NCBI RefSeq assembly: GCF_010119195.1
Contig: NZ_WRXL01000005.1
Span: 1 to 64,000 of the forward strand
Length of the DNA stretch: 64,000 nt
Direction: 5' to 3'
Source of the DNA: Haloarcula salina
GTDB lineage: Archaea > Halobacteriota > Halobacteria > Halobacteriales > Haloarculaceae
Position numbers and translations under genes: made by a program. The notes below the pieces were generated by a model, which was given only the letters and a program-made list of their open reading frames with translations, was not told the DNA's origin and searched no databases. Below, one piece after another: positions 1 through 64,000 of this stretch. How positions within the stretch are numbered: the stretch's first letter is position 1; each line of letters opens with the position of its first letter.

Positions 1-210
1 ATGTCACAGGAGCTGGCGACGAACGACCAGTTGCTCATGAGTATCGACCCGGACTCCGACATCGAGGAAGAAGACGAGGTCGGGGTCGTCATCGACAGGC
101 GGAACGTCCACCTGTTCGATACGGCGACGGGCGAAGCGCTCGTTCACAACCTTGACCCTGCCGGGGCCAGTGACAGTGTCGCGGGCAGTGAAGCCGAATC
201 CGACGACTAA
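1..210 (+). CDS. C-terminal end of a sugar ABC transporter ATP-binding protein (5' truncated)
   Basis: Only the last 69 residues lie in the window. The frame is open from base 1, so the first ATG is probably internal. The text DEVGVVIDRRNVHLFD followed by TGEALV is typical of the end of the TOBE domain that closes MalK/UgpC/MsmX-type ATPases of haloarchaeal carbohydrate transporters, where it forms a regulatory OB-like fold. The nucleotide-binding domain must lie upstream. The Ser/Asp/Glu-rich tail is ordinary halophilic acidity. The gene is followed after 11 bases by a small membrane protein gene, suggesting one operon. Family assignment rests on this short tail only. Confidence 0.72.
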   Translation: MSQELATNDQLLMSIDPDSDIEEEDEVGVVIDRRNVHLFDTATGEALVHNLDPAGASDSVAGSEAESDD

Positions 211-221
211 GGAAAATCGAC

Positions 222-428
222 ATGAGCACGCACCTGACGGCAACAGTTTACTGGAGCGGGATGCTCGTCCTGTTTTTTTTCTGGGCGTACGGGATCGGCT
301 CGTTCGTGTTGGACCTGAAGAACAAGATCATTCCCGGGCTCATCCAGTATCGGCGCGGCAGACGCGCCGAGAAGGCCGAACAGCAACGCGAAGACGAACG
401 CGAAGAGCGCGAACAGCAACTGTACTAA
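222..428 (+). CDS. Small single-span membrane protein, 68 aa
   Basis: The protein has one hydrophobic segment at about residues 10-30 (Tyr-Trp-rich, including LVLFFFWAYGIG) and then a strongly charged, probably helical tail rich in Arg, Glu and Gln (about residues 45-67). It starts 11 bases after the ABC ATPase stop and is probably co-transcribed with it. Small proteins of this shape occur at the end of haloarchaeal sugar ABC operons. A role as an accessory membrane subunit is only an inference from position. No enzymatic motif is visible. Confidence 0.6.
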   Translation: MSTHLTATVYWSGMLVLFFFWAYGIGSFVLDLKNKIIPGLIQYRRGRRAEKAEQQREDEREEREQQLY

Positions 429-519
429 AAGTTGTCAAATCCATAACACTTCTAGCTTACTTGCGGTCAATACGATTGCATCATTTTACGGGTGATTCAG
501 CTGCGCAACCCGGAAGCAC

Positions 520-999
520 TCACCGTGGATCGTTCACTACAGGTGAATCACTGAACAAACCACGCACCAAGCATCGGGTGACTGATCGCCTCGAGGGACC
601 CGTAGATCGCCCGGTGCACTCGCTGTAGTCGGATTCGTTGGTAACCGTCGATTCGACCGGCAAGACCTGCGTGTCAGGTGCGTCGAGTGGGCTGTCCGAG
701 CCGGTCAGCCACGCGGTGAGGTAGACGACGCAGGCTGCGATGACAGCAATGGGAAGCTGGAGAGTGAAAACGCCGTAAATGAGTGTGATGATGATCGTTG
801 CGCGAGTAGCCGTCTTTCGGTTGGTACCTCCGTAGTACGTGAATATTGCGACGACGAAGGACGCGATCCCAACACCCGTTCCGAGAAGGAGTCGTTGGGT
901 GATAATCACCGAGTAGAGGAACGCAGTGCCACCAAGCAGGACGGATGCTGCTACAATGTGGACACGTTTCAGGGAGGGTATGTCACTAACGTTCTCCAC
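520..999 (-). CDS. Predicted four-span membrane protein, unknown function
   Basis: The 159-residue product has about four hydrophobic segments between residues 12 and 100, the last being LQLPIAVIAACVVYLTAWL. The last 50 residues are polar and look unlike the rest, so the original stop may have been lost or the tail may be non-native. An AT-rich stretch (1000-1149) precedes the ATG. I do not recognise the family. The gene is convergent with the operon end at 1-428 and lies downstream of the cobalt transporter, on the same strand. Confidence 0.5.
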   Translation of the reverse strand: MENVSDIPSLKRVHIVAASVLLGGTAFLYSVIITQRLLLGTGVGIASFVVAIFTYYGGTNRKTATRATIIITLIYGVFTLQLPIAVIAACVVYLTAWLTGSDSPLDAPDTQVLPVESTVTNESDYSECTGRSTGPSRRSVTRCLVRGLFSDSPVVNDPR

Positions 1000-1149
1000 A
1001 ATATATTAAAAAATGCGTGTTCTCAATTTGGATAGAGACTGAATACTGCTAATAAATACGCAAACCTACTGTGTAGCTGATCCAACCGAAATCTCTCTGA
1101 ACGAAGCTGCGGGAAGTGTAGCCGTTTGCATCGAGAACGTCAGTCTCGA

Positions 1150-1356
1150 CTATGTCGTTGATCGTTGAGTTGAGACTAGAGCGGGTCTAACAGAGACGAT
1201 CGGCGAGTCGAGGACTGGTTCGAGTCGGGCCTGCGGGATGTAGTACCAGAAGTCGAATGCCGTTCCCGCGAGATTGATGGCGACGATTACCCACGCATAT
1301 CGCAACGAAACGGTCTTGATCTTCCGAGGAAGGTCCTCAGTCGTGTCCACTGCCAT
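1150..1356 (-). pseudogene. Truncated DUF1405-family membrane protein remnant
   Basis: The first about 50 residues (RYAWVIVAINLAGTAFDFWY, then IPQARLEP) resemble the first transmembrane segment and following loop of haloarchaeal DUF1405 proteins, which as I recall them are roughly 200 residues with several membrane spans. Here the text jumps from LEP to DSPIV, losing the expected Trp-Pro stretch, and ends after 68 residues in a Ser/Thr tail with no further membrane span. I saw no remainder in the 150 bases downstream. The ATG lies inside the end of cbiO (20-base overlap), so the ancestral gene was probably translationally coupled to the cobalt transporter. It could still make a short peptide. 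Confidence 0.5.
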
Positions 1357-2212
1357 CAGGTGAGGGGTTCTGGACGGTTTCCAGGCCGTTGGCCTCTGTG
1401 AGAAGCGACACGAGGTCCGCTTCCGTCACTGGCTGTGCCGTGGCCACAAGCCCCGCATCGCGAGCCACCCGAACTGCACTCGGTGCGTGGAGATTCGCCT
1501 CCGCCAGCAGTGCGTCGTCGTAGAACACCTGCCGGGGCGTCCCGCTTCCGACGACGTTGCCGTCGGCCATCACACAGACGCGGTCCGCGACCGTTGCGGC
1601 AAAGTCGAGGTCGTGCGTCGACAGGACGACGCTGATGCCGTCCTCGTGAATCTGCTCGATCCGGTCGGCGACCAGGTGGGAACGCTCGGGGTCGAGCCCT
1701 GCCAGGGGTTCGTCCAATACGATCACACTCGGTTCGAGGACGAGCACGCCGGCGAGGCCGACGAGACGTTTCTCGCCACCGCTCAGATAGTGCGGAATTC
1801 GGTCTTCGAGGTGACTCGCGTCGACGGTCGCGAGCGCCTTACGAGCGCGTTCTCTCGCTTCGTCACCGGGCACGCCGTAGTTCCGGAGGCCGAACAGCAC
1901 GTCATCGAGGACCGTGGGGGCAACGAGCTGCGTATCGGCGTCCTGGAAGACGAAGCCGACTTCCTTCCGGGCGTGTGCCTTGTTGTCTTCGGTGATCGGT
2001 GTGCCGTCGACGACGAGTTCGCCGTCGTTGGGAACGAGTGTGGCGTTCAGGTGTTCGAGGAGCGTCGACTTCCCGGCGCCGTTGCCACCGACGAGCGCGA
2101 CGACTTCGTCGGGGTAGACCGAGAACTCCACGTCGTGCACGCCGACCGTCCCGTCGGGGTAGGTGTGGGCCTCACACTGGAGATCGACCAGCGGCGAGTG
2201 CGCTCCGCTCAC
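1337..2212 (-). CDS. cbiO: ECF-type cobalt/nickel transporter ATP-binding protein CbiO
   Basis: The 291-residue ATPase energises metal uptake by the CbiMNQO energy-coupling factor transporter. Visible motifs are Walker A GGNGAGKST (about 43-51), Q-loop FVFQDADTQL, signature LSGGEKR, Walker B VIVLDEPLAGLD and the switch histidine in STHDLD. DADTQLVAPTVLDDVLFG is characteristic of the EcfA/CbiO subfamily. The C-terminal about 60 residues form the usual extension. The start overlaps the cbiQ stop by four bases (ATGA), indicating coupled translation. Cobalt versus nickel cannot be told from this subunit. Confidence 0.93.
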   Translation of the reverse strand: MSGAHSPLVDLQCEAHTYPDGTVGVHDVEFSVYPDEVVALVGGNGAGKSTLLEHLNATLVPNDGELVVDGTPITEDNKAHARKEVGFVFQDADTQLVAPTVLDDVLFGLRNYGVPGDEARERARKALATVDASHLEDRIPHYLSGGEKRLVGLAGVLVLEPSVIVLDEPLAGLDPERSHLVADRIEQIHEDGISVVLSTHDLDFAATVADRVCVMADGNVVGSGTPRQVFYDDALLAEANLHAPSAVRVARDAGLVATAQPVTEADLVSLLTEANGLETVQNPSPDGSGHD

Positions 2213-3021
2213 AGTCCCACCCCGTATACCACGACCGCTGCATATCCGACGACGGCGGCGTACGAACCGATCACGACGAATAGTTCGTGGATCGGTGGCC
2301 GAGAGACGTCGCCGTACAGCGTGATATCGCCGTCGTAGCCGCGGGCCTCCATCGACTTGACGAGCCGTTCGGACTGCTCGATCGCAGACAGCATCGTCAT
2401 GCCGAGAATTCTCGCGTACAGTCGCTTATTCGACCAGAACTCCGAGAAGTTCGCTCCGCGGGAGAGCGCGGCTTTCACCAGGTCCTCCAGCGTCTCGATC
2501 ATCACGAACGTGAACCGGTAGGTGAGCAACGCGATCTGGTCGATCGGCCGCGGGAGCAAACGCCCGAGCAGGTACGCGACATCGGTGTATTTCGTCGTCA
2601 TCGACGCCGTCAGGGTGAACGTAACGACGGTGAGTGACCGACAACTGAGCTCCAAGAAGAGCACGAGGCCCGCCCACGTGACGGAGAGTTCACCGAGCGG
2701 TGTCGGAAGTGCGCCACCGATCGGCGTGCCCGGTTCGAGAAACGCCAGCGGCCCGGCAACGGAGACGATGAACAGCATCGGGAGCGAGTACCAGCCGACC
2801 AGCCGTCGATACGGCAGCCCTGCCAGGCCGTAGACGACGAGGACAGCACCGTACAGTCCGGCCAGGAGCGCAAGCCGGTCGAACACCGTGACGGCGAGGA
2901 CGAGCGCCCCGACGACGCCGACTTTCGTCCAGGGATTGACGCGGTGCAACCGTCCGTCTCGCCGCTCGGCGAAGGCTGTGATGAGCCGCGGGTCGGGAAC
3001 GTGGTTCGAGAGTGTCGTCAC
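2209..3021 (-). CDS. cbiQ: ECF transporter transmembrane protein CbiQ
   Basis: CbiQ is the membrane coupling subunit between CbiO and the metal-binding CbiM. I place the start at a GTG at 3021, two bases after the stop of the preceding gene, giving 270 residues beginning VTTLSNHVPDPRL; the open frame runs further upstream but that part is an Arg-rich out-of-frame reading of the neighbour. The protein has about five hydrophobic segments and the family coupling motif region MEARGYDGD near residue 230, matching the Ala-Arg-Gly signature that contacts the ATPase. It sits in the order cbiM, small gene, cbiQ, cbiO. Confidence 0.9.
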   Translation of the reverse strand: MTTLSNHVPDPRLITAFAERRDGRLHRVNPWTKVGVVGALVLAVTVFDRLALLAGLYGAVLVVYGLAGLPYRRLVGWYSLPMLFIVSVAGPLAFLEPGTPIGGALPTPLGELSVTWAGLVLFLELSCRSLTVVTFTLTASMTTKYTDVAYLLGRLLPRPIDQIALLTYRFTFVMIETLEDLVKAALSRGANFSEFWSNKRLYARILGMTMLSAIEQSERLVKSMEARGYDGDITLYGDVSRPPIHELFVVIGSYAAVVGYAAVVVYGVGL

Positions 3022-3023
3022 GG

Positions 3024-3347
3024 TTACCGTGCCGGGCGTTCTCCGTCCTCGAAGCCGCCGTAGCGGTCGACGTAGACGTACAGCCCGATACCGATTACGG
3101 CGAGCAGGAGGACGATCCCGCCGAATTCGAGCAGCAGTCCGCCTTTGCGGATGGGACCAGCAACGACGATACCGCGGCCGAAGTCGACGAGCGCGCCGCC
3201 ACCGTCCTGGACACCACGCTGGAGCGCTTTCGCAGAGCGCTTGGCCCACGGGAGGGCGCCACCGGTCGAGGTGAAGCCCCAGTACCCAGCGGCGAGAAAG
3301 GCCGCGAACAGACCGAGGAGTCCGCCGTACTGCTTCCAGCGCTGCAT
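3024..3347 (-). CDS. Small membrane component between cbiM and cbiQ (CbiN-like)
   Basis: The 107-residue protein has an N-terminal membrane span (about 8-26), an extracytoplasmic loop containing ALPWAKRSAKAL and Gly-rich text, and a second span (about 73-93, GIVLLLAVIGIGLYVYV), ending in an acidic tail. Two spans with an outside loop match the topology and position of CbiN, the accessory subunit needed by CbiM, but sequence resemblance to bacterial CbiN is weak. The start codon overlaps the cbiM stop by one base. It may be a haloarchaeal replacement of CbiN. Confidence 0.72.
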   Translation of the reverse strand: MQRWKQYGGLLGLFAAFLAAGYWGFTSTGGALPWAKRSAKALQRGVQDGGGALVDFGRGIVVAGPIRKGGLLLEFGGIVLLLAVIGIGLYVYVDRYGGFEDGERPAR

Positions 3348-4027
3348 CAGGCGGTCACCCCAGTCGGCTCTTCTTGGGTATCGCGGTCGGCGAGGCCGAC
3401 GAGGTCGGGGCGCACAGAGGCGAGGAACTGGACGATGAACCCCGTCAGGATGCCCTCGATGACGGCGACGCCGAGATTGAGCCCGACGAGACCGGCGACC
3501 GCGATCGTCAGGTCACCGCGAGGGAGCGCGCTCCCGTTCACGCCGCTGATTACGATGATCGCCCCCATCAGGAACGCGCCTGCCGAGAGGCCGAGCGTCG
3601 CCGCGCTCGCGCTGGCCGGGAAGACGTCCCAGTCCAACCCCATCAGGGCCTTGAACGCGTAGTAGGCGACGATGGCTTCGCTCGCGTTGACGAGCGTGTT
3701 CGCACCGAGCAGACCGACCGCACCGTGGCCGAGCGCTGCCGAGAAGATATTCACGACCAGTGCGATGAGCGCTCCGAGCAACGGGCCGGCGAGAATGCCG
3801 ACGAGTCCGGTGAGGTTCATGTGGATGCCGCCCCACACGGGGATGTTCAGCTGGAAGATCGCGAAGCTCGCGGCCGCGCCGATACCCGCGAGCGCGATCT
3901 GGTGCGTCTCGATACCGCCCTTCCGAATGCGTCGGACGACCGCGCTAATCAGCACAGCGCCGAGTACGGTCCAGAGGAGCAGTGCCCACAGGGGGAACGA
4001 CCCTTCTCCGAGGTGAATGTGTGCCAT
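3347..4027 (-). CDS. cbiM: Cobalt/nickel ECF transporter substrate-binding membrane protein CbiM
   Basis: The 226-residue protein has about six to seven membrane spans and the CbiM/NikM landmarks: an N-terminal MAHIH, the WGGIHMNLTG segment with the conserved histidine, and ALGHGAVGLLGANTL. In NikM structures the metal is held by the free N-terminal amine, His2 and a later histidine. Here removal of the initiator Met (expected before Ala) would leave Ala-His, placing a histidine at position 2; this is inference. It is the first gene of a four-gene operon and lies just downstream of a broken NikR-like regulator gene, supporting a nickel or cobalt substrate. Confidence 0.92.
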   Translation of the reverse strand: MAHIHLGEGSFPLWALLLWTVLGAVLISAVVRRIRKGGIETHQIALAGIGAAASFAIFQLNIPVWGGIHMNLTGLVGILAGPLLGALIALVVNIFSAALGHGAVGLLGANTLVNASEAIVAYYAFKALMGLDWDVFPASASAATLGLSAGAFLMGAIIVISGVNGSALPRGDLTIAVAGLVGLNLGVAVIEGILTGFIVQFLASVRPDLVGLADRDTQEEPTGVTA

Positions 4028-4035
4028 GACTGGTT

Positions 4036-4059
4036 TAACAATTTTGTAGAGAGTTATAT
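4036..4059. promoter_or_regulatory. Possible degenerate metal-regulator site upstream of cbiM
   Basis: Nine bases upstream of the cbiM start lies TAACAATT, matching seven of eight bases of the left arm of the perfect inverted repeat at 4626-4649. Eight bases later the right arm (AGTTATAT) is poorly conserved. The AT-rich text here (TTAATATAAC on the minus strand) also supplies a TATA-like element for cbiM. Operator function is inferred only from the shared half-site and the position. Confidence 0.3.
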
Positions 4060-4082
4060 TAAGATTGCTGTATTGAGTTGAG

Positions 4083-4588
4083 TTAGATAATAATATTAGC
4101 GTAGTATATCAATAGAGGTTGACAGCAGGAGAGTCGACTTCCGTCGGCACAAGTGGTTTCGAACTTATCGCTCGCTGATCTGTGGGCGCAAGAGATCGAC
4201 GGGTACGACCGGTATTTCACTGAGAGTGGCTCGTCTGCACCTCGAGCGGTCGCGATAAATCGCCGGGCGTCGTCGTACGCGACTTCGATGACGAACGTCT
4301 CGACACAGTCGGCGTTCCCTTCGAGGCAGTCGTGAGAGTTCGACCGAATCGACGCTTCGAATTCGTGGCGGATGTCCATCATTCGCCGTTCGATCACCGG
4401 TTCGTCGTATCCGAAGACCGCAGTAATCGTCGCCAATACCCGCCGGTCCTCGTAGTCTGTCTCCTGGTACTCTTCGAGCAATGACTGGCACGCTTCAGGG
4501 ATGGCCTCATTCGGCCGCTGTAGCCGTGCTCTTCGGCAAGCGTATCGAGGTCGTCCCGGAGTCGCTCCGTCATCGAGGAGTTCACCAT
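4083..4588 (-). pseudogene. Frameshifted NikR-like ribbon-helix-helix metal regulator
   Basis: Starting at 4588, MVNSSMTERLRDDLDTLAEE then HGYSGR is a ribbon-helix-helix DNA-binding domain. The frame then breaks at about 4511. A shift of one base restores NEAIPEACQSLLEEY, followed by a C-terminal ACT-like domain (VLATITAVFGYDEP, DIRHEFE, a His/Cys cluster SHDCLEGNADC, VETFVIEV), the order seen in NikR. One missing base in AGCGGCCGAATGAG explains the break. Near the end a second shift would give VPVDLLRPQISER with a stop at 4165, a more natural C-terminus than the open frame to 4083. The gene lies just upstream of cbiM on the same strand, so it probably regulated cobalt/nickel uptake. A sequencing error is possible. 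Confidence 0.65.
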
Positions 4589-4625
4589 GGGTATATGTTA
4601 AAAACACTTCGAAGGGTAATAGGAA

Positions 4626-4649
4626 TAACAATCTAGAGAATGATTGTTA
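4626..4649. promoter_or_regulatory. Perfect inverted repeat, candidate operator of the NikR-like regulator
   Basis: Arms TAACAATC and GATTGTTA (8 bases each, no mismatch) flank an 8-base spacer (TAGAGAAT). The element sits 38 bases upstream of the start of the broken NikR-like gene and shares its left half with the sequence upstream of cbiM. Ribbon-helix-helix regulators bind such spaced palindromes. The identity of the binding protein is inference. Confidence 0.45.
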
Positions 4650-4671
4650 ATAACTATGCCACAAGAGAGGG

Positions 4672-5460
4672 TCAGTGACTCGTGTCGGCTGGGCTCCCGA
4701 GTTCCTCCCTAATTCGCGCGACGTGGTCCACGAAGTCACGAGAAGTCCGTTCACGAGGGCGTTCTATGTCGATAGAGAACGTCGACTGCACGGTTCCCGG
4801 GTCTGCTCCCATCACGACCACGCGATCGGCGAGGGTCACCGCCTCGTCGATGTCGTGCGTGACGAACACGACTGTCTGCTCGGTCTGCGTCCAGATGTCG
4901 AGCAGTTCGGCGTGCAATCGGCCGCGCGTCCGGGCGTCGACACTCCCGAACGGCTCGTCCATCAAGAGGATCTCGGGATCGGGGGCGAGCGCGCGAGCGA
5001 TTCCGACGCGCTGTTTCATGCCGCCGGACAGCTCCTTCGGGTACGCGTCTTCGAACCCGTCGAGACCCACCAAGTCGATCAACTCCCGGACTCGCGCTTC
5101 GCAGTCCGGGCAGTCACACGCAGGTCGGTCGAGGCCGAACCGGATATTCCCGCGCACGGTTCGCCACGGGAACAGCGCGTACTCCTGAAAGACCATCCCT
5201 CTGTCCAGCCCAGGACCGGTGACCGGGTCGCCACCGACCAGTATCGACCCACCGTCCGGGTCGTCGAGGCCGGCGATTGCCCGCAACAGCGTCGTCTTCC
5301 CACACCCGGACGGGCCGACGACACAGCAGAATTCACCCTCCGTAACCGAGAGCGAGACGTCTGCGAGCGCTCGGGTCGACTCGTAGGACCTGCTGACGTT
5401 CTGGATAGTGATCTTCGCGCGTGCCTCTCGACTGGTGGACGAGTCCGAACTCAGCGCCAT
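4672..5460 (-). CDS. Nitrate/sulfonate/taurine-family ABC transporter ATP-binding protein
   Basis: The ATPase of a three-gene importer; starting at ATG 5460 it has 262 residues. Motifs are Walker A GPSGCGKTT, Q-loop MVFQEYALFPW, signature LSGGMKQR, Walker B ILLMDEPFGSVD and VTHDIDEA. These place it with SsuB/TauB/NrtD-type ATPases. An unusual Cys triplet, ACDCPDCEA, lies in the helical domain between the Q-loop and signature. The start overlaps the permease stop by ten bases. The frame remains open far upstream, but that part is Arg-rich shadow of the permease. The substrate is not defined by the sequence. Confidence 0.88.
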   Translation of the reverse strand: MALSSDSSTSREARAKITIQNVSRSYESTRALADVSLSVTEGEFCCVVGPSGCGKTTLLRAIAGLDDPDGGSILVGGDPVTGPGLDRGMVFQEYALFPWRTVRGNIRFGLDRPACDCPDCEARVRELIDLVGLDGFEDAYPKELSGGMKQRVGIARALAPDPEILLMDEPFGSVDARTRGRLHAELLDIWTQTEQTVVFVTHDIDEAVTLADRVVVMGADPGTVQSTFSIDIERPRERTSRDFVDHVARIREELGSPADTSH

Positions 5461-6293
5461 GCGAGGACCCTCCCTTCGAGGAGTCGGAACCCGACGTCCA
5501 TACAGAGGAACGCCAGGCTGATCAGGAACATGTAGGCGACGCTGGTCGCCATCGCGAGGTTGTTCGAGGCGTTGATGATCTCGTAACCGACGCCGGGTGC
5601 GCCGAACAGCTCGGCGCCGACGACGATCATCCAGCATCGGCCGATGCTCGTCCGGAACCCTGTCAACACCTGGGGGGCGGCGCTCGGGAGGGCGACGAGC
5701 TTTAGCATCGAGAGGTCGCGCTCCACGCCGAGGGTCGACGCAGCGTCGGTCAGATCGCTGGAGACGCCTTCGACGCCCCCGTACGCGCCGTAGAAGTTGA
5801 TCCAGAACGCGCCGACGAAGACGATGAACGCCGCGCCGGTGTGGTGGATGCCGAACCAGACGATGGCGAAGACGACCCACGCCAGCGGCGGGACCGGTCG
5901 CAACACCCGGACGAGCGGCCGTAGCCAGTCGTCGAGCGAACCGTTCCAGCCCATCGCCAGCCCGAGACTGATGCCACAGCCCGCACCGAGGAGGAGGCCA
6001 GGAACGTAGTGGAACAACGTCTGTGCGAGGTGTGCGAAGCCGGTCGGCAGGACCAGCCTCGAAGCCAAGACGGGGACCGTGATCGCTGTCGAGGTCGCGA
6101 ATAGATCGAGAAACGCGCGTACTGATTCGAGGGGGCCCGGAACCAGATACGACGGATGGGTCGTCATCGCACCAACCCACCAGACGAGGAGGAACACGAG
6201 GAGCCCGCCCAGGCCGCGCAGATACCGCCGTAGGTCCCCTTCGAAGCTTTCGGCGAGTACCGCGCTGGCATTGGTGTCGGTACGCGTACTCAT
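5451..6293 (-). CDS. Nitrate/sulfonate/taurine-family ABC transporter permease
   Basis: The 280-residue protein has about six membrane spans of the BPD_transp_1 fold. The coupling region reads LRPVPPLAWVVFAIVWFG and, further on, ALPSAAPQVLTGFRTSIG, the latter matching the EAA-type loop contacting the ATPase in SsuC/TauC proteins. It overlaps the binding-protein gene upstream by four bases (ATGA) and the ATPase gene downstream by ten, so the three are one translationally coupled operon. As a single permease gene it probably acts as a homodimer. Confidence 0.88.
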   Translation of the reverse strand: MSTRTDTNASAVLAESFEGDLRRYLRGLGGLLVFLLVWWVGAMTTHPSYLVPGPLESVRAFLDLFATSTAITVPVLASRLVLPTGFAHLAQTLFHYVPGLLLGAGCGISLGLAMGWNGSLDDWLRPLVRVLRPVPPLAWVVFAIVWFGIHHTGAAFIVFVGAFWINFYGAYGGVEGVSSDLTDAASTLGVERDLSMLKLVALPSAAPQVLTGFRTSIGRCWMIVVGAELFGAPGVGYEIINASNNLAMATSVAYMFLISLAFLCMDVGFRLLEGRVLAWR

Positions 6294-7315
6294 TCGTGAA
6301 TGGCGTCGTAGGGGTCGAACGCGAAGAGGTCCTCAGTCGCGACCGGTTCTTCGATGTTCCCGACGTTTGCGACGAATTCACCCATCGTCGCGGCCTGGTC
6401 GGTGATCGCGTGCGGGTCCGAGAAGAAATCCGACGCCTGTGAGTCCATGGCCGCCGTCGCGAGGTCCTCGCTCACGCCGGAGCCGATTACGGAGGCAGCG
6501 TGGGCGCCAGCGGCGTCCGGCGAGTCCGCCGTGAATTCGGTCGCCGCTATATGCTGTTCGACCAGCGACTGGGCGACATCGCTATCGGAGAGCACTCGCT
6601 GGTTCGCGAACAGCACCGTGACCGGGTGGTTTTCGAGGATATTTCCGGACCAGGCGAGTTCGCCGAAGCCGTCGTCCTGACCGATGATCGTCGCGAACGG
6701 CTCCTGGATGATCGTCGCGTCGATGTCGCCCGACTGGATCGTCTGGACCGCCTTCGCTGGCGGGACGTTCGACTTGTCGACGACGGACTCCATCTCGCCG
6801 GCGTCGAGACGCTCCTGGATCCAGTATCGGAGGACGATGTCGGGGACGCTCCCGTCGGGCGGGGCCCCGAATCGGACCTTCCGACCCTGCTCTCTCTCGA
6901 AGCGCTCGAACGCGGCTGCCCCGTCCTGTTCGTAGCGGTCGACGAGGTCGGCCGGTCCCACGATCTTGAAGCCATTTCTCGAGTTTGCCGCGAGGATACC
7001 GGCTTCGGTCCCTTTGTCGACGAGAACCATTGCAGGAGAGATGCCGAAGAGCGCAACGTCGACGTCGCCGCTGGCAAAGGCCTTGACGACGCTGGGACCT
7101 GAGCTGAACCGCTCTATCGTGACATCCGCAGGGACGGCCTCGTAGTATCCCTCCTGTAGCATCACGTAGTGTTGCATGTTGGGATAAATCGGGACGTACG
7201 CGACCGTGACGGAATCGAGTGAAGCACCTCCCTGACCGAGGCAGCCAGCGATTCCCGCCGTTGCAATCGTGGTTGCCCCCGTCTGGAGCAGTCTTCGGCG
7301 CGAGGTGTGAATCAT
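6290..7315 (-). CDS. ABC transporter substrate-binding lipoprotein (SsuA/NrtA/TauA family)
   Basis: I choose ATG 7315 (341 aa), which places RRRLLQ, the Tat signal, close to the N-terminus; a 24-base longer reading exists. The lipobox IAGC follows, so the mature protein is lipid-anchored outside the cell. The body is a periplasmic-binding-protein type 2 fold: VAYVPIYPNMQHYVMLQEGY near the N-terminus, SGDVDVALFGISPAMVL, and GDIDATIIQEPFA, patterns of the NMT1/THI5-like and sulfonate/nitrate-binding group. It heads the operon with the permease and ATPase. The ligand is unknown. Confidence 0.86.
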   Translation of the reverse strand: MIHTSRRRLLQTGATTIATAGIAGCLGQGGASLDSVTVAYVPIYPNMQHYVMLQEGYYEAVPADVTIERFSSGPSVVKAFASGDVDVALFGISPAMVLVDKGTEAGILAANSRNGFKIVGPADLVDRYEQDGAAAFERFEREQGRKVRFGAPPDGSVPDIVLRYWIQERLDAGEMESVVDKSNVPPAKAVQTIQSGDIDATIIQEPFATIIGQDDGFGELAWSGNILENHPVTVLFANQRVLSDSDVAQSLVEQHIAATEFTADSPDAAGAHAASVIGSGVSEDLATAAMDSQASDFFSDPHAITDQAATMGEFVANVGNIEEPVATEDLFAFDPYDAIHE

Positions 7316-7642
7316 CAGTGTTACTAATTCTAAAGTCAAATATAATAATAGCTGTGATTTTAGAGTAAATAGTTAATACTAATGGAGTTTGAGAACATAG
7401 AGATTGCTAGACTCGACGTGAGTTCCGCGGGAGGGGCGACACAGCATCAGCAAACGAAGCGAGCGGGCTATACTCATGCGCCGGCGGTATCAGCGTGACC
7501 TATCGTGAGCGTGTCCCTCGTCGCTCGAATGGTGTTGGCGTGCTCGAGCCGACGATTTCGCCCGACGTCGGCGGGTGTCCACGCAGTGAGACGGCGTGCT
7601 GACGGTTTCAGGACTGTCGGAGGTTCAGAACTGTTTTGTATG
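7316..7642. other. Intergenic region without a gene
   Basis: This gap separates the divergent ABC operon and the iron-binding-protein genes. The first about 70 bases are AT-rich and contain TATA-like text for the leftward operon. The remainder is GC-rich without a convincing reading frame. No RNA gene or long repeat was seen. Confidence 0.6.
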
Positions 7643-7658
7643 TTTAGGTAGACCTAAA
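7643..7658. promoter_or_regulatory. DtxR/IdeR-type iron operator 1
   Basis: TTTAGG and CCTAAA flank four bases (TAGA). The site ends four bases before the ATG at 7662 and sits between a TATA-like stretch (about 7634-7646) and the start, where a bound repressor would block transcription. The half-site matches the TTAGG/CCTAA core of DtxR/IdeR operators. Two further copies with the same 4-base spacing lie at 9026 and 11600. Confidence 0.72.
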
Positions 7659-7661
7659 AGT

Positions 7662-8906
7662 ATGCCAGATGATTCCAGCGGCCACGAGGTACCGACGCGT
7701 CGTGACTTCGTGCGATACGGTGGCGCAGTCGTCGGCGGAGGCCTGCTCGCCGGGTGTGCAGGCCAGTCCGACAGCGGGTCGACGTCGACCGAGACGACTG
7801 GTGGCGAAATCGAGACAGCCACGCCACTGTCGGAGGACGAGAGCTACGCAGTGACGATGTCACCGGTCGGGACTGTCGAGTTCGAGCAGGTCCCGGAGAA
7901 CATCCTGCCGTACTTTCCGATCTCGGCAGGAACTACTGTCGCGCTCGGACACGGTGAATCGATCAACGCGATCGGCTACGACAAAGAACTGTTCGGGAAC
8001 ACCGTCGACTACTATTACGACCGCCTCGAATCCGTCTCCTTCGAGTGGGAGGAGCTGGCCCGTGTCACGCAGAGTGACACCCCCAACTCGATCGACGAGG
8101 AAGTGCTCTACGAACTCGACAGTGACGTTCACTTTCTCGACCCGGCCGTCCTCCGGAGTTCGAATTACGGCTGGGATCAGGCGGACATCGAAGCCATCGC
8201 ATCGGATGTCGGCCCGTGGTTCGGGAACTACTACAGTCGCACCAACGGACAGCCACCGGCGTCGTACCGGGAGAGCTACGAATACTACTCCCTCTGGGAG
8301 TATATCGGAAAGATCGCTTCCGTCCTGCGGGAAACAGAACGGTACCGGGCCTTCAAGTCGATCCGAGACGACCTCGTCTCACGGATCCTGTCTCGGTTAC
8401 CACCAGAGCCCGAACGGCCGTCCGTCGCTATCGTCGCGTACGCGAACGAGACATTCTGGCCGTACGATTTCACGCAGGACGGCTACATCTGGGGGCACGT
8501 TCGCCCGATGGGCGTTGAAAACGCCTTCGAGACGGTCCAAGGAGGGCCCGGTTCGGACGGGAGCTACGACATCGAGGGGATCGCCGAGGCGTCGCCCGAC
8601 GTGATACTCCGTTATTGGGGCACTGCCCTCGGTGAGACGTTCGTCGAGCGCCGGGCGAAGTTACTCGACAGGCCGCTCGCCGAAGAGATTCCGGCTCTCG
8701 ACGACGAACGGTACTATCCTTCCGGCCACGGTATGCAGGGGCCCGTGATGAATCTGTTCAACCTGGAAATGACCGCCAAACAGCTGTACCCCGAGCAGTT
8801 CGGCGAGTGGCCCGCGTACACTGAAGAGTCGTACCCGGAAATCCCGGACGGGGAACAGTTATTCGACCGCCAGCGCGTCGCAGCCATCATCAACGGCGAT
8901 ATCTGA
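7662..8906 (+). CDS. Iron-siderophore-type ABC substrate-binding lipoprotein, paralog 1
   Basis: The 414-residue protein starts at ATG 7662, directly after the operator. It has a Tat motif (TRRDFVRYGG), the lipobox LAGC at about residue 30, a Thr/Ser/Glu linker, and a FepB/FhuD-like type III binding fold with paired segments such as ALGHGESINAIGYDKELF and ASPDVILRYWG. The C-terminus, with EMTAKQLYPEQFGEW and LFDRQRVAAIINGDI, is nearly the same in its two downstream paralogs. Binding of a ferric siderophore is inferred from the fold and the iron-type operator. No permease or ATPase gene is next to it. Confidence 0.82.
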   Translation: MPDDSSGHEVPTRRDFVRYGGAVVGGGLLAGCAGQSDSGSTSTETTGGEIETATPLSEDESYAVTMSPVGTVEFEQVPENILPYFPISAGTTVALGHGESINAIGYDKELFGNTVDYYYDRLESVSFEWEELARVTQSDTPNSIDEEVLYELDSDVHFLDPAVLRSSNYGWDQADIEAIASDVGPWFGNYYSRTNGQPPASYRESYEYYSLWEYIGKIASVLRETERYRAFKSIRDDLVSRILSRLPPEPERPSVAIVAYANETFWPYDFTQDGYIWGHVRPMGVENAFETVQGGPGSDGSYDIEGIAEASPDVILRYWGTALGETFVERRAKLLDRPLAEEIPALDDERYYPSGHGMQGPVMNLFNLEMTAKQLYPEQFGEWPAYTEESYPEIPDGEQLFDRQRVAAIINGDI

Positions 8907-9025
8907 CCGAGGACCACTACGGAACTCGAATCCACACACGACGACTGCGAGGACGTCGTCGCCGCCACCGGGGCCGCTGCCGAGCGGTGAGCGCCGTGAC
9001 GGGCGGTTTCGGTGCCTTTTTATAT

Positions 9026-9043
9026 TTTTAGGCCCGCCTAAAA
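9026..9043. promoter_or_regulatory. DtxR/IdeR-type iron operator 2
   Basis: A perfect inverted repeat, TTTTAGG and CCTAAAA, flanks CCCG. It follows directly on the TATA-like run TTTTTATATTTT (about 9017-9028) and ends two bases before the ATG at 9046. The position implies repression of the two-gene unit 9046-11489 when iron is sufficient. Confidence 0.75.
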
Positions 9044-9045
9044 CC

Positions 9046-10239
9046 ATGGGCGTTCAGACAGATATTCACGAAGTTCCGACCCGGAGAGAGACGATCAAGG
9101 GCACCAGCGCCCTCCTCGGAGGGAGCCTATTGGCCGGGTGTGCCAGCGAGAGCCCCGATGGTGCACCGACAGACGCGACCGACACGACGGCCTCGCAGAC
9201 GACCGAAGATCTGACGTACTACGAGGTGACGATCGAACCGGCGGGAAACCGCACGTTCGAGGAAGTCCCCGAAACGTACGCGAGCATCCCCGGGGCGTGG
9301 ATGGACATTGCAATGGGATTCGGAATCCAGCCGACGGCCGTCGCCGCCTTCGATCGCCTCCCGCTGAAGTACTACGATGCGCTCCCGGGCGTCGAGTTCG
9401 ACGCAGACGCCGTCCAAACGCTCGGTGAATCGGCCGAGTCCCAGTACGACAAAGAAGTGTTCTACGACGTCGATGTCGACGTCCACCTCATGGATCCGCG
9501 CATGCTCAAGAAGTACTCGGGCTGGAAGGATACAGACCTCCGGGAGATCGAATCGACGGTCGGCCCGATCCTCGGCTCGCTGATTCGGTTCCCGTTCGCC
9601 GGTCGAGACCCCTACTACACGCTCTACGAGGCATTCGAGAAGGCCGCACAACTCTTCCAGCGTCAACCCCAGTACGAGGCGTGGGTGGACCTCACTGAGT
9701 CGTTCCACGCCGATATCGAATCCCGCGTCCCCCTCTCTGGGGAAGACGCACCGACAGTCGCGGCGTTCAACTTCGGATTCAGGCCGGAATCCGGGAAATT
9801 TTTCGCGGCGAACATCGACGCGGCGCGGAACGACACGCGGAGTTTCCGGAAGTTGCAGGTCGATAATGCCTTCGAGGGCGAAGAGTACGTGCCGTTCAAG
9901 CCGATCGGCTACGAGAAACTCCTCGAAGTCGACCCCGACTACATCGGAGCAATCGGTTATCTATCGTATATCGACGACGCCCGGTTCCAGGAGATCGTCG
10001 AGGCGGCACAGAACCACGAGACGCTAAGCGAATTGAGCGCCGTTGCGAACGGGAACATCGTACGGACAGGCGGCCAGTACATGGGGCCGATCATCGATCT
10101 GTTCTCGACGGAGGCACTCGCCAAACAGCTCTATCCCGAGGAGTTCGGTGAGTGGCCCGGCTCGATTCAGGACGTTCCGCAAGACGAGCAACTGTTCGAC
10201 CGCCAGCGCGTTGGGGAGATTGTCAACGGTAACATCTGA
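9046..10239 (+). CDS. Iron-siderophore-type ABC substrate-binding lipoprotein, paralog 2
   Basis: The 397-residue protein has the Tat-like PTRRETIKG, the lipobox LAGC, and the same two-lobed binding fold as the gene before it. It is the most divergent of the three: the region corresponding to the paralogs' NVAPWFGN reads TVGPILGS, and it lacks the Tyr-rich insert near the end. The tail ALAKQLYPEEFGEWPG and LFDRQRVGEIVNGNI is conserved. It has its own operator and promoter, and the next paralog starts two bases after its stop, so these two are co-transcribed. A different siderophore preference is possible but not shown. Confidence 0.8.
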   Translation: MGVQTDIHEVPTRRETIKGTSALLGGSLLAGCASESPDGAPTDATDTTASQTTEDLTYYEVTIEPAGNRTFEEVPETYASIPGAWMDIAMGFGIQPTAVAAFDRLPLKYYDALPGVEFDADAVQTLGESAESQYDKEVFYDVDVDVHLMDPRMLKKYSGWKDTDLREIESTVGPILGSLIRFPFAGRDPYYTLYEAFEKAAQLFQRQPQYEAWVDLTESFHADIESRVPLSGEDAPTVAAFNFGFRPESGKFFAANIDAARNDTRSFRKLQVDNAFEGEEYVPFKPIGYEKLLEVDPDYIGAIGYLSYIDDARFQEIVEAAQNHETLSELSAVANGNIVRTGGQYMGPIIDLFSTEALAKQLYPEEFGEWPGSIQDVPQDEQLFDRQRVGEIVNGNI

Positions 10240-10241
10240 AC

Positions 10242-11489
10242 ATGAGTAACGACGACACCACCAAGGGGCGGGCACCGACGCGACGTGGCTACATGAAGTA
10301 CGGCGGAGCAGTCGTCGGGGGCGGGCTACTCGCCGGGTGTGCGGGGCAGTCCGATTCGGAATCGGAGCCGGCCGAGACGGCCAGCGACGCCACCTCGACA
10401 CCGACCCGGACCGGGACCGAAGACGACCCCTATTCGGTGCAGATGGCGCCGATGGGCGTGGTCGAGTTCGACGAGGTCCCACAAGACGTGTTCACCATCC
10501 TGGGCCATCACGTAGACATGCTGCTGGCACTCGGGCGCGGTGATGACATCAACGCCATGCACAGTCCCGGCTACCACCAAGCGCTGTACGAGAAGCTGGT
10601 GGCCCGCCTCGACGGCGTCTCCGTCGACTGGGAAGGGCTGTACTCGTCGTGGCCCCCGACGAAGGAGAAACTGTACGAACTCGACAGCGATGTCCACATC
10701 GCGGATCCGGCCAAGGTCACGACTGGCGAGGGCTGGGCCGACAGCAACGTCCAAGAGATCGCAGAGAACGTCGCCCCGTGGTTCGGCAACACCCTGAGCG
10801 GCACAAACCGCACACCGCCGGAGGACTGGGCAGACAGGTACGAACACTACACGCTCTGGGAGATCTTCGGCAAGATCGCGCAGGTCTTCCAAGCACAGGA
10901 TCGCTACGACGCGCTCCGGTCCATCCACGAGTCGGTACTCCAGACCATCGAAGAGAACCTTCCGCCGACGTACGACCGGCCGAGTGCGGCGCTCATCTTG
11001 CTCTCTGCCGACGAAGACAGCGGCTGGGGATACAAAATGAACTATCCTGGCTACTACGCCGCTCACACTCGACCGATGGGGGCCGAGGACGCGCTGGCAG
11101 ACGCCATCGGCGAGGGCTACGGCGACGACGGGCGGAACATCACGCTCGATTACGAACTGCTCCTCGAGGCGGACCCGGACGTGTTGCTGGTTCTTGGGCC
11201 GATGACAGGGTACTTTTCCCTCGGCGAGATTCGGCAGCGACTCGAGAACGACGATGTCGCCAGTGAAATCACAGCGGTTCAGGAAGACCGGGTGTATGCC
11301 CAGGGGGCGCGGCGACAGGGACCGATACTGAACCTCTTCCAGTTGGAGATGACGGCCAAGCAGCTCTATCCCACGATCTTCGGCGAGTGGAAGGGCTACG
11401 TCAACGGCGAACCGTATCCCGAGATTCCCGAAGACGAACAGCTGTTCGACCGACAGCGAGTCGCGGACGTCGTCAACGGTGACATCTGA
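10242..11489 (+). CDS. Iron-siderophore-type ABC substrate-binding lipoprotein, paralog 3
   Basis: The 415-residue protein shares with paralog 1 an almost identical signal region (KYGGAVVGGGLLAGCAGQSD) and tail (EMTAKQLYP, LFDRQRVADVVNGDI). The middle contains ENVAPWFGNTLSGTNRTPP, also present in recognisable form in paralog 1. It begins two bases after paralog 2 and is expressed from operator/promoter 2. The close similarity of paralogs 1 and 3, with the more divergent paralog between them, points to tandem duplication. Role inferred: extracellular capture of ferric siderophore for a transporter core encoded elsewhere. Confidence 0.8.
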   Translation: MSNDDTTKGRAPTRRGYMKYGGAVVGGGLLAGCAGQSDSESEPAETASDATSTPTRTGTEDDPYSVQMAPMGVVEFDEVPQDVFTILGHHVDMLLALGRGDDINAMHSPGYHQALYEKLVARLDGVSVDWEGLYSSWPPTKEKLYELDSDVHIADPAKVTTGEGWADSNVQEIAENVAPWFGNTLSGTNRTPPEDWADRYEHYTLWEIFGKIAQVFQAQDRYDALRSIHESVLQTIEENLPPTYDRPSAALILLSADEDSGWGYKMNYPGYYAAHTRPMGAEDALADAIGEGYGDDGRNITLDYELLLEADPDVLLVLGPMTGYFSLGEIRQRLENDDVASEITAVQEDRVYAQGARRQGPILNLFQLEMTAKQLYPTIFGEWKGYVNGEPYPEIPEDEQLFDRQRVADVVNGDI

Positions 11490-11599
11490 GTAGCGGTGTC
11501 TCAGACTTAGAGTTAGGCAGTACGAAAAATTGATAGATTTCATTAATGAACCGGGACTCTATTCCAAATACAAAGGGTAGAGGTGCTGAAGAGCGTTAT

Positions 11600-11615
11600 T
11601 TTAGGCACTCCTAAA
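11600..11615. promoter_or_regulatory. DtxR/IdeR-type iron operator 3
   Basis: TTTAGG and CCTAAA flank CACT, the same architecture as the sites at 7643 and 9026. It lies 41 bases upstream of the NifU-like gene at 11657. The TATA-like element could be TTATTTTA, overlapping the left arm, or AAGATTTATG just downstream, so the geometry differs from the other two sites. Confidence 0.68.
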
Positions 11616-11656
11616 TCTAAAGATTTATGACACTATGGGACTGATCTACAGTTGTA

Positions 11657-11983
11657 ATGAGCGCAGAAGGACTCGAACGACAGACGCGTAGTTACCTGAG
11701 CAACGAAGTCCCCCAGATTCAGCAACACGGCGGCAACTTCGAAATCCGCGACGTTGACGAGGATGCGGGGACGGCGACCGTCGTTATCGGCGGCGCCTGT
11801 TCCGGGTGTGGGATCGCTCCGATGACGATGAAGGCCATCGAACACCGACTCCCCGAGAGTGTCGAGGGGCTCGAAGACGTCGAGGTCGTCCGGTCGGGTG
11901 GTCCCCGCGCTGCGGTGATGCCCTCGAAGACCGACGAGATGGACGACATGGACGAGTACGAGGACTACAGCCCCCCGTTCTAA
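11657..11983 (+). CDS. NifU C-terminal-domain-like Fe-S cluster scaffold protein
   Basis: The 108-residue protein resembles the Nfu domain: a helix-rich N-terminus ending near GGNFEIRDVDE, a strand TATVVIGG, then GACSGCGIAPMTMKAIE, in which the CxxC pair binds a bridging Fe-S cluster between two subunits, and LEDVEVV. The acidic tail is halophile-specific. Family members deliver clusters to apo-proteins in the cytosol. The iron-type operator upstream places it in the same regulon as the three binding proteins, suggesting adjustment of Fe-S assembly to iron supply. Confidence 0.85.
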   Translation: MSAEGLERQTRSYLSNEVPQIQQHGGNFEIRDVDEDAGTATVVIGGACSGCGIAPMTMKAIEHRLPESVEGLEDVEVVRSGGPRAAVMPSKTDEMDDMDEYEDYSPPF

Positions 11984-12520
11984 CCGGCCGACCGCCGCGA
12001 ATCACCCTCTCCACAGTTGTGGAGAGTAGCTGAAGACGGTGCGCGATCAGCACGCTTTAACGGCATTCCGTCGCAGAGAGAACAAACAGCTACATCAATC
12101 GTATCCACCGAAGTTGTGACTCCCGTCGGAGACGGACTGGACTCGCGCGGTTTCCGGGGTACTCGTCATTCGAATGTCCGCAGCGGAACGAAGTTGTATC
12201 GTTGTACAAGTCGTCATTCAAGCTGCCTTAAACAAATAACTCGTTATCAGGCCAAATATACACATATACATCCAATTCTTCCCTTATCATAGCCAATATG
12301 AGGTTTTTCCAGCATATCGAGATCAGATTGTGGCATTACATTCTCATATATGTTTTTTCGTCAGCAGATAAAGATATTTGATTTCGTATGACGCGTTGAA
12401 TGGAGAGGAACCTTTGGTTCGACGTATCAAACCCGACGAAAGTGTGCTGGAGAGCGTCTCTCGCTGGCCGGATGGTCCAACTGAATCACGACTGGACCTG
12501 AATCGGAACCCAGAATGTCG
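11984..12520. other. Intergenic region with one inverted repeat
   Basis: This is the convergent gap between the NifU-like gene and the leftward IclR regulator. It contains the hairpin-like repeat at 12007-12026 and becomes AT-rich from about 12230 to 12390. I found no convincing reading frame or RNA gene. Confidence 0.6.
12007..12026. repeat. Short perfect inverted repeat after the NifU-like gene
   Basis: Arms CTCTCCACA and TGTGGAGAG (9 bases, no mismatch) flank only two bases. The element starts 23 bases after the stop codon. The tiny loop makes a protein-binding palindrome or an end-of-transcript structure both possible; no T-run follows, so it is not a classical terminator. Confidence 0.35.
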
Positions 12521-13303
12521 TTACCCGTCGATCGTATTGTACTCGTAATACTGATTTCGAACTTCGATCTCGTTTTTCGTGTACCGGAGAATCTCCAGAA
12601 TATTCGCCATATAGCTCGACGTAAACCGGTCTCGGGGGCCGGTGATGCCAAGCGAAACCAACACGTTGTGCTCTTCGTCGAAAATCGGGACCGCGATCCC
12701 GCGGACTCCCCGAAGGTGCTCTTCGTCGTCTATCGCGTACCCCTGTTGACGGACCTGTTCGAGTCCGCGTTCAAGTTCTTCGTAGGTCGTCAACGTCTCG
12801 TCTGTCCCCTGGGGCAGTCCGTGGACGTCAACGATTTCGCGCCGCTTCTCTACCGGGAGATTCGCTAGAATCGCCTTGCCAAGTGACGTCCAGTGCATCT
12901 CGGTGTAGTTTCCGATCGGAATTTCGTCACCGGCGGCTTTCTCACCCGTACTACGGTAGAGAATGACTCGCTGCCCGTTCTCTTCGATGCCCGCACCGGC
13001 GATCTCGCCGGTCTTCCGCGCCAGTTCTTCGACTTTGTTACGGAGCAGGCGAGCGACGTCCAGCCTGTGTCGGACGCTGCCGCCGATCTCCAGAAATCGG
13101 AACGAGCGGCGGTACTGTTTGTCCTCTTTCACGACGTACTCGTTCTCGACGAGCGTATTCAGATGCAAGAACACCGTACTGGTGGGAATGTCGAGATGCG
13201 AGGCCAGCTCGGAGAGTCCAACGGGTTCGAGTTTTCCCATCGCTGAGATGATTTCCAGCGTGGTCTCGACGGCGGTGATTGTGTTCGGGTGTTCGTCTGG
13301 CAT
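12521..13303 (-). CDS. IclR-family transcriptional regulator
   Basis: With the start at ATG 13303 the protein has 260 residues, the usual IclR length; the longer open frame upstream crosses the promoter. A winged helix-turn-helix (about 10-75, SELASHLDIPTSTVFLHLNT) precedes the effector-binding domain, with HWTSLGKAILANLP and VRGIAVPIFDEE as landmarks. IclR proteins bind small carbon metabolites. It is divergent from the sugar transporter operon that starts at 13844 and is the obvious candidate to control it. A palindrome at 13356-13374 lies just upstream of its own start. Confidence 0.88.
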   Translation of the reverse strand: MPDEHPNTITAVETTLEIISAMGKLEPVGLSELASHLDIPTSTVFLHLNTLVENEYVVKEDKQYRRSFRFLEIGGSVRHRLDVARLLRNKVEELARKTGEIAGAGIEENGQRVILYRSTGEKAAGDEIPIGNYTEMHWTSLGKAILANLPVEKRREIVDVHGLPQGTDETLTTYEELERGLEQVRQQGYAIDDEEHLRGVRGIAVPIFDEEHNVLVSLGITGPRDRFTSSYMANILEILRYTKNEIEVRNQYYEYNTIDG

Positions 13304-13355
13304 AGTCGGTGTTGTTCCCCACTGGATGAAAGTGTTTCCCCTGTGAAAGAGAGAA

Positions 13356-13374
13356 TTTCCAGTGTGAATGGAAA
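13356..13374. promoter_or_regulatory. Candidate IclR-type operator
   Basis: The inverted repeat TTTCCA, seven bases, TGGAAA lies 53 bases upstream of the regulator start. Just next to it, at 13336-13349, TTTCCCCTGTGAAA is a second, weaker dyad. Placement close to the regulator's own promoter suggests autoregulation. The binding protein is inferred. Confidence 0.4.
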
Positions 13375-13807
13375 ACGACACAGGCGAGTCGTTCCCAGCA
13401 TTATAACGGTCGTACACATGTTATTTTCACTGCGGGGGAGTGGTTTCAGCCGCGTCAACAGTACCCATGTGTGTAGTTATCACTCCATCCGTTTCGACGA
13501 AACGGGGTATTTGGCCCGCTTCGGCCGTATTTCGACAAGCGGTCGCGACGGGGTACGGCGCACGCGCAGTTTTCACCAGGGATGGAAACGTCCTCACTGA
13601 TACCGGATGCTATCATATATCCCCTAGAGACGGCCTCTATCTCCATATTATTGCTGTGGCGCTCGATCTGTATAGCACTTTCTGTCACCCGTGTTTCGAC
13701 GGGAGCGGCCCCGTCACTCCCTCCTGAGTGAACGATACCCTGGAGAGAGGCACGCACGTCGACTTTCGGTGTGGTTGTCAAGCAGACGCACGCTCTCACT
13801 ACCAACA

Positions 13808-13814
13808 TTTATTA
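13808..13814 (+). promoter_or_regulatory. TATA-like promoter element of the catabolic operon
   Basis: TTTATTA is centred about 33 bases before the ATG at 13844, roughly the distance expected for a leaderless haloarchaeal transcript. The 14 bases ATTTATTACCCATG at 13807-13820 recur exactly at 53017-53030, before the second sugar-transporter operon. Confidence 0.45.
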
Positions 13815-13843
13815 CCCATGCTGCAGATGATTCGCCTATCCGT

Positions 13844-14941
13844 ATGAGCGAGGTTACACTATCGAACGTTAGCAAGGTGTACGACGACGACGTCCTTGCG
13901 GTCAATGAACTGTCCCTCACGGTATCGGACGGCGAGTTCGTCGTCGTCGTCGGCCCGTCTGGCTGTGGCAAATCGACCACGTTACGAATGATCGCCGGTC
14001 TCGAAACCGTGACGGCCGGGGAAATCGCCATCGGTGACGAGGTCGTCAACGACGTCAGACCGCAGGACAGGAACATCGCGATGGTGTTCCAGAGCTACGC
14101 GCTGTACCCGCACATGACCGTTCGGGAGAACATGTCGTTCGGCCTGCGGCTCTCCGGGGAGTACGACGAGCAGATCGACGAGCGCGTCGAGGAGGCTGCG
14201 GAGCTTCTAGAGATCTCGGACCTGCTGGATGATTACCCGAAACAGCTCTCCGGCGGGCAGCAACAGCGCGTCGCACTCGGGCGCGCGATCGTTCGAGATC
14301 CGGAGGTGTTCCTGATGGACGAACCCCTCTCGAACCTCGACGCGAAGCTGCGGACGCAGATGCGGACCGAGATCCAGCGGATCCAGGAGGAACTCGACGT
14401 CACGACGATCTACGTCACGCACGATCAGACCGAAGCGATGACGATGGCCGACCACATCGTCATCCTCAACGGTGGCGAGCTCCAGCAGGTCGATCCGCCC
14501 GAGCAGTGCTACGACGAGCCGAACAACAAGTTCGTCGCAGGGTTCATCGGTTCTCCATCGATGAATTTCTTCGACGTGACCGCAACTGCTATCGACGGTG
14601 GCACCCGGTTCGAATCACCGGACGTCGCACTCGATCTCGGTGTCGACATCCCGACCGGCGACTACACGCTCGGCGTCCGTCCGGAGGACTTCGTCGCGGG
14701 CCGAGCCGGTGAGTACATCGACACCGTCGTCGACGTCGTCGAGCCGATGGGCTCTGACAACTTCCTCTATCTCGAGACCACGGGCAGTTCGATGGAGGTC
14801 GTCGCGCGGGTCGATAGCGAGTATCGCCCCCACCGAGGCGACGAGATCTCGCTGGGATTCGATACCGACGATATGCACCTGTTCAATGCCGACGGCGAAC
14901 GCGTGGCAGTGACCGAGTTGCAGACGACGGAGTCGGTGTAA
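13844..14941 (+). CDS. Carbohydrate ABC transporter ATP-binding protein (MalK/UgpC type)
   Basis: The start at ATG 13844 gives 365 residues, normal for the family. The ATPase domain shows Walker A GPSGCGKST, Q-loop MVFQSYALYPHMTV, signature LSGGQQQR, Walker B VFLMDEPLSNLDAKL and VTHDQTEA. The C-terminal third is the regulatory TOBE region (TLGVRPEDFV, ending near DDMHLFNADGE). It energises import of a sugar together with the binding protein and permeases at 15806-18978. Unlike the usual order, the ATPase gene comes first. The next gene starts one base after its stop. Confidence 0.92.
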   Translation: MSEVTLSNVSKVYDDDVLAVNELSLTVSDGEFVVVVGPSGCGKSTTLRMIAGLETVTAGEIAIGDEVVNDVRPQDRNIAMVFQSYALYPHMTVRENMSFGLRLSGEYDEQIDERVEEAAELLEISDLLDDYPKQLSGGQQQRVALGRAIVRDPEVFLMDEPLSNLDAKLRTQMRTEIQRIQEELDVTTIYVTHDQTEAMTMADHIVILNGGELQQVDPPEQCYDEPNNKFVAGFIGSPSMNFFDVTATAIDGGTRFESPDVALDLGVDIPTGDYTLGVRPEDFVAGRAGEYIDTVVDVVEPMGSDNFLYLETTGSSMEVVARVDSEYRPHRGDEISLGFDTDDMHLFNADGERVAVTELQTTESV

Positions 14942-14942
14942 G

Positions 14943-15743
14943 ATGTTGTACGAAACGATCGGCCGGAAGGACAGCGAATGGGCGGGAAAGACGGCGCGGG
15001 ACGTCCGCGCGGTTGGCGAACAGACGGGCTCGGTACTCGTCGTCCCCGTGGGGAGCGTGGAGCAACACGGCGACCACTTACCGGTCGTCACCGACACGCT
15101 CCTCGTGGAGGCGATGGTTGACGCCGCCGTCGACCGCCTCGACGAGACTCCCGTGCTCGTCACCCCGCCGGTCTGGAGCGGCTTCTCGCCGCATCACCTC
15201 ACGTTCGGCGGCACCCTCTCGCTCGAGTTCGCACACCTCCGGTCGACGCTCGAAGACATCGCTCACACCGGGATCGAGAACGGCTTCGACGCCGTGCTGT
15301 TCGTCAACGGACACGGCGGGAACGGGCCCCTCATCGACGCCGTCGTCAGTACCGTCGGCGCCGAGACCGACGCGGAGGTCCTGGGAACGACCTACTTCGA
15401 ACTCGCGGCCGACGCCTCGGCGGAGATCAGACAGAGCGAGACCGGCGGGATGGCACACGGCGGTGAGTTCGAAACGTCGCTCATGCTCGCGATTCGGCCG
15501 GACCTGGTTGGAGACCCTGCAGCACGCGACGGCGAGCCGATGGACGAACACTATCGGTGGGCCGGCCAGGACTTGCTCGACGGGGGCCCGGTTTCGGTGT
15601 ACCGGTCGTTCGACGCGTACTCGGAGTCGGGCGCAATTGGGGCCCCGAAACAGGCCAGTGCGGAAACGGGGCAACGGCTCCGGTCGGCAATCGGTGACGA
15701 ACTCGCGGCGCTGCTGGTCGCGATTCACGAGCACAACGCGTGA
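14943..15743 (+). CDS. Creatininase-family metal amidohydrolase
   Basis: The 266-residue protein carries the family metal-binding pattern: PVGSVEQHGDHLPVVTD (Glu, His and Asp ligands), FVNGHGGN and HGGEFETS (His and Glu). Members hydrolyse cyclic amides or related rings: creatininase, formamidopyrimidine deformylases, a ring-opening hydrolase of inositol catabolism, and the mycofactocin peptidase MftE. Lying inside a sugar ABC operon, between the ATPase and the binding-protein gene, it more probably acts on an imported or intermediate sugar-derived lactam, lactone or cyclic ketone than on creatinine. The exact reaction cannot be read from the sequence. Confidence 0.82.
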   Translation: MLYETIGRKDSEWAGKTARDVRAVGEQTGSVLVVPVGSVEQHGDHLPVVTDTLLVEAMVDAAVDRLDETPVLVTPPVWSGFSPHHLTFGGTLSLEFAHLRSTLEDIAHTGIENGFDAVLFVNGHGGNGPLIDAVVSTVGAETDAEVLGTTYFELAADASAEIRQSETGGMAHGGEFETSLMLAIRPDLVGDPAARDGEPMDEHYRWAGQDLLDGGPVSVYRSFDAYSESGAIGAPKQASAETGQRLRSAIGDELAALLVAIHEHNA

Positions 15744-15774
15744 AACAGGCCGAAATATGACACGAACAATAACC

Positions 15775-15782
15775 ATTATATA
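15775..15782 (+). promoter_or_regulatory. TATA-like element before the sugar-binding protein gene
   Basis: ATTATATA is centred about 27 bases before ATG 15806, which fits a leaderless transcript. A separate promoter here would let the abundant binding protein be made in excess over the upstream ATPase. Confidence 0.45.
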
Positions 15783-15805
15783 CCTGGGACTTGGTAACAC
15801 TAACG

Positions 15806-17188
15806 ATGCAGTCCAGTAACAATCCCGAGTCTAGCGAGGACAGTCTCGACCGTCGGCGACTCCTGCAGGCGCTCAGTGCGGGCGGTGCTATCGCTATCGC
15901 CGGGTGTAGTGGCGGCGATGGCGGCGACGGCGGCAGTGGCGACGGTGACAGTGGCGACGGCGGGAGCGGCACCGACGGGGACGGCGGCGATGGCGGCGAC
16001 GGCGGCTCCCGGAGCATCCAGTTCCTCACGATGGGCGTCGGCGACAACATCCAGCAGTACTTCGAAGAGAACAACGCGGCCTTCGAAGAGGAGTACGGCG
16101 TCGACGTGGAGTTCACCAGCGTCACGTGGGACAACGCCCGCCAGACGGTGAACAACCGCGTCGACGGCGGCCAGGCACCGGACGTGAGCCGCTGGCCGGC
16201 CCGCTGGATCCCGCAGCTCGTCGGCAAGGACGCGCTCGAACCGCTCGACGACATGATGGACGGCGAGTTCGGCCAGAAGTTCTCCGAGGGCGTCGCGGCG
16301 GGGACGATGTACAACGGCTCTCACTACGGCGTCCCGTGGGCCGCCTCGAACAAGTGTCTCTACTACAACAAGGACGTGTTCGAGACGGCCGGACTCGACC
16401 CGGAGAACCCGTCGCTCGACTCCTGGGACGACATGCTGTCGGCGGCCCAGCAGATCCGAGACAGCGACGCGAGCGTCCCAGCGCTCGGTCTCGCCGGGGC
16501 CGACGCGATCGAGACGGGGTCGCAGTACTACCACTACCACTGGTCGCACGGCGCGGACCTGGTGAACGACGAGGGGCTGCCGGTCGTCAACACCGACGGA
16601 GCCGTCGAGGCGCTCTCGTTCTACACCGACCTGCACCTCGAACACGGCGTGACCCAGTCCTCGCCGCTGTCCTCGACCCGACAGGACATCCGTCAGCTGT
16701 TCGAGAACGGCGACCTCGGCATGGTCATCGGGCACGTCTACACCGGACTCAACATCGAGTCGGCCAAAGAGAGCGGCGACGTGGACTTCGACTACGGGAT
16801 CGTCCAGGTGCCCGAAGGACCCGAGGGGCGCTACAGCCTCTTCACCATCGACGCGATCACCGTTCTGAGCCAGAGCGAGCACAAGGACCTCGCACGGGAC
16901 CTGATCCGGTTCTACTTCGACGAGGAGCGCCGGTTCCAGTACTCGAAGCAGAAGGGGTTCCTGCCGGTCGTCGAGGCCGTCGGCGAACGGCCGTACTTCT
17001 CCGACTCGAAGAACTGGGCCCCGTTCGTGGAAGCGAGCCAGTACGCCCGCGCGCGACCGAAGCTCAGCAACTTCAGCCAGTTCAACGACCGCATGGTCCA
17101 GGCGATTCAGGAGGCGCTCGCGGACCAGAAGACGCCACAGAAAGCGCTCAACGACGCCCAGAGCGACCTCGAAGATGCGATGGAGTGA
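15806..17188 (+). CDS. Carbohydrate ABC transporter substrate-binding lipoprotein
   Basis: The start at ATG 15806 gives 460 residues; an in-frame TTG further up is less likely given the promoter spacing. Features in order are the Tat motif DRRRLLQ, the lipobox IAGC at about residue 36, a long Gly/Asp/Ser linker, and a two-lobed type 1 binding fold of the extracellular solute-binding family 1 (VDVEFTSVTWDNARQTVNNR, YYNKDVFETAGLDPENP, ALGLAGADAIETGSQ). It captures the sugar outside the cell for the permeases that follow. The ligand is unknown. Confidence 0.9.
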   Translation: MQSSNNPESSEDSLDRRRLLQALSAGGAIAIAGCSGGDGGDGGSGDGDSGDGGSGTDGDGGDGGDGGSRSIQFLTMGVGDNIQQYFEENNAAFEEEYGVDVEFTSVTWDNARQTVNNRVDGGQAPDVSRWPARWIPQLVGKDALEPLDDMMDGEFGQKFSEGVAAGTMYNGSHYGVPWAASNKCLYYNKDVFETAGLDPENPSLDSWDDMLSAAQQIRDSDASVPALGLAGADAIETGSQYYHYHWSHGADLVNDEGLPVVNTDGAVEALSFYTDLHLEHGVTQSSPLSSTRQDIRQLFENGDLGMVIGHVYTGLNIESAKESGDVDFDYGIVQVPEGPEGRYSLFTIDAITVLSQSEHKDLARDLIRFYFDEERRFQYSKQKGFLPVVEAVGERPYFSDSKNWAPFVEASQYARARPKLSNFSQFNDRMVQAIQEALADQKTPQKALNDAQSDLEDAME

Positions 17189-17197
17189 GCCACACCG

Positions 17198-18136
17198 ATG
17201 AGTATCGCCGAGGAGTACACCGACACCACAGACGACTCACGCTTCGAGCGGGGGCTGACCTACCTCCAGCGCAACAGTCGAGCGTATCTCCTGATCGCAC
17301 CGACGGCCCTGTTCCTGCTCGCAGTCGTCGGCTATCCGATACTGGAGACGTTTCGGCTCTCGCTGTATCAGTCGCCCGCGGACTCGAACATCGAGACGTT
17401 CGTCGGCCTCCAGCACTACGCGGAGATCGTCGACAGCGACATCTTCTATCGATTGCTCTGGCAGACGGGTCGCTGGGTCGTCGTCGGCGTCGCCGGCAAG
17501 ACTATCATGGGGCTGCTCATCGCCGTGCACCTCAAGGGAGACATTCGCGGCCGGAAGTTCTTCCGAACCGCGTTTCTCATCCCGTGGGGCATCCCCTACG
17601 CCATCTCGGCGGTCGTGTTCCGCTGGATCGAGCACCCGCAGTTCGGCTACCTCAACGCCATCCTGCTCAAGCTCGGGCTCATCGAGCAGGGGATCGGCAT
17701 CCTCGGCAACCCCGACATCGCGTGGCTCGGAGTCGTCGTCGCGGACATCTGGATCGGGACGCCGTTCATGGCGATCATCTTCCTCGCCGGGCTCCAGTCG
17801 ATCCCGCAGGAGCTCTACGAGGCGGCCGCCATCGACGGGGCGGAGCGGTGGCACCAGTTCCGCTACATCACGCTCCCGCAACTCAAGAGCGTCATCCTGA
17901 TCGCGACGCTGCTGTCGACCATCTGGACGTTCGTCAGCTTCGACACCATCTGGACGATGACCGGCGGCGGCCCGATCAGCACGACGGCGACGCTCGTCAT
18001 CCACATCTACCAGGTGGGTCTCCAGAACGGGAACCTCGGTCGCGGCGCGGCCTACAGCGTCATCGGGTTCCTGTTCCTGTTCGTGTTCGCCATCATCTAC
18101 CTTCGGGTGTACACCCGGGGAGGTGACGAGCTATGA
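17198..18136 (+). CDS. Carbohydrate ABC transporter permease (MalF/UgpA type)
   Basis: The 312-residue protein has six membrane spans and the EAA loop LYEAAAIDGAERWHQFRYIT that docks on the ATPase. The hydrophilic N-terminus (about 30 residues) is typical of haloarchaeal versions. It begins nine bases after the binding-protein gene and overlaps the second permease by four bases. With that permease it forms the heterodimeric channel. Confidence 0.92.
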   Translation: MSIAEEYTDTTDDSRFERGLTYLQRNSRAYLLIAPTALFLLAVVGYPILETFRLSLYQSPADSNIETFVGLQHYAEIVDSDIFYRLLWQTGRWVVVGVAGKTIMGLLIAVHLKGDIRGRKFFRTAFLIPWGIPYAISAVVFRWIEHPQFGYLNAILLKLGLIEQGIGILGNPDIAWLGVVVADIWIGTPFMAIIFLAGLQSIPQELYEAAAIDGAERWHQFRYITLPQLKSVILIATLLSTIWTFVSFDTIWTMTGGGPISTTATLVIHIYQVGLQNGNLGRGAAYSVIGFLFLFVFAIIYLRVYTRGGDEL

Positions 18137-18978
18137 CGATGGCCGGCCACGACCGAAGCGGACTCCGAAAGGTCCGCCTCTACGGCGTGTTGCTTGCCCT
18201 GCTCGGGGTCATGATGCTCCCGTTCTACACCATGTTCTCGAGCACGCTCAAGCCCGAGAACGAGATCTTCTCCGCGCCCGCGACGCTGGTGCCGTCCGAT
18301 CCCACCGTTCAGGCGTACCTCGACGTGTGGACGCAGACCGACGTGTTGCTCTGGATCGGCAACAGCTTCGTCATCTCGCTCGGGACCGTCGCGCTCACGC
18401 TCGCGCTGGCGATTCCGGCGGCGTACTCCTGTGCGCGTAACGACTTCGTGGGCAAGCGGACGTTCCTGCTCTCGGTGCTCGTCGTCCAGATGTTCGCGCC
18501 GGTGGTGTTGATCGTCGGGCTGTTCGACGTGATCACGCAGTTCGGCCTGTTCAACACCTATCTCGCCGTCATCATCCCGGCGGCGGCGTTCACGCTGCCG
18601 TTCAACGTCTGGATGCTGTACGGCTACTTCAAGACGATCCCGGTCGCGCTGGAAGAGTCGGCCCGCATCGACGGGGCCAGCCAGTTCCAGATCCTGACGA
18701 AGATCGTGCTGCCGCTGACCAAGCCGGCGCTGGTCGCGAGCATCACGTACACGTTCCTCTACGCGTGGAACCGGCTCCTGTTCGTGCTGACCTTCCTCAC
18801 CGACAGCGCGAAGTACAACATCCCGCGGGGCGTCTTCTCGATGGTCGGCGCGCTCCAGACCGACTGGCGGATGATGCTGACGGTGTCCGTCATCGGCATC
18901 ATCCCGCTGCTGATCCTCTTTGCCTTCCTCGAGGAGTACATCGTCGCCGGGATGACGGCGGGTGCAGTCAAGGAGTAA
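18133..18978 (+). CDS. Carbohydrate ABC transporter permease (MalG/UgpE type)
   Basis: The 281-residue protein has six spans and the EAA loop LEESARIDGASQFQILTKIV. The C-terminus IVAGMTAGAVKE is characteristic of the MalG branch. It is the partner of the permease encoded just upstream, whose stop codon it overlaps by four bases. Confidence 0.92.
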   Translation: MTMAGHDRSGLRKVRLYGVLLALLGVMMLPFYTMFSSTLKPENEIFSAPATLVPSDPTVQAYLDVWTQTDVLLWIGNSFVISLGTVALTLALAIPAAYSCARNDFVGKRTFLLSVLVVQMFAPVVLIVGLFDVITQFGLFNTYLAVIIPAAAFTLPFNVWMLYGYFKTIPVALEESARIDGASQFQILTKIVLPLTKPALVASITYTFLYAWNRLLFVLTFLTDSAKYNIPRGVFSMVGALQTDWRMMLTVSVIGIIPLLILFAFLEEYIVAGMTAGAVKE

Positions 18979-18987
18979 CCGCCTCTA

Positions 18988-18996
18988 CTTTTATTA
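18988..18996 (+). promoter_or_regulatory. TATA-like element before the TIM-barrel gene
   Basis: CTTTTATTA is centred about 27 bases before ATG 19019. Similar elements stand before the next two genes: TTTCTTA (20184-20190) before 20215, and CTTCAATA (21400-21407) before 21434. The catabolic genes may therefore each have a leaderless internal promoter as well as read-through from upstream. Confidence 0.4.
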
Positions 18997-19018
18997 GCGT
19001 TCCAGCGGACGGTGACGT

Positions 19019-20170
19019 ATGGAATTCGCCACGTGGGCTTACCCGTGGGACGTGCTCGACGAGGGGCCGAACCACGTCGAGTCGCGGCTCCGGGAGATCG
19101 GCGTCGACGAACTGAACCTCGCGACGAACTACCACTCCGTCCAGGCGTTCACGCCGCACAACCCCGAGCGGCGGACGCTGTTCGCCAGGGCGAGCTCGTA
19201 CTTCGAGCCGGGGCCGGAGTACGGTCTGCTCGAACCGATTCCGTACGAAGAGATGGACGGCGACTGGGTCGGCCAGATCGGGGCCGAACTGACCGACCTG
19301 TCTCTCACCTCCTGGACCGTCGGCTGTCACAACTCACGACTGGGGATGCGAAACCCCGAACACACGCTGGAGACGGCCCACGGCGACGACCTCGTGTTCG
19401 GCCTCTGTCCGTCCCGGCCCGCGGTCCAGCGGTATCTCACCGCCCTCGTCTCGGACGTCGCGTCCCGACCCGGAATCGAGCGGGTCGAACTGGAGACGTT
19501 CGACTACTTCTACGGGACGGGCTGGGGGTGGCACCACCAGAAGATACACGCGCGGCTGGGAGCGCTCGGGGAGTTCCTCCTCGGCCTGTGCTTCTGCGAG
19601 CACTGCCGGTCGAACGCGGCGGACGCGGGGGTCGCCGTCGAGGGGGTTCGAGACGTGGTGGCCGGCACCATCGACGACATCGTCGCCGGTGCCGTGGCAC
19701 ACGACCGGTCACCCGAGGCGTGGCTTCGCGAGCACGATGAGGTCGGCGCGTACGTCGACGTTCGGGAAGCGACGCTGGACGCGGTGTTCGCCGACCTGCG
19801 AACGGCCGCCGGCACGACGCCGCTGGGCTACTACGTCGGGGCCCCCGAACCGGGCCGCGAGTGGATGGTCGGTGCCGACCTCGACCGACTGGCCGACCAC
19901 GTCGACTACTACTGCCTACCGGCGTACGAGTCGACGAGCGAGGACGTGATGGACGCGTACCGAACTGTCGACGAGGTCACGGCCGAGACGCCGCTTCACG
20001 TGGGTCTCCTGCCTGGGCATCCGGAAATCCACGAGGAGTCGACGGTCGTCGATATCCTCGCCGAACTCCAGGCGGCCGGGGTTCCGCGGGTGTCGTTTTA
20101 CAACTACGGGCTCTTGCCGTCTCGGTCGCTCGACTGGGTCGGCACCGCCATCGACGCGGTCGACGGGTAG
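19019..20170 (+). CDS. Putative TIM-barrel glycoside-hydrolase-like protein, unassigned family
   Basis: The 383-residue protein has no signal peptide and appears cytoplasmic. The opening FATWAYPWDVLDEGPNHVES, the acidic segment IERVELETFDYFYG at the end of a likely beta strand, and LCFCEHCRSNAADAG (CxxC) recall hypothetical glycosyl hydrolases with the motif Cys-Phe-Cys-x-x-Cys, in which an acidic pair sits at the barrel rim. Later segments (GYYVGAPEP, VDYYCLPAYES, PLHVGLLPGHPE) fit successive strands of a barrel. It could cleave a small imported glycoside. I cannot name a characterised homolog. Confidence 0.6.
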   Translation: MEFATWAYPWDVLDEGPNHVESRLREIGVDELNLATNYHSVQAFTPHNPERRTLFARASSYFEPGPEYGLLEPIPYEEMDGDWVGQIGAELTDLSLTSWTVGCHNSRLGMRNPEHTLETAHGDDLVFGLCPSRPAVQRYLTALVSDVASRPGIERVELETFDYFYGTGWGWHHQKIHARLGALGEFLLGLCFCEHCRSNAADAGVAVEGVRDVVAGTIDDIVAGAVAHDRSPEAWLREHDEVGAYVDVREATLDAVFADLRTAAGTTPLGYYVGAPEPGREWMVGADLDRLADHVDYYCLPAYESTSEDVMDAYRTVDEVTAETPLHVGLLPGHPEIHEESTVVDILAELQAAGVPRVSFYNYGLLPSRSLDWVGTAIDAVDG

Positions 20171-20214
20171 CCGCAAACGGTACTTTCTTATCGCTTCCCA
20201 GACCACGTGTGTCT

Positions 20215-21381
20215 ATGGAGATAACTGACGTGACAGCCGTTACTGTAGACGTTCCGCTGGCCGACCTCGACGACCACCTCGGCATCGGCCCCTACGTGAC
20301 GAACCACGGTCGACTGGACTCGATGGAGCGGGTTCTCGTCCGCGTGGACACCGACGAGGGAATCAGCGGGTGGGGCGAGATGCGCGTGTTCCTCTCGCCC
20401 GAGGCGACCGAGTCGATCATCGAGGACGGCGTCGGCCCGATGATCCGTGGGCAGTCGCCGTTCGAGATCGAGCGGCTCCGAAGACAGGTGTTCGTCGAGT
20501 ACACCAACGTGGACATGTTCTTCGCGGCGGTCGAGACGGCCTGCTGGGACATCGTGGGCAAAGCGCTGGACCGGCCGGTGTACGAACTCCTGGGCGGATG
20601 GACGGCGCCGACCCAGGGGACCCAACAGCACCGCCAGAACATCGAGGGCGACGACGCGTCTCCCTCGCCGGTCCCCGTCGCCTTCTGTCTCGGTATTCTC
20701 TCGCCCGAGGAGTCGCGCGCGAAGGCCCGCGAAGCCCTCGACGCCGGGTTCTCGGTGCTCAAGACGAAAGCCGGTCGAGACTGGAGAGAAGACGTCGAGC
20801 GGATCGAGGCGATGCACGACGAGACCGACGGGCAGCTGGAGTTCCGCCTCGATCCGAACCAGGGCTGGACGCTGGAGCAGGCGGTCCGCGTCGGCGCGAT
20901 GCTGGAAGACTCCGGGATCTACCTGCAGTACATGGAGCAGCCGATCCGCGTCGACTCGCACCGCTCGCTCGCGCGCCTCCGCCAGCGGCTCAGGCAACCG
21001 ATCGCACCGAACGAGGACACCTATATTTCGCACAACATCCAGTCGCTCATCGAGGCCGGCGCGATGGACGTCGGCGTCATCGACCTGACGCCAGCCGGCG
21101 GAATCAGCGGGATCCGTCAGCAGGCCGCGGTCCTCGAAGACGCGGGGGTTCCGTTCACCCATCACTGCGCCTTCGATCTCGGTATTCGCACGGCCGCGAT
21201 CCTCCACGGCGTCACCGGCATCCCCGGGTTCTCGCTGCCGCCGGACTCGACGTACTACGGCTGGGACGGCGAAGTCATCGAGCACCCGTTCGAGGTCAGC
21301 GACGGGTGTCTCCCGGCCCCGGAGGGGCCAGGGCTCGGAATCTCGGTCGACATGGACGCGGTCGCGGAGTACCGATGCTGA
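20215..21381 (+). CDS. Enolase-superfamily enzyme (mandelate racemase/muconate lactonizing group)
   Basis: The start at ATG 20215 gives 388 residues. The N-terminal capping domain (DEGISGWGEMR) is followed by the barrel with the KxK pair in VLKTKAG, metal ligands in FRLDPNQGW, YMEQPI and PNEDTY, and a histidine in FTHHCAFDLGIRTA, the arrangement used by mandelate-racemase-type acid sugar dehydratases and epimerases. The enzyme abstracts a proton next to a carboxylate with Mg2+. In this operon it probably dehydrates or epimerises a sugar acid. The substrate is unknown. Confidence 0.82.
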   Translation: MEITDVTAVTVDVPLADLDDHLGIGPYVTNHGRLDSMERVLVRVDTDEGISGWGEMRVFLSPEATESIIEDGVGPMIRGQSPFEIERLRRQVFVEYTNVDMFFAAVETACWDIVGKALDRPVYELLGGWTAPTQGTQQHRQNIEGDDASPSPVPVAFCLGILSPEESRAKAREALDAGFSVLKTKAGRDWREDVERIEAMHDETDGQLEFRLDPNQGWTLEQAVRVGAMLEDSGIYLQYMEQPIRVDSHRSLARLRQRLRQPIAPNEDTYISHNIQSLIEAGAMDVGVIDLTPAGGISGIRQQAAVLEDAGVPFTHHCAFDLGIRTAAILHGVTGIPGFSLPPDSTYYGWDGEVIEHPFEVSDGCLPAPEGPGLGISVDMDAVAEYRC

Positions 21382-21433
21382 TGTCGGTGGAAGAACAAGC
21401 TTCAATAGGGTCGCCGCCGACCACTCATTCGCT

Positions 21434-22279
21434 ATGGTAGAGCTATCGCTCCAGGAGCGTCCGGCGATCGTCACGGGCGCCTCGCGCGGGATCGGTCGCG
21501 AAATCGCGGCCCGGTTCGCCGAGGCCGGCGGCGACGTGGCCATCTGTTCGCGCTCGTACGACGACGTCGAATCGGTGGCGACGGAACTCACAGCGGACCA
21601 CGAGGGCCGCGTCGTCCCCGTCGAATGCGACGTGACGGACCGAGAGGCCGTGCGGAACCTCGTCGACACGGCGATCGACGAGTTCGGCGACCTCCGGGTA
21701 CTCGTGAACAACGCGGGCGCCTCGGTCGAATCGGCGAACGTCTTGCACCGATGTGACGAGGAGACGTTCGAGTCGATGGTCGACCTGAACCTCAAGAGCC
21801 AGTTCCTCCTGAGCAAGGAGGTCCTCCCGGCCATGGTCGCCGCCGGCGGCGGCTCGATGGTCCACGTCGGCTCCGTCAACGGCCTGTTCGGGATCGGCCT
21901 GTCGGGGTACTCGGAGGCCAAGAGCGGTCTCCTGGCCCTCTCGCGCAACATCGCCACGCACTACGGGCAACACGGGGTCCGTTCGAACGTCCTGTCGGCG
22001 GCGACGATCGAGACCGAGAACCGACGCGAGGAGATGGAGAACACCGACCAGCGGACCGGCGAGTCCGGCGTCCGGGAGCGGTGGCTGGACCAGTACCCGC
22101 TCGGCCGGTTCGGGACGCCGGGAGAGGTCGCAGACACGACGCTGTTTCTGGCCTCCGAACGGTCGAGTTTCATCACGGGCGAGAACCTCGTCCTCGACGG
22201 CGGCCTGACGAGCAGCCTCCCGACCTCGTTCATCAACGAGATCTACGACGCGGACGAACGACCGACACCCAGTAACTGA
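21434..22279 (+). CDS. Short-chain dehydrogenase/reductase (SDR)
   Basis: The 281-residue protein is a classical SDR: cofactor motif VTGASRGIG, VNNAGAS, catalytic Ser in VHVGSVNG, and Tyr/Lys in GYSEAKSG, with the C-terminal ITGENLVLDGG. CSRSYDD after the second strand suggests NADP rather than NAD preference, with moderate certainty. An extension of about 15 residues follows the usual end. It lies between the enolase-superfamily and RidA genes and probably oxidises or reduces a hydroxyl or keto group of the operon's intermediate. Confidence 0.86.
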   Translation: MVELSLQERPAIVTGASRGIGREIAARFAEAGGDVAICSRSYDDVESVATELTADHEGRVVPVECDVTDREAVRNLVDTAIDEFGDLRVLVNNAGASVESANVLHRCDEETFESMVDLNLKSQFLLSKEVLPAMVAAGGGSMVHVGSVNGLFGIGLSGYSEAKSGLLALSRNIATHYGQHGVRSNVLSAATIETENRREEMENTDQRTGESGVRERWLDQYPLGRFGTPGEVADTTLFLASERSSFITGENLVLDGGLTSSLPTSFINEIYDADERPTPSN

Positions 22280-22285
22280 CATCCA

Positions 22286-22660
22286 ATGGACGAACTCACG
22301 ACAGACGACGCACCCGACAGCATCGGACCGTACTCGCAAGGAATCGCCTCCGGCGACCGAATCTACGTCTCCGGACAGGGACCAGTCGACCCGGAGACCG
22401 GCGACGTGATCGACGGCTCACCCGCCGAACAGACCAGACGAACGCTGCGAAACGTCGAGGCGATCCTTCAAGCGGGCGACGCGTCGCTCGACGACGTGGT
22501 GAAGGCGACGGTGTTCGTCAAGGACATGCGGTACTACGACGAGGTGAACGAGGTCTACGGGGAGCTCATGTCCGCGCCGTATCCGGCGCGGAGCGCCGTC
22601 GAAGTCGTCAAGCTCCCCGTGGACATCGACGTGGAGATAGAGGTCGTCGCAGAGCGATGA
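22286..22660 (+). CDS. RidA/YjgF-family enamine/imine deaminase
   Basis: The 124-residue protein shows family landmarks IGPYSQGI, IYVSGQGPVDPETG, AGDASLDDVVKATVFVKDM and PYPARSAVEVVKLP, the last with the arginine that binds the carboxylate of the substrate. RidA proteins hydrolyse reactive enamines and imines to keto acids and trimerise. Its presence inside a catabolic operon suggests that an amino-sugar or amino-acid-like intermediate passes through an enamine, or that it is a dedicated deaminase. It begins six bases after the SDR. Confidence 0.88.
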   Translation: MDELTTDDAPDSIGPYSQGIASGDRIYVSGQGPVDPETGDVIDGSPAEQTRRTLRNVEAILQAGDASLDDVVKATVFVKDMRYYDEVNEVYGELMSAPYPARSAVEVVKLPVDIDVEIEVVAER

Positions 22661-22661
22661 G

Positions 22662-23294
22662 ATGACGCGCCTCGTCGTCTTCGACCTCGACGGGACGCTC
22701 ACCCGCCAGCGAGGCGGCTTCGAGCTGTTGCACACCCTGTACGGGACGGCGCCCGTCGGCGAGGAGTTACAGGACCGCTTCGACGCCGGCGCGCTGACAT
22801 TCGACGAGTGGTGCCGCGAGACCGTCGATCACTGGCGGACCGCCGGAATCAGCGCAAACGACGTCGAGCGGGCCGCGGAGGCGGTGACACCGAAAGCCGG
22901 CGCGCCGGAGGTGCTGGAGGCGCTTCGACGCGAGGGGGTATCGTTCGGAATCCTGAGCGCGGGCGTCGCGAACCTCGCGGCGCGGTTCGAGCGCTTCGGC
23001 CCCGCGTTCGTCCGCGGAAATCGGATTCGGTTCGAGGACGGGTCCCTCGCGGGCATCGACGTCGGAGTGGGCCCAACGCAGAAGGGCGAGATATTGCGAG
23101 AGATTCGTCGGGAACGCCCGGACGTCGAAATCACGTACGTCGGCGACTCTCACACCGACACCGAAGCGTTCGTCGAGGCGGATTCGGCGATTCTATTCGA
23201 CCCAGACGATCGGGTCCCCCCGGAAGCGGTCGCCGCAGCCGATTCCATCGTTGAATCCAGTGACATCCGCGATATTGCCGAACTGCGTCTGTAG
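22662..23294 (+). CDS. HAD-superfamily phosphatase (SerB-like)
   Basis: The 210-residue protein has HAD motif I DLDGTLT, motif II in GILSAGVANLA, and motifs III/IV in QKGEILREI followed by TYVGDSHTDTEAF. The helical cap after residue 20 resembles phosphoserine phosphatases. It starts one base after the RidA stop and is probably the last gene of the operon, since an AT-rich gap follows. A small phosphorylated acid or sugar is the likely substrate; serine phosphate is possible but not favoured by context. Confidence 0.82.
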   Translation: MTRLVVFDLDGTLTRQRGGFELLHTLYGTAPVGEELQDRFDAGALTFDEWCRETVDHWRTAGISANDVERAAEAVTPKAGAPEVLEALRREGVSFGILSAGVANLAARFERFGPAFVRGNRIRFEDGSLAGIDVGVGPTQKGEILREIRRERPDVEITYVGDSHTDTEAFVEADSAILFDPDDRVPPEAVAAADSIVESSDIRDIAELRL

Positions 23295-23431
23295 CGTCGA
23301 ACGGTTCTATATTCCATTAGTTACAATCTTCTGTTGCATATATCGTTTCAGAATGCAAAAAACAATCTCATATTCGGTATCTCATGTTCAGAAATTTATA
23401 TGAGAATATAGCTAGCCGATTATAGCTATAT

Positions 23432-24445
23432 TCAGATTCCTTCCGCGATCAGCTCGTGAGATTTGATCGCGTCTTCGTGATCGGCGACGACGTGCTGGAT
23501 CATCACTTCGTCGACGCCGACCCGGTCCGCGAGCTGCTGGAGGAGGCCGGCGAGCGTGTCCGGACTGCCGGAGATGGCCCGCGGCCACTCGTCGTCGTCC
23601 AGCGTGGCGGGCGTCGGGTCCGGGACGCCGCCGAGTTCGTCGATGGCCTCCGACACGGATGGCGTCGTCCCGACGACACCGCGCTCCATCCGTTTGTACG
23701 AGGCTTCTGCGACGGCCCGGAGACGGGCCGCCTCGTCGTCGGTCGGCGCACAGACCGCGTTGACAGCCACCATTCCCTTCGGCTCGTCGACCCCGCCCGG
23801 GAGCTCTGCGGGGCGGAAGTTCTCTCGGTACTCCTCGAAGGCGTGGGTGGCGAACTGAGGCCGAATGAAGGCCGCGAAACAGAACGGGAGGCCGAGTTCG
23901 GCAGCGATAGCCGCGCTCGACGTGCTCGACCCGAGCACCCACGGAGCGGGCGGGTCGCCGCCCGAACGCGGAATCTCGATGTCGCTGTAGGGGTGCTCGG
24001 ACGGGAAGTCGTCGTAGAGGTGGGAAACGACGGCCTCGATTTTCTCGGCGTGGTCCTCGTCGGGGTTCCGGACGCGGCGGTCCGTTCCGAGCGCCCGGTC
24101 CACTGCGGGCGAGCCGTTCGCCCGTCCCAGGCCGGCATCGATACGCCCCGGCGCGAGGCCGTCGAGCGCTCCGAACTGCTCGGCGACTTTGAACGGACTG
24201 TAGTGGTTGAGCAACACCGCGCCCGACCCGAGGCGGATCGAGTCCGTCTCGGCGGCCAGGTGGCCCAGCAACACCTCGGGGGTCGTTCCCGCGAGCGTAT
24301 CGCCCATACCGTGGTGTTCGGCCACCCAGAAGCGCGAATAGCCGAGTCGTTCGGCCTGTTTCGCGGCCTCGACGGTGTTCGCGTACGCCTCTGTAGCGGT
24401 CCCGTTCTCGGGCACGGGCGAGAGATCGACGGCGGAGAGCTTCAT
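23432..24445 (-). CDS. Luciferase-like flavin monooxygenase (LLM family)
   Basis: The 337-residue protein starts MKLSAVDLSPVPENGTATEA and contains GYSRFWVAEHHGM, RLGSGAVLLNHYSPFKVAEQ and LAPGRIDAGLGRA, the signature of the group-1 bacterial-luciferase-like (YvbT/MsnO8-like) enzymes that use reduced F420 or FMN. The barrel end ISGSPDTLAGLLQQLADRVG is conserved. It is a single gene, convergent with the catabolic operon. The substrate is unknown. Confidence 0.85.
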   Translation of the reverse strand: MKLSAVDLSPVPENGTATEAYANTVEAAKQAERLGYSRFWVAEHHGMGDTLAGTTPEVLLGHLAAETDSIRLGSGAVLLNHYSPFKVAEQFGALDGLAPGRIDAGLGRANGSPAVDRALGTDRRVRNPDEDHAEKIEAVVSHLYDDFPSEHPYSDIEIPRSGGDPPAPWVLGSSTSSAAIAAELGLPFCFAAFIRPQFATHAFEEYRENFRPAELPGGVDEPKGMVAVNAVCAPTDDEAARLRAVAEASYKRMERGVVGTTPSVSEAIDELGGVPDPTPATLDDDEWPRAISGSPDTLAGLLQQLADRVGVDEVMIQHVVADHEDAIKSHELIAEGI

Positions 24446-24547
24446 GTCCCCGTTCGGCGGGTGGGATGGATAACCGTTCGGACGCCAGCAGGACGGACCG
24501 CTGATCGCGGGTCCGTATTCCAGTGACCAGTGACGGTCAGCCCGCGG

Positions 24548-25405
24548 TCACCACTCGACGTACGTGATATACTCCTCGCCTTCGTACGCTATCAGCCACG
24601 TCCCGTAGAAATCGTCCTCTCGGATCCCCTCGTGGCCGCGGATGCGTTCGACGACCGAGCGGAAGGCGTCGTCGTCTTCGTAGTACCCGCTCTCGATGCC
24701 TTCCTGGACGACCGTTCGCTCGGCTTCCGAGAGCCCTGTGAGTTCGAACAGGTATCGGGCCCGGACCTGGTCGGCGAACGCCTCGGCGTCGGGCGCGATT
24801 TCCGTCACCTCGTATCGGTACTCGGCCTCGGACGCGGTCCGAGAATTGACCGCCACCCGGTATCGCTCCCCGTCGTGGACGATGACGTCGTACTGGCGCT
24901 CCGGGACGAACACCGAGCCGTTGCCCACCTCCTCGGCGGTGCCGTACCCGATACCCACGTCGTAGCCGTCCTGGCCGGTCGGATGGTCCTCCGAGACGAC
25001 CGGGTCGAGCTGTCGGCGGTCGACCGCGGGGAGGTCGTCGTACCTGATTTCGCCCACGTCCGGCGTGGTGTCCTCCGGGTCGAAGTCGATGAGGACTTCG
25101 TAGACCGTCACCTCGCTGCTCGCGACTCGCGTCTCCGAGACGTCGTAGAAGGTGTCGTTGACTCGGACGGTGCTGCTCCGGTCGAACAGATCGTACCGCC
25201 CTCGTCGCGTCGCAGTCCCGTTGTCGCGGGCCGACGTGACGACCGCGTACTCTTCGGAGTCGGACTCGGCGCTCATCGCGACCTCGTCGGCGATGTCAGC
25301 CGACGTGGCGGTTCGCATGTCGAGCACGACCGGTGGGTGACCACAGCCGGCGAGCGCGACCGAGAGGAGGGCTGTTCCACTCGCGAGGAACTGGCGGCGT
25401 CGCAT
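24548..25405 (-). CDS. Haloarchaeal lipoprotein of unknown function
   Basis: I start at ATG 25405 (285 aa), where MRRRQFLASG gives a signal peptide and LAGC a lipobox; the open frame upstream is Arg-rich and lacks support. The mature part contains several short beta-rich units (RYDLFDRSSTVRVND, VPERQYDVIVHDGERYRV) and a helical segment near LSEAERTVVQEGIESGYYED, ending in GEEYITYVEW. No enzymatic motif is visible. It is probably anchored on the outer face of the membrane. Confidence 0.7.
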   Translation of the reverse strand: MRRRQFLASGTALLSVALAGCGHPPVVLDMRTATSADIADEVAMSAESDSEEYAVVTSARDNGTATRRGRYDLFDRSSTVRVNDTFYDVSETRVASSEVTVYEVLIDFDPEDTTPDVGEIRYDDLPAVDRRQLDPVVSEDHPTGQDGYDVGIGYGTAEEVGNGSVFVPERQYDVIVHDGERYRVAVNSRTASEAEYRYEVTEIAPDAEAFADQVRARYLFELTGLSEAERTVVQEGIESGYYEDDDAFRSVVERIRGHEGIREDDFYGTWLIAYEGEEYITYVEW

Positions 25406-25485
25406 ATCCGTGTCAACAGGCAACCGGGGCGAAAGCTTTCTGGTCGTCGCTGTCCCGGTTCCATCGACAGCGACCTCCGGCCGCC

Positions 25486-25581
25486 TCAGGGGAGATACGT
25501 CGCGAGGAAGTTCACGATTCGATCCAGCCACGGGTTGATCCGGTCGTCCTCGGAGTCGCCGTCCGACGAACTGTCGCTCAT
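25486..25581 (-). CDS. Possible 31-residue small acidic protein
   Basis: A short frame from ATG 25581 to TGA 25486 encodes a Ser/Asp-rich start (MSDSSSDGDSEDD) and then RINPWLDRIVNFLATYLP, an amphipathic or weakly hydrophobic helix with Trp and Leu. The composition matches halophilic coding sequence and the codons use G or C at most third positions. The frame fills the gap between the lipoprotein and alcohol dehydrogenase genes on the same strand. Function unknown. Confidence 0.4.
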   Translation of the reverse strand: MSDSSSDGDSEDDRINPWLDRIVNFLATYLP

Positions 25582-25635
25582 ATATCTCGTTTCGAGAGCG
25601 TCGGTCATTACCATTCTGCTCAGACGGACCCGGGA

Positions 25636-26652
25636 CTACGGTTCGAGCACCGCACGGAAGCGGGCGTCGTTGTTCATCATCCGCTGGTAGGCCGTCTCCA
25701 CCTCGTCCAGCCCGTACGTCTCGATTTCCGGCGTGATGTCCCGAAGCGAACTGAACGAGAGCGTCTCCTCGGAGTCGAGCGCGTGGCCCGACGCCCACCC
25801 CTCGACGCCGCCGCGGGTGCCCACGAGCTGTGCCGCGCTCACTTCGATCGGCTCGCCCGGGACGCCGACCACGACGACGGAGCCGTCGGCTCCGATCCCG
25901 TCCACGATCGAACTGATGGCGGCGCTCGACGGAGCCGTGGCGAGGACGACGTCGGCTCCGCCGAGGTCCCTGAGGCGCTCGGCCGGGTCTGTCTCCGACG
26001 CGTCGACGAAGTGGTCCGCCCCCAACTCCGTCGCGAGCGCTTCCTTTTCCGACGTTCGAGAGATGGCGACGGTCTCGAATCCAGCGGCGTGCGCGTACTG
26101 CACGCCGAGGTGTCCCAGACCGCCGACGCCCTGAACGGCCACGAGGTCACCGGCCCGAGCGTCGCTGTTTCGTAGCGCGTTGTAGGTCGTCACGCCGGCA
26201 CAGAGGAGCGGAGCGGCCGCCGCCGCGTCCAGTGAGTCCGGCATCGCGGCCAGCGCCTCGGCGGGTGCCGTCATGTACTCGGCGTAGCCGCCGTCGAAGG
26301 TCAGCCCCGTGATCTCGTCGTTCTCGCACTGGCGGAAGTCCCCTCGTCGACACGGTTCGCAGGTGAAGCAGTGACCGCCGTGCCACCCGACGCCGACCCG
26401 GTCGCCGACCGACCACTCGGTGACCGCCTCACCGACGGCGTCTACGTGACCAGCGACCTCGTGGCCGGGGACCCGCGGGTACGTGACCGCGGGGTTCGTC
26501 CCCGCCTTCACCTGTTCGTCGCTGTGACAGATACCACAGGCGTCGACGGCGACTCGGACGGCGTTCGGCCCCGGTTCGGGAACGTCGCGTTCGACGAGCT
26601 CGAAGTCGGCACCCGGTTCGGAAACGACCGCCGTTCGCATCGTATCGGACAT
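25636..26652 (-). CDS. Zinc-dependent alcohol dehydrogenase
   Basis: The 338-residue medium-chain dehydrogenase has catalytic zinc ligands in CGICHSD and VPGHEVAG, the structural zinc cluster CFTCEPCRRGDFRQC, and the NAD(P) motif VQGVGGLGHLG. These features match the cinnamyl/AdhP-like branch that reduces aldehydes or oxidises primary alcohols. It is divergent from an aldo/keto reductase gene 144 bases away, so the two may share regulation of carbonyl detoxification. Confidence 0.9.
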   Translation of the reverse strand: MSDTMRTAVVSEPGADFELVERDVPEPGPNAVRVAVDACGICHSDEQVKAGTNPAVTYPRVPGHEVAGHVDAVGEAVTEWSVGDRVGVGWHGGHCFTCEPCRRGDFRQCENDEITGLTFDGGYAEYMTAPAEALAAMPDSLDAAAAAPLLCAGVTTYNALRNSDARAGDLVAVQGVGGLGHLGVQYAHAAGFETVAISRTSEKEALATELGADHFVDASETDPAERLRDLGGADVVLATAPSSAAISSIVDGIGADGSVVVVGVPGEPIEVSAAQLVGTRGGVEGWASGHALDSEETLSFSSLRDITPEIETYGLDEVETAYQRMMNNDARFRAVLEP

Positions 26653-26796
26653 ATCCGGGCTACCGGCGCAGTCCTGATAAGCGGCCGGGCCGTGTCGTCC
26701 GCCGGTGTCCGTCGACCGACGACGGCCGACTCCGCCGTGTGTCGCCGAATCGCACGCACCACTGCCTTTTTGAAGCGAAAGCGCCGAGGCACGACG

Positions 26797-27636
26797 ATGA
26801 CACCACAGGACCAGTTCCCGGTGAGCGCTCCGCTGGCCGACGGGATGCCGATGCTCGGCCTCGGGACGTGGCAGAACGACGACCCGGAGACGTGCGTAGA
26901 GAGCGTCGATACGGCTCTAGAGATGGGCTACCGCCACGTCGACACCGCACAGGCCTACGGCAACGAGGAGGCAGTCGGTGACGGCATCGCCGCGGCTGAG
27001 GTGCCGCGGGAGGACGTCTTCCTGGCCACGAAGGTCTGGAAGTCGAATCTCGCGCGCGAGGACGTGATCGAGACCGCTGAAGAAAGCCTCGACAAACTCG
27101 GCGTCGACGCCGTGGACGTGCTGTACGTCCACTGGCCCGCGGGCACGTACGACCCCGCGGAGACGCTCGCCGCGTTCGACGACCTCTACGACCGGGGAAA
27201 GATCCACAACGTCGGCGTCTCGAACTTCGAACCCGATCGCGTCGAGGAGGCGATGGACTACCTCGACGCCCCGCTGTTCGCCAATCAGGTCGAGATGCAC
27301 CCGTTCCTGCCCCAGACGGAACTGCGCGCCCACGCGGAGGAACACGGTTACAAACTGGTCGCGTACTCGCCGCTGGCGCGCGGCGGCGTCTTCGACAGCG
27401 ACGTGCTGACCGACATCGCGGCCGATCACGACGCCAGCGCCGCGCAGGTCAGTCTGGCGTGGCTCCGCGAGAAGGGCGTCACTGCGATCCCGAAAGCGAC
27501 CGGCCGGGGTCACCTCTCCGACAATTTCGACAGCCTCGATCTGACGCTCTCGGACGCCGAAATCGACCGTATCGACGGAATCGATCGAACGAACCGGACG
27601 ATCAACCCCGGGTTCGGCCCCGACGCCTGGAACTGA
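26797..27636 (+). CDS. Aldo/keto reductase
   Basis: The start at ATG 26797 (279 aa) follows a TATA-like CTTTTTGAA by about 27 bases. The catalytic tetrad is visible: Asp and Tyr in HVDTAQAYGNE, Lys in LATKVWK, and His in LYVHWPAGT. VAYSPLARGG and IPKATGRGHLSDN are typical NADPH-binding segments. It reduces aldehydes or ketones in the cytosol. It is divergent from the zinc alcohol dehydrogenase. Confidence 0.9.
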   Translation: MTPQDQFPVSAPLADGMPMLGLGTWQNDDPETCVESVDTALEMGYRHVDTAQAYGNEEAVGDGIAAAEVPREDVFLATKVWKSNLAREDVIETAEESLDKLGVDAVDVLYVHWPAGTYDPAETLAAFDDLYDRGKIHNVGVSNFEPDRVEEAMDYLDAPLFANQVEMHPFLPQTELRAHAEEHGYKLVAYSPLARGGVFDSDVLTDIAADHDASAAQVSLAWLREKGVTAIPKATGRGHLSDNFDSLDLTLSDAEIDRIDGIDRTNRTINPGFGPDAWN

Positions 27637-27666
27637 CTCGGTCTGCCGACGGCCGGCTTCCGGTCG

Positions 27667-29082
27667 CTATTCGGGGAGCCGGTCGCCCGGCGTCTGGAAC
27701 TCCATCGTCACGACGTTCCCTCGCGGGTCGTTCTCGCCGAAACGGAGCGTGCCGCCCGAGCGCTTCACGATCCAGTGCACCAGCCACAGCCCGAGACCGG
27801 TCGAGTGGGACGTCGGTCCGAACGCGCTGTCGGTCTCGAGTGCCGCCCGTTCGTTCTGTGGGATTCGTGGCCCGGTGTCGAGGACGTGAATCTCGACCGA
27901 GGCCTCGTCCGTATCGACGGCGACCTCGACCGTCGGCTCCGTGCTCTCGCTGTGCTCGATGGCGTTTTCGACGAGTTCGCGGATGGCGTTCTGAAGCGTA
28001 GAGAGTGCCAGAGCGGTCGCTTCTGCCGGCAGGTTCCGCGAAATCGTGGCGGCGGGAAACGCCCGCTCGACGTCCCGCAGTACCGAGTCGAGGACCGACA
28101 CGACGTCGACCGCCTCTAGCTGATCGCGTTCCGTGAGCACGTTGACGATGTGGTGATGATCGTCGAACAGGGAGAGGAGCCTCTCAGAGGCCGATTCGAT
28201 GCGGTCGAGGTGGGCGTCCGATTCGACGCCGTCCCGCCGAAGTATCTCGGCCTGTCCGCGGATGACCGTCACCTGATTGCGGAGGTGGTGCTGGAGTAGC
28301 CGGTCCACGGCGTGGAGGTGCTGATCGCGGGCGTTGCGGTCCGACACGTCGCGACCGATGCCGACGACGCCGATCACGTCGCCGTCTCGGGACAGGCGCC
28401 GCTTGCGAAATTCGTACGGAATCGTAGTCCCCCGCTTCGTTACCACCGTGGCTTCGAGAGTGTCGGTTCCCGCCGCGAACGCGGTCGCGATCGACTCCGA
28501 GACCCGATCGACATCCGCCTGGACGAAGAAGTCTTCGAGAGCCATGTCCCGAACCTCGGAGTCGGTGTAGCCGGATCGCTCGAGGAGCGTCTCGTTCCAC
28601 CGCACGAGGTCACCGGCGGAGTCGAGCACGTAGAAGGCGTCCTGTAACGTGTTGATGGCGTCTTCGATGAACTCGCGTTCGGCTTCGAGCGCCGCCTGCA
28701 CGGATTTCAGTTGCGTGACGTCGATGATCACCGCCTGGCCGATGTCCGTGCCCCGGTACGTTCCGGGTGCGGTGGACACCCGTATCGTGCGCGTCTCGCC
28801 GTCCGGTGGGCGTAACTGCATCTCGGTCGGTCCGGTCGCGATTTTGTTCTCGACCACCTCGGCGAGCTCTCGTTTCGCCGTCTCGTGGTCGTCGGTGTCG
28901 ATGAACTCGAAAATCGAGCGACCGATCAGTTGGTCTCTCGATGGGAGACCGAGGAGGTCCAGAACCGCGTCGTTTCCCCAGATGATGTCGCCGGATGCGT
29001 CGAAGAGATTGATCGGTGCGGGTGACGTTTCGATCAACTGCCGATACCGATTTTCACTCTCTCCTTCTCCCGGTTCATCCAT
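27667..29082 (-). CDS. PAS-domain sensor histidine kinase
   Basis: The start at ATG 29082 gives 471 residues with no membrane span. Two PAS domains (about 12-120 and 135-250) precede the histidine region LLQHHLRNQVTVIRGQAEIL, in which the first His of HHLRN is the likely phosphorylation site, and an HATPase domain (N-box LVENAIEHS, DTGPRIP, TGLGLWLVHWIVKRSGG). It senses a cytoplasmic cue through PAS. No response regulator is adjacent. It ends 30 bases from the convergent aldo/keto reductase gene. Confidence 0.88.
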   Translation of the reverse strand: MDEPGEGESENRYRQLIETSPAPINLFDASGDIIWGNDAVLDLLGLPSRDQLIGRSIFEFIDTDDHETAKRELAEVVENKIATGPTEMQLRPPDGETRTIRVSTAPGTYRGTDIGQAVIIDVTQLKSVQAALEAEREFIEDAINTLQDAFYVLDSAGDLVRWNETLLERSGYTDSEVRDMALEDFFVQADVDRVSESIATAFAAGTDTLEATVVTKRGTTIPYEFRKRRLSRDGDVIGVVGIGRDVSDRNARDQHLHAVDRLLQHHLRNQVTVIRGQAEILRRDGVESDAHLDRIESASERLLSLFDDHHHIVNVLTERDQLEAVDVVSVLDSVLRDVERAFPAATISRNLPAEATALALSTLQNAIRELVENAIEHSESTEPTVEVAVDTDEASVEIHVLDTGPRIPQNERAALETDSAFGPTSHSTGLGLWLVHWIVKRSGGTLRFGENDPRGNVVTMEFQTPGDRLPE

Positions 29083-29556
29083 AGGTGCGTAGCTTACGGA
29101 GCGCTCATCTGATCTATCGATACCAACCCTCGAACGGCAGTACATTGCATGCAGTCATATAACACAATTATAGTGGCCACATGTAAGGGTTTGTGCAACT
29201 CGAGCGGTGGACGGGAGACGCCACAGCAGGGGCCGCTCCCACGCCCGCTGTCGACCACGCGGCGTGAGTCGACGGCGCGTGACAGGTATCGGAAATCTGT
29301 GATCGAATTCAGTACGTAGATCCGTCAGGGAACAGTTTTGGGAGGATGTGTCCTCCCATTTCCGACATCTATATTTATAGTCTGCTTTCTCTAATCATAC
29401 TTTGCCATATTAGAGGTAAAAACAGGGTAGTAATTTATATTATGACTTATTTGATTCCGACAGCGGCATATCTGTGCCCAGACGTTGCGTAGTGACGCGT
29501 CTCCAGCCGTCCAGTCACTGTTCACACCTGTGTAATGGGACGGGGTGGGGCGCGGG
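29083..29556. other. Intergenic region with one hairpin-like repeat
   Basis: The stretch lies between two leftward genes. It carries the promoter of the kinase (AT-rich about 29150-29180), a GC-rich part without a frame, the inverted repeat at 29339-29358, and an AT-rich section to about 29455. No gene was recognised. Confidence 0.55.
29339..29358. repeat. Perfect inverted repeat, TGGGAGGA ... TCCTCCCA
   Basis: Arms of eight bases flank a TGTG loop. On the plus strand it is followed by TTTCC, on the minus strand by AAAACTG. It lies about 200 bases beyond the stop of the leftward M24-like gene. It could fold in RNA as a short stable hairpin or be a protein site. No partner is evident. Confidence 0.35.
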
Positions 29557-30891
29557 CTACGAGTTCTTGTAGAGGATATCGGGACGTGACACGGTCGTAT
29601 CGGACACGTACGACTCGGCGTCGAGCATCGGCCACTCGCCCGTCACGGTGAGTGGTTCGATGTCGTCGGCAGTCACGAGAACGGTTCCCTCGCTCTTCGC
29701 TCCCTGTACGGTCGGGTTCCACGCGTACGCCATCGGCGCGGTGACCTTCGTTTCGAGTTCCGGTTTCGCGACCCACTCCCTGCTCGCGTACCCGGCCGCA
29801 CCACCCTGATGATGGGCCTGCCACTCGTCCGGGAGCCCCGCTTGCTCGTAGGCGTCCCGAATCGCTTCGAAGACATCGCCGGCCGTGTCGTCCGACTGGG
29901 CGGCCGTCTGCGTCGCACCCAGCGCGGTCGCGTCGACGCGCGTCGCGATTCGGTGTCGGTCTTCGAGCCACTCCGGCGGGTCGAACGCGACCGTCCGCGT
30001 GCAGCTGGCGTACTCGCCGAGGCGTCGACCGACGACGGACACGACGACGTAGTCGCCGAGTTCGATGTCGCGGGGGACCGGGTGACGGTATTTCTGGGCC
30101 CGCTCCCCGCCCGCCACGAGGACGACCGGATGGTCGATGCCGTACTCGTCGAGCGCACAGCCGAGCGCATTGGCGACCTGTTGCTCGGTGTCGCCGGATT
30201 CGGCGTTTCGCATGACTCCCTCGACCGCGGCGGCCGTCTGACTGCTCAGCGTCCGGTATCGATCGATGTCCTCCTGCGTGAGCGGCCGTCGAAGCGCGCT
30301 CGCACTCACGGACTCCAGTCCCGGGACGTCGAAGTCGGCGGCCGCGGGCGTCGGCGAGTGCACGGCAACGGCCTCGCCGAGGGAGGTCGCGTACCACGGG
30401 AACGTCTCGATGGTCACGTCGGGGAGCGACGAAGATCCGTCCGACGATGATTCCTCGTCATCCGGCGACTCTCCGTCTGTCTCCGTCGCCTCGTTCTCCG
30501 CGGACTCCCCGCCTGAGCCTTGGTTCTCGAAGTGTTCGTCGCGGACCAGGGCCCGCTCGTCGTTGTCGACGACGATGGTGAGATCGGAGCCGTCGTAGCC
30601 GACGACGGCGACGCCTGTGGACGAACTCCGGTCGATGACGTTGCTGCGGCCCAGCAGCCACGCGTACGTGTCGGAGTCCGCGAACCACACCGCTTCGAGG
30701 TCGTTCTCGTCGAGATACGCGTCCAGTCGGTCGATTTTCGCGTGACGGGACTGTGAACTGTTCTGGGCCGCATCTGCCGCTTCGTCCTGTGTTGCACCGA
30801 CCGCGCTGCTCAGCGCGGGAATCGTTACGGCACCGCTTGCCATTTTGAGGTAGGTTCGCCTGTCGATGTCGAGCGGCTCATGTGGTGTCAT
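29557..30891 (-). CDS. M24 (creatinase/Xaa-Pro peptidase-like) protein with lost metal ligands
   Basis: The start at 30891 gives 444 residues with a twin-arginine motif (IDRRTYLKMASG) and no lipobox, so it is probably exported. The N-terminal creatinase-type domain (LDAYLDENDLEAVWFAD) contains an acidic Ser/Glu insertion at about 115-150. In the pita-bread domain the usual Asp ligands are replaced: VVVSVVGRRLGEYASCTRT has Ser and Cys where active enzymes have Asp, and the last glutamate motifs are not clear. AHHQGGAAGY keeps a His. It is therefore likely a non-catalytic binding protein or has altered chemistry. Confidence 0.72.
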   Translation of the reverse strand: MTPHEPLDIDRRTYLKMASGAVTIPALSSAVGATQDEAADAAQNSSQSRHAKIDRLDAYLDENDLEAVWFADSDTYAWLLGRSNVIDRSSSTGVAVVGYDGSDLTIVVDNDERALVRDEHFENQGSGGESAENEATETDGESPDDEESSSDGSSSLPDVTIETFPWYATSLGEAVAVHSPTPAAADFDVPGLESVSASALRRPLTQEDIDRYRTLSSQTAAAVEGVMRNAESGDTEQQVANALGCALDEYGIDHPVVLVAGGERAQKYRHPVPRDIELGDYVVVSVVGRRLGEYASCTRTVAFDPPEWLEDRHRIATRVDATALGATQTAAQSDDTAGDVFEAIRDAYEQAGLPDEWQAHHQGGAAGYASREWVAKPELETKVTAPMAYAWNPTVQGAKSEGTVLVTADDIEPLTVTGEWPMLDAESYVSDTTVSRPDILYKNS

Positions 30892-31052
30892 CTCATAACA
30901 CACTCCATGTCAGCGAGATGCCGCCTATCACATAAACATTCCGATAATGTATCCCAGTAGACAGCAATTCACTTTCGATCCCACTTCCCGACAATCCGGC
31001 ATGTAAAATCATGCTATATCTATTTACGTAGTTAGTCACTGGTATGATTCGT

Positions 31053-32615
31053 ATGGCAGACGATGACAGCGGTGTCGATAGGCGTAGCGTTCTGAAAACG
31101 ATCGGCGTCGGCGCACTCGGGACGGCCGGCGGGGTCGCGTCGAGCGGGTCCGCCTCTGGGAGCACCGACGGTTCGACACACTACCACAACGAACTATACG
31201 GACCGCACTTCCCTGACCCGACGATCCATCGAGACGATAGCGGAACGTGGTGGGCGTACGGAACGAACATGAACCGGGACGACGGCTCGAACGACTCAGC
31301 GGAACGCCTCGTCCCGATTCTTCGGTCCGACAATCTCCACGAGTGGACCTACGTCGGCGAGGCGTTCGGCTCGCGTCCCGGGTGGACCTACGGGTCGATC
31401 TGGGCACCGGACATCCACTACTACGACGGCGAGTGGGTGATGTTCTACTCGCTCTCGCCCCGGCCGTGGGAGAGCGGGGAGTTCGGAATCGGCCTCGCGA
31501 AGTCGGACACGCCCGACGGCCCCTTCACGGACTACGGACAGATCATCGGGGACACCGACCACGCCGGCGGCGGGACCATCGACGGGTACTTCGTCGAGTA
31601 CGACGGCACGCCCTACCTGTTCTGGGGGAGCTTCCAGGGCATCTACGTGATGGAACTCACCGCCGACCTACAGGACTGGCGGTCGGGCACGCTCCAGCAG
31701 GTCGCGGGCGACGCTTACGAGGGGAGCACGGTCTTCTCCCGGAACGGCTACTGGTACCTGTTCGTCGCCACCGGCACGTGCTGTGGCGGCTACAGTAGCA
31801 CGTACGAGGTAGAGGTCGGGCGCTCGACGGACTTCTTCGGTCCATACACCGATCCCTCGGGTACGGACATGCTGAACTACGACAGCGACAACGCCGGCAT
31901 CGCCCAGCTCACCGCCAACGACCGCTTCGTCGCGCCCGCCCACGGAGACATCACCACCGACGACAACGGCAAAGACTGGTTCGTCTACCACGCCTACGAT
32001 GCCAACGCTCAGGAGTACGTCGACGGCGTCCCCGCGCGGAAGTTCTTCGTCGACCGCGTCGAGTGGACCGACGACGACTGGCCCATCATCGGGGGCGACA
32101 AGACGCCGAGCCTCCAGTCCGTCGAACCGAACACGACCGACACCGGCATCCTGGCGGACGGGATCTACGAGATCGAGAACGTCAACAGCGGCAAGCTCTT
32201 GGAGGTCGCAGACGCCGGCACGAGCGACGGCGACAACGTCCGGCAGTGGAACGCGAACGACTGCACCTGCCAGCGGTGGTGGGTGGAGTACATCGGCGGC
32301 GGCGAGTACCGCATCTTCAATCAGAACAGCACCCGTGCGCTCGACGTGCCCGACGGCTCGACGGCGGATGGCGCGAGCCTCCAGCAGTGGGCGTGGTGGA
32401 CCGGCGGGCCCCAGAAGTGGGACATCGTCGAGAACGGCGACGGGACGTACCGAATCAGAAACGTCGCCAGCGGAAAGGTGGCCGACGTGAACAACGCGTC
32501 GACGGCCGACGGCGCGGACGTGATCCAGTGGTCCTGGAACGGCGGGGACAATCAGAAGTGGAACTTCAACTTCGTCGAGACCGTCCAGCCGACTGACGAC
32601 GGCCGCCCTTGGTAG
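31053..32615 (+). CDS. Secreted GH43-like glycosidase with C-terminal ricin-type lectin domain
   Basis: From ATG 31053 the protein has 520 residues (an ATG three codons upstream is also possible). A Tat motif (DRRSVLKTIG) leads to export. The five-bladed propeller (about 45-350) has the GH43 acids in HFPDPTIHR, IWAPDIHYYDGEW and YEGSTVFSRNG. After a short linker, about 370-510 is a RICIN/CBM13 domain with three QxW repeats (RQWNAND, QQWAWWTGG, IQWSWNGG). Arabinan- or xylan-derived oligosaccharides are the likely targets. It is divergent from the M24-like gene; a small dyad GCATG ... CATGC (31001-31016) lies in the shared promoter region. Confidence 0.85.
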   Translation: MADDDSGVDRRSVLKTIGVGALGTAGGVASSGSASGSTDGSTHYHNELYGPHFPDPTIHRDDSGTWWAYGTNMNRDDGSNDSAERLVPILRSDNLHEWTYVGEAFGSRPGWTYGSIWAPDIHYYDGEWVMFYSLSPRPWESGEFGIGLAKSDTPDGPFTDYGQIIGDTDHAGGGTIDGYFVEYDGTPYLFWGSFQGIYVMELTADLQDWRSGTLQQVAGDAYEGSTVFSRNGYWYLFVATGTCCGGYSSTYEVEVGRSTDFFGPYTDPSGTDMLNYDSDNAGIAQLTANDRFVAPAHGDITTDDNGKDWFVYHAYDANAQEYVDGVPARKFFVDRVEWTDDDWPIIGGDKTPSLQSVEPNTTDTGILADGIYEIENVNSGKLLEVADAGTSDGDNVRQWNANDCTCQRWWVEYIGGGEYRIFNQNSTRALDVPDGSTADGASLQQWAWWTGGPQKWDIVENGDGTYRIRNVASGKVADVNNASTADGADVIQWSWNGGDNQKWNFNFVETVQPTDDGRPW

Positions 32616-33351
32616 TCCGACGGCAGAGTACCGGTTGTACAGATCGGTTCGGTCGTGACGCCCACCGGACGGGGCCACACTCCCCGAACCGAATCCTCGA
32701 TCGATTCAGTCTACCTGAACGGAAGAGTAGTAGATTCGCGACAGCGGACTGTCGGGTATCCCTCGCGAATACCACCGGCCGATACCGCGGTCGCCAGCCC
32801 TCGATCAGTTCGGAATCCAGTGCCGCCCGGCCCTCACGTCCACCAATCAGGATTGTCGAACGACGAGTATCGAACGATAGCGGTCGGTGATCGACGAATG
32901 TGGGGTTTGTAGCCACAGCGAGGGCGAGAAAGTGGTGAAGGATCTGTCTGATTAGCGAGATTTTTCGAATGTCGTGGTACTTGCTAGCTTTCAACAATAT
33001 GAGAATTAGCAATGCACGATAGGGTCGGAGTTCACAGCGGACGGTCGTCGCGACGACACGGCGAACCTGACCGTGACTCGCTCGAACCACATACGTAATT
33101 GACCATTCAGGACGAGCGCTCGCCATCACCCGGTCATTCGTCGAGAATAACAGAAGTACAGTCGTTATCTACGTCGAAAGCAGTCGACGGCTCGCACAGA
33201 GCAGTCCAGACGAAACCGCACCTCGGCGTTCTGGACGCGTTCGACACTGGTGAATCCGCCTCTCAGCAACCCGAAGGCGACAGTGGCGGCGACGGGCCGG
33301 CAAACGAGTCCCGAATCGTCGGCACCTCGCGAACGAGGAACTCCCATTCGG
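32616..33351. other. Intergenic region without a recognised gene
   Basis: The gap lies between the convergent GH43 and SMP-30 genes. Several frames are open but none has a plausible start, halophilic acidic composition and sustained codon bias together. An AT-rich patch is centred at about 32940-33010. It may be decayed sequence; no remnant could be identified. Confidence 0.5.
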
Positions 33352-34215
33352 TCACGCGATCCGGGAGCGGTACTCGGGGACGCCAGAGACGTCGAGGTCG
33401 GTGACGCGAAAGACGGCGCCGGCTCCCGGACCCTCGGCCTCCCGGTTTCCGCCGGCCAGAGCAGTCGTCAGGTACAAGTCGTCGTACTCGGACCCGCCGA
33501 ACGTCACCGACGACACCTTCCGCGCGGGCAGCGAGATCTCTGCGACGGGCTCTCCCTCCGGCGTGTACCGGACCACCCGCCCGCCGTTCCACCGGGCCGA
33601 CCACACGTGATTCTCCGCGTCGACTGTCAGTCCGTCAGGGATGCCGTCGTCGGGATCGGTTTCGCGGAACGTCCGGCGATTGGTGATCTCGCCGGTCGAC
33701 CGCTCGTACTCGTAGGCGTAGATGCGATGGGCTTCCGACTCGGTGAAGTAGAACGTCGACTGATCCCCGGTGAACCCCATCCCGTTTGGGATGTCCACCT
33801 GCTCGACGACCACCGTCACACTACCGTCTGGATCGACGCGATAGAGCGTCCCCAGCGAGTCCGCGCCGGGCATCGTCCCGCAGAACACCCGCCCCTCGGG
33901 GTCCGCGATGACGTCGTTGAACCGGGTGTCGGCGTCGATCTCCAGTACGACGTTGGTCGCGTCCGAACCCGGGACGTACCGCTCAACCGTTCGTTCTGTG
34001 AACAGGAGGAGCGCACCGTCGGATTCGAGCGTGTACCCGCCGATCGGTCCCGAAGGTTTCTCGTACGCGAGTTCGTGCTCGTCGGTCGCGGGGTCGTATC
34101 GGTGCAGTTCGCCGGCCGGGATGTCGACCCAGTAGAGTCGTTCCGCGGCGGGGTGCCACAGGGGCCCCTCGCCGGTGTGATGGTGCGTGTCGGCGACACG
34201 TTCGACTTGAACCAT
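33352..34215 (-). CDS. SMP-30/gluconolactonase-family sugar lactonase
   Basis: With the start at ATG 34215 the protein has 287 residues forming a six-bladed propeller. Family metal and active-site text is visible: TGEGPLWHPAAERLYWVDI with the Glu ligand, ADTRFNDVIADPEGRVFCGT with Asn and Asp, and DIPNGMGFTGDQSTFYF with Asn. Such enzymes open aldonolactones produced by sugar dehydrogenases. It could serve the glucose dehydrogenase encoded at 51808 or an arabinose or xylose route linked to the neighbouring GH43 enzyme. Confidence 0.88.
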   Translation of the reverse strand: MVQVERVADTHHHTGEGPLWHPAAERLYWVDIPAGELHRYDPATDEHELAYEKPSGPIGGYTLESDGALLLFTERTVERYVPGSDATNVVLEIDADTRFNDVIADPEGRVFCGTMPGADSLGTLYRVDPDGSVTVVVEQVDIPNGMGFTGDQSTFYFTESEAHRIYAYEYERSTGEITNRRTFRETDPDDGIPDGLTVDAENHVWSARWNGGRVVRYTPEGEPVAEISLPARKVSSVTFGGSEYDDLYLTTALAGGNREAEGPGAGAVFRVTDLDVSGVPEYRSRIA

Positions 34216-34638
34216 ATCTGGAAATTTATCGCCTGCTACTTCAGCGTAGTGATCGGTTCCACGCAACTGGAAAGCGAATCGGTTCGCTCCACCGACGTGG
34301 GTGAGACGTGGTACTGCGGTCGCTCACGCTCACAGGGCTCGAGACGCACAATGTGATCCGATCCATGCGGTAGCCACCAGACAGAGAATTTATTTCCAGG
34401 TTTGGCCAGATATAGGAGGTTTAGGACACTATCTAGACTCACATTCAACTATATGTCAAAGGGAAGTCGATATACGACATCATATATCCCATACGATATT
34501 TCTGACACGCTATTCGAATTCGAACGGGCTCGATTTCTCGATAGATACCGAGAACGGCGTACGTTGATCGGACGCCATCGATTGCCGAGAGGAACCGTCA
34601 GCGGAGGGGTCACGTCGTTCCGATGGGAGGGACGGCAG
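34216..34638. other. Intergenic region without a recognised gene
   Basis: The section lies between gyrB and the lactonase gene, both leftward. It is AT-rich from about 34380 to 34520 and supplies the lactonase promoter. The palindromic TTCGAATTCGAA occurs at about 34512-34523. Nothing resembling gyrA was found. Confidence 0.55.
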
Positions 34639-36573
34639 TCAGATATCGACCCACTCTGCCTCGGGGGAGTGCTCCTTGATGAACTCCTTGCGCGGTTCGA
34701 CGGCGTCCCCCATGAGCACGGTGAACATCTTGTCGGCGGCCGCGGCGTCCTCGATAGTGATTTGCTTGAGAATGCGGTTCTCCGGCTCCATCGTGGACTC
34801 CCAGAGCTGATCGGGGTTCATCTCACCGAGGCCCTTGAACCGCTGGACCTGAGTCGGGTTGCCGTCACAACGCTCCGCGACGATCTCGTCTCGTTCGGCC
34901 TCCGTCATCGCATCGTAAGTCTCACCGCGATACCGGATTCGGTAGAGCGGTGGCTGCGAGGCGTAGACGTACCCCGCCTCGATGAGCGGTTTCATGTGCC
35001 GGTAGAACAGCGTCAGCAGGAGCGTCCTGATGTGCGCCCCGTCCACATCGGCGTCGGTCATCAAGATGATCTTCTCGTAGCGGCAGTCGTCGGCGTCGAA
35101 CTCGTCGCCGATGGCGGTCCCGAGGGCGGTGATGAGATTTCGAATCTCGTCGTTTTCGAGAACGCGATCGAGCCGGTGTTTCTCGACGTTCAGAATCTTC
35201 CCCTTGATCGGAAGGACGGCCTGGAACTCGGGATTTCGGCCCTGCTTGGCGCTTCCACCGGCCGAATCCCCTTCCACTACGAACAGTTCGGCCCGGCCCG
35301 GGTCGTGCGTCTGGCAGTCCGCGAGTTTGCCGGGCAGCGCCGTCGAACGCAGCGCCGATTTGCGCCGCGTCAGCTTCTCGGCTTTCTCGGCGGCCGTTCG
35401 GGCCTTCGCGGCCTCGACAGCCTTCGAGATGATCGTCTCGGCGCTGTTTGGGTGCTCCTCGAAGAACGTCGACAGGCCGTCGTGCATCGCGGACTCGACG
35501 ACGCCGCGGACGTCGCTGTTGCCAAGCTTCGTCTTGGTCTGGCCCTCGAACTGCGGATCGGGATGTTTCACCGAGATGACGGCGGTGAGCCCCTCGCGGA
35601 TGTCCTCGCCCCGAAGCGTCCCGTCGATCGCCGACAACAGGTCGTTGTCGGTCGCGTAGTCGTTGACGACGCGGGTCAGCGCAGTCTTGAAGCCGGTGAG
35701 GTGCGTTCCGCCCTCTCGCGTGTCGATGTTGTTGGCGAAGGCGTGGATCGACGCCTGCACGTCGTCGGTCGCCTGCATCGCGACGGCGACCGAGAGGGGG
35801 CCGGCGTCGACTTCTTCCACTGTCTCGACGGTGATGACGTCCGGATGCAGCGGCGTCTTCCCCTCGTTGAGGTAGCGGACGAACTCGCGGAGACCGCCCT
35901 CGTACCCGAACGTCTCTTCGGTCCCGTCGCGCTCGTCTAGCAGGTCGATATGGACGCCGGCGTTCAGAAACGCGAGTTCCCGCAGTCGGCCGGCCAGCGT
36001 CGAGAACGAGAACGGCGCGTCGTCGAAGATGCCCCGATCGGGCCAGAGGCGAACCGCCGTCCCGGTGTCCGCATCTGGGTCGAGGGAGCCGACGCGTTCG
36101 GGCGGACTCACTGGCTCGCCGCGCTCGAATGCCTGCTGCCAGACCGCGCCGTCGCGTCGCACCGCTACTTCGAGACGCTCCGAGAGGGCGTTGACGACGC
36201 TCACCCCCACTCCGTGGAGACCGCCCGAGACCTGGTAGGATGAGTCGTCGAACTTACCGCCGGCGTGGAGTACGGTCATCACCACTTCCAGCGCGGAGCG
36301 GCCGTCCTCGTGGGCATCGACCGGAATCCCGCGGCCGTCATCACTGACCGACACGGAATCGTCGGGGTGGATGGTCACCGTAATCGTCTCGCAGTGGCCC
36401 GCGAGCGCCTCGTCGATGGCGTTGTCGATGACTTCGTAGACCATGTGGTGCAGGCCCGCCGCGTCCGTCGAGCCCACGTACATCGCCGGCCGTGTGCGGA
36501 CGGCTTCGAGGCCTTCGAGCGTCTGGATTGCCGTTGCATCGTAGTCGTCGGTGTCGTCGGTGTCGTCGGTCAT
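34639..36573 (-). CDS. gyrB: DNA gyrase subunit B, not adjacent to gyrA
   Basis: The start at ATG 36573 gives 644 residues, the length of haloarchaeal GyrB. The GHKL ATPase domain has ValAspAsn-type EVIDNAIDEAL, SDDGRGIP (about 77-84) and the ATP lid GGLHGVG (117-123). The transducer is followed by the TOPRIM domain (VVEGDSAGG, TDADVDG) and the tail RFKGLGEMN ... EWVDI. Asp79, Ser116 and the Arg pair near 140, the areas changed in novobiocin-resistant haloarchaeal gyrB, look wild-type. It normally pairs with GyrA to introduce negative supercoils, but neither flank contains gyrA: DUF3604 lies upstream and an SMP-30 lactonase downstream. Confidence 0.95.
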   Translation of the reverse strand: MTDDTDDTDDYDATAIQTLEGLEAVRTRPAMYVGSTDAAGLHHMVYEVIDNAIDEALAGHCETITVTIHPDDSVSVSDDGRGIPVDAHEDGRSALEVVMTVLHAGGKFDDSSYQVSGGLHGVGVSVVNALSERLEVAVRRDGAVWQQAFERGEPVSPPERVGSLDPDADTGTAVRLWPDRGIFDDAPFSFSTLAGRLRELAFLNAGVHIDLLDERDGTEETFGYEGGLREFVRYLNEGKTPLHPDVITVETVEEVDAGPLSVAVAMQATDDVQASIHAFANNIDTREGGTHLTGFKTALTRVVNDYATDNDLLSAIDGTLRGEDIREGLTAVISVKHPDPQFEGQTKTKLGNSDVRGVVESAMHDGLSTFFEEHPNSAETIISKAVEAAKARTAAEKAEKLTRRKSALRSTALPGKLADCQTHDPGRAELFVVEGDSAGGSAKQGRNPEFQAVLPIKGKILNVEKHRLDRVLENDEIRNLITALGTAIGDEFDADDCRYEKIILMTDADVDGAHIRTLLLTLFYRHMKPLIEAGYVYASQPPLYRIRYRGETYDAMTEAERDEIVAERCDGNPTQVQRFKGLGEMNPDQLWESTMEPENRILKQITIEDAAAADKMFTVLMGDAVEPRKEFIKEHSPEAEWVDI

Positions 36574-36690
36574 GTGAAATAACGGTCGAAATCGCGCGGA
36601 AGAAGGTCTCCCAGCGGGCGTCAGAGGCGTATCGCCCGGGAGAGTGGTCGGCCGCATCCGATCCGTGGGATGGGCGGTGCCGTGCGGGTC

Positions 36691-38904
36691 TTACCGGACG
36701 AAGACCGGGGAACTCCAGGCCATGTCGCCGTCCTCCTGCACCGTTCGGACGTAGTAGGCGTGGTCTTCGCCGTCGTCTGCGTCGAGGTCGAACGACACCT
36801 CGACGTCCTTCGCGGTCGCCTCGCCCACGTAGCGGAAGGCGAGCTGTTGTTCGAGTTCGCCGGCCTCCTCGACCATGCCGTCCTCGATCTCGCCGAGTTC
36901 CCAGGACTCGCTGAGGAACGGGGTCCGGAAAGAGAGTTCCGTGTCGTCTGGCGCGTCGAGGTCGAGCTTGACGCCCTGGTAGTTCCCGGAGATCGTCGAG
37001 TCCCACTCGATGGTGGTGTCGGTCATCGACGTGATGCCCTGTTCGGGGTTGTGGAAGCCGAACCCGACGGCGTCCTCGATCTCGCCCTTGTCGAGGGTCA
37101 GGCCGCCGTTGGCGTCCTGGACCTTGTGACGGTGCTTCGAGCGCGCGCCGCTCCAAGTCAGTTCGAGATACTCGTCGCTGTCGGTGAGGTTGACGCTCTC
37201 GATCTTCTCGGACCCGTCGAAGAGGTCGATTCGCTTCACGGGCTCGGTCCCGTTGACGGTCACGTCGAAGGTCACGTCGCCGTCGACGCTGATCTTCTCG
37301 CCCATGTTCGCGCCGTCGAGGTCGACGGAAAGCAGGGTCCGCTCGCCGGTCGTGCCGTAGCACCGCCGGCTCTGCATGGCCTCCCAGAGGCCGTCACGGG
37401 TCAGTTCATCGACGCTGGCTGCCATGATGCCGCCAGTGATGTTGAAGTCGGCGGCCTGGAGGCTGGCGGTGTCGTCGGGCTCGTAGTGGTTGGTCGGCTG
37501 GGACGCGCCGAGTCGCCCGGTGTGGTCGTCGCTGCCCGCGATGAATCCGCACTCGTACCCGCGGTCGAGGGCCTCGTGCGCGAACCACTCGAAGACCCCC
37601 CAGAAGGACGTGATCTCGATGAACGGCGTCAGGTCGTAGTCGACCTCGTCCTCGTCGCGGAGGCGGGCCGGACGGCCGCCCTGATGCGGGATGATCATCA
37701 CGTCGTCCCGCCCCTCGTAGGTCGCGTACATGTCCTCGATCTTGGGCGTCCCTTTGTGCTTGTCGAAGCCCTCGGCGGACTGCCAGCCGCAGCTTCGCAG
37801 CAGCGGCTCGTCGTCGTTCTTGTAGTAGACGTTGTTGTCGCCGCCGTTGACGGTGTTGGTCGACCACTCGTTACAGAGGAGCGTGACGAACTCGCCGGGC
37901 TCGTGGAACTTCTTGATGCCGTCCTGAACGTCCTCCCAGTAGTCATCGGTGACCTGGAAGTCGTTGGCCGCGTGCGAGGCGAAATCGATCAGCGCCTCGT
38001 CTCTGGCGAACTCGAAGTACTCGTCGATGGTGCCGGTCCCGACCGTCTTCCCGGACTGGCCGTGGATGTCGCCCCAGTGGATGTCGTACTCCTTGTCGCC
38101 GCCGACGACGATGGGGTTCGACGTTGCCTCCCAGTCGCGATCCGTGTCCTCGATCGTGACGCGGTGGACCCCTTCCTCGCCGAATGTGACGGGGATGTGC
38201 TCGACCGGATCGTCGGCCACGAAGGTGAGCGTCTCCTCGCCGCCGTTCTTGATGGAGAGCGTCCCGTCGTAGTCGTTGGCCGTGTTGTACCAGTAATCGA
38301 GTACGCGCACGACGATTTCGGTCTCCTCACCGGGCTCGACTGTCGAGGGGGCGATGGCCTGGAGCCGCGCGGGCTCGCCCGCGACGATCTGATAGTCGAG
38401 TTCGTCGAGCAGGAGGAAATCGCCCGTCCCGAGCATGTCCACGAAGAAGTGGAACTCGAAGGCGGTCTCGGGGAACGACTGGACCTGGTGGCCCATGCTC
38501 CCTTCGCTCGTGTCGCCGAAGGTGATCGTGATCGTCTCGCCGGGCTCGGTGTAGCCGTCGTGGATGTCGACGACGACGTTGTCGTTCCACGGTTTCTTCG
38601 TCAGGTAGCGGCGGTCGAATCGACCCTCGACGGTTGCGTCACCGCTGGTCTCGACGCTAGCGTAGTTGTCAGCGCTCGGGTCCTCGAACTGCGGGCGCTG
38701 CCAGTCGCTGGTCTGGTTGGTCGCAATCTTCAGTTTCGCGCCGTCGTCGAGGCCCAGCTCGCCGACCGTGTACTCGATCTCCCACGTGTCGTACGCGCCG
38801 GCCGTTACCTGCTCTTCGGAGATCGACACCGTGCCGTAATACTCGTCGATCTCTTCCTGAGTCGTTCCCTCGCTCGCGATCTCTTTCTGGATATTTCCGC
38901 TCAT
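36691..38904 (-). CDS. DUF3604 family (PHP-like metal-dependent) protein
   Basis: The start at ATG 38904 gives 737 residues. After a beta-rich N-terminal half (PGETITITFGD, EPGEETEIVVRVLDYWY) comes YDIHWGDIHGQSG, the metal-binding His pair of DUF3604/PHP phosphoesterases, then ALIDFASHA, VTLLCNEWS, IIPHQGG and FIAGSDDHTGRLG, matching the remaining ligands. No signal peptide is visible. Members are predicted metal-dependent hydrolases, none of which I can assign firmly. It stands alone, 117 bases upstream of gyrB on the same strand and divergent from the ABC operon at 39214. Confidence 0.82.
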   Translation of the reverse strand: MSGNIQKEIASEGTTQEEIDEYYGTVSISEEQVTAGAYDTWEIEYTVGELGLDDGAKLKIATNQTSDWQRPQFEDPSADNYASVETSGDATVEGRFDRRYLTKKPWNDNVVVDIHDGYTEPGETITITFGDTSEGSMGHQVQSFPETAFEFHFFVDMLGTGDFLLLDELDYQIVAGEPARLQAIAPSTVEPGEETEIVVRVLDYWYNTANDYDGTLSIKNGGEETLTFVADDPVEHIPVTFGEEGVHRVTIEDTDRDWEATSNPIVVGGDKEYDIHWGDIHGQSGKTVGTGTIDEYFEFARDEALIDFASHAANDFQVTDDYWEDVQDGIKKFHEPGEFVTLLCNEWSTNTVNGGDNNVYYKNDDEPLLRSCGWQSAEGFDKHKGTPKIEDMYATYEGRDDVMIIPHQGGRPARLRDEDEVDYDLTPFIEITSFWGVFEWFAHEALDRGYECGFIAGSDDHTGRLGASQPTNHYEPDDTASLQAADFNITGGIMAASVDELTRDGLWEAMQSRRCYGTTGERTLLSVDLDGANMGEKISVDGDVTFDVTVNGTEPVKRIDLFDGSEKIESVNLTDSDEYLELTWSGARSKHRHKVQDANGGLTLDKGEIEDAVGFGFHNPEQGITSMTDTTIEWDSTISGNYQGVKLDLDAPDDTELSFRTPFLSESWELGEIEDGMVEEAGELEQQLAFRYVGEATAKDVEVSFDLDADDGEDHAYYVRTVQEDGDMAWSSPVFVR

Positions 38905-39213
38905 TGGTTGTCGTGGGTGCGTGCGAGCGTCGCCCGCTCGCCGACACCACATTCGATTCGTTTCCGGGTTAAAAATCTGCCGTAGAAGGTTGTGATATTA
39001 AACTATTTTACTCGAATTTCCGCCAAAATACAGTAGTATACCGTAAGAGAGGGTACATATTTGAACTTCTAGGAGATATTATAATATGTATATATGTTTG
39101 AACATGCATTTGCAAGTTCGAACTTTATTTGCCGTGATATACCACTTTCTGCGATAAAATGTTAATAATACAGAAATTTCTTATGAGGGGATTGTCTCGA
39201 TTGAGTCGTTCGG
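38905..39213. promoter_or_regulatory. AT-rich divergent promoter region with repeated TTGAAC/TTCGAAC elements
   Basis: This 309-base gap is strikingly AT-rich. TTGAAC occurs at 39061-39066 and 39098-39103, and the perfect palindrome AAGTTCGAACTT lies at 39114-39125. All three lie upstream of the ABC operon start at 39214, so they may be binding sites for its regulator. No gene is present. Confidence 0.4.
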
Positions 39214-40386
39214 ATGAACCCAGAGAACAATGCACAAGCGAAGCGCGGTGACAATGGAACCGATTACACGGGAACGGACGGAGAGACGACGACTCCGTCG
39301 CGACGGCGGTTCCTCGAGGGGGCGGTCGGTGCCGGTGCGCTCGGGCTCCTCGCGGGATGTAGCGGCGGGAGTGCGGGCAGCAGCACGACGACGATCACCA
39401 TCGGGTATCAGCCGTTCGGCACGCCGTACTGGTCCGAGCTCGTCGTGAAACACGGTGAGCTCGTCGAGAAGTACACCGAGCCGCTGGACGGGGACTACGA
39501 GGTCGAGTGGCAGTCCGCGCTCCAGGGTTCGGTCATCGGTAACCGGATGATCGCCGGCAAGAACCAGGCCGGATACAACGGCGACATGCCGACCATCCTC
39601 GCGCTAGCCAACACCGACAAGCCGATCAACATGATCGGTCTCTCCGGCTGGTCGTGGGGCCAACAGTGTAACGTCGTCATCACTCCAAAAGATTCGGACA
39701 TTTCGGGGCCGAAGGACCTCGACGGCGCTGACGTTGGTGCCACCACGGGCGCGTGCTCACACCGGTTTCTCCTCTCGCTGCAGGAGTACGAGAACATCTC
39801 GGTCAACCTCGTCGATCAAGACGTCAACACGATTCTCGCCAACATCGGCTCGGGCGAACTCGACGCCGGCGTGATGTGGGAACCGAACCCGACGATGGGC
39901 GTCGTTCAGCAGGACGTCGCCGACTGGGTCGTCACGGGCGCGCCGTACGACGACCCCGACATCGGTGCCCTGACGATGAACGACTCTTTCATGACGGAGA
40001 ACCGCGAGGCGGCGCTGGCGATCATGAAGGCCGAGCTCGAGGCCAAGCACATCATGAAGACCGACCCCGAGCGCACCATCGAACTCATCAATCAGGAGGA
40101 GGACCTCGCGGATTACGAACCGGCAACCATCGAAGCGTCGCTGTTCGAGCCCATCGACATCAACCCCGACACGCCGAAGATGCAGTTCGCGACGGACCTC
40201 CGGAAGATCGAACCGGCCCGCGAGCTCCTCGAAGAGACCGCCCCGGCCTTCCTCCTCGAACAGGGCGCGATCGACCAGCTCCCGACCGAGGAGCGCTACA
40301 GCTTCGGCCTGCTCGACGAGGCCGCGAGCGCCCTGGAATCCGAGGTCGAGTGGAGCCCCTACGACGACGAGGTGAGCGCTGAATGA
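39214..40386 (+). CDS. ABC transporter substrate-binding lipoprotein (nitrate/sulfonate-type)
   Basis: The 390-residue protein has the Tat motif SRRRFLEG, the lipobox LAGC at about residue 49, and a type 2 binding fold: TITIGYQPFGTPYWSEL, NQAGYNGDMPTILALAN, LDGADVGATTGACSHRF and GSGELDAGVMWEPNP. This is the arrangement of NMT1/SsuA-like proteins that bind small organic or inorganic anions or pyrimidines. It heads a five-gene operon whose next gene overlaps by four bases. The ligand is unknown; the extra Cys residues in the binding cleft segment are unusual. Confidence 0.86.
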   Translation: MNPENNAQAKRGDNGTDYTGTDGETTTPSRRRFLEGAVGAGALGLLAGCSGGSAGSSTTTITIGYQPFGTPYWSELVVKHGELVEKYTEPLDGDYEVEWQSALQGSVIGNRMIAGKNQAGYNGDMPTILALANTDKPINMIGLSGWSWGQQCNVVITPKDSDISGPKDLDGADVGATTGACSHRFLLSLQEYENISVNLVDQDVNTILANIGSGELDAGVMWEPNPTMGVVQQDVADWVVTGAPYDDPDIGALTMNDSFMTENREAALAIMKAELEAKHIMKTDPERTIELINQEEDLADYEPATIEASLFEPIDINPDTPKMQFATDLRKIEPARELLEETAPAFLLEQGAIDQLPTEERYSFGLLDEAASALESEVEWSPYDDEVSAE

Positions 40387-41222
40387 GCGCGGTCACCAGA
40401 GTAGAGGCGTATCTCGCCTCCGTCCAACGACAGGTCGGCGCGATCCCGAGGCCGCCCCGCTACGTGCTCAAGGCCGTCTCGATCGCGGGCTTTCTGGCGG
40501 TCTGGTGGCTCTTCGTCCGCGTGGGCGTTCTCGGATTCGCCCTCATCACGACGCCGCCCGAAGCGGCCGGGGCGCTGATGGGCTACCTGCTCGGCGAGCC
40601 GATGACCAACGGCGGCTACTCGCTGTACTACCACTCCTACCACACGATTTACCGGGTCGGCCTCGGCGTCGGCTTGGCGGTCGCGACAGCTGTCCCGACG
40701 GGACTCCTCATCGGCTGGAGCGACTGGTGGGAACGGTACGTCGCGCCCGCCTTCGAACTGCTCCGGCCCATTCCACCCGTGGCCTGGGTCCCGATAGCGC
40801 TCGTCGCGTTCTCGACGAACCTGCTCAGTATCGTCTGGGTGGTGTTCGTCAGCGCGTTCTTCCCGGTGTTGCTCAACACCGCTGACGGCGTCCGCAGCAT
40901 CGAGACGGAGTACGTCAGGGCCGTCCAGAGCCTCGGCGGGAGCCAGTGGGACCTGTTTCGGCACGTCATCATCCCCGCGTCGGTCCCCTCGATAGCGACG
41001 GGCATCATGCTCGGCGTCGGAATCGGCTGGATCGCCGTCGTCGCCGCCGAGATGATCTCCGGGAACTTCGGGGTCGGCTACATCACCTATCAGGCCTACC
41101 GACTGATGCAGACCGAGACTGTCGTCGTCGGCATCATCGTCCTCGGGTCCTACGGGGCGCTCTCGAGCTACGCCGTCTCCCGGGTCGGGTCCCGCCTGAC
41201 TGCATGGAAAGACCGTGAGTAG
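40383..41222 (+). CDS. ABC transporter permease, first of two in the operon
   Basis: The 279-residue protein has six spans, the LLRPIPPVAWVPIALVAFS segment and the coupling loop VRAVQSLGGSQWDLFRHVII of SsuC/TauC-type permeases. It overlaps the binding-protein gene by four bases. The operon has a second, different permease after the ATPase, so the channel is probably a heterodimer, uncommon in this family where one permease usually forms a homodimer. Confidence 0.88.
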   Translation: MSAVTRVEAYLASVQRQVGAIPRPPRYVLKAVSIAGFLAVWWLFVRVGVLGFALITTPPEAAGALMGYLLGEPMTNGGYSLYYHSYHTIYRVGLGVGLAVATAVPTGLLIGWSDWWERYVAPAFELLRPIPPVAWVPIALVAFSTNLLSIVWVVFVSAFFPVLLNTADGVRSIETEYVRAVQSLGGSQWDLFRHVIIPASVPSIATGIMLGVGIGWIAVVAAEMISGNFGVGYITYQAYRLMQTETVVVGIIVLGSYGALSSYAVSRVGSRLTAWKDRE

Positions 41223-41252
41223 ACTGACCGCAGCCCCACGTTACCACCCACA

Positions 41253-42071
41253 ATGACCGACAACACGCAGATCGCACCGAACGAGACCGACGCAGCGACC
41301 GAGCGGGACGGCTCTATCCACGTCGAGTCCGTCTCCAAGGTGTACGACCCGGACGGCGAACACGTCGTCGCGGTCGACGACGTAACGCTCCACATCGACG
41401 CGGGCGAGTTCGTCACCGTTCTCGGACCGTCAGGCTGCGGGAAGAGCACGCTGCTCGAATGTATCGCCGGCTTCACCGACCCGACGAGTGGAAACGTCTA
41501 CGTCGACGGAGAGATCATCGACGGCCCGTCGGCCGAGCGGGGCGTCGTCTTCCAGTCGAACCGCCTCCTCCCGTGGATGACTATCGAAGAAAACGTCGAC
41601 ATCGGCCCCAAGATGCGGGGCGCGGTCGAGGACGGCCGCGCCAGTCAGTTGCTCGAACGCATGGGGCTCGAGGGCACCGAGAACGCCTACCCCTCGGAGC
41701 TCTCCGGCGGGATGCAACAGCGAGCCGAAATCGCCCGGCTGCTCGCTAACGACCCCGACATCATGCTGATGGACGAGCCCTTCAGCGCGCTGGACGCGCT
41801 GACGAAGGAGATGCTCCAGGAGATGCTACTCGAAGTCTGGGACGACGACAACCGGACGGTCCTGTTCATCACCCACGACGTCGAGGAAGCGCTGTTCCTC
41901 GCAGACCGGGTGCTCGTGATGACGGCCGGCCCGGGAAGGGTCAAAGAGATCGTCGACGTCGACCTGGAGCGGCCACGGGACCTCTCGATGACGACCACTG
42001 AGGAGTTCACCGCGCTCAAGGACCGCGTGCTCCATCTCATCCACGAGGAGGCGCGGGAGGCCATGGAATGA
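41253..42071 (+). CDS. ABC transporter ATP-binding protein (nitrate/sulfonate-type)
   Basis: The 272-residue protein has Walker A GPSGCGKST, Q-loop VVFQSNRLLPWMTI, signature LSGGMQQR, Walker B IMLMDEPFSALDAL and the switch His in FITHDVEEAL. The first about 20 residues are a polar extension. It lies between the two permease genes and overlaps the second by four bases. A single ATPase gene for two permeases implies an ATPase homodimer on a heterodimeric channel. Confidence 0.9.
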   Translation: MTDNTQIAPNETDAATERDGSIHVESVSKVYDPDGEHVVAVDDVTLHIDAGEFVTVLGPSGCGKSTLLECIAGFTDPTSGNVYVDGEIIDGPSAERGVVFQSNRLLPWMTIEENVDIGPKMRGAVEDGRASQLLERMGLEGTENAYPSELSGGMQQRAEIARLLANDPDIMLMDEPFSALDALTKEMLQEMLLEVWDDDNRTVLFITHDVEEALFLADRVLVMTAGPGRVKEIVDVDLERPRDLSMTTTEEFTALKDRVLHLIHEEAREAME

Positions 42072-42850
42072 GCACCGCGACGGCCATCGAACGACGGCTG
42101 CCGAGCCTCTTCGAGGTCAGTCGCCGGCTCGTGTCGCTGGCCGGCTTGGTACTCGTCTGGACCGCGATATCGAGTGTTGGCCTCATCGGGGGACTTCCCG
42201 GACCGGTCGCCGCGCTCACGGCCCTGGTGGCGTTGCTCGGCAACCCGATCATTCACGAGTCGGTCAGCATCAGCCTCCTCCACATCCTCGGCTCGTTCGT
42301 CATTGCGGCGGTCATCGGCGTCCCCCTGGGACTGCTCATCGGCTGGAAGACCGTCGTCCACGACCTGGTGTTCCCGTCGCTGGAGATTCTCCGGCCGGTC
42401 CCGCCGATCGCCTGGATTCCCCTGACGATCCTCGTCCTGCCCTCGATGCGGTCGAGTATCATGTTCATCACCTTCCTCGGGGCCTTCTTCCCCATCCTCC
42501 TGAACACCATCCAGGGCGTCCACGACATCGAGCCCGACTACGTCAGGGCGATCGAGTCGCTGGGCGGGACCTCGACTGACGTCTTCCGGAATGTTATCTA
42601 TCCCGGCGCACTCCCGTCGATCCACACGGGACTAGTGATTGGCATGGGGCTCGCGTGGGTGAACCTCGTCGCCGCCGAGATGGTGGCTGACGAAGGCATC
42701 GGCCGGTTCGTCTGGGTATCGTACACGAGCGGTAACTTCGAGAACATCGTCGCGTCCGTCATCCTCATCGGCGCGCTGGGCTACGCCAGCTCGGAAGTGA
42801 TCCGCTTCGTCGGACGGTGGCAACTCTCGTGGACCCAGCTCGATGACTGA
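42068..42850 (+). CDS. ABC transporter permease, second of two in the operon
   Basis: The 260-residue protein has six spans and the same landmarks as the first permease (LRPVPPIAWIPLTILVLP, VRAIESLGGTSTDVFRNVIY) but differs clearly in sequence. Similar length and coupling loops suggest ancient duplication. It overlaps the ATPase gene by four bases and the next small gene by eight, so all are translationally coupled. Confidence 0.88.
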   Translation: MSTATAIERRLPSLFEVSRRLVSLAGLVLVWTAISSVGLIGGLPGPVAALTALVALLGNPIIHESVSISLLHILGSFVIAAVIGVPLGLLIGWKTVVHDLVFPSLEILRPVPPIAWIPLTILVLPSMRSSIMFITFLGAFFPILLNTIQGVHDIEPDYVRAIESLGGTSTDVFRNVIYPGALPSIHTGLVIGMGLAWVNLVAAEMVADEGIGRFVWVSYTSGNFENIVASVILIGALGYASSEVIRFVGRWQLSWTQLDD

Positions 42851-43277
42851 CGTGGAGCGGCGAGAAGCCGCAGCGTCGATCGGCAGCCGAGTGCGATGGG
42901 TCCCTCGTCGGACGCCGGGCATCAGCGTCCTCGTCCTCGTGGCGAGCGCGTGGCTGTTCGGCTGGGTCGTCCCGATTCCACTCACGGTCCACGACCTGGT
43001 ACTGACGACCGACAGCGTTCCGCTGCAAGTCGCCACCGGCCCGGGACCGGCCGTGCTGGGATTCGTCGACGCGGGTACAGTGCGCGTCTATCTGCCCTGG
43101 ACGCTTCTGCCGATACTCGCGGTCGGAGAAGGGATGCATCAGATTCGGCGATGGCGGTACGTCGGGCCCGTGCTCGCCGGGGTTCTCAGTGCGTCCCACG
43201 TGATCGTTCTGAGCGGGTGTGGGTGCGGGACCGGTTCGAGTCGGTTTCTGGGAGGTGCCGCGCTGGCCGCGCTCTAG
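42843..43277 (+). CDS. Small membrane protein at the end of the two-permease ABC operon
   Basis: The 144-residue protein has about four hydrophobic segments (about 27-45, 83-97, 105-124 and 131-144) and a cysteine motif SGCGCGTGSS close to the last one. Its start lies inside the end of the second permease gene (8-base overlap), so co-expression is near certain. It does not resemble any transporter subunit I know. It may be an accessory subunit, or a metal- or thiol-handling partner. Confidence 0.6.
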   Translation: MTDVERREAAASIGSRVRWVPRRTPGISVLVLVASAWLFGWVVPIPLTVHDLVLTTDSVPLQVATGPGPAVLGFVDAGTVRVYLPWTLLPILAVGEGMHQIRRWRYVGPVLAGVLSASHVIVLSGCGCGTGSSRFLGGAALAAL

Positions 43278-43348
43278 CGGATACGGTTTTCGCTCAGCAG
43301 TCGACGGGGAATCGTGTGGGAGACACTATCTGGGGCTGGAATGTCTCC

Positions 43349-44395
43349 CTATCGACGACCGGACTGATGATGTGAGAGTTGCGTCAGAACCGAGAGGCTG
43401 TCCTCGGCGTGGCTCGCGGTCCGTTCCAGCAGATCCGCGACGCGCTGGAGGAGTAGTAACGGCTCCGGTCGCTCATTGCGAAGGGTTTCGTGGAACGCCG
43501 CTATCGATTCGTCGACGGTGTTCAACGCGTTCCGCGCGGCCTCGGCCTCCTGGTAGCTCGGGCTGTTGACGACGCTCCAAATCCGGTTCATAGCATCGTC
43601 GAGCGGGGTCGTGATCTCTCGGAGGTGCTCCGCCACGTCGTCCACCGGAGCCGTTCCGTCGTACTGCGTCACGAGTTCACTGATCTCGACGGCCGTCTCC
43701 GCCATCTGTGTGATCTCCTGAACGACCGACCGGTAGGCGATGAGCGGGAACCCGCTCTCGATTCCGATGACCTGGCTCAAACGTGGGTTTCGATACGTGG
43801 CGAACGACAACCGCAGGAACAGGAAGTACAGCTTCTCGATCTGGTGGTAGCGGCTACTCACCTGGCGCGCCGTGCTGACGTCGCCGTCGATCAGCGCGTC
43901 GATCGCGCCCTGCCGCATCGACGTTTCAGTGCGCCCGAGACGCTCGAGCATCGTCTGGAGGTCGAAATCGTCGGGGGCGACCGAACAGCGGACCGTCATG
44001 TACGTTCCTCCTTCCTCCACGGCACTCAGTCCCATCAGCCGCCGTTCGGCTGCGAGCACACCGTCGCGGTGGTCGAGACCGAGAGCGGTGGTCCCCTCGA
44101 TCCGGATCAGATGGCGACCCAGGATGTACTGGGTGATGAGCGCTCGTTCCAGGGCCTTCCCGCTGAGTACGTCGGCATCCAGTGACGCCTCCGACTCCGG
44201 AACGTCCGGCTGCTGCGGAACGAGGAGCAACGCGCCCCCCTCGTTGTCCTGCTGGACAACGATTTCGTCGCCCTTTTCGACGTTGTGCGTTCGGGCCCAC
44301 TCGGCGGGGACCGTAACCGCCAGCGTCGAGGATCCCAGTTGCTGCACTTTCCGTTTCGTTCGAATCGGTTCCTGTTTCACGGGTATCCACTCCAT
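43349..44395 (-). CDS. AbrB-like/PhoU domain regulator
   Basis: The 348-residue protein begins with a swapped-hairpin AbrB/SpoVT type DNA-binding domain (RKVQQLGSSTLAVTVPAEWA, VEKGDEIVV), followed by two PhoU-like three-helix units (about 85-190 and 220-335) with conserved acidic helices such as LITQYILGRHLIRIEG and DDAMNRIWSVV. Proteins of this design in haloarchaea are linked to phosphate signalling and membrane-protein regulation. The start could also be a GTG five codons downstream. No phosphate transporter is next to it. Confidence 0.85.
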   Translation of the reverse strand: MEWIPVKQEPIRTKRKVQQLGSSTLAVTVPAEWARTHNVEKGDEIVVQQDNEGGALLLVPQQPDVPESEASLDADVLSGKALERALITQYILGRHLIRIEGTTALGLDHRDGVLAAERRLMGLSAVEEGGTYMTVRCSVAPDDFDLQTMLERLGRTETSMRQGAIDALIDGDVSTARQVSSRYHQIEKLYFLFLRLSFATYRNPRLSQVIGIESGFPLIAYRSVVQEITQMAETAVEISELVTQYDGTAPVDDVAEHLREITTPLDDAMNRIWSVVNSPSYQEAEAARNALNTVDESIAAFHETLRNERPEPLLLLQRVADLLERTASHAEDSLSVLTQLSHHQSGRR

Positions 44396-44672
44396 CTGTC
44401 GAGTCCGACGAGCGCCCCTCGAGAAGGCATACAGACATCTACAATAACCAACCAGATACCGCTTTGGGTACCAATAATTTTTCAAGTTCCGGTATATTCC
44501 AGACGATCAGGTTATTATCTGGCCCAAGTATGAAATATTCTGAACCGACCACAGTTGGTCCCGGAGTCCTGAGTCTATCCCAGTACCATTCCGACTCTGT
44601 GGTTCGATAGACAGTACGGGCCGGCGACGCGCCTTCGTGGCGGACCGAACCGCGACACGGTGAGAAGGCTTA
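44396..44672. other. Intergenic region between divergent regulators' targets
   Basis: The divergent gap is AT-rich from about 44440 to 44540, which supplies the promoter of the leftward PhoU-like gene. At its right end lies the TATA-like GGCTTATGA (44667-44675) of the zinc-ribbon gene. No gene was recognised. Confidence 0.5.
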
Positions 44673-44694
44673 TGACTAACTGATCAGTAAGTCA
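44673..44694. promoter_or_regulatory. TetR-type operator copy A (zinc-ribbon gene)
   Basis: Half-sites TGACTAACTGA and TCAGTAAGTCA form a 22-base dyad with one mismatched pair. It fills the space between the TATA-like element and the ATG at 44699, ideal for repression. A related 22-base copy stands before the MATE gene, and a TetR-family gene lies between the two. Confidence 0.68.
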
Positions 44695-44698
44695 GTTC

Positions 44699-45124
44699 AT
44701 GAGAACGACGTACTCAGCGAAGCGACCTTGGCTCGCGGCGGTGCTCGCAGCTCTCGTTACGGGACTCGGGCACCTCTATCTCCGCCGGTGGCGTCGGGCG
44801 ATCGGGTGGCTCGCCGCCCTCGTCGCCACGAGCTACGTCCTCGTCGAACCGGCGGCGGTGGACGCGCTCGCGAGTGGGACCGTCGCGGACCCGTTCGCTG
44901 TGCTGCCGATCTTGCTCGTCGCGGGACTCAGCGTGGCCGACGCATATCTCCTCGCGCGCGCTCAGAACGCCGTGGCCCGAGTGACGGTCACACCGGAGGG
45001 GCAGCTCACCCACTGCCCGACCTGCGGGAGGGAACTCGAAACCGACCTCGACTTCTGTCACTGGTGTACGACCGACGTCCCGGACCTCGACGAGATGCTC
45101 GACGAGGAAGACCGGCGTCGCTGA
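44699..45124 (+). CDS. Membrane protein with C-terminal zinc ribbon
   Basis: The 141-residue protein has an N-terminal pair of hydrophobic segments typical of TM2-like proteins (AAVLAALVTGLGHLYLRRWR with its Gly-His-Leu-Tyr motif, then IGWLAALVATSYVL), a third span near 60-82, and a cytoplasmic zinc ribbon THCPTCGRELETDLDFCHWC (CxxC ... CxxC). The acidic tail ends two codons after an Arg run. Its promoter carries the TetR-type operator shared with the MATE exporter, so it is probably induced with it. Function unknown. Confidence 0.75.
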   Translation: MRTTYSAKRPWLAAVLAALVTGLGHLYLRRWRRAIGWLAALVATSYVLVEPAAVDALASGTVADPFAVLPILLVAGLSVADAYLLARAQNAVARVTVTPEGQLTHCPTCGRELETDLDFCHWCTTDVPDLDEMLDEEDRRR

Positions 45125-45125
45125 C

Positions 45126-45716
45126 TCACCGGAGCATCGCGTCGGCGTACTCGGTCGCCGTCCGCCGGGCCGTTTCGAGGGCGGTCGTCTCGTCAAGCAC
45201 TACGGCCCGCGTGCGGGCGCCGTCGACGATGGTCATCAGTGCCCGGGCCACGTGGTCGGCGTCGACGTCGTCGAACACGCCCTCGTCGATGCCGTGGTTG
45301 ATGACCGCCTTGAGCATGTAGCGGATGTACTCGTCGTTCTGCTCGAATCGGGTCCGAAAGGCCTCCTTGTACGGGGCCTGACTCCGCATCTCGAGTATCG
45401 CGATGAGCAGGTCGAGATTGTCCTCGGGCTCGACGAGGAGCGTATCGAGGAGGACCGTCAGTCGTTCCTCTGGATCGGTCGTCTCGACCTCGCGTATCGA
45501 GGCCACGAACTGTTCGAGGAGATAGTCGAGAAACGCCGCGAGCAGTTCCTCTTTCGTGTCGTAGTGGTAGTGTATCGCGGCGGTCGATTTCCCGTACTCG
45601 TCGGCGATGCGCTGGACCGTGAGGTCCGCGTAGCCGTGTTCTCGAAGCGCCCGGTAGGTGGCCCGCATGATCTGTTCGCTCGGACCGGAAAACGAGCGTT
45701 CAGTTGGGTCGGCCAT
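45126..45716 (-). CDS. TetR/AcrR-family transcriptional repressor
   Basis: The 196-residue protein has the TetR N-terminal helix-turn-helix (TYRALREHGYADLTVQRIAD, KSTAAIHYHYDTKEELL) and an all-helical ligand-binding domain. It is convergent with the zinc-ribbon gene (one base apart) and divergent from the MATE gene 236 bases away. Both neighbours carry the same 22-base operator, so it is their likely local repressor, released by a compound that the MATE pump exports. No matching operator was seen immediately before its own start. Confidence 0.9.
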   Translation of the reverse strand: MADPTERSFSGPSEQIMRATYRALREHGYADLTVQRIADEYGKSTAAIHYHYDTKEELLAAFLDYLLEQFVASIREVETTDPEERLTVLLDTLLVEPEDNLDLLIAILEMRSQAPYKEAFRTRFEQNDEYIRYMLKAVINHGIDEGVFDDVDADHVARALMTIVDGARTRAVVLDETTALETARRTATEYADAMLR

Positions 45717-45858
45717 TGGAGTCGGTTTCGGCTATGGTTGGATAACGGTTTTGACTCGGGTCACTCATCCGAGAATCGAATCGAGTGGTTAGCTACAACA
45801 CGCCGTAATTCTCGACTTTATTGATTATTCCCTGTGATTGATGCACTCACAAAGTTTT

Positions 45859-45880
45859 TGACTGACTAGTTAGTAAGTTA
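45859..45880. promoter_or_regulatory. TetR-type operator copy B (MATE gene)
   Basis: TGACTGACTAG followed by TTAGTAAGTTA aligns with copy A base for base at 17 of 22 positions. It begins at the end of the TATA-like AAAGTTTTT (45851-45859), the same geometry as copy A, and lies 14 bases upstream of a mini reading frame and 73 upstream of the MATE start. Confidence 0.65.
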
Positions 45881-45893
45881 GATACTGACCGAT

Positions 45894-45953
45894 ATGCACG
45901 ACGACACCGTACCGGATCGACCTGCAAGCACGCCACCGGGGGTAACGCGCTGA
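45894..45953 (+). CDS. Possible 19-residue upstream reading frame coupled to the MATE gene
   Basis: ATG 45894 opens a frame (MHDDTVPDRPASTPPGVTR) whose TGA shares its last base with the MATE start codon. If the TATA-like element at 45851-45859 sets the start of transcription near 45882, this frame is first on the messenger. It contains two Pro-Pro or Pro-rich steps near the end. It may act as a leader peptide or simply allow coupled re-initiation. It is too short for coding statistics. Confidence 0.35.
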   Translation: MHDDTVPDRPASTPPGVTR

Positions 45954-47437
45954 TGGGTCTCTGGAATCGACTCGGATCGCTGTTCAGGGGACCGGAGGAG
46001 TTCGACCTCACGTCGGGGAGCATCGGGAAGCCACTGTTCTTCCTCTCGATGCCGATCGTCGTCACCAACCTCTTTCAGACGGCGTACAACCTCGCGGACA
46101 CCTTCTGGCTCGGGCAGTACAGTACCGACGCCCTCGCGGCGATCAGTTTCGCGTTCCCGATGGTGTTCCTGCTCATCTCCCTCGGGACCGGGATCTCCGT
46201 CGCCGGAAGCGTCCTCGTGGCGCAGTTCACGGGGGCAGGGAAGGAGCGAGAGGCGGAGTACGCGGCCTCACAGACGATCACGTTCGCCGTCCTGGTATCG
46301 GCCGTTCTCGGCGGAATCGGGTACGTCGCCATCGGCGATTTCCTCTCGCTCATGGGCGCGTCGGCGGACGTGTTGCCGCTGGCGTCCAGTTACATGGAGG
46401 TCATCTCGGGCGGCCTGCTGTTCATGTTCGGCTTCTTCGTCTTCAACGCGCTCATGCGGGGGTACGGCGACACGATCACGCCGATGCTCGTCATGTTCGG
46501 GTCGGTCGTGTTCAACATCGTCATCGACCCGTTCCTCATCTTCGGCTGGACGGTCGTCGAGAACGCCCCGCTGCTCGGGACGGTAGCGTTCCCCGAACTC
46601 GGCATCCAGGGCGCAGCCATCGCGACGATTCTCTCGCGTGCGCTGGCTCTGCTCGTCGGACTGGCGATCATGTTCCGCGGCAACCGCGGCGTCCAGATCC
46701 ACCTCCGGGACATGGCCCCAGACAGCTCGTATCTCCGCCGACTCGTCCGCATCGGCGCGCCGGCGTCGATCGAGGGTATGGGCCGGGCGCTGTCGATGAA
46801 CCTCCTGCTGGTCATCGTCGCGCTGTTTCCTGACCCGGTCGTCGCCGCCTACGGCATCGGAACGCGCGTCTTCTCAGTGATCGTGCTGCCGGCGATCGCC
46901 GTCGCCCGCGGCGTCGAGACGATGACCGGCCAGAACATGGGCGCGGACAAGCCCGACCGCGCTGAAAAGGCAGCGTCGCTCGCAGCGACGGTCCTCTTCG
47001 GCGTCCTCACGGCCGCAGGTATCGTCGTGTTCCTGTTTCCGGAGCCGCTCGTCTCGATGTTCGTCGGGGCCGGACAGGAGAGCGCGGATCGGGTGATCGA
47101 GATCGGCGCGCAGTTCCTCCGCTACGTCGCGCTGACCTTCGGGTTCATCGGCATCACCCGTGCGTACACGGGGAGCTTCCGCGGTGCGGGCAAGACACTC
47201 ACCGCCGCGGCGATCTCCGTCGTAATGCTCGGCGTCGTGCGGTTCCCCGTCGCATGGTTCGCCGCGAAACCGCTCGGGGCGACCGGGATCTGGCTGTCCT
47301 TCGCCATCTCGAACGTCGTCGGGGCGATCATTGCGTACGCGTGGTACCGGCGCGGAACGTGGCGAGGCAGCGAGCTGTCTGAAACCGACGTGAATCTCGA
47401 GGAAACTGCCGTCGAGACGACCGTCGACGGGGATTGA
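45953..47437 (+). CDS. MATE-family multidrug/cation antiporter
   Basis: The 494-residue protein has twelve membrane spans in two homologous halves. The N-terminal half contains PIVVTNLFQTAYNLADTFWL and LGTGISVAGSVLVAQFTGAG, and the second half GIGTRVFSVIVLPAIAVARG and GQNMGADKPDRAEKAA, all typical of archaeal NorM/DinF-like exporters driven by sodium or protons. It is controlled by the TetR operator upstream. The substrate cannot be predicted. Confidence 0.92.
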   Translation: MGLWNRLGSLFRGPEEFDLTSGSIGKPLFFLSMPIVVTNLFQTAYNLADTFWLGQYSTDALAAISFAFPMVFLLISLGTGISVAGSVLVAQFTGAGKEREAEYAASQTITFAVLVSAVLGGIGYVAIGDFLSLMGASADVLPLASSYMEVISGGLLFMFGFFVFNALMRGYGDTITPMLVMFGSVVFNIVIDPFLIFGWTVVENAPLLGTVAFPELGIQGAAIATILSRALALLVGLAIMFRGNRGVQIHLRDMAPDSSYLRRLVRIGAPASIEGMGRALSMNLLLVIVALFPDPVVAAYGIGTRVFSVIVLPAIAVARGVETMTGQNMGADKPDRAEKAASLAATVLFGVLTAAGIVVFLFPEPLVSMFVGAGQESADRVIEIGAQFLRYVALTFGFIGITRAYTGSFRGAGKTLTAAAISVVMLGVVRFPVAWFAAKPLGATGIWLSFAISNVVGAIIAYAWYRRGTWRGSELSETDVNLEETAVETTVDGD

Positions 47438-48228
47438 CAGAGGAGACAGTCGGCCTCCTCGCATCGAAGTCGATAGCAGACGGCGTATCCATTTTCACGA
47501 CACCTCGTCGACGATAGGAATTAATCGATCAAAGATAGGATCAGGGAATTCACATCCCAGAGATTGATTGCTCGAACAAAATAGGGCGATAAAGAATCAT
47601 AGCTACGCTTTTGGTCCCATAATTCCCTAATTTCTCGATTGCCACTCGCTCATACTGTATCTATCCTGAAATGCAACTCTCAGAGACTGATACCCCTGTC
47701 CCACCCCCGTACGTCCACACAGCACTCGTTCGACACGTCGCGAAACACCATCATAGAAGCCCGTCGCACCGACGACTCTCTAGACTGTGTGGCGAAGCCA
47801 TCAAACGGCGAGAAACACTCAACCGCCCGACGGCAGTGCGATCGATTCACACGTCGCTTCAATCGTTGCTATAGAGTCGGTCAGTGGCACTGAGACACCA
47901 TCCTGAAACAAATGTACGATTGTTATACGGCCTGGTCGAATCCGTCGCCGAGTCGGTGGTGGTCACTCGCGCAATTCGTTTACAGCTTGAAAATGGATTT
48001 CGAACAGGCGCCCTCCCGGTACGTGTACCCGGTCGACCCCCCGACGAATCAGGTTTGAGTCGCATCATGTCACCATGCCTCACACGGTGAATTGTGGTCG
48101 TTCCGAGGTAACCGCTGCAGAGAACAGGAGACGGTTCTCCTGGAATAGACAGAGGCCGGTCCGGACCGCGACCCATCCCGTTCACGGGTTGTAAATAGAT
48201 TTAAGAGCGTCGTCGCCCACGTATCTGT
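47438..48228. other. Intergenic region without a recognised gene
   Basis: The 790-base gap between the MATE gene and an IclR regulator has mixed composition. Short frames are present but their translations are rich in Ser, Thr, Arg and His and lack halophilic acidity. At the right end ATTTAAGA (48198-48205) gives a leaderless promoter for 48229. No remnant could be identified. Confidence 0.5.
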
Positions 48229-48999
48229 ATGATGGTGAACCGAGACGACGACGAAGTCCTGGTCAAAGGGACGGCAACGGCGTTCGAGGTGCTCGAAGCC
48301 CTCGGCGAGAGCGGCGAAGCGACCCTGACAGAGATCGCAGAACGGGCGTCGGTGTCCAAACCGGGGGCGTACAAGCACCTCACGACGCTCGACCGGCTCG
48401 GGTACGTCGTGAAGCGCGACACCACCTACACGCTTGGCCCGCGATTTCTGCGCCTCGGCAGCTGGTCTCGGAACGAGATGCAACTGTTCCGCGCGGCGAA
48501 ACCGAAAATCGACGAGCTGTCCGACACGACGCCCGGGCTGACAAGCCTCCTCGTCGAGGATCACGGGCAGGGCGTGTACGTCTACCGCGCCGGTGACGAC
48601 CAGTACCTGTACGAGCGTCCCGAAGGGGAGACCGTCCCCCTTCACGCGTCTGCGGCTGGAAAGGCCGTCCTCGCGGCCCTCGACGAGTCGGAATTCGAGC
48701 GAGCGATCGATCGCCACGGACTGACGAGCGTCACACCGAACACGGTCACCGACGAGTCGGCACTACGGACCGAACTACAAGACATCCGCGAGGGCGGCGT
48801 GGCCTCGGATCGCGGGGAATGTCTCGAAGACTGGCACGGCGTCGCGTATCCCATCACTCGGGGGACGGACGGCCCGGTCGGCGCCGTCTCAGTCTCCGGG
48901 CCGGTCGACGAACTTACCGGTTGGACGCTCGACGAGGAGATATCGGGCCACATCGTCAGCACCGTCGAGTCCATCGAGGTCGAACTCTTCATGAGCTGA
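48229..48999 (+). CDS. IclR-family transcriptional regulator
   Basis: The 256-residue protein has a winged helix-turn-helix (TLTEIAERASVSKPGAYKHL), a recognition wing, and the effector domain with HASAAGKAVLAAL and WHGVAYPITRGTDGPVGAV. The start at the first of two ATGs lies 27 bases after a TATA-like element. It faces the end of the DgoD-like gene and is the nearest regulator to the sugar-acid and glucose-dehydrogenase cluster at 49325-57661, which it probably controls. Confidence 0.88.
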   Translation: MMVNRDDDEVLVKGTATAFEVLEALGESGEATLTEIAERASVSKPGAYKHLTTLDRLGYVVKRDTTYTLGPRFLRLGSWSRNEMQLFRAAKPKIDELSDTTPGLTSLLVEDHGQGVYVYRAGDDQYLYERPEGETVPLHASAAGKAVLAALDESEFERAIDRHGLTSVTPNTVTDESALRTELQDIREGGVASDRGECLEDWHGVAYPITRGTDGPVGAVSVSGPVDELTGWTLDEEISGHIVSTVESIEVELFMS

Positions 49000-49324
49000 T
49001 AACAGGGGAGGCGTTTACAGGACGTAAACATATTCGTGGCCTGAAGCGTGACCCGTATGCTCTCGAAGTTGACCAAAGGTTTTATTATCGATAAGCGAGC
49101 ACTAACGGGCGGAGCAAGAATACAGACGCTCCGCTGGCTGTACGACCAACACGTTACTTACCGTCAGGCAAACGTGGACCTCTGCCCACATCCGTACAGC
49201 CACGCCCCGTTATAGCGAAGCCGTAGTAGTCGATACACCGCGAGAAGCGGACGTGCCGAAGAGACTCGTGTGGTGTCAGGGCCCGTAGTCGAACGCGCGG
49301 AAGGCCTTCATTCGTGAGAGCGTC
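49000..49324. other. Convergent intergenic region
   Basis: The gap contains the inverted repeat at 49013-49029, an AT-rich stretch at 49075-49095, and otherwise GC-rich text with no gene. Confidence 0.5.
49013..49029. repeat. Inverted repeat GTTTAC ... GTAAAC
   Basis: Perfect six-base arms flank AGGAC, 14 bases after the IclR-type stop codon. It could be a regulator site or a weak hairpin at the transcript end. There is no downstream T-run. No other copy was noticed in the window. Confidence 0.3.
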
Positions 49325-50497
49325 TCACCACTCGGCGATGCTCCCGTCGTCCCGTCGGCGAATCGGAGTGTTCCACTTGACGTCGACGGCCGACTGTTCG
49401 CGCACCAGTTCCTCGTCGATCTCGATACCGAGGCCGGGCTCGGCAGGCGGCTCGAAGTAGCCGTCGACGCATCGGAGTGCGTCCTGGTTCTCGAGGTACG
49501 TGATATCCGCTTCCTCCTCCGGATAGCGTTCGAGGCTCTGTTGCTGGGTGAGGATGTTCCAGGACGCGAACCCGATCTGCAACGACGCCGCGACTGCGAC
49601 CGGGCCGAACGGACAGTCGATAGCGGCACCGACCCCGAACGTCTCGGCCATGTCGATGATGCGCTTCGTCTCGGAGATCCCGCCCAACTGGGCGATGCTC
49701 GGTTGGATGATGTCGACGCCGCCGTCGACCAGCAGCGATCGGAACTCCGCTCGCGAGTACAGTCGCTCGCCGGTCGCGATGGGGACGGTCGTGCCGCTCG
49801 CGAGCTCCGGCAGCACGTGATTATGTTCCGGAAGCACGGGCTCCTCGACGAACATCGGGGAGTAGGGCTCGAACGCCTTGATGAGCCGCGTCGCCATCGG
49901 ACGGGTCGCTCGCCCGTGCAAGTCGACGCCGACGTCCACGTCGGTCCCGACGACCTCGCGGACGTGCGCGAGTCTGTCGACGATTTCGTCAACTTTCGAC
50001 GGGGCGTCGATATGCCGAAGCTTCGGACTACCTGCGATCTTCACCGCGGAGAAGCCGGCTTCGACGCTCTCTCTGGCCGCCGTTTCCAGCTCGGAGTCCG
50101 GGCGATCAGACCCCTGCTGGAGATCGCCGCCGATCCAGCGATACGCCCGTAATCTATCCCTAACTGGGCCGCCGAGGAGTTCGTACACCGGCTTCCCGCA
50201 CTCTTTGCCCTTGATGTCCCAGAGCGCCTGATCGATGCCCGAGATGGCGCTCATGAGAATCGGACCGCCGCGGTAGAACCCGCTCCGGTACATCGCCTGC
50301 CAGTGGTCCTGAATCCGACCCGCCTCGTAGCCGATGATGTGCGTCTTGACCAGCTTGTCGACCGCCGCCTTCACCATGTCTGCGTGGCCTTCGAGCGTCG
50401 GTTCGCCCCAGCCGACGAGGCCGTCGGCCGTCTCGAGCCGAACGAAGAGCCAGCGCGGCGGGACCTCGAACAGTTCGTAATCGACAATCGTTGCCAT
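49325..50497 (-). CDS. Galactonate-dehydratase-like enolase-superfamily enzyme with His-to-Asp change
   Basis: The 390-residue protein aligns by eye with D-galactonate dehydratase (DgoD): VDLHGRATRPMA holds the first metal Asp and the His acid catalyst, FVEEP and ATGERL hold the metal glutamates, and IIQPSIAQLGGI matches. Where DgoD has HCPLGP, with the second catalytic His, this protein reads DCPFGP (Asp about residue 294). It should still bind Mg2+ but its chemistry may differ. It is divergent from a Gfo/Idh/MocA dehydrogenase and a glucose dehydrogenase, fitting aldonic acid dehydration in a non-phosphorylated Entner-Doudoroff-type route. Confidence 0.85.
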   Translation of the reverse strand: MATIVDYELFEVPPRWLFVRLETADGLVGWGEPTLEGHADMVKAAVDKLVKTHIIGYEAGRIQDHWQAMYRSGFYRGGPILMSAISGIDQALWDIKGKECGKPVYELLGGPVRDRLRAYRWIGGDLQQGSDRPDSELETAARESVEAGFSAVKIAGSPKLRHIDAPSKVDEIVDRLAHVREVVGTDVDVGVDLHGRATRPMATRLIKAFEPYSPMFVEEPVLPEHNHVLPELASGTTVPIATGERLYSRAEFRSLLVDGGVDIIQPSIAQLGGISETKRIIDMAETFGVGAAIDCPFGPVAVAASLQIGFASWNILTQQQSLERYPEEEADITYLENQDALRCVDGYFEPPAEPGLGIEIDEELVREQSAVDVKWNTPIRRRDDGSIAEW

Positions 50498-50655
50498 GGG
50501 TGGTATCCACGCCGTATCCTCATTACTTTACTCCCCGACGGGGCGGGCTGACTCGCGCTCGACGCCCGATCGAGCGGGCCGGTCGGCTACCCGGAAGACA
50601 CGTTCGAGTCAATCCGACCGGAAGGTATAACAGTGACTACCGAGACGTTCCAACG

Positions 50656-51738
50656 ATGCGATTCGGAGTCATCGGCTGTGGAATGGTGGCACAGGTCATG
50701 CATATCCCGTACCTCGCGGAGCTTCCGGAGGCGAAGCTACACGCCCTCGTCGACCCCGCCGAGGACCGGGCGCAAGAACTCGCGGAGCGCTACAACGTCC
50801 CGCACGTCTACGCCGGTCACGAGGCGCTGATCGACGAACGTGGCGACGACCTGGACGCCGTGGTCGTACTCACGCCCTCGCACGCGCACGCAGACGTGGT
50901 CGTCGACACGCTCGGCGCCGAGATACACACGCTCGTCGAGAAACCGCTCGCGACGTCGCTCGAAGACGCCGACCGAATCGTCGAGGCCGACGAGACGTCG
51001 GACGCGACCGCGATGGTCGCGTACATGAAACGCTACGACCCGTCGTATCAGCGGGCACAGGCCGAGATCGACGGCCTCGACGGCATCGACCTCGTCACCG
51101 CTTACGACGTGGACCCGGACCACTTCCGCATCGTCGCCGAAGTGTACGACCTCGTGGAGGGCGCTCCGCCGGAGGAACTCATCGAGGAGAGCGTCGAAAA
51201 GCGACAGGCAGACATCGAGCAGGCCATCGGGACGGACGACGAGACGCTCGTGGACGCCTACGACTTCCAGCTCGAACACGTCTGTCACGACGTCAACGCG
51301 CTGCGCGGACTGTTCGGGAGAGTCGAATCCATCGACCACGTGAACGTCTTCGCCGACGGCCGGTACGCGACGGCCCACCTCACCTACGAGGACGGCGTCC
51401 AGTGCGTGCTGGAGACGGGCGACTCCGACCGCAAGTGGTTCGAGGAGTTCATCCGCGTCGACGCGCCGGACGGCATGGTCACCGTCGACTTCTCCAACCC
51501 GTTCATCAAGAACACGCCCACGGAGCTCCGTACGAAACAGGGCATCGAGGAGCTCACAGACACCGTCAGGACGCCGTCGTACGACGAGGCGTTCAAACGC
51601 GAACAGGAGGCCTTCATCGACTGCGTCGAGGGCGAGGCCGAGGTGAAGACGACCACCGCCGAAGCCAGGGAAGACCTCCGGGTCATCGTCGACCTGTTCA
51701 GGTCCTACCGCGGCGAGGCGGCTCGAAGCGACGACTGA
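50656..51738 (+). CDS. Gfo/Idh/MocA-family sugar dehydrogenase
   Basis: The start at ATG 50656 gives 360 residues. The Rossmann motif VIGCGMVAQ, then TPSHAHADVV and VEKPLATSLEDA, the family EKP signature, are clear. The C-terminal alpha/beta domain includes YDFQLEHVCHDVNALRG with the conserved His, and SDRKWFEEFIRVDAPDGMV. Members oxidise sugars or inositols with NAD(P). It is followed after 69 bases by glucose dehydrogenase, suggesting parallel oxidation of two sugars or successive steps. Confidence 0.88.
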   Translation: MRFGVIGCGMVAQVMHIPYLAELPEAKLHALVDPAEDRAQELAERYNVPHVYAGHEALIDERGDDLDAVVVLTPSHAHADVVVDTLGAEIHTLVEKPLATSLEDADRIVEADETSDATAMVAYMKRYDPSYQRAQAEIDGLDGIDLVTAYDVDPDHFRIVAEVYDLVEGAPPEELIEESVEKRQADIEQAIGTDDETLVDAYDFQLEHVCHDVNALRGLFGRVESIDHVNVFADGRYATAHLTYEDGVQCVLETGDSDRKWFEEFIRVDAPDGMVTVDFSNPFIKNTPTELRTKQGIEELTDTVRTPSYDEAFKREQEAFIDCVEGEAEVKTTTAEAREDLRVIVDLFRSYRGEAARSDD

Positions 51739-51807
51739 GCGCCGTTCGCGACCGTGCCGGGACGGGAAACGGTTTTGTACGGCCCCGCCGAACGCTCCGA
51801 CGTTGCA

Positions 51808-52872
51808 ATGCAAGCCGTAGCACTCTTCCCAGAGGGGCCGGACCTCCGTGTAATCGAGAAAGAGCGGCCCGAGCCCGCAGACGGAGAGGTCCTGATTCGA
51901 ACGCTGTCCGTCGGTATCGACGGGTCTGACAGGCGGATCGTCGACGGCGAGATCGGCGGGGACGTGCCCGACGGCGAGGACCACCTCGTCGTCGGCCACG
52001 AAGCCGTCGGTATCGTGGAGGACGCGAACGGGACCGAACTCACGGAGGGGACGGTCGTCACACCGCTCGTCCGTCGACCGACGGACGCCGGTTCGCACGC
52101 GGCGCAAAACGGCGAACTCGACATGGCACCCGCCGGTGCCTTCCACGAGTGCGGCATCTTCGGGGCCCACGGATACATGGCGGAGTACGTCACGTGCGAA
52201 CCGGCGTACCTCGTGACGGTACCAGCGTCCCACGCCGAGTACGGCTTCTTCGTCGAACCGGCCAGCATCCTGGAGAAGTCGCTCGAGCAGGCCTTCGCCG
52301 CGCGCTCGGGCTTCAACTGGCGGCCCGAATCCGCGTTCGTCCTCGGGAACGGGAATCTGGGTCTTCTCGGCCTCGCCCGCCTGGCCACGGGCGAGGAATT
52401 CGAACGGACCTACTGCCTCGGCCGCCGGGACCGACCGGACCCGACCATCGACTTCATCGAGCGCGTCGGCGGGACGTACGTCGACTCGCGCGAAACGCCG
52501 CTCAGGCAGGTCCCGGCGGCCTACGAGCCCGTCGATTACGTCTTCGAGACGACGGGCTACCCGAAGCACTCGGTCGGCGCGGCCCGCGCGTTGGGACCGA
52601 ACGGTGTCGCGACGCTCCAGGGGATTCCGGGCGAGGCGACGTTCGAGTTCGAGGGCGGCGCGTTTCACTCGGACCTCGTCGTCAACAACAAGGCGCTTCT
52701 CGGTGTGGTCAACTCCCGGAAGACGCACTTCGAAGCCGCAGTCGACTGGCTCAGTGACGTGTCGAGCGGTCTACTCGACGACCTCGTGACCGGCAGGTAC
52801 AGCGTCGACGAGATCGACCGCGCGCTCGACGACTCGCCGGAGACGCTCAAGACCGTCATCTGCTTCGAATGA
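51808..52872 (+). CDS. gdh: Haloarchaeal glucose 1-dehydrogenase
   Basis: The start at ATG 51808 gives 354 residues. The sequence closely follows the Haloferax mediterranei enzyme: IRTLSVGIDGSDRRIVDGEI, GEDHLVVGHEAVGIVED, FHECGIFGAHGYMAEY, VLGNGNLGLLGLA and CLGRRDRPDPTIDFIE. The zinc site uses Asp, His and Glu rather than Cys, as in that family. It oxidises aldose (glucose, galactose or xylose) to the lactone with NADP. The lactonase at 33352 and the DgoD-like enzyme at 49325 could provide later steps. It precedes the sugar ABC transporter operon at 53049. Confidence 0.92.
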   Translation: MQAVALFPEGPDLRVIEKERPEPADGEVLIRTLSVGIDGSDRRIVDGEIGGDVPDGEDHLVVGHEAVGIVEDANGTELTEGTVVTPLVRRPTDAGSHAAQNGELDMAPAGAFHECGIFGAHGYMAEYVTCEPAYLVTVPASHAEYGFFVEPASILEKSLEQAFAARSGFNWRPESAFVLGNGNLGLLGLARLATGEEFERTYCLGRRDRPDPTIDFIERVGGTYVDSRETPLRQVPAAYEPVDYVFETTGYPKHSVGAARALGPNGVATLQGIPGEATFEFEGGAFHSDLVVNNKALLGVVNSRKTHFEAAVDWLSDVSSGLLDDLVTGRYSVDEIDRALDDSPETLKTVICFE

Positions 52873-53017
52873 ACGGAGCTCCCACACTGCGGTACTGATC
52901 GGCGACCTCGATCCGAGCGCGACCGGCCGGAGCCCGACGAGCGGAAACTCGATCCACGGGGAAACGCAGAATACGATGATGTCGCGCGCCCGCTCGACCC
53001 CGGCATAACCACCATGA

Positions 53018-53024
53018 TTTATTA
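53018..53024 (+). promoter_or_regulatory. TATA-like promoter element of the second sugar transporter operon
   Basis: TTTATTA is centred 28 bases before ATG 53049. It lies in the 14-base stretch ATTTATTACCCATG that is identical to the one before the operon at 13844. The spacing supports 53049, not 53028, as the start of the binding-protein gene. Confidence 0.5.
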
Positions 53025-53048
53025 CCCATGAGAGGGACGTTTACCTGT

Positions 53049-54506
53049 ATGCCATCCACTGGCAGTGGCGCTGAGCGAGAGCAGAGCGCACGTACCGACA
53101 GCGAGAGCGGCGGATCGAACAGAGCGATCACCCGTCGACGGTATCTGACGGCCACGGGAATCGTCGGCGCGACGGCGCTGGCAGGCTGTAGCGGCGGCGG
53201 CGATGGCGGTGGTGGCGGGAACGGCGAAAGCGGAGGCGGTGGCGGGGACGGTGCTTCGACCGGGACCGGATCGAACTCGGCCGCGACCGAGCTCTCGGTG
53301 GCCGCCGTCGAGGGGTCCGGGCGGCTGTTCAAACGCCTGATGGACGAGTACGTCTCCGACGACACGGGCATCGACGTGAGCGTCCAGCTGTTCCCCTACG
53401 CCAATCTCTTCGAGAAGACCAACAGCATCCTCTCGACGCAGAGCGACGCCTACGACATCATGTTCATGGACGACCCGTGGTTCCCCCAGTTCGCCGCCAA
53501 CGTCGACCCGCTCCTCGACTGGCTCCCCGGCGAACTCCCGCGCGACCAGATCATCGAGAACTGCGTCGAGATCGCGACCTGGCCCACCCCGAACGCACCG
53601 ACCGTTCCCTCGGCCGAGGGCCTCGACCAGAAGGTCCGCGGTCAGGTCATCGTCGGCAACACGCAGCTCTACGCCTACAACAGTGCCTACTACGACCAGG
53701 TCGGAGCCGACGCCCCCGAGACCTGGGCCGACGTGCTGGAGGCCGGCCAGCAGATCTCCGAACAGGTCGACGGTGCCAACGGCTACATCATCCGCGGGAA
53801 GCGCGGCAACCCCGCCATGGCGAACTTCTTCTCGCTCGGTAACGCCGTCGGCGGGACGATGTTCGACGAGAACTGGCGCTACAAGTGGGACGGCGACGAC
53901 GGCACCGAGGCCGTCCGCTTCTGGGCGGAGGATCTGAAGTCCATCTCCCCGGACGGCGTCACCTCCTTCGACAGCGACGCCGTCCTCAACGGCCTCGGCT
54001 CCGGGTCGGCCGCGCAGGCTCCGGCGTGGCCCTCGGCCGCGTCGCTCCTGCTCGACCCCGACGAGTCTCAGGAGGCGAACAACCTCGAATTCATCCCCAT
54101 CCCGAAGGGCCACACCGGCGCGGAGCGACAGGCCCCGACGCAGGGGAACTGGATCATGGGCATCAACAGCTTCGTCACCGACGCGAAAAAGAAGGCCGCC
54201 GGCGAGGTCATCCAGTCGGCCATCTCCGCCGAGGCCCAGTCGAAGTACGTCGAACTCGGCGGCGTGCCGTTCCGCCACGACACGTTCGAGGACCACATGG
54301 ACGCCCAGACGTGGTTCCCCGCGCTGTACGAGAGCCTCCAGAACGCCCAGTGGCGGCCGCGGACGCCGCTGTACTCCGAGTTCGGTGTCAACCACGGACA
54401 GCTGCTCAACACCGCGCTCGCCGGCGACATCAGTCCCAGCGAGATGACGAGTCAGGCCAAAGAACAGATCGAATCGACGCTCCAGACCGCGGGCTACTAC
54501 AGCTGA
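53049..54506 (+). CDS. Carbohydrate ABC transporter substrate-binding lipoprotein
   Basis: From ATG 53049 the protein has 485 residues (a start seven codons earlier is possible). A Tat motif (TRRRYLTATG) and lipobox LAGC are followed by a Gly-rich linker and a type 1 solute-binding fold: SDDTGIDVSVQLFPYANLFE, SDAYDIMFMDDPWFPQF, GNTQLYAYNSAYYDQVGADA and TQGNWIMGINSF. It delivers a sugar to the permeases that follow. Its linker and fold resemble the protein at 15806 only distantly, so the ligands probably differ. Confidence 0.9.
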   Translation: MPSTGSGAEREQSARTDSESGGSNRAITRRRYLTATGIVGATALAGCSGGGDGGGGGNGESGGGGGDGASTGTGSNSAATELSVAAVEGSGRLFKRLMDEYVSDDTGIDVSVQLFPYANLFEKTNSILSTQSDAYDIMFMDDPWFPQFAANVDPLLDWLPGELPRDQIIENCVEIATWPTPNAPTVPSAEGLDQKVRGQVIVGNTQLYAYNSAYYDQVGADAPETWADVLEAGQQISEQVDGANGYIIRGKRGNPAMANFFSLGNAVGGTMFDENWRYKWDGDDGTEAVRFWAEDLKSISPDGVTSFDSDAVLNGLGSGSAAQAPAWPSAASLLLDPDESQEANNLEFIPIPKGHTGAERQAPTQGNWIMGINSFVTDAKKKAAGEVIQSAISAEAQSKYVELGGVPFRHDTFEDHMDAQTWFPALYESLQNAQWRPRTPLYSEFGVNHGQLLNTALAGDISPSEMTSQAKEQIESTLQTAGYYS

Positions 54507-54590
54507 AGCACATGAGAGAGACCACTCACCGTCGTCGCGGTCGACGGACTGCGACGGGACACACCTCGAACGGGGGGCGGAGACAACACG

Positions 54591-55529
54591 ATGGCGACTG
54601 AGACCGACCAGGCGACCGCCGAGATCAGCAGTTTCCAGACCGACACCACGACGCGGGAGTCGGTCCTGCTGTGGGTCGACGACCACCTCAAGTGGCTGAT
54701 GACCCTGCCGGCGGTGTTCATCCTGTTCGCGCTGACGTTCTACCCGCTCGTCCGCGCGATACAGATGTCCACGCAGCAGTTCCTCCCCACGGGAACGACC
54801 TTCGTCGGCGTCCAGAACTACGTCGACCTCATGAGCAACGACGCGTTCCTCAATTCGCTGGCGGTCACCGGCAAGTTCATCGGCATCGCCGTCGGCGTCG
54901 AGTTCCTGCTCGGATTCGGCATCGCGCTGCTGTTGAACAAGAAGATCAAGCTCCGGGGGCTGTGGCAGACGCTGATCCTGATCCCGATGATCCTCTCGCC
55001 GACGGTCATCGGGCTCATCTGGCGGCTGCTGTACGCCCCGAACGGCCTGCTCGACTACATCGCCGCGCCGCTGACCGGCGGGGCCAACGTCGGCTGGATC
55101 AGCGAGACCAGCGTCGCGCTGTACTCGGTCATCCTGACCGACATCTGGCAGTGGACGCCGCTGGTCGTGCTGGTGCTGTTCGCCGGGCTCCAATCCGTCC
55201 CCGACGACGTGCGCGAGGCCGCGATCATGGACGGCGCCTCGGTCCGCCAGCGCTTCCTCCACATCACGCTCCCGTACCTCAAGTCGCTGATCGTGCTGGT
55301 GCTGATCATCCGGCTGGTGGACGCCCTGCGCGTGTTCGCGAAGGTGTTCATCCTGACGCGCGGCGGTCCGGCGAGCGCGACGAACGTGATCAGCATGCAG
55401 ATGTACCGGACGGCGTTCCGGTTCAACAACTTCGGCGAAGCCTCGGCGATGGCCGTCTCGCTGCTCGTGTTGGTGCTGATCCTCGCGATGAGCTTCGTCA
55501 AGATCGCCAACGTGGAGTTCGGCTCATGA
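54591..55529 (+). CDS. Carbohydrate ABC transporter permease (MalF/UgpA type)
   Basis: The 312-residue protein has six spans after a polar N-terminus of about 40 residues. The coupling loop reads VREAAIMDGASVRQRFLHIT. RNA encoding it probably comes from the binding-protein promoter (85-base gap). It overlaps the next permease by four bases. Confidence 0.92.
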   Translation: MATETDQATAEISSFQTDTTTRESVLLWVDDHLKWLMTLPAVFILFALTFYPLVRAIQMSTQQFLPTGTTFVGVQNYVDLMSNDAFLNSLAVTGKFIGIAVGVEFLLGFGIALLLNKKIKLRGLWQTLILIPMILSPTVIGLIWRLLYAPNGLLDYIAAPLTGGANVGWISETSVALYSVILTDIWQWTPLVVLVLFAGLQSVPDDVREAAIMDGASVRQRFLHITLPYLKSLIVLVLIIRLVDALRVFAKVFILTRGGPASATNVISMQMYRTAFRFNNFGEASAMAVSLLVLVLILAMSFVKIANVEFGS

Positions 55530-56443
55530 CGACGAAACAAGACACTCAGGCGGACGTACTGCCCTACGAAGAACCCTCGGGAATCGAGCAGTTCCAGGAG
55601 ACGCTCCGGGAGTACGGCGTCACGCGAGCCGTCACCTACGGCCTGCTGGGCGTGTTCCTCGTGTGGACGCTGTTTCCGGTGTACTGGCTGGTGACGGCGA
55701 CGCTGAAGACGCGACAGACGCTGCTGTCGTTCCCGCCACAGTGGATTCCGCTCGACGCGCAGTTCGGGAACTTCGCGCAACTGTTCGCCCAGCGGCCCGA
55801 CTTCGTCCAGTTCATCATCAACAGCACGGTGGTGACGATCACGACGACGATTCTCGCGACGACCATCGGGGCGATGGCGGCCTATGCCTTCGTCACCTTC
55901 GATTACCCCTACAATCTGGACTTCCACCTGCCGTTCTACATCCTCTCGACGCGGTTCATGCCGCCGATCGTGACCATCATCCCGCTGTTCGTGATCTTCC
56001 GCGGCGTCGGGCTCGTGAACTCGCTGCAGGGGCTCATCCTCGTCTACACGATGTTCAACATCCCCTTCGCGGTGTGGATGATGAAGGGGTTCTTCGAGGA
56101 GGTGCCGGACAGCCTCATCGAGTCGGCGATGATCGACGGGCACACGCATCTCGGCGCGTTCTTCAAGATCGTGTTGCCGCTGGTGAAGCCCGGTCTCATC
56201 GCGTCGGCCATCTTCACGACGATCATCACCTGGAACGAGCTGCTGTTCGCGGTGATCCTGGCGCTGAACGCGAACGCGATGACCGTCCCGGTGGGGCTGG
56301 CGTCGTTCGTCACGAAGTTCTCGGTGCAGTGGATCAACATGAGCGTCGGCGCGACCATCGCGCTCGTGCCCGTGCTGCTGTTCGCGTTCATCGCGCGCCA
56401 GCAGCTCGTGCGCGGCTTCAGCATGGGGGCGGTCGGCAAATGA
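55526..56443 (+). CDS. Carbohydrate ABC transporter permease (MalG/UgpE type)
   Basis: The start at ATG 55526, overlapping the previous stop by four bases, gives 305 residues; the frame is open upstream but that is shadow of the first permease. Six spans and the coupling loop LIESAMIDGHTHLGAFFKIV are present, with the usual ending QLVRGFSMGAVGK. It pairs with the permease upstream. Confidence 0.92.
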   Translation: MTTKQDTQADVLPYEEPSGIEQFQETLREYGVTRAVTYGLLGVFLVWTLFPVYWLVTATLKTRQTLLSFPPQWIPLDAQFGNFAQLFAQRPDFVQFIINSTVVTITTTILATTIGAMAAYAFVTFDYPYNLDFHLPFYILSTRFMPPIVTIIPLFVIFRGVGLVNSLQGLILVYTMFNIPFAVWMMKGFFEEVPDSLIESAMIDGHTHLGAFFKIVLPLVKPGLIASAIFTTIITWNELLFAVILALNANAMTVPVGLASFVTKFSVQWINMSVGATIALVPVLLFAFIARQQLVRGFSMGAVGK

Positions 56444-56512
56444 GCCGGACGACGCGTCGCCCCGGCGTCGAGGGATCGGCAGTCAATCGAGCGGTTTCGG
56501 AGGCACGCTAAC

Positions 56513-57661
56513 ATGGTTACCGTAAACTACGACTCAGTCAAGAAGGCGTACGGCGATACGATCGCGATCGAGGACGTGAACCTCCACGTCGACGACGGGG
56601 AGTTCGCGATCCTGCTCGGCCCGAGCGGGTGCGGGAAGACGACGACGCTCCGCTGTCTGGCGGGGCTGACCCAGCCGACCGACGGGACGATCACCCTGGA
56701 CGGACACGACGTGACGGATGTCCACCCGAAGAACCGGAACATCGCCATGGTGTTCCAGAACTTCGCGCTGTACCCGCACATGACCGTCCGGGAGAACATC
56801 GGCTATCCCCTGAAGGTCGCGGGCAAGAGCAAAGACGAGCGCGAGGAACGCATCGACGAGGTCGCGGAGATGCTGGAGATTCCGGAGTTGCTCGATCGCG
56901 ACATCGCGAACCTCAGCGGCGGCCAGCAACAGCGCGTGGCGCTTGGGCGGGCGATCATCCGCCGGCCGGCGGTGTTCCTGATGGACGAGCCGCTGGCCAA
57001 CCTGGACGCCAAGCTCAAGATCAGCATGCGAAGCCGCATCAAAGTCCTCCAGCGGGAGATGGACATCACGACGATGTACGTCACCCACGACCAGGAGGAG
57101 GCGATGTCGCTCGGCGACAAGCTCATCATCATGGACAAGGGCCACATCCAGCAGATCGGGTCGCCCGACGAGGTGTACCACCAGCCGGCGAACCAGTTCG
57201 TCGCGGGGTTCATCGGCTCGCCGTCGATGAACTTCGTGACGGTGCGTCGCGACGGCGACCGCATCCGCGCCGACGACGCGCCCGATACGTTCGACGTGGA
57301 ACTCGACTCGGAGGTGGCGGACCGCTACCGCGACCACGAGACGTTCACGCTGGGCGTGCGGCCCCAGTACTTCGAGGTCCACACCGAGCGGACTGACAAC
57401 GCCATCGAAGCCGCCGTCGAAGTGACCGAACCGCAGGGCGACGAGCAGATAATCGAAGTCGAAGTGGGCGACCAGCCAGTGAGTCTCACCGTCGTTGCCC
57501 CGAGCGCGATCGACGCCGAGCGTGGGGATACCGTCTGGCTGACGCTCGACGACGACCTCGTTCACGGATTCGACACCGACAGCGGACGGCGTATCGTCGG
57601 GGCCGGCGACCAGAACCGCGGCGTCGCATCCACGCCCGAGGGCGAGATGACTTCGGACTGA
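56513..57661 (+). CDS. Carbohydrate ABC transporter ATP-binding protein (MalK/UgpC type)
   Basis: The 382-residue protein has Walker A GPSGCGKTT, Q-loop MVFQNFALYPHMTV, signature LSGGQQQR, Walker B VFLMDEPLANLDAKL and VTHDQEEA, then TOBE-region text (TLGVRPQYFEV, VSLTVVAPSAI, VHGFDTDSGRR). It is the last gene of the operon, 69 bases after the second permease, and completes the transporter. It is similar in architecture to the ATPase at 13844 but not a recent copy. Confidence 0.92.
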   Translation: MVTVNYDSVKKAYGDTIAIEDVNLHVDDGEFAILLGPSGCGKTTTLRCLAGLTQPTDGTITLDGHDVTDVHPKNRNIAMVFQNFALYPHMTVRENIGYPLKVAGKSKDEREERIDEVAEMLEIPELLDRDIANLSGGQQQRVALGRAIIRRPAVFLMDEPLANLDAKLKISMRSRIKVLQREMDITTMYVTHDQEEAMSLGDKLIIMDKGHIQQIGSPDEVYHQPANQFVAGFIGSPSMNFVTVRRDGDRIRADDAPDTFDVELDSEVADRYRDHETFTLGVRPQYFEVHTERTDNAIEAAVEVTEPQGDEQIIEVEVGDQPVSLTVVAPSAIDAERGDTVWLTLDDDLVHGFDTDSGRRIVGAGDQNRGVASTPEGEMTSD

Positions 57662-58535
57662 TCGGCGCTGGAACTCAGCCACAGAATCGACTTCGAACTG
57701 CGGACGATACCGGACTCGAACCGGACCAGTAGCGTGCTCGAACGCGCGACGGCGGAACCACAGCACCGAGTCGCGTACAGGACGGGACGGAGAGCGTTCG
57801 ACCGTTGCGGTGACTCGAATCGACTGCGTGTCGCCGCGACTGCTGCGACGGTGGCGGCGCCACACCACCCGCACCAGTTGATAATTACGGGCCATCTTCG
57901 ACGCAGTCCGTTCGTTCGTTGCGAACGTGTTTCCGAGACTCCGTAGACCGATAGCCGTCGCGCTGCCAGTTCGGACGGTGACTCGGCGTAAAGAGACCAT
58001 TCGTTCGGTGATTACGAACGGTGGTCGAACCCCATACCAACTGTACAACTGTTATTCCTCACCCAAAAGACGCTCCATCCCGCACCGGATCGTCTGCTTG
58101 AAACCGTCCCAAGCCCGGAGTGCGGCGAATCCCGGCGGTCAGGCCGAAACAAGGAGAGTTGAACGGCGGTTCGGACAGCGCGAACGATTTCGCTGCGTCA
58201 CCGACAAGTTCGGGACCGGCTTTCGAAGGGCCGAGCTCGGAAAACGCCCCTCATCAACACTGGGACTCAGTAGAGTGAATGCATATTACAGTAATCAAGC
58301 ATTATTATTTGGAGATGTAAATACACGTCTTCCATCCCATCCCAATATTCTTATCCAATATCCAAAATTTGAGATCTAATACCGATTTTTATATCTAAAA
58401 TATCCGTATTAACGATTATTATACAGCTTTGATCCCTATAATCTCTATAGAAGTGCAGAAGTACAAATATAATATAGACATCAGCGTACATTCTGCATTT
58501 CTGCTACTAAATCGGCGTGTGTATTCGTTTCGTCG
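57662..58535. other. Intergenic region without a recognised gene
   Basis: The 874-base convergent gap is GC-rich to about 58250 and strongly AT-rich from 58260 to 58510. Frames in the GC-rich half are Arg/Ser-rich without halophilic acidity. No RNA gene or repeat was recognised. Confidence 0.5.
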
Positions 58536-59204
58536 TCAGGCCCGTTGCGCCGTCTCCTCGTAGGGCTGGACGACGACGAAACCGCTCGACCCGTCGAAGG
58601 CCATCTGATAGGTCTCGCCGGAGGACTGTCCGATGGAGTCGCTCAGACTCCGGTCAGTGTCGATACTCGGCGAGAGGTCGCTCGACCACGCGACGGTGGC
58701 GTCGGGGTCCGTGCTGACCGGCGGTTCCAGGACGAGCGGATCGCCGTGGGTCGTGATGGCGACCATGCCCGGACCGGAGAGGAACACGTTGGTGAGGCCG
58801 GCCGCGGACGCGCCGCCGATACTTCCGATCGTACCGATTTCGTACTCGACGCTGTTCTCGAATGCGAGCACGTCGTTACCGTTGACCGAGATGGATTCGG
58901 CGTCGCCGAGTTCCAGGATCTGAATCTTCTTGCCCTGTTCGGCGACGTAGACGTGTCCCTGCCCCTCGACCTCCATGACGGGCGTCCCTTCGCTCGATAC
59001 CTGGTTCTTGAGGAATCCCGTCAGTCCCCCCTCCGCGGAGGACTTGCCGGTGAACGAGAGATCGCCCTCGTAGGCGATCATCGACCCCGCTTTCGTCATG
59101 ACCGTCCCGTCCACGTCGATATCGAGTAGCTTGCTGTTCTCCAGTTCGAATCGGTCCCGACTCTCGTCGGGCGCGTTCTCGGAGACGAAGTCGTCGAGTT
59201 GCAT
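58536..59204 (-). CDS. AIM24-family protein
   Basis: The start at ATG 59204 gives 222 residues (an ATG twelve codons upstream is possible). The beta-rich fold shows repeats typical of AIM24/TIGR00266 proteins: FELENSKLLDIDVDG, MIAYEGDLSFTGK, VYVAEQGKKIQILEL, FLSGPGMVAITTHG. Homologs are related to a mitochondrial inner-membrane organisation factor, but the prokaryotic role is unclear. No signal peptide is present. It is a single gene. Confidence 0.85.
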   Translation of the reverse strand: MQLDDFVSENAPDESRDRFELENSKLLDIDVDGTVMTKAGSMIAYEGDLSFTGKSSAEGGLTGFLKNQVSSEGTPVMEVEGQGHVYVAEQGKKIQILELGDAESISVNGNDVLAFENSVEYEIGTIGSIGGASAAGLTNVFLSGPGMVAITTHGDPLVLEPPVSTDPDATVAWSSDLSPSIDTDRSLSDSIGQSSGETYQMAFDGSSGFVVVQPYEETAQRA

Positions 59205-59307
59205 TAGCGTATCCGGGCCGTCGATGGGCCCGGATGACACGTCGCCCAGGAGTCAAATAAACTATCCGCACGTCGTCACCCGACAGAGACGGGATGCTCG
59301 ATTTCGA

Positions 59308-60333
59308 CTACGACGGTTCCCTGAGATGTAGCTGTTCCGTGCGAACGACGAACCGCCAGCCGCCGGCCGGCGAGGAGTCCAGCGAGATGTCCCAGCCGTG
59401 GAGGTGTGCGAGCGGTTTCGCCAGGGAGAGACCGAACGCGTACCGCCCGTCGTCGAGGACGGGACTCAGTTCGAAGACGTTCGACGTGTTCTCCGGAATG
59501 GAATCCGACCGGGCGTCGTCGACGTAGAACTCGCGGCGTCCCGCGCGAATCGTGACCCGACACCGGTCGGTGTCGCGGATCGGACTGTCGAACAGCACCT
59601 TCAGCAGCGCGCTGGCGAGGACGGACGAGCAGATCAGCGGGAAGTCGTCGGCGACGACGAGCGAGTCGGCGTCGCGACCGAGGGCGTCCCAGGCCGTCGT
59701 CGCCACGTCTTCGACGGACTGACGCTCGAAGGAGGGGCGGTGCTGTATCAGTTGAAACAGCCGTCGAGCGGCCTCGATACTCTGCTCAATTCGCTCGTGG
59801 GCACGGGTGAGGCGATGCATCGCCGATTCGTCGGCAGTCAGCCCGTCGAACTGGGCGAGGGCACCGTCGGCGCTGGTGAGCGCGTTTCCGACCTCGTGGA
59901 GGAGCATCTCGTTGAGTAAGTCCGCGAGTTCCCGTCGCCCCTCAGTGAGGAGCGCACCGATCTGTTCGGCCGTAACGTCCTCGTGAGCGACGAGACAGTA
60001 CCGTTCGTCGGAGAAGGCCACGGTAAAGGTCCGCATCCTGAACCACCGGAGCGAGTCGGTCCCGTGGCAGGGATACACTTTGCAGACGGCGACTCGGTCG
60101 CCGGACAGCACCGCCGTTATCCCATCCAGAGCACGCTGGGCGTACGGGTCGTCGGTCGCCTCGATGGCGTCGAGATAGTTCTGTCCGATAGGCTCCGAAC
60201 CCGGAGCGAAACCGTTGGATTCGCCGAACTCGCGCCAGGCCTCGTTGACCCAGACGATCCGTCCCCTGCCGTCGAGGACCGCAATCGTGTGCGGATAGCT
60301 GTCGAGGAGTGACGCACCCAGGCCGACGTCCAT
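59308..60333 (-). CDS. PAS-domain sensor histidine kinase
   Basis: The 341-residue protein has one N-terminal PAS domain (about 8-125; TIAVLDGRGRIVWVNEAWRE, with CKVYPCHG near the middle), the histidine helix LLNEMLLHEVGNALTSADGA and an HATPase domain ending YAFGLSLAKPLAHLHGWDIS. The ATPase G-box is less canonical than in the other kinases here. It is soluble. The ATG is preceded by TATA-like text and is divergent from a kinase remnant. Confidence 0.82.
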   Translation of the reverse strand: MDVGLGASLLDSYPHTIAVLDGRGRIVWVNEAWREFGESNGFAPGSEPIGQNYLDAIEATDDPYAQRALDGITAVLSGDRVAVCKVYPCHGTDSLRWFRMRTFTVAFSDERYCLVAHEDVTAEQIGALLTEGRRELADLLNEMLLHEVGNALTSADGALAQFDGLTADESAMHRLTRAHERIEQSIEAARRLFQLIQHRPSFERQSVEDVATTAWDALGRDADSLVVADDFPLICSSVLASALLKVLFDSPIRDTDRCRVTIRAGRREFYVDDARSDSIPENTSNVFELSPVLDDGRYAFGLSLAKPLAHLHGWDISLDSSPAGGWRFVVRTEQLHLREPS

Positions 60334-60617
60334 ATACTATCAAATTCGATAGTAGTTCCCGTATATATACCGGTTGGTAATCAAACGGGCCCTTATTCAC
60401 AACGTTGATACCTTCGTGGTCAACGGCAGACAGACTCGGCGATGGAGTCGCGACCGCCGGGACCGATATCTCGCGGCTGGGGGTGTCAGCGTGGTCGGAC
60501 GTCGGAATGGTCCGGGAGACCATGTTCGGCGATCCCGTACCGGGCATCACGCGCCGTCGCGGTGGCCGACACTGCCTTTCTCGCCGCGAACTGGGCTACG
60601 ACAAGGATACTCGGGGG

Positions 60618-60821
60618 GTGTTCGTGATCGGCTTCTACGACGCGAGACAAATCGAGGAGGCGGATAGAGACCGGGTCTGGGGACCGGGACGTACGGCGAG
60701 CCCTGACAGGACCGGGTACGGCCTCTACGTCGTCAAGACGATCGCCGACGCTCACGGCTGATCGATCCGAGTCGAGGAGAGCGAGACCGGCGGCGTTCGC
60801 TTGGAATACACCGGCGGTCAG
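60618..60821 (+). pseudogene. Remnant of a histidine kinase ATPase domain
   Basis: One frame reads EEADRDRVW ... TGYGLYVVKTIADAHG, then a TGA (60759-60761), then SIRVEESETGGVRLEYTGG. The same region of the intact kinase at 61396 reads DAHGWSIRV, so the stop replaces the Trp codon (TGG to TGA). Upstream text is degenerate: the G1 motif is unrecognisable, and no PAS or His region was found. It is a decayed fragment rather than a gene, lying between two intact kinase genes. Confidence 0.6.
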
Positions 60822-60827
60822 CGAGCG

Positions 60828-61214
60828 CTACGGCCCGCTCGGTTCGGCCGTGTACAGGTAGACCGTGGCGAGTACCACGACCGCTTCGACGGCTTTCGAG
60901 GCGATTGCCATCGTGTTGAGCCGCCCGCCCATCGCGAAGAACGCGACGAGGGTGACGAGCGCGTAGCCCGCGGCGACGAGGTACAGTTCGCGCCGCCAGA
61001 ACCGACTGAAGAACAGGAACAGCCCGCCGATCCAGCCGGCCCCGTTGAGGTAGAACAGGATACCCGTCGTCTGACTGAACTGCATCACTCGTGGCGCGAG
61101 CAACAGGTGAATCACGGCCGAGACGAGCGCGGCGATGACGGCGACGTACGCGATGCTGTTCGCCGGGAGCCGAAACAGCTGTGCGTCCTCCGTTGCTGTG
61201 GACTGCTTTGACAT
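60828..61214 (-). CDS. Four-span membrane protein of haloarchaeal type
   Basis: The 128-residue protein has four hydrophobic segments (about 19-41, 47-66, 73-92 and 100-122) with polar ends; IHLLLAPRVMQFSQTTGILF and NGAGWIGGLFLF are notable. This pattern occurs in small haloarchaeal proteins of unknown function. It starts about 180 bases from the divergent receiver-kinase gene. No catalytic motif is visible. Confidence 0.72.
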   Translation of the reverse strand: MSKQSTATEDAQLFRLPANSIAYVAVIAALVSAVIHLLLAPRVMQFSQTTGILFYLNGAGWIGGLFLFFSRFWRRELYLVAAGYALVTLVAFFAMGGRLNTMAIASKAVEAVVVLATVYLYTAEPSGP

Positions 61215-61395
61215 ATTACGATCATCGTCCTATTCGGACATAAATATATCACCTGATTGTCGTATGGTCGGACCGACGGCTGGTCGTTCGCGTCGCGGAA
61301 CACGTCGTCATCAGTCGCGGCAACGGTTGTTTCGTGTCTATGAATCATGTATATTCATGCCCACCAGTTATCATTGCAGCCAGCAACCGTTATAT

Positions 61396-62874
61396 ATGGG
61401 TTCCCAGATTGGGCTGGCGCGTGCTCACGACGCGGCCACGGAAAGCGACGGACAGATCAGGGTGCTCCACGTCGACGACGAGCCCAACTTCGCCGAGACC
61501 ACCGCGATGTTCCTCCAGCAGGAGAGCGAACGAATCACAGTCGAAGCGGAGACAGCACCTCAGCGAGTGCGCTCGCGGCTCGACGAGGCAGATTTCGACT
61601 GTATCGTCAGCGACTATCAGATGCCGGGACTCGACGGACTGGAAGTCCTCGAAGAAGTCCGGGCCGAGTATCCGAACGTCCCGTTCATCCTCTTCACCGG
61701 GAAGGGGTCTGAGGAGGTCGCCAGCGAGTCGATATCGCTCGGCGTGACCGACTACCTCCAGAAGGAGGGTGGGACCGACCAGTTCGCGGTGCTGGCCAAC
61801 CGCATCGAGAACGCCGTCGCCCGCGTCCGCGCCGAGGAGGCGGCGAGCGACTACAAGCGACAACTCGAACACCGCGACCGAGAGCTGGAACGAATACTGG
61901 CAGCGACGCCCGACGCCGTCGTCATCGTGGATGAGGACGGCGTGATTCGACAGCTGAACGAAAGCGCCGCCGACCTGTTCGAGTACGAGCAAGAAGCGCT
62001 TCGCGGCAAATCGGTCGAGGAGCTCATGCCGGAGCAGTACCGTAAAGAGCACGTGACGCTCCGAGAGGAGTACGTCGAAGACCCGACGCCCCGGCCGATG
62101 GGCGCCGGACTCGACCTCACGGCGGTGCGACGCGGCGGCGAGCGATTCCCCGTGGAGATCAGCCTCGGGCCGCTCCACATCGACGGCGAGACGCGGATCA
62201 TGGCGACGATCACCGACATCACGGAGCGAAAGCGACGCGAGCAGGAACTGAAACGGCAGAACAAGCGCCTCGACGAGTTCGCCAGTATCGTCTCACACGA
62301 CCTCCGCGCCCCGCTCGGCCTCGCGACGGCGAACCACGAACTCGTCAGCGACAACTGCGAGGGCGAAGCGGTCGAGCGACTCGGAGACGCGCTCGACCGC
62401 ATGGACGCGCTCATCGACGACCTCCTCACGTTCGCCCGACAGGGGACGCAGGTCATCGACGCCTCACCCGTTCCCCTGACGCGAGCGGTCAACTCGGCGT
62501 GGACCGCGACCGGTGCGGACGAGGCGACGCTCGACGTGCCCGACGAGCTCGACACCATCGTCTGTGACGAGGCCCGACTCCTCCAGCTCCTCGAGAACCT
62601 TTTCAGGAACGCGAGGGCACACGGTGGCGACGAGGTCACGGTCCGGGTCGGGCCGCTCTCGGACGGCTTCTACGTCGCGGACGACGGTCCCGGGATACCC
62701 GCGAGCGAGCGCGAGAAGGTCTTCGAGACGGGATATTCGACGGCGGAGGACGGGACCGGCTTCGGACTGGCGATCGTCGAACAGATCGTCGACGCGCACG
62801 GGTGGTCGATCCGGGTCGCGGCGAGCGAAGAGAGCGGCGCGCGGTTCGAGGTCACCGGCGTGACGGTCAAGTGA
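61396..62874 (+). CDS. Receiver-PAS histidine kinase
   Basis: From ATG 61396 the protein has 492 residues; ATG 61357 is an alternative. The N-terminal receiver domain (about 20-135) has the acidic pair in HVDDEP, the phosphorylatable Asp in IVSDYQMPGLDG, and the Thr and Lys of FTGKG and YLQKEGG. A PAS domain (about 150-270) precedes FASIVSHDLRAPLGLATANH with the kinase His, and an HATPase domain (LLENLFRNARAHGG, DDGPGIP, GTGFGLAIVEQIVDAHGW). Receiver-first kinases are common in haloarchaea and probably receive phosphate from another kinase. Confidence 0.9.
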   Translation: MGSQIGLARAHDAATESDGQIRVLHVDDEPNFAETTAMFLQQESERITVEAETAPQRVRSRLDEADFDCIVSDYQMPGLDGLEVLEEVRAEYPNVPFILFTGKGSEEVASESISLGVTDYLQKEGGTDQFAVLANRIENAVARVRAEEAASDYKRQLEHRDRELERILAATPDAVVIVDEDGVIRQLNESAADLFEYEQEALRGKSVEELMPEQYRKEHVTLREEYVEDPTPRPMGAGLDLTAVRRGGERFPVEISLGPLHIDGETRIMATITDITERKRREQELKRQNKRLDEFASIVSHDLRAPLGLATANHELVSDNCEGEAVERLGDALDRMDALIDDLLTFARQGTQVIDASPVPLTRAVNSAWTATGADEATLDVPDELDTIVCDEARLLQLLENLFRNARAHGGDEVTVRVGPLSDGFYVADDGPGIPASEREKVFETGYSTAEDGTGFGLAIVEQIVDAHGWSIRVAASEESGARFEVTGVTVK

Positions 62875-63019
62875 CGACCGGCGCGCCACGTGCAGGATCC
62901 GCGACGATTGTTTCCGACAGCCACTCGCGTGCAGGTTCGATTTCCGACTGTCTGCAGGGTACTCTCAGTTGGTGATAAGACGAGTGCAGTTTTATTTCTC
63001 TCTGGTCCCGAGATAGTAT

Positions 63020-64000
63020 ATGCCCAGTCTCTCGGCGGCCGACGAACTCTCGACGCTCTTGGCGCACTCTCACGACATCCTCACCGTCGTCGACGACGAG
63101 GGGACGATCGCGTACGTCAGCCCCGCCGTCGAGACGATTTTCGGATACGAACCGGAGAGCCGTATCGGAAGGAACGTCTTCGAGTCGATCCACCCGGACG
63201 ACCGAGGCGCGGTCGTAGAGCGCTTCGAGAGCCTGCTCGAATCGCCCGAAGAGGTCACCCAGCCGGTCACGTACCGACAGCGTCACCACGACGGCCACTG
63301 GGTATGGCTCGAGTCGGTCGCCGGGAGTCACACGGAGACGGCCCCCTACGGATACGTCGTCAACTCCCGCGATATCACGGAGCGCAAGGAGCGCGAGCGG
63401 GAACTCGCCGAGGAGCGACAGAAGTACGAAGCCCTCGTCGAACAGGGCACCGAAGGGGTCGTCATCGTCCAGGACAGTGAACTCCAGTTCGTCAATCAGG
63501 CGATGAGCTCGCTGACGGGGCTGCCGGAATCCGAACTCCTCGGCCGGTCTTTCCGCGACGTTATCGCCCCGGAGTACCACGACCTCGTCACGCGGCGGTA
63601 CGAGGAGCGGATCCACGGCGAGAGCCCCCCGTCGCGGTACGACATCGAGATCGTCACCGCCGACGGCGACCGGCGGGACATCGACCTCGAGGTGTCGTGT
63701 ATCCAGTATCGCGGCGAACCGGCGACGATGGCCACGCTCCACGATATCACCGACCGGAAGGCCTACGAGCAACGGCTGGAGGAGCAACGCGACGATCTCG
63801 ACCTCCTGAATCAGGTGCTTCGACACGACATCCGCAACGACCTCCAGTTGGTCACCGCCTACGCCGACCTGCTGACGGACCACGTAGACGACGAAGAGGG
63901 CGAAGCGTACCTCGAAACTCTCCGTGAGAGCTCCGAGCACGCGGTCGAGTTGACCCAGACGGCGCGGGACATGGCTGAGGTCATGCTCACGACGGCGGCG
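63020..64000 (+). CDS. PAS-domain sensor histidine kinase (3' truncated by window end)
   Basis: The frame opens at ATG 63020 and continues past the window (327 codons visible). Two PAS domains (about 10-118, HDILTVVDDEGTIAYVSPAV, and 128-250, EGVVIVQDSELQFVNQAMS), each ending in a DIT(E/D)RK linker, are followed by the histidine region LNQVLRHDIRNDLQLVTAYA. The catalytic ATPase domain lies beyond the edge. TATA-like text precedes the start (GTTTTATTTC, about 62989). It follows the receiver-kinase by 145 bases on the same strand. Confidence 0.88.
   Translation, partial: MPSLSAADELSTLLAHSHDILTVVDDEGTIAYVSPAVETIFGYEPESRIGRNVFESIHPDDRGAVVERFESLLESPEEVTQPVTYRQRHHDGHWVWLESVAGSHTETAPYGYVVNSRDITERKERERELAEERQKYEALVEQGTEGVVIVQDSELQFVNQAMSSLTGLPESELLGRSFRDVIAPEYHDLVTRRYEERIHGESPPSRYDIEIVTADGDRRDIDLEVSCIQYRGEPATMATLHDITDRKAYEQRLEEQRDDLDLLNQVLRHDIRNDLQLVTAYADLLTDHVDDEEGEAYLETLRESSEHAVELTQTARDMAEVMLTTAA

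Follow-up and report, generated by a model that had tools for sequence, protein, structure and literature searches.

Putative DtxR-family iron operators before siderophore-binding-protein genes and a nifU-like gene of Haloarcula salina, with a probable split of regulation by promoter position

Whether one DNA word placed before siderophore-binding-protein genes and before a gene for a NifU-like protein subjects them all to the same iron response is the question raised by a 64,000-nucleotide stretch of Haloarcula salina DNA (the window, C10:1-64000). The palindrome TTTAGG-N4-CCTAAA occurs exactly at 7643-7658, 9027-9042, and 11600-11615; an earlier note on this DNA had given 7643, 9026, and 11600, of which the first and third were exact and the second was off by one, and the constant four-base spacing that it had described was present at all three sites. 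Operator 1 (TTTAGGTAGACCTAAA, 7643-7658; no strand is assigned to the operators) follows a TATA-like TTTTGTA (~7634-7640) and occupies a blocking position at d = 3 (d, distance in nt to the start codon) from ATG 7662 of siderophore-binding-protein paralog 1 (BP1, PF01497; 7662-8903, plus strand), which starts MPDDSSGHEVPTRR and has a Tat/lipobox-like N-terminus. The list of open reading frames begins this gene at GTG 7596, while the paralogs and the operator position favour ATG 7662. Operator 2 (TTTAGGCCCGCCTAAA, 9027-9042) lies immediately 3' of a TATA-like TTTATAT (~9019-9025) and 3 nt from ATG 9046 of binding-protein paralog 2 (BP2, PF01497; 9046-10236, plus strand), directly behind which paralog 3 (BP3, PF01497; 10242-11486, plus strand) follows without an operator of its own. 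Operator 3 (TTTAGGCACTCCTAAA, 11600-11615) lies 5' of a TATA-like TTTATGA (~11624-11630), at d = 41 from ATG 11657 of a gene for a NifU-like (Nfu-type) protein with a CxxC motif (PF01106; 11657-11980, plus strand). ORF scanning and Pfam thus bore out that each site precedes a gene or operon (BP1, the BP2-BP3 pair, and the nifU-like gene), and the placement of the first two between a TATA-like stretch and the ATG was likewise seen at BP1 and BP2; the order is reversed at the nifU-like gene, where the TATA-like stretch is 3' of the site. All three binding proteins match, above the Pfam cut-off, the Peripla_BP_2 domain (PF01497) of FhuD-type siderophore-binding proteins, and their family and regulon suggest a siderophore as substrate.

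The position next to the start codon is a conserved property of binding-protein promoters. Of 30 homologous loci, a site stands at d = 2-5 from the ATG in 25 and a second one at d = 37-41 in 19, and none of the 30 has the upstream site alone. Five loci (L160, L167, L169, L179, and L181) are without a site; by their coordinates, the genes at L160, L167, and L169 lie behind another binding-protein gene. A search of 146 genomes for exact pairs at offsets of 21-51 bp gave 60, of which 53 were spaced by 34-36 bp (36 bp, 30 pairs; 34 bp, 14; 35 bp, nine; 29 bp, four; and 31, 37, and 43 bp, one each). The core promoter of such paired promoters lies between the two sites, with the upstream site beyond the TATA box, and BP1 and BP2 of the window have the start-proximal site only.

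Dinucleotide shuffling (100 shuffles) gave an expectation of 0 exact palindromes for the window, where nine sites with up to three mismatches were found against 3.3 expected. The scan of the 3.79-Mb genome for non-random frequency, as proposed in the earlier note, yielded 18 exact palindromes against none for the reversed-pattern control, while at up to two mismatches the palindrome (47) and the control (40) stood at background level, so that only sites with no or one mismatch are informative singly. The form expected of a DtxR-type operator, a palindrome of TTAGG and CCTAA half-sites enriched over chance, was thus recovered, and we take the three palindromes to be ordinary putative operators of a regulon already known, the DtxR-family iron regulon of haloarchaea. 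That they are there by chance, or are read by a regulator that does not respond to metals, is very improbable, for although several targets in the genome have no obvious iron role, this reading is contradicted by the shuffles, the empty genome control, the fixed distance to the ATG, and the fixed spacing of pairs.

Targets assigned by ORF scanning and Pfam agree with an iron regulon, and the enrichment before iron genes that had been anticipated was found at siderophore-synthesis, siderophore-binding-protein, and related genes. The palindrome precedes eight promoters of PF01497 genes in the genome, those outside C10 being on C1, C9, C11 (two), and C12. A siderophore-type cluster elsewhere on the window's contig (C10:345-357 kb) contributes to the targets two IucA/IucC synthetases together with a class III aminotransferase, a glutamine-synthetase-like enzyme, and a binding protein. 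A SBP_bac_6 type solute-binding protein is preceded by a site at C9:16750, and one-mismatch sites precede a ZIP transporter and a ferritin gene (d = 91). Exact sites without an evident iron target lie at C14:89027 (PAS/histidine-kinase protein) and C9:17956 (RGP-like protein), a DUF7827/PGF-CTERM surface protein with no evident iron role is also preceded by a site, and C14:50617/50652 is a site pair without a clear gene. The SUF system was considered as a regulon member and rejected; the site at sufC in this genome has two mismatches, the level at which the control equals the signal, and a similar site was present in only one of seven other sufC loci (L049).

The operator is a feature of haloarchaea. 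Of 293 genomes in the order, 285 had an exact site, commonly 3-20 per genome, and 28 gave a non-zero count for the reversed control. A set of 120 genomes from the phylum included 19 belonging to the order, with 178 sites against two for the control, and 101 outside it, with 48 against 41, which is background; the operator is therefore haloarchaeal and not phylum-wide.

The product of the nifU-like gene is a putative Nfu-type Fe-S carrier, as its PF01106 match (49.4 bits), its CxxC motif (present in 40 of 41 NifU-like sequences), and its nearest solved chain (2z51, NifU-like protein 2) indicate. Its distribution is patchy (35 of 293 genomes, E<=1e-20). Of 40 homologous loci, 37 have a site (up to two mismatches) in the upstream position, at d = 38-43; the 40 include 10 of 24 full-length plasmid nifU matches as well as plasmid and genome-set duplicates. 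Among the 35 distinct loci the count is 32. The upstream site is missing at L084, L088, and L099. Conservation is 0.89 for the half-site letters, compared with 0.46 for the 40 nt upstream and 0.62 for the 35 nt that contain the TATA box. The TATA-side half-site is mostly degenerate in these loci, and the copy in the window is among the few perfect ones. A small DtxR-type (Idr-type) gene adjoins the nifU-like gene in at least 23 of the 40 loci, with short flanks; neither the PF01325 matches nor tblastn placed an Idr-like gene beside the nifU-like gene of the window.

The nifU-like promoter has a second element as well. About half of the nifU-like loci carry the asymmetric element TTTAGG-N5-CGAAAA at d = 124-129, 19 of 40 having the strict form within 200 nt. 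The window holds a degenerate copy with one mismatch (11512-11528, plus strand), of the type found before nifU-like and ferritin genes, which the earlier note had missed. Among the matches to the asymmetric pattern in 117 genomes, those of one type (CCGAAAA) are the same as one-mismatch palindromes, whereas 23 matches belong to another type, TTTAGG-N4-RCGAAAA. Sorted by eye, 17 of these 23 lie just 5' of ferritin matches and four before nifU-like matches; one of the remaining two is probably at a ferritin gene by synteny, and the other has no assigned gene. At 30 ferritin loci, a site was found at d = 48-56 in 15, at d = 91, 31, 25, and 2 in four others, and not at up to two mismatches in 11; for the loci with d = 31, 25, and 2, we think that the start codon is misassigned. 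The strict form TTTAGG-N5-CGAA is present in 10 of the 30. An Idr-type gene adjoins ferritin in at least 10 genomes by coordinates, and TTTAGG-N4-RCGAAAA, counted by eye, occurs in 17 of 23 genomes with an Idr-type gene against 6 of 94 without one (Fisher p 6e-11, kinship ignored). In at least four genomes the element stands at ferritin where no Idr-type match was found, so Idr is not the sole reader of the asymmetric element. The picture of one uniform iron regulon therefore holds for the shared operator but not for the nifU-like gene, whose site sits 5' of the TATA box in 37 of 40 homologous loci and whose promoter also has the element common to ferritin promoters, and it needs to be split by promoter architecture.

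No DtxR-family gene lies in the window, as had been noted; none of the nine PF01325 matches of the genome falls within C10:1-64000, and a tblastn search of the window with 12 DtxR-type proteins gave a best E of 0.07. Three of the nine, with scores above the PF01325 cut-off, are clear DtxR-type genes, so that regulators of the family are present in the same genome, and the other six resemble Lrp, ArsR, or IclR proteins on reading. The three, to which we give the names SirR, TroR, and Idr on the basis of domain layout and neighbourhood, are a SirR-like protein with a FeoA domain and all three Pfam domains (C12:35030), a TroR-like protein encoded next to the suf operon (C7:144212), and an Idr-like small DtxR-type protein (C12:187333). 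Genes of suf lie upstream of the TroR-like gene in eight of 10 named loci, and the Idr-like protein is 47-58% identical to six annotated small DtxR-type proteins. The metal ligands of DtxR are H79, E83, H98, C102, E105, and H106. The SirR-like protein has five of the six, with Glu replacing C102. Among TroR-like proteins, the one encoded here and all 10 others compared retain none but the two Glu, and the Idr-like protein has none of the six, 36 others also being without a canonical residue in those columns; intact classical DtxR metal sites are thus absent from both. The TroR-like proteins instead share an invariant CPDCF...C tail (11 of 11), which Idr-like proteins do not have.

Idr was rejected as the sole reader of the operator, the motif being present in 285 of 293 genomes and a clear Idr-type protein (E<=1e-30) in 23 of the first 117. 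The likeliest reader appears to be the TroR-like protein, with the Idr-like protein as a second, overlapping reader. As most of the classical ligands are gone from these two, either would have to sense iron in another way, and the SirR-like protein, alone among the three in having both nearly intact ligands and all three Pfam domains, might be the reader in their place. This we consider unlikely, although rather less so than an origin by chance. TroR is reportedly the primary iron regulator of Hfx. volcanii. In addition, five of the eight zero-site genomes are among 20 that have no TroR/Idr-type match and three among the other 175, in a comparison of 195 genomes that is confounded by small incomplete ones. 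One study proposes SirR, not TroR, as the repressor of iron genes (PMC11218638).

According to a review of the TrmB family in archaea (PMC4158304), a site downstream of BRE/TATA is associated with repression and one upstream with activation. For the window, the prediction from this rule is repression by iron at the binding-protein genes and activation by iron at the nifU-like gene, and we regard such a position-split regulon as probable. At BP1 and BP2, where the site fills the gap from TATA box to start codon, an iron-charged regulator would block RNA polymerase and turn uptake off when iron is plentiful. The nifU-like gene, with its site just 5' of the TATA box and the ferritin-type element in addition, would more likely be activated by the same regulators in iron plenty, together with ferritin. 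We infer the binding of a regulator, its sign, and its choice in this scheme from the architecture described. Uptake genes with paired sites have one in the upstream position too, and that position alone is therefore no proof of activation. All three promoters could instead be repressed by iron, the upstream regulator hindering TFB at BRE and the NifU-like protein aiding Fe-S assembly under iron scarcity. In keeping with this, the upstream position is also filled in paired uptake promoters (19 of 30 binding-protein loci), where it may aid repression, and the nifU-like gene adjoins uptake genes in the window and, in L056 and L057, is less than 7 kb away from a homolog of the binding proteins. 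We judge uniform repression a possible but less probable outcome, a little ahead of the SirR-like reader, given that the upstream site never stands alone at binding-protein genes and that TTTAGG-N4-RCGAAAA is common to nifU-like genes (four of 23) and the iron-storage gene ferritin (17 of 23). The site 5' of the TATA box together with the ferritin-shared element makes opposite regulation the better prediction.

Expression data in relatives agree in part with repression of uptake genes. An operator pair (d = 4 and 40) precedes the Hfx. mediterranei gene E6P09_17310, whose log2FC in Table 2 of PMC11218638 is -3.20 under denitrification, alongside siderophore genes (-6.0 to -7.1); the condition there is denitrification at equal medium iron and not a change of iron. 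That table covers uptake genes only and lists neither of the genes adjoining E6P09_17310, the Idr-type RS17320 and NifU RS17325; E6P09_17000, which also has a site, is absent from it too, and this absence counts against the model (PMC11218638). In Hfx. volcanii, the regulon signal lies 5' of all fhu genes and five of 11 FhuD paralogs rise more than four-fold in low iron, while IucC falls 10.4-fold, against simple repression (PMC11349517). On pNRC200 of Hbt. salinarum, a pair (one exact, one one-mismatch) lies 5' of the annotated siderophore operon.

The same DNA word stands before uptake genes and a putative Fe-S carrier gene, at a fixed position on one side of the TATA box or the other, and this split yields a rule, open to direct testing, that would predict the sign of archaeal regulation. 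Of the loose ends, iron sensing by ligand-poor regulators is the most interesting, since the likely regulators are without most of the ligands that define DtxR, and the NifU/ferritin link makes the question concrete. Speculatively, and with more doubt than attaches to the SirR-like reader, haloarchaea might sense iron as Fe-S status; a DtxR-fold TroR-like protein that has lost its metal sites would hold a cluster or iron on the C-x2-C...C tail, the NifU-like protein would be its cluster-handling partner, co-regulated with ferritin through an asymmetric element read by an Idr-like protein, and outputs would be opposite by position. If true, a single operator alphabet would turn uptake off and the Fe-S carrier and ferritin on. 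Neither the nifU/ferritin arrangement nor the TroR cysteine tail was found in print in the literature searched, outside which the key regulon papers lie.

Bacterial DtxR/IdeR operators have a 19-bp form, and the DtxR site contains TTAGG-N4-CCTAA. The haloarchaeal sites share the TTAGG and CCTAA half-sites but differ in their 16-bp symmetrical core, without a second overlapping half-site pair, and in being paired at 34-36 bp so as to flank the TATA box. A FetR/'ferR' signal of the haloarchaeal DtxR-family iron regulon was reportedly described by Leyn and Rodionov in 2015. The features given for that regulon in PMC11349517 (the signal preceding every fhu gene, the many paralogs of FhuD, and an iron-regulated siderophore cluster) match the target classes found here, and the likeness is one of target classes. 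TrmBL1/Tgr likewise use one motif for activation upstream of BRE/TATA and for repression downstream of it (PMC4158304), but belong to a different regulator family, and the sign in the present case is a prediction. The NifU-like protein has PF01106 and CxxC in common with Nfu-type carriers (the NifU C-terminal domain) and differs from the others in forming a separate haloarchaeal clade, patchy in distribution and often encoded beside a small DtxR-type regulator.

The TroR-like regulator gene of H. salina, named for its domains and its place beside the suf operon, lies at L041:9204-9635 and was compared with the TroR-like genes of loci L043-L052 from other genomes. In this sequence comparison, four of the six classical DtxR metal ligands are absent from the TroR-like regulators, and a CPDCF...C tail is invariant in them (11/11).

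The upstream regions of nifU-like genes carry additional near-palindromes in loci L060-L062, L073, L074, L077, L080 and L082, the extra element being either TTTGG-N4-CCAAA about 88 nt before the ATG or a second site at 69-73 nt, so that as many as three elements precede the TATA box in these promoters.

An NMT1-type binding-protein gene, together with permease-like and ATPase-like ORFs, occupies window positions 4672-7339 on the minus strand, divergent to binding-protein paralog 1. The NMT1-type protein is related to the NMT1_2 protein at C7:560865, which has a perfect operator within or immediately upstream of its predicted start.

On contig C10, a perfect operator precedes an ORF of 177 aa (L025:5071-5621; C10:345070), whose initial 20 residues are similar to the binding proteins; a Pfam search of this ORF returned no matches. 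It is probably a decayed or truncated binding-protein copy with its operator retained. Two perfect operators offset by 35 bp form a pair at L030:5618-5668 (C14:50617-50667), and an ORF scan showed no clear adjoining gene of at least 80 aa.

Four crowded sites with 0-2 mismatches are intergenic at L032:6970-7138 (C1:488969-489137), flanked on one side by an adenylate-kinase-like gene and on the other by the gene for a PGF-CTERM surface protein of 851 aa; this protein is possibly, and speculatively, the counterpart of the Hfx. volcanii surface protein paired with an iron-induced RND permease.

Follow-up and report, generated by a model that had tools for sequence, protein, structure and literature searches.

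A conserved haloarchaeal operon with a candidate route for the uptake and catabolism of N-acylated amino sugars

Gene content of the locus

The window analysed here is a stretch of 64,000 nucleotides, part of a 387 kb contig of the Haloarcula salina genome. Between positions 13844 and 23294, gene calls and Pfam/NCBIfam searches identify ten genes on one strand, separated by short gaps, in the order ATPase, creatininase homologue, sugar-binding lipoprotein, two permeases, barrel protein, enolase-superfamily enzyme, SDR, RidA and HAD. The original prediction had described ten consecutive same-strand genes with a divergent IclR gene, and it was accurate for every one of them in position and strand. 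The features are as follows.

12521..13303, minus strand: IclR-family regulator, divergent (IclR_C 122 bits, plus HTH_IclR)
13804..13816, plus strand: TATA-like promoter element CCAACATTTATTA, preceding the start of the ATPase gene (the same sequence in each of eight Haloarcula species compared)
13844..14941, plus strand: ABC ATPase of the MalK/UgpC type (NF008653, 462.8 bits, cutoff 432)
14943..15743, plus strand: creatininase-family metal-dependent amidohydrolase, proposed N-acyl hydrolase (PF02633, 212 bits)
15806..17188, plus strand: sugar-binding lipoprotein with an RR signal (SBP_bac_1, 154 bits)
17198..18136, plus strand: ABC permease A, CUT1 type (PF00528; UgpA-like)
18133..18978, plus strand: ABC permease B, CUT1 type (PF00528; GlcU/MalG-like)
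19019..20170, plus strand: TIM-barrel protein, proposed intracellular glycosidase (AlphaFold pLDDT 93.5; fold matches)
20215..21381, plus strand: enolase-superfamily (MR_MLE) enzyme, proposed N-acylhexosaminate dehydratase (MR_MLE_C 184 bits)
21434..22279, plus strand: SDR oxidoreductase, proposed sugar C1 dehydrogenase (the broad NF005559 'glucose 1-dehydrogenase' subfamily, 219.8 bits, cutoff 215)
22286..22660, plus strand: RidA-family enamine/imine deaminase (TIGR00004, 145 bits, above cutoff)
22662..23294, plus strand: HAD-IB phosphatase (TIGR01488, 82.8 bits, cutoff 45)

The regulator frame is open to 13417; homologues fit a start at 13303 better, and this is probably the start used. In each of these eight Haloarcula species, about 30 nt separate the TATA-like element from the ATPase start. 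When the intergenic region was checked for inverted repeats as IclR sites, those present were short and unconvincing. Domain matches supply the binding lipoprotein, the pair of permeases and an ATPase of the MalK/UgpC type carrying a TOBE domain, so that the transporter is, judged by sequence, a CUT1-type sugar ABC importer. The binding-protein gene probably starts at 15806, and the nearest solved relatives of its product are sugar-binding proteins.

The enolase-superfamily protein, with its start corrected to 20215, carries MR_MLE_N (60 bits in Pfam) in addition to MR_MLE_C. In motifs read by eye, K183xK185, D213, E241, E267, D290 and H317 are invariant in 18 relatives, and the protein keeps the KxK motif, three acidic metal ligands and the Asp-His pair. 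These domains and residues place it with the mandelate racemase-like acid-sugar dehydratases of the enolase superfamily. It scores as none of the named ones: all models tested (gluconate/galactonate, arabinonate, mannonate and other dehydratases) scored below cutoff, the best at 124.8 against 335 bits. Among its matches are two other kinds of enzyme from this superfamily, dipeptide epimerases and N-acylamino acid racemases, the latter acting on N-acyl acids.

In the creatininase homologue, E40, H42, D51, H124 and E175 are invariant in 18 relatives and the metal-ligand positions are kept. By score it is not a true creatininase (91 bits against a curated cutoff of 235), nor the mycofactocin protein MftE, a peptidase that is its best NCBIfam match (116.8 bits, cutoff 172), nor the inositol enzyme IolN (55.7 bits, cutoff 245). 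Inositol had been among the substrates first suggested, and IolN, the 3-dehydro-scyllo-inosose hydrolase, is indeed a creatininase-family member. An inositol-type pathway with the homologue in that role is nevertheless hardly credible, given scores far below all three cutoffs and an operon that has no inositol dehydrogenase and whose RidA and enolase genes would be left unexplained.

The barrel protein belongs to no Pfam family and has a sub-threshold match to GHL10 only. Its predicted structure folds like glycoside-hydrolase TIM barrels, with the GH domain of PgaB nearest, followed by GH42, GH20 and GH18, which supports the earlier description of a glycosidase-like barrel. PgaB (GH153) is a poly-N-acetylglucosamine hydrolase, and the likeness to it is moderate (TM about 0.6, 11% identity). 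Residues E159, H104, H173 and R249 and a CFC..C motif are invariant in 33 relatives.

Conservation of the operon

Of 293 Halobacteriales genomes surveyed, 60 have the barrel, 72 a member of the enolase subfamily and 73 one of the creatininase subfamily. All three are present in 16 of the 17 Haloarcula sampled, and the operon also occurs in Haloferax, Halomicrobium, Halorubrum and others; in complete genomes its genes are often megaplasmid-borne. Enolase and creatininase genes occur together in 67 genomes and lie on the same contig in every case, within 0.3 kb of each other in 15, within 5 kb in 44 and within 24 kb in 66 (hypergeometric p for co-occurrence about 1e-52, relatedness of the genomes being ignored). 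The original prediction was to fall if homologues never co-occurred elsewhere; they co-occur strongly.

The gene order is the same in Haloarcula, Haloferax and Halomicrobium, while in Haladaptatus QDMS2 and the genomes G170 and G061 much the greater part of the gene set is retained but rearranged. This combination of conserved order, in Haloarcula and Haloferax, with rearranged sets favours functional linkage over shared descent alone. Because the order recurs and the enolase and creatininase genes co-occur so widely, the grouping of the ten genes is not due to chance. The divergent IclR gene is retained beside the operon in most relatives, the HAD gene is present in Haloarcula operons and once elsewhere, and the barrel is missing from three Halomicrobium operons. 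Rhizobial clusters with a barrel share little beyond barrel, RidA and IclR and have a different ABC type, and are thus weak evidence. Minimal operons elsewhere consist of IclR, a GntP-type symporter, enolase, creatininase and RidA with nothing more, a content that fits a sugar acid requiring elimination, amide hydrolysis and imine hydrolysis.

Neighbouring genes and the candidate substrate

In all five Haloferax species examined, genes for a KDPG aldolase and a KDG/KDGal kinase, both above their model cutoffs, directly follow the operon, whereas in Haloarcula these genes do not adjoin it. In several loci the gene beside the enolase is of the DHDPS family, which is likewise in keeping with sugar-acid metabolism. 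N-acetylhexosaminidase genes (GH20/GH109) flank two window-type operons only. In Halomicrobium urmianum, GH109, GH20 and GH123 genes adjoin the regulator, and in G061, which belongs to another family, GH109 and GH20 lie beside the operon. GH109 and GH123 are N-acetylgalactosaminidases and GH20 enzymes are beta-N-acetylhexosaminidases, and these family activities make N-acetylgalactosamine the first candidate substrate. Haloferax and H. hispanica also have a separate DgaE/GH3 locus, so plain N-acetylglucosamine may be handled there and the window operon may serve another amino sugar.

Other neighbours suggest an alternative substrate, namely a uronate-containing amino-sugar disaccharide or an N-acetylated uronic acid from a glycosaminoglycan-like or haloarchaeal polysaccharide, with the enolase acting as a dehydratase of an aldarate or uronate-derived acid. 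UxuA and an SDR lie beside the genes in Natrarchaeobius, which makes a uronate-linked substrate possible, and a sulfatase gene lies near the cluster of genome G206. The DHDPS-family neighbour in Halomicrobium scores best, below cutoff, with 5-dehydro-4-deoxyglucarate dehydratase. UxuA is found in one locus, however, neither a lyase nor a glucuronidase was seen in window-type operons, and the kinase and aldolase of Haloferax do not require such a substrate; we consider it quite unlikely.

We also weighed small N-acyl beta-hydroxy amino acids or peptides, which the enolase would dehydrate or epimerise, the creatininase homologue would cleave as a peptidase or amidase, and RidA would clear of 2-aminoacrylate-type intermediates. 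The MftE peptidase as best sub-cutoff match of the creatininase homologue and the dipeptide epimerases among the enolase matches are in keeping with this, 2-aminoacrylate is a RidA substrate, and in Haladaptatus barrel relatives occur with a dipeptide epimerase and an M20 peptidase. A sugar-type importer and adjoining glycosidase and sugar-acid genes argue for a sugar instead, and the glycoside hydrolase-like barrel would have no role; peptides are therefore a very improbable substrate.

A proposed route for N-acylated amino sugars

We propose, with moderate confidence, that the operon serves the uptake and breakdown of an N-acylated 2-amino-2-deoxyhexose, either as the free sugar or as part of a short glycoside, the candidates being N-acetylgalactosamine, N-acetylglucosamine or a close relative. 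The IclR-controlled CUT1 importer would take up the amino sugar and the cytoplasmic barrel would cut any glycosidic bond. The SDR would then oxidise C1, giving an N-acylhexosaminate; this oxidation sets a carboxylate beside C2, so that the C2 proton becomes removable by enolase-superfamily enzymes. The enolase would take this proton, alpha to the new carboxylate, and expel the C3 substituent to give an N-acyl enamine, from which the creatininase-family metalloenzyme would hydrolyse the N-acyl group, freeing acetate or another acyl. RidA would hydrolyse the resulting enamine or imine to a 2-keto-3-deoxy sugar acid and ammonium, and KDG/KDGal kinase and then KDPG aldolase would complete the route. 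Such a product matches the kinase and aldolase neighbours in Haloferax. The substrate, the order of the steps from C1 oxidation to RidA and the activity of the barrel are what we infer from this gene content and its context.

The original prediction of a catabolic system with its own importer and IclR control thus gains support, as does that of a nitrogen-containing intermediate, and the evidence points to the amino sugar that was among its guesses. Ring opening and a cyclic ketone, also suggested there, are unnecessary, since N-acyl removal suits the neighbours better, and ureido sugars and plant glycosides find no support in the genomic context.

The order of the central steps could also be reversed, the creatininase homologue deacetylating first, the enolase then acting as a PLP-free hexosaminate dehydratase and RidA clearing the imine. 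A free alpha-amine would be an unusual substrate in the enolase superfamily, whose N-acylamino acid racemases take N-acyl acids, and a DgaE route would then suffice, yet DgaE is missing from the window operon. Related clusters do hold a deacetylase and a DgaE-type lyase, and the Ong pathway of Pseudoalteromonas deacetylates N-acetylglucosaminate before deamination and needs RidA (PMC9537276). On balance we regard the reversed order as unlikely.

The Ong pathway, which converts N-acetylglucosaminate to KDG with RidA essential and a KDG kinase following (PMC9537276), is a close parallel to the route proposed here, in which elimination precedes deacylation: there an amino-sugar acid becomes KDG with loss of acetate and ammonium, as would also happen here, and a RidA gene is present in the window operon too. 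Its own enzymes are the D-aminoacylase-type deacetylase OngB and the PLP deaminase OngC, with an SSS transporter (PMC9537276), whereas the window operon would rely on its creatininase homologue as hydrolase, on its enolase-superfamily enzyme and on its CUT1 importer, with intracellular oxidation of the sugar. Pfam/NCBIfam searches found neither a D-aminoacylase-type deacetylase nor a PLP-dependent deaminase among the ten genes. The route proposed for the window operon would represent oxidative amino-sugar catabolism in a PLP-free version.

Within haloarchaea, the chitinase clusters of Natrarchaeobius contain an enolase-type 'galactonate dehydratase' gene, a glucose dehydrogenase, IclR and a RidA-family gene (PMC12343721), a content that fits the proposed mechanism. 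The GlcNAc scheme published for them resembles ours in being haloarchaeal and IclR-linked, with glucose dehydrogenase, enolase-type and RidA-family genes, but it relies on a CE14 deacetylase and a DgaE-type ammonia-lyase, assigns the enolase-type and RidA genes no catalytic role and, in the sections consulted, makes no mention of a creatininase (PMC12343721). In haloarchaeal semi-phosphorylative routes, too, an acid-sugar dehydratase of the enolase superfamily (gluconate/galactonate dehydratase) supplies KDG/KDGal kinase and KDPG aldolase; the window enzyme differs in that its scores against the gluconate/galactonate and arabinonate dehydratase models stay far short of the cutoffs and in being paired with partners for amide hydrolysis and deamination. 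Literature searches that combined enolase and creatininase with RidA or GlcNAc turned up no relevant work.

Sister clusters with cell-wall-scavenging genes

Relatives of the window enzymes share clusters with NamZ, NagZ or GH3, and AnmK in a number of haloarchaea, Haladaptatus and Halorussus among them, a context that also points to N-acylated amino sugars. Some of these sister clusters add a DgaE-type ammonia-lyase and a BshB1-like deacetylase. Haladaptatus pallidirubidus has homologues of Crn, enolase, SDR, RidA, HAD and barrel together with NamZ, AnmK and GH3, and Halomontanus has NamZ with enolase, creatininase and barrel. NamZ and AnmK occur in an identical set of 24 of the 293 genomes. 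Enolase and a relative of the barrel are present in every one of these 24. The creatininase is present in 23, and the 24th has a truncated copy of it at the end of the record.

MurNAc recycling or scavenging as known (NamZ, NagZ, AnmK, MurQ) resembles the sister clusters in that relatives of the window enzymes cluster with NamZ, NagZ and AnmK, and differs in that the window genome lacks NamZ and AnmK and that MurQ exceeds its cutoff in none of the 293 haloarchaeal genomes. The MurQ model gave weak partial matches only, most of them in reading frames at least some 600 codons long, which are probably SIS domains of GlmS-type proteins. Simple MurNAc catabolism was rejected for the window operon, as the Haloarcula sampled lack NamZ and AnmK. 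The enolases of the NamZ clusters fall outside the clade of the window enolase; the parallel therefore concerns the chemistry and does not prove that the substrate is shared. A division of the two clades into GlcNAc and MurNAc enzymes does not hold either, Haladaptatus QDMS2 having window-type transporter genes and an enolase outside the window clade.

Taken more broadly, the mechanism could be a PLP-free haloarchaeal route for N-acylamino sugars in which the enolase expels the C3 group and the creatininase-family enzyme hydrolyses the N-acyl enamine; in the NamZ/AnmK clusters the group expelled, from oxidised muramic acid, would be D-lactate, in replacement of MurQ. We put this wider reading forward tentatively and hold it to be doubtful.

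Implications

How chitin-using haloarchaea metabolise GlcNAc has been described as not yet recognised (PMC12343721). Whether bacterial peptidoglycan serves archaea as a resource is a question raised in 2025 (PMC12352652). The gene set provides concrete enzyme candidates for both questions. If the proposal is true, functions would follow for one subfamily of enolases, one of creatininases and a family of barrels that has no Pfam model, and RidA would gain a defined catabolic place. Expulsion of D-lactate in the NamZ/AnmK clusters, if true, would let archaea feed on bacterial cell walls.

Other sugar-related loci in the window

Elsewhere in the window there is a second enolase-superfamily gene, whose product shares 25% identity with that of the first; nearby are another IclR gene and a second set of sugar-type transport genes. 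This region (48229-55529) is perhaps another sugar-acid locus. A glycosidase gene is also present.

31044-32615, GH43 glycosidase with a ricin-type beta-trefoil lectin domain
48229-48999, IclR gene
49325-50497, minus strand, second enolase-superfamily gene
53028-55529, second sugar-type binding protein and permease

Relatives of the barrel protein

Relatives of the TIM-barrel protein (53-61% identity) were found in Haladaptatus, Halegenticoccus and Natronococcus, at about position 10001 in each of the loci L108-L114. There they are accompanied by a dipeptide epimerase and, at most of these loci, by an M20 peptidase, an aminotransferase, a ThrC-like enzyme or an ABC importer; no creatininase or RidA matches were found beside them. 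These loci would be a further, putative catabolic gene set. Among bacteria, Rhizobium, Shinella and Rhodobacteraceae repeatedly carry relatives about 30-35% identical to the barrel (L121-L176); the rhizobial ones adjoin an AstE/AspA deacylase, a D-serine dehydratase-like PLP enzyme and an amidohydrolase, and those of Rhodobacteraceae adjoin CUT1 importer, SDR, M81 and ALDH genes.

NamZ/AnmK clusters in haloarchaea

NamZ and AnmK are held by exactly the same genomes (24 of the 293 Halobacteriales genomes searched), none of which has a MurQ match over the profile model's own cutoff. The clusters, for example at loci L081, L082, L088 and L089, also include NagZ, together with enzymes related to those of the window. 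The L081 gene at 15889-17097 has a 63% identical homologue at the Natrarchaeobius locus L115. These NamZ/AnmK/NagZ clusters without MurQ likely represent a haloarchaeal island for cell-wall scavenging.
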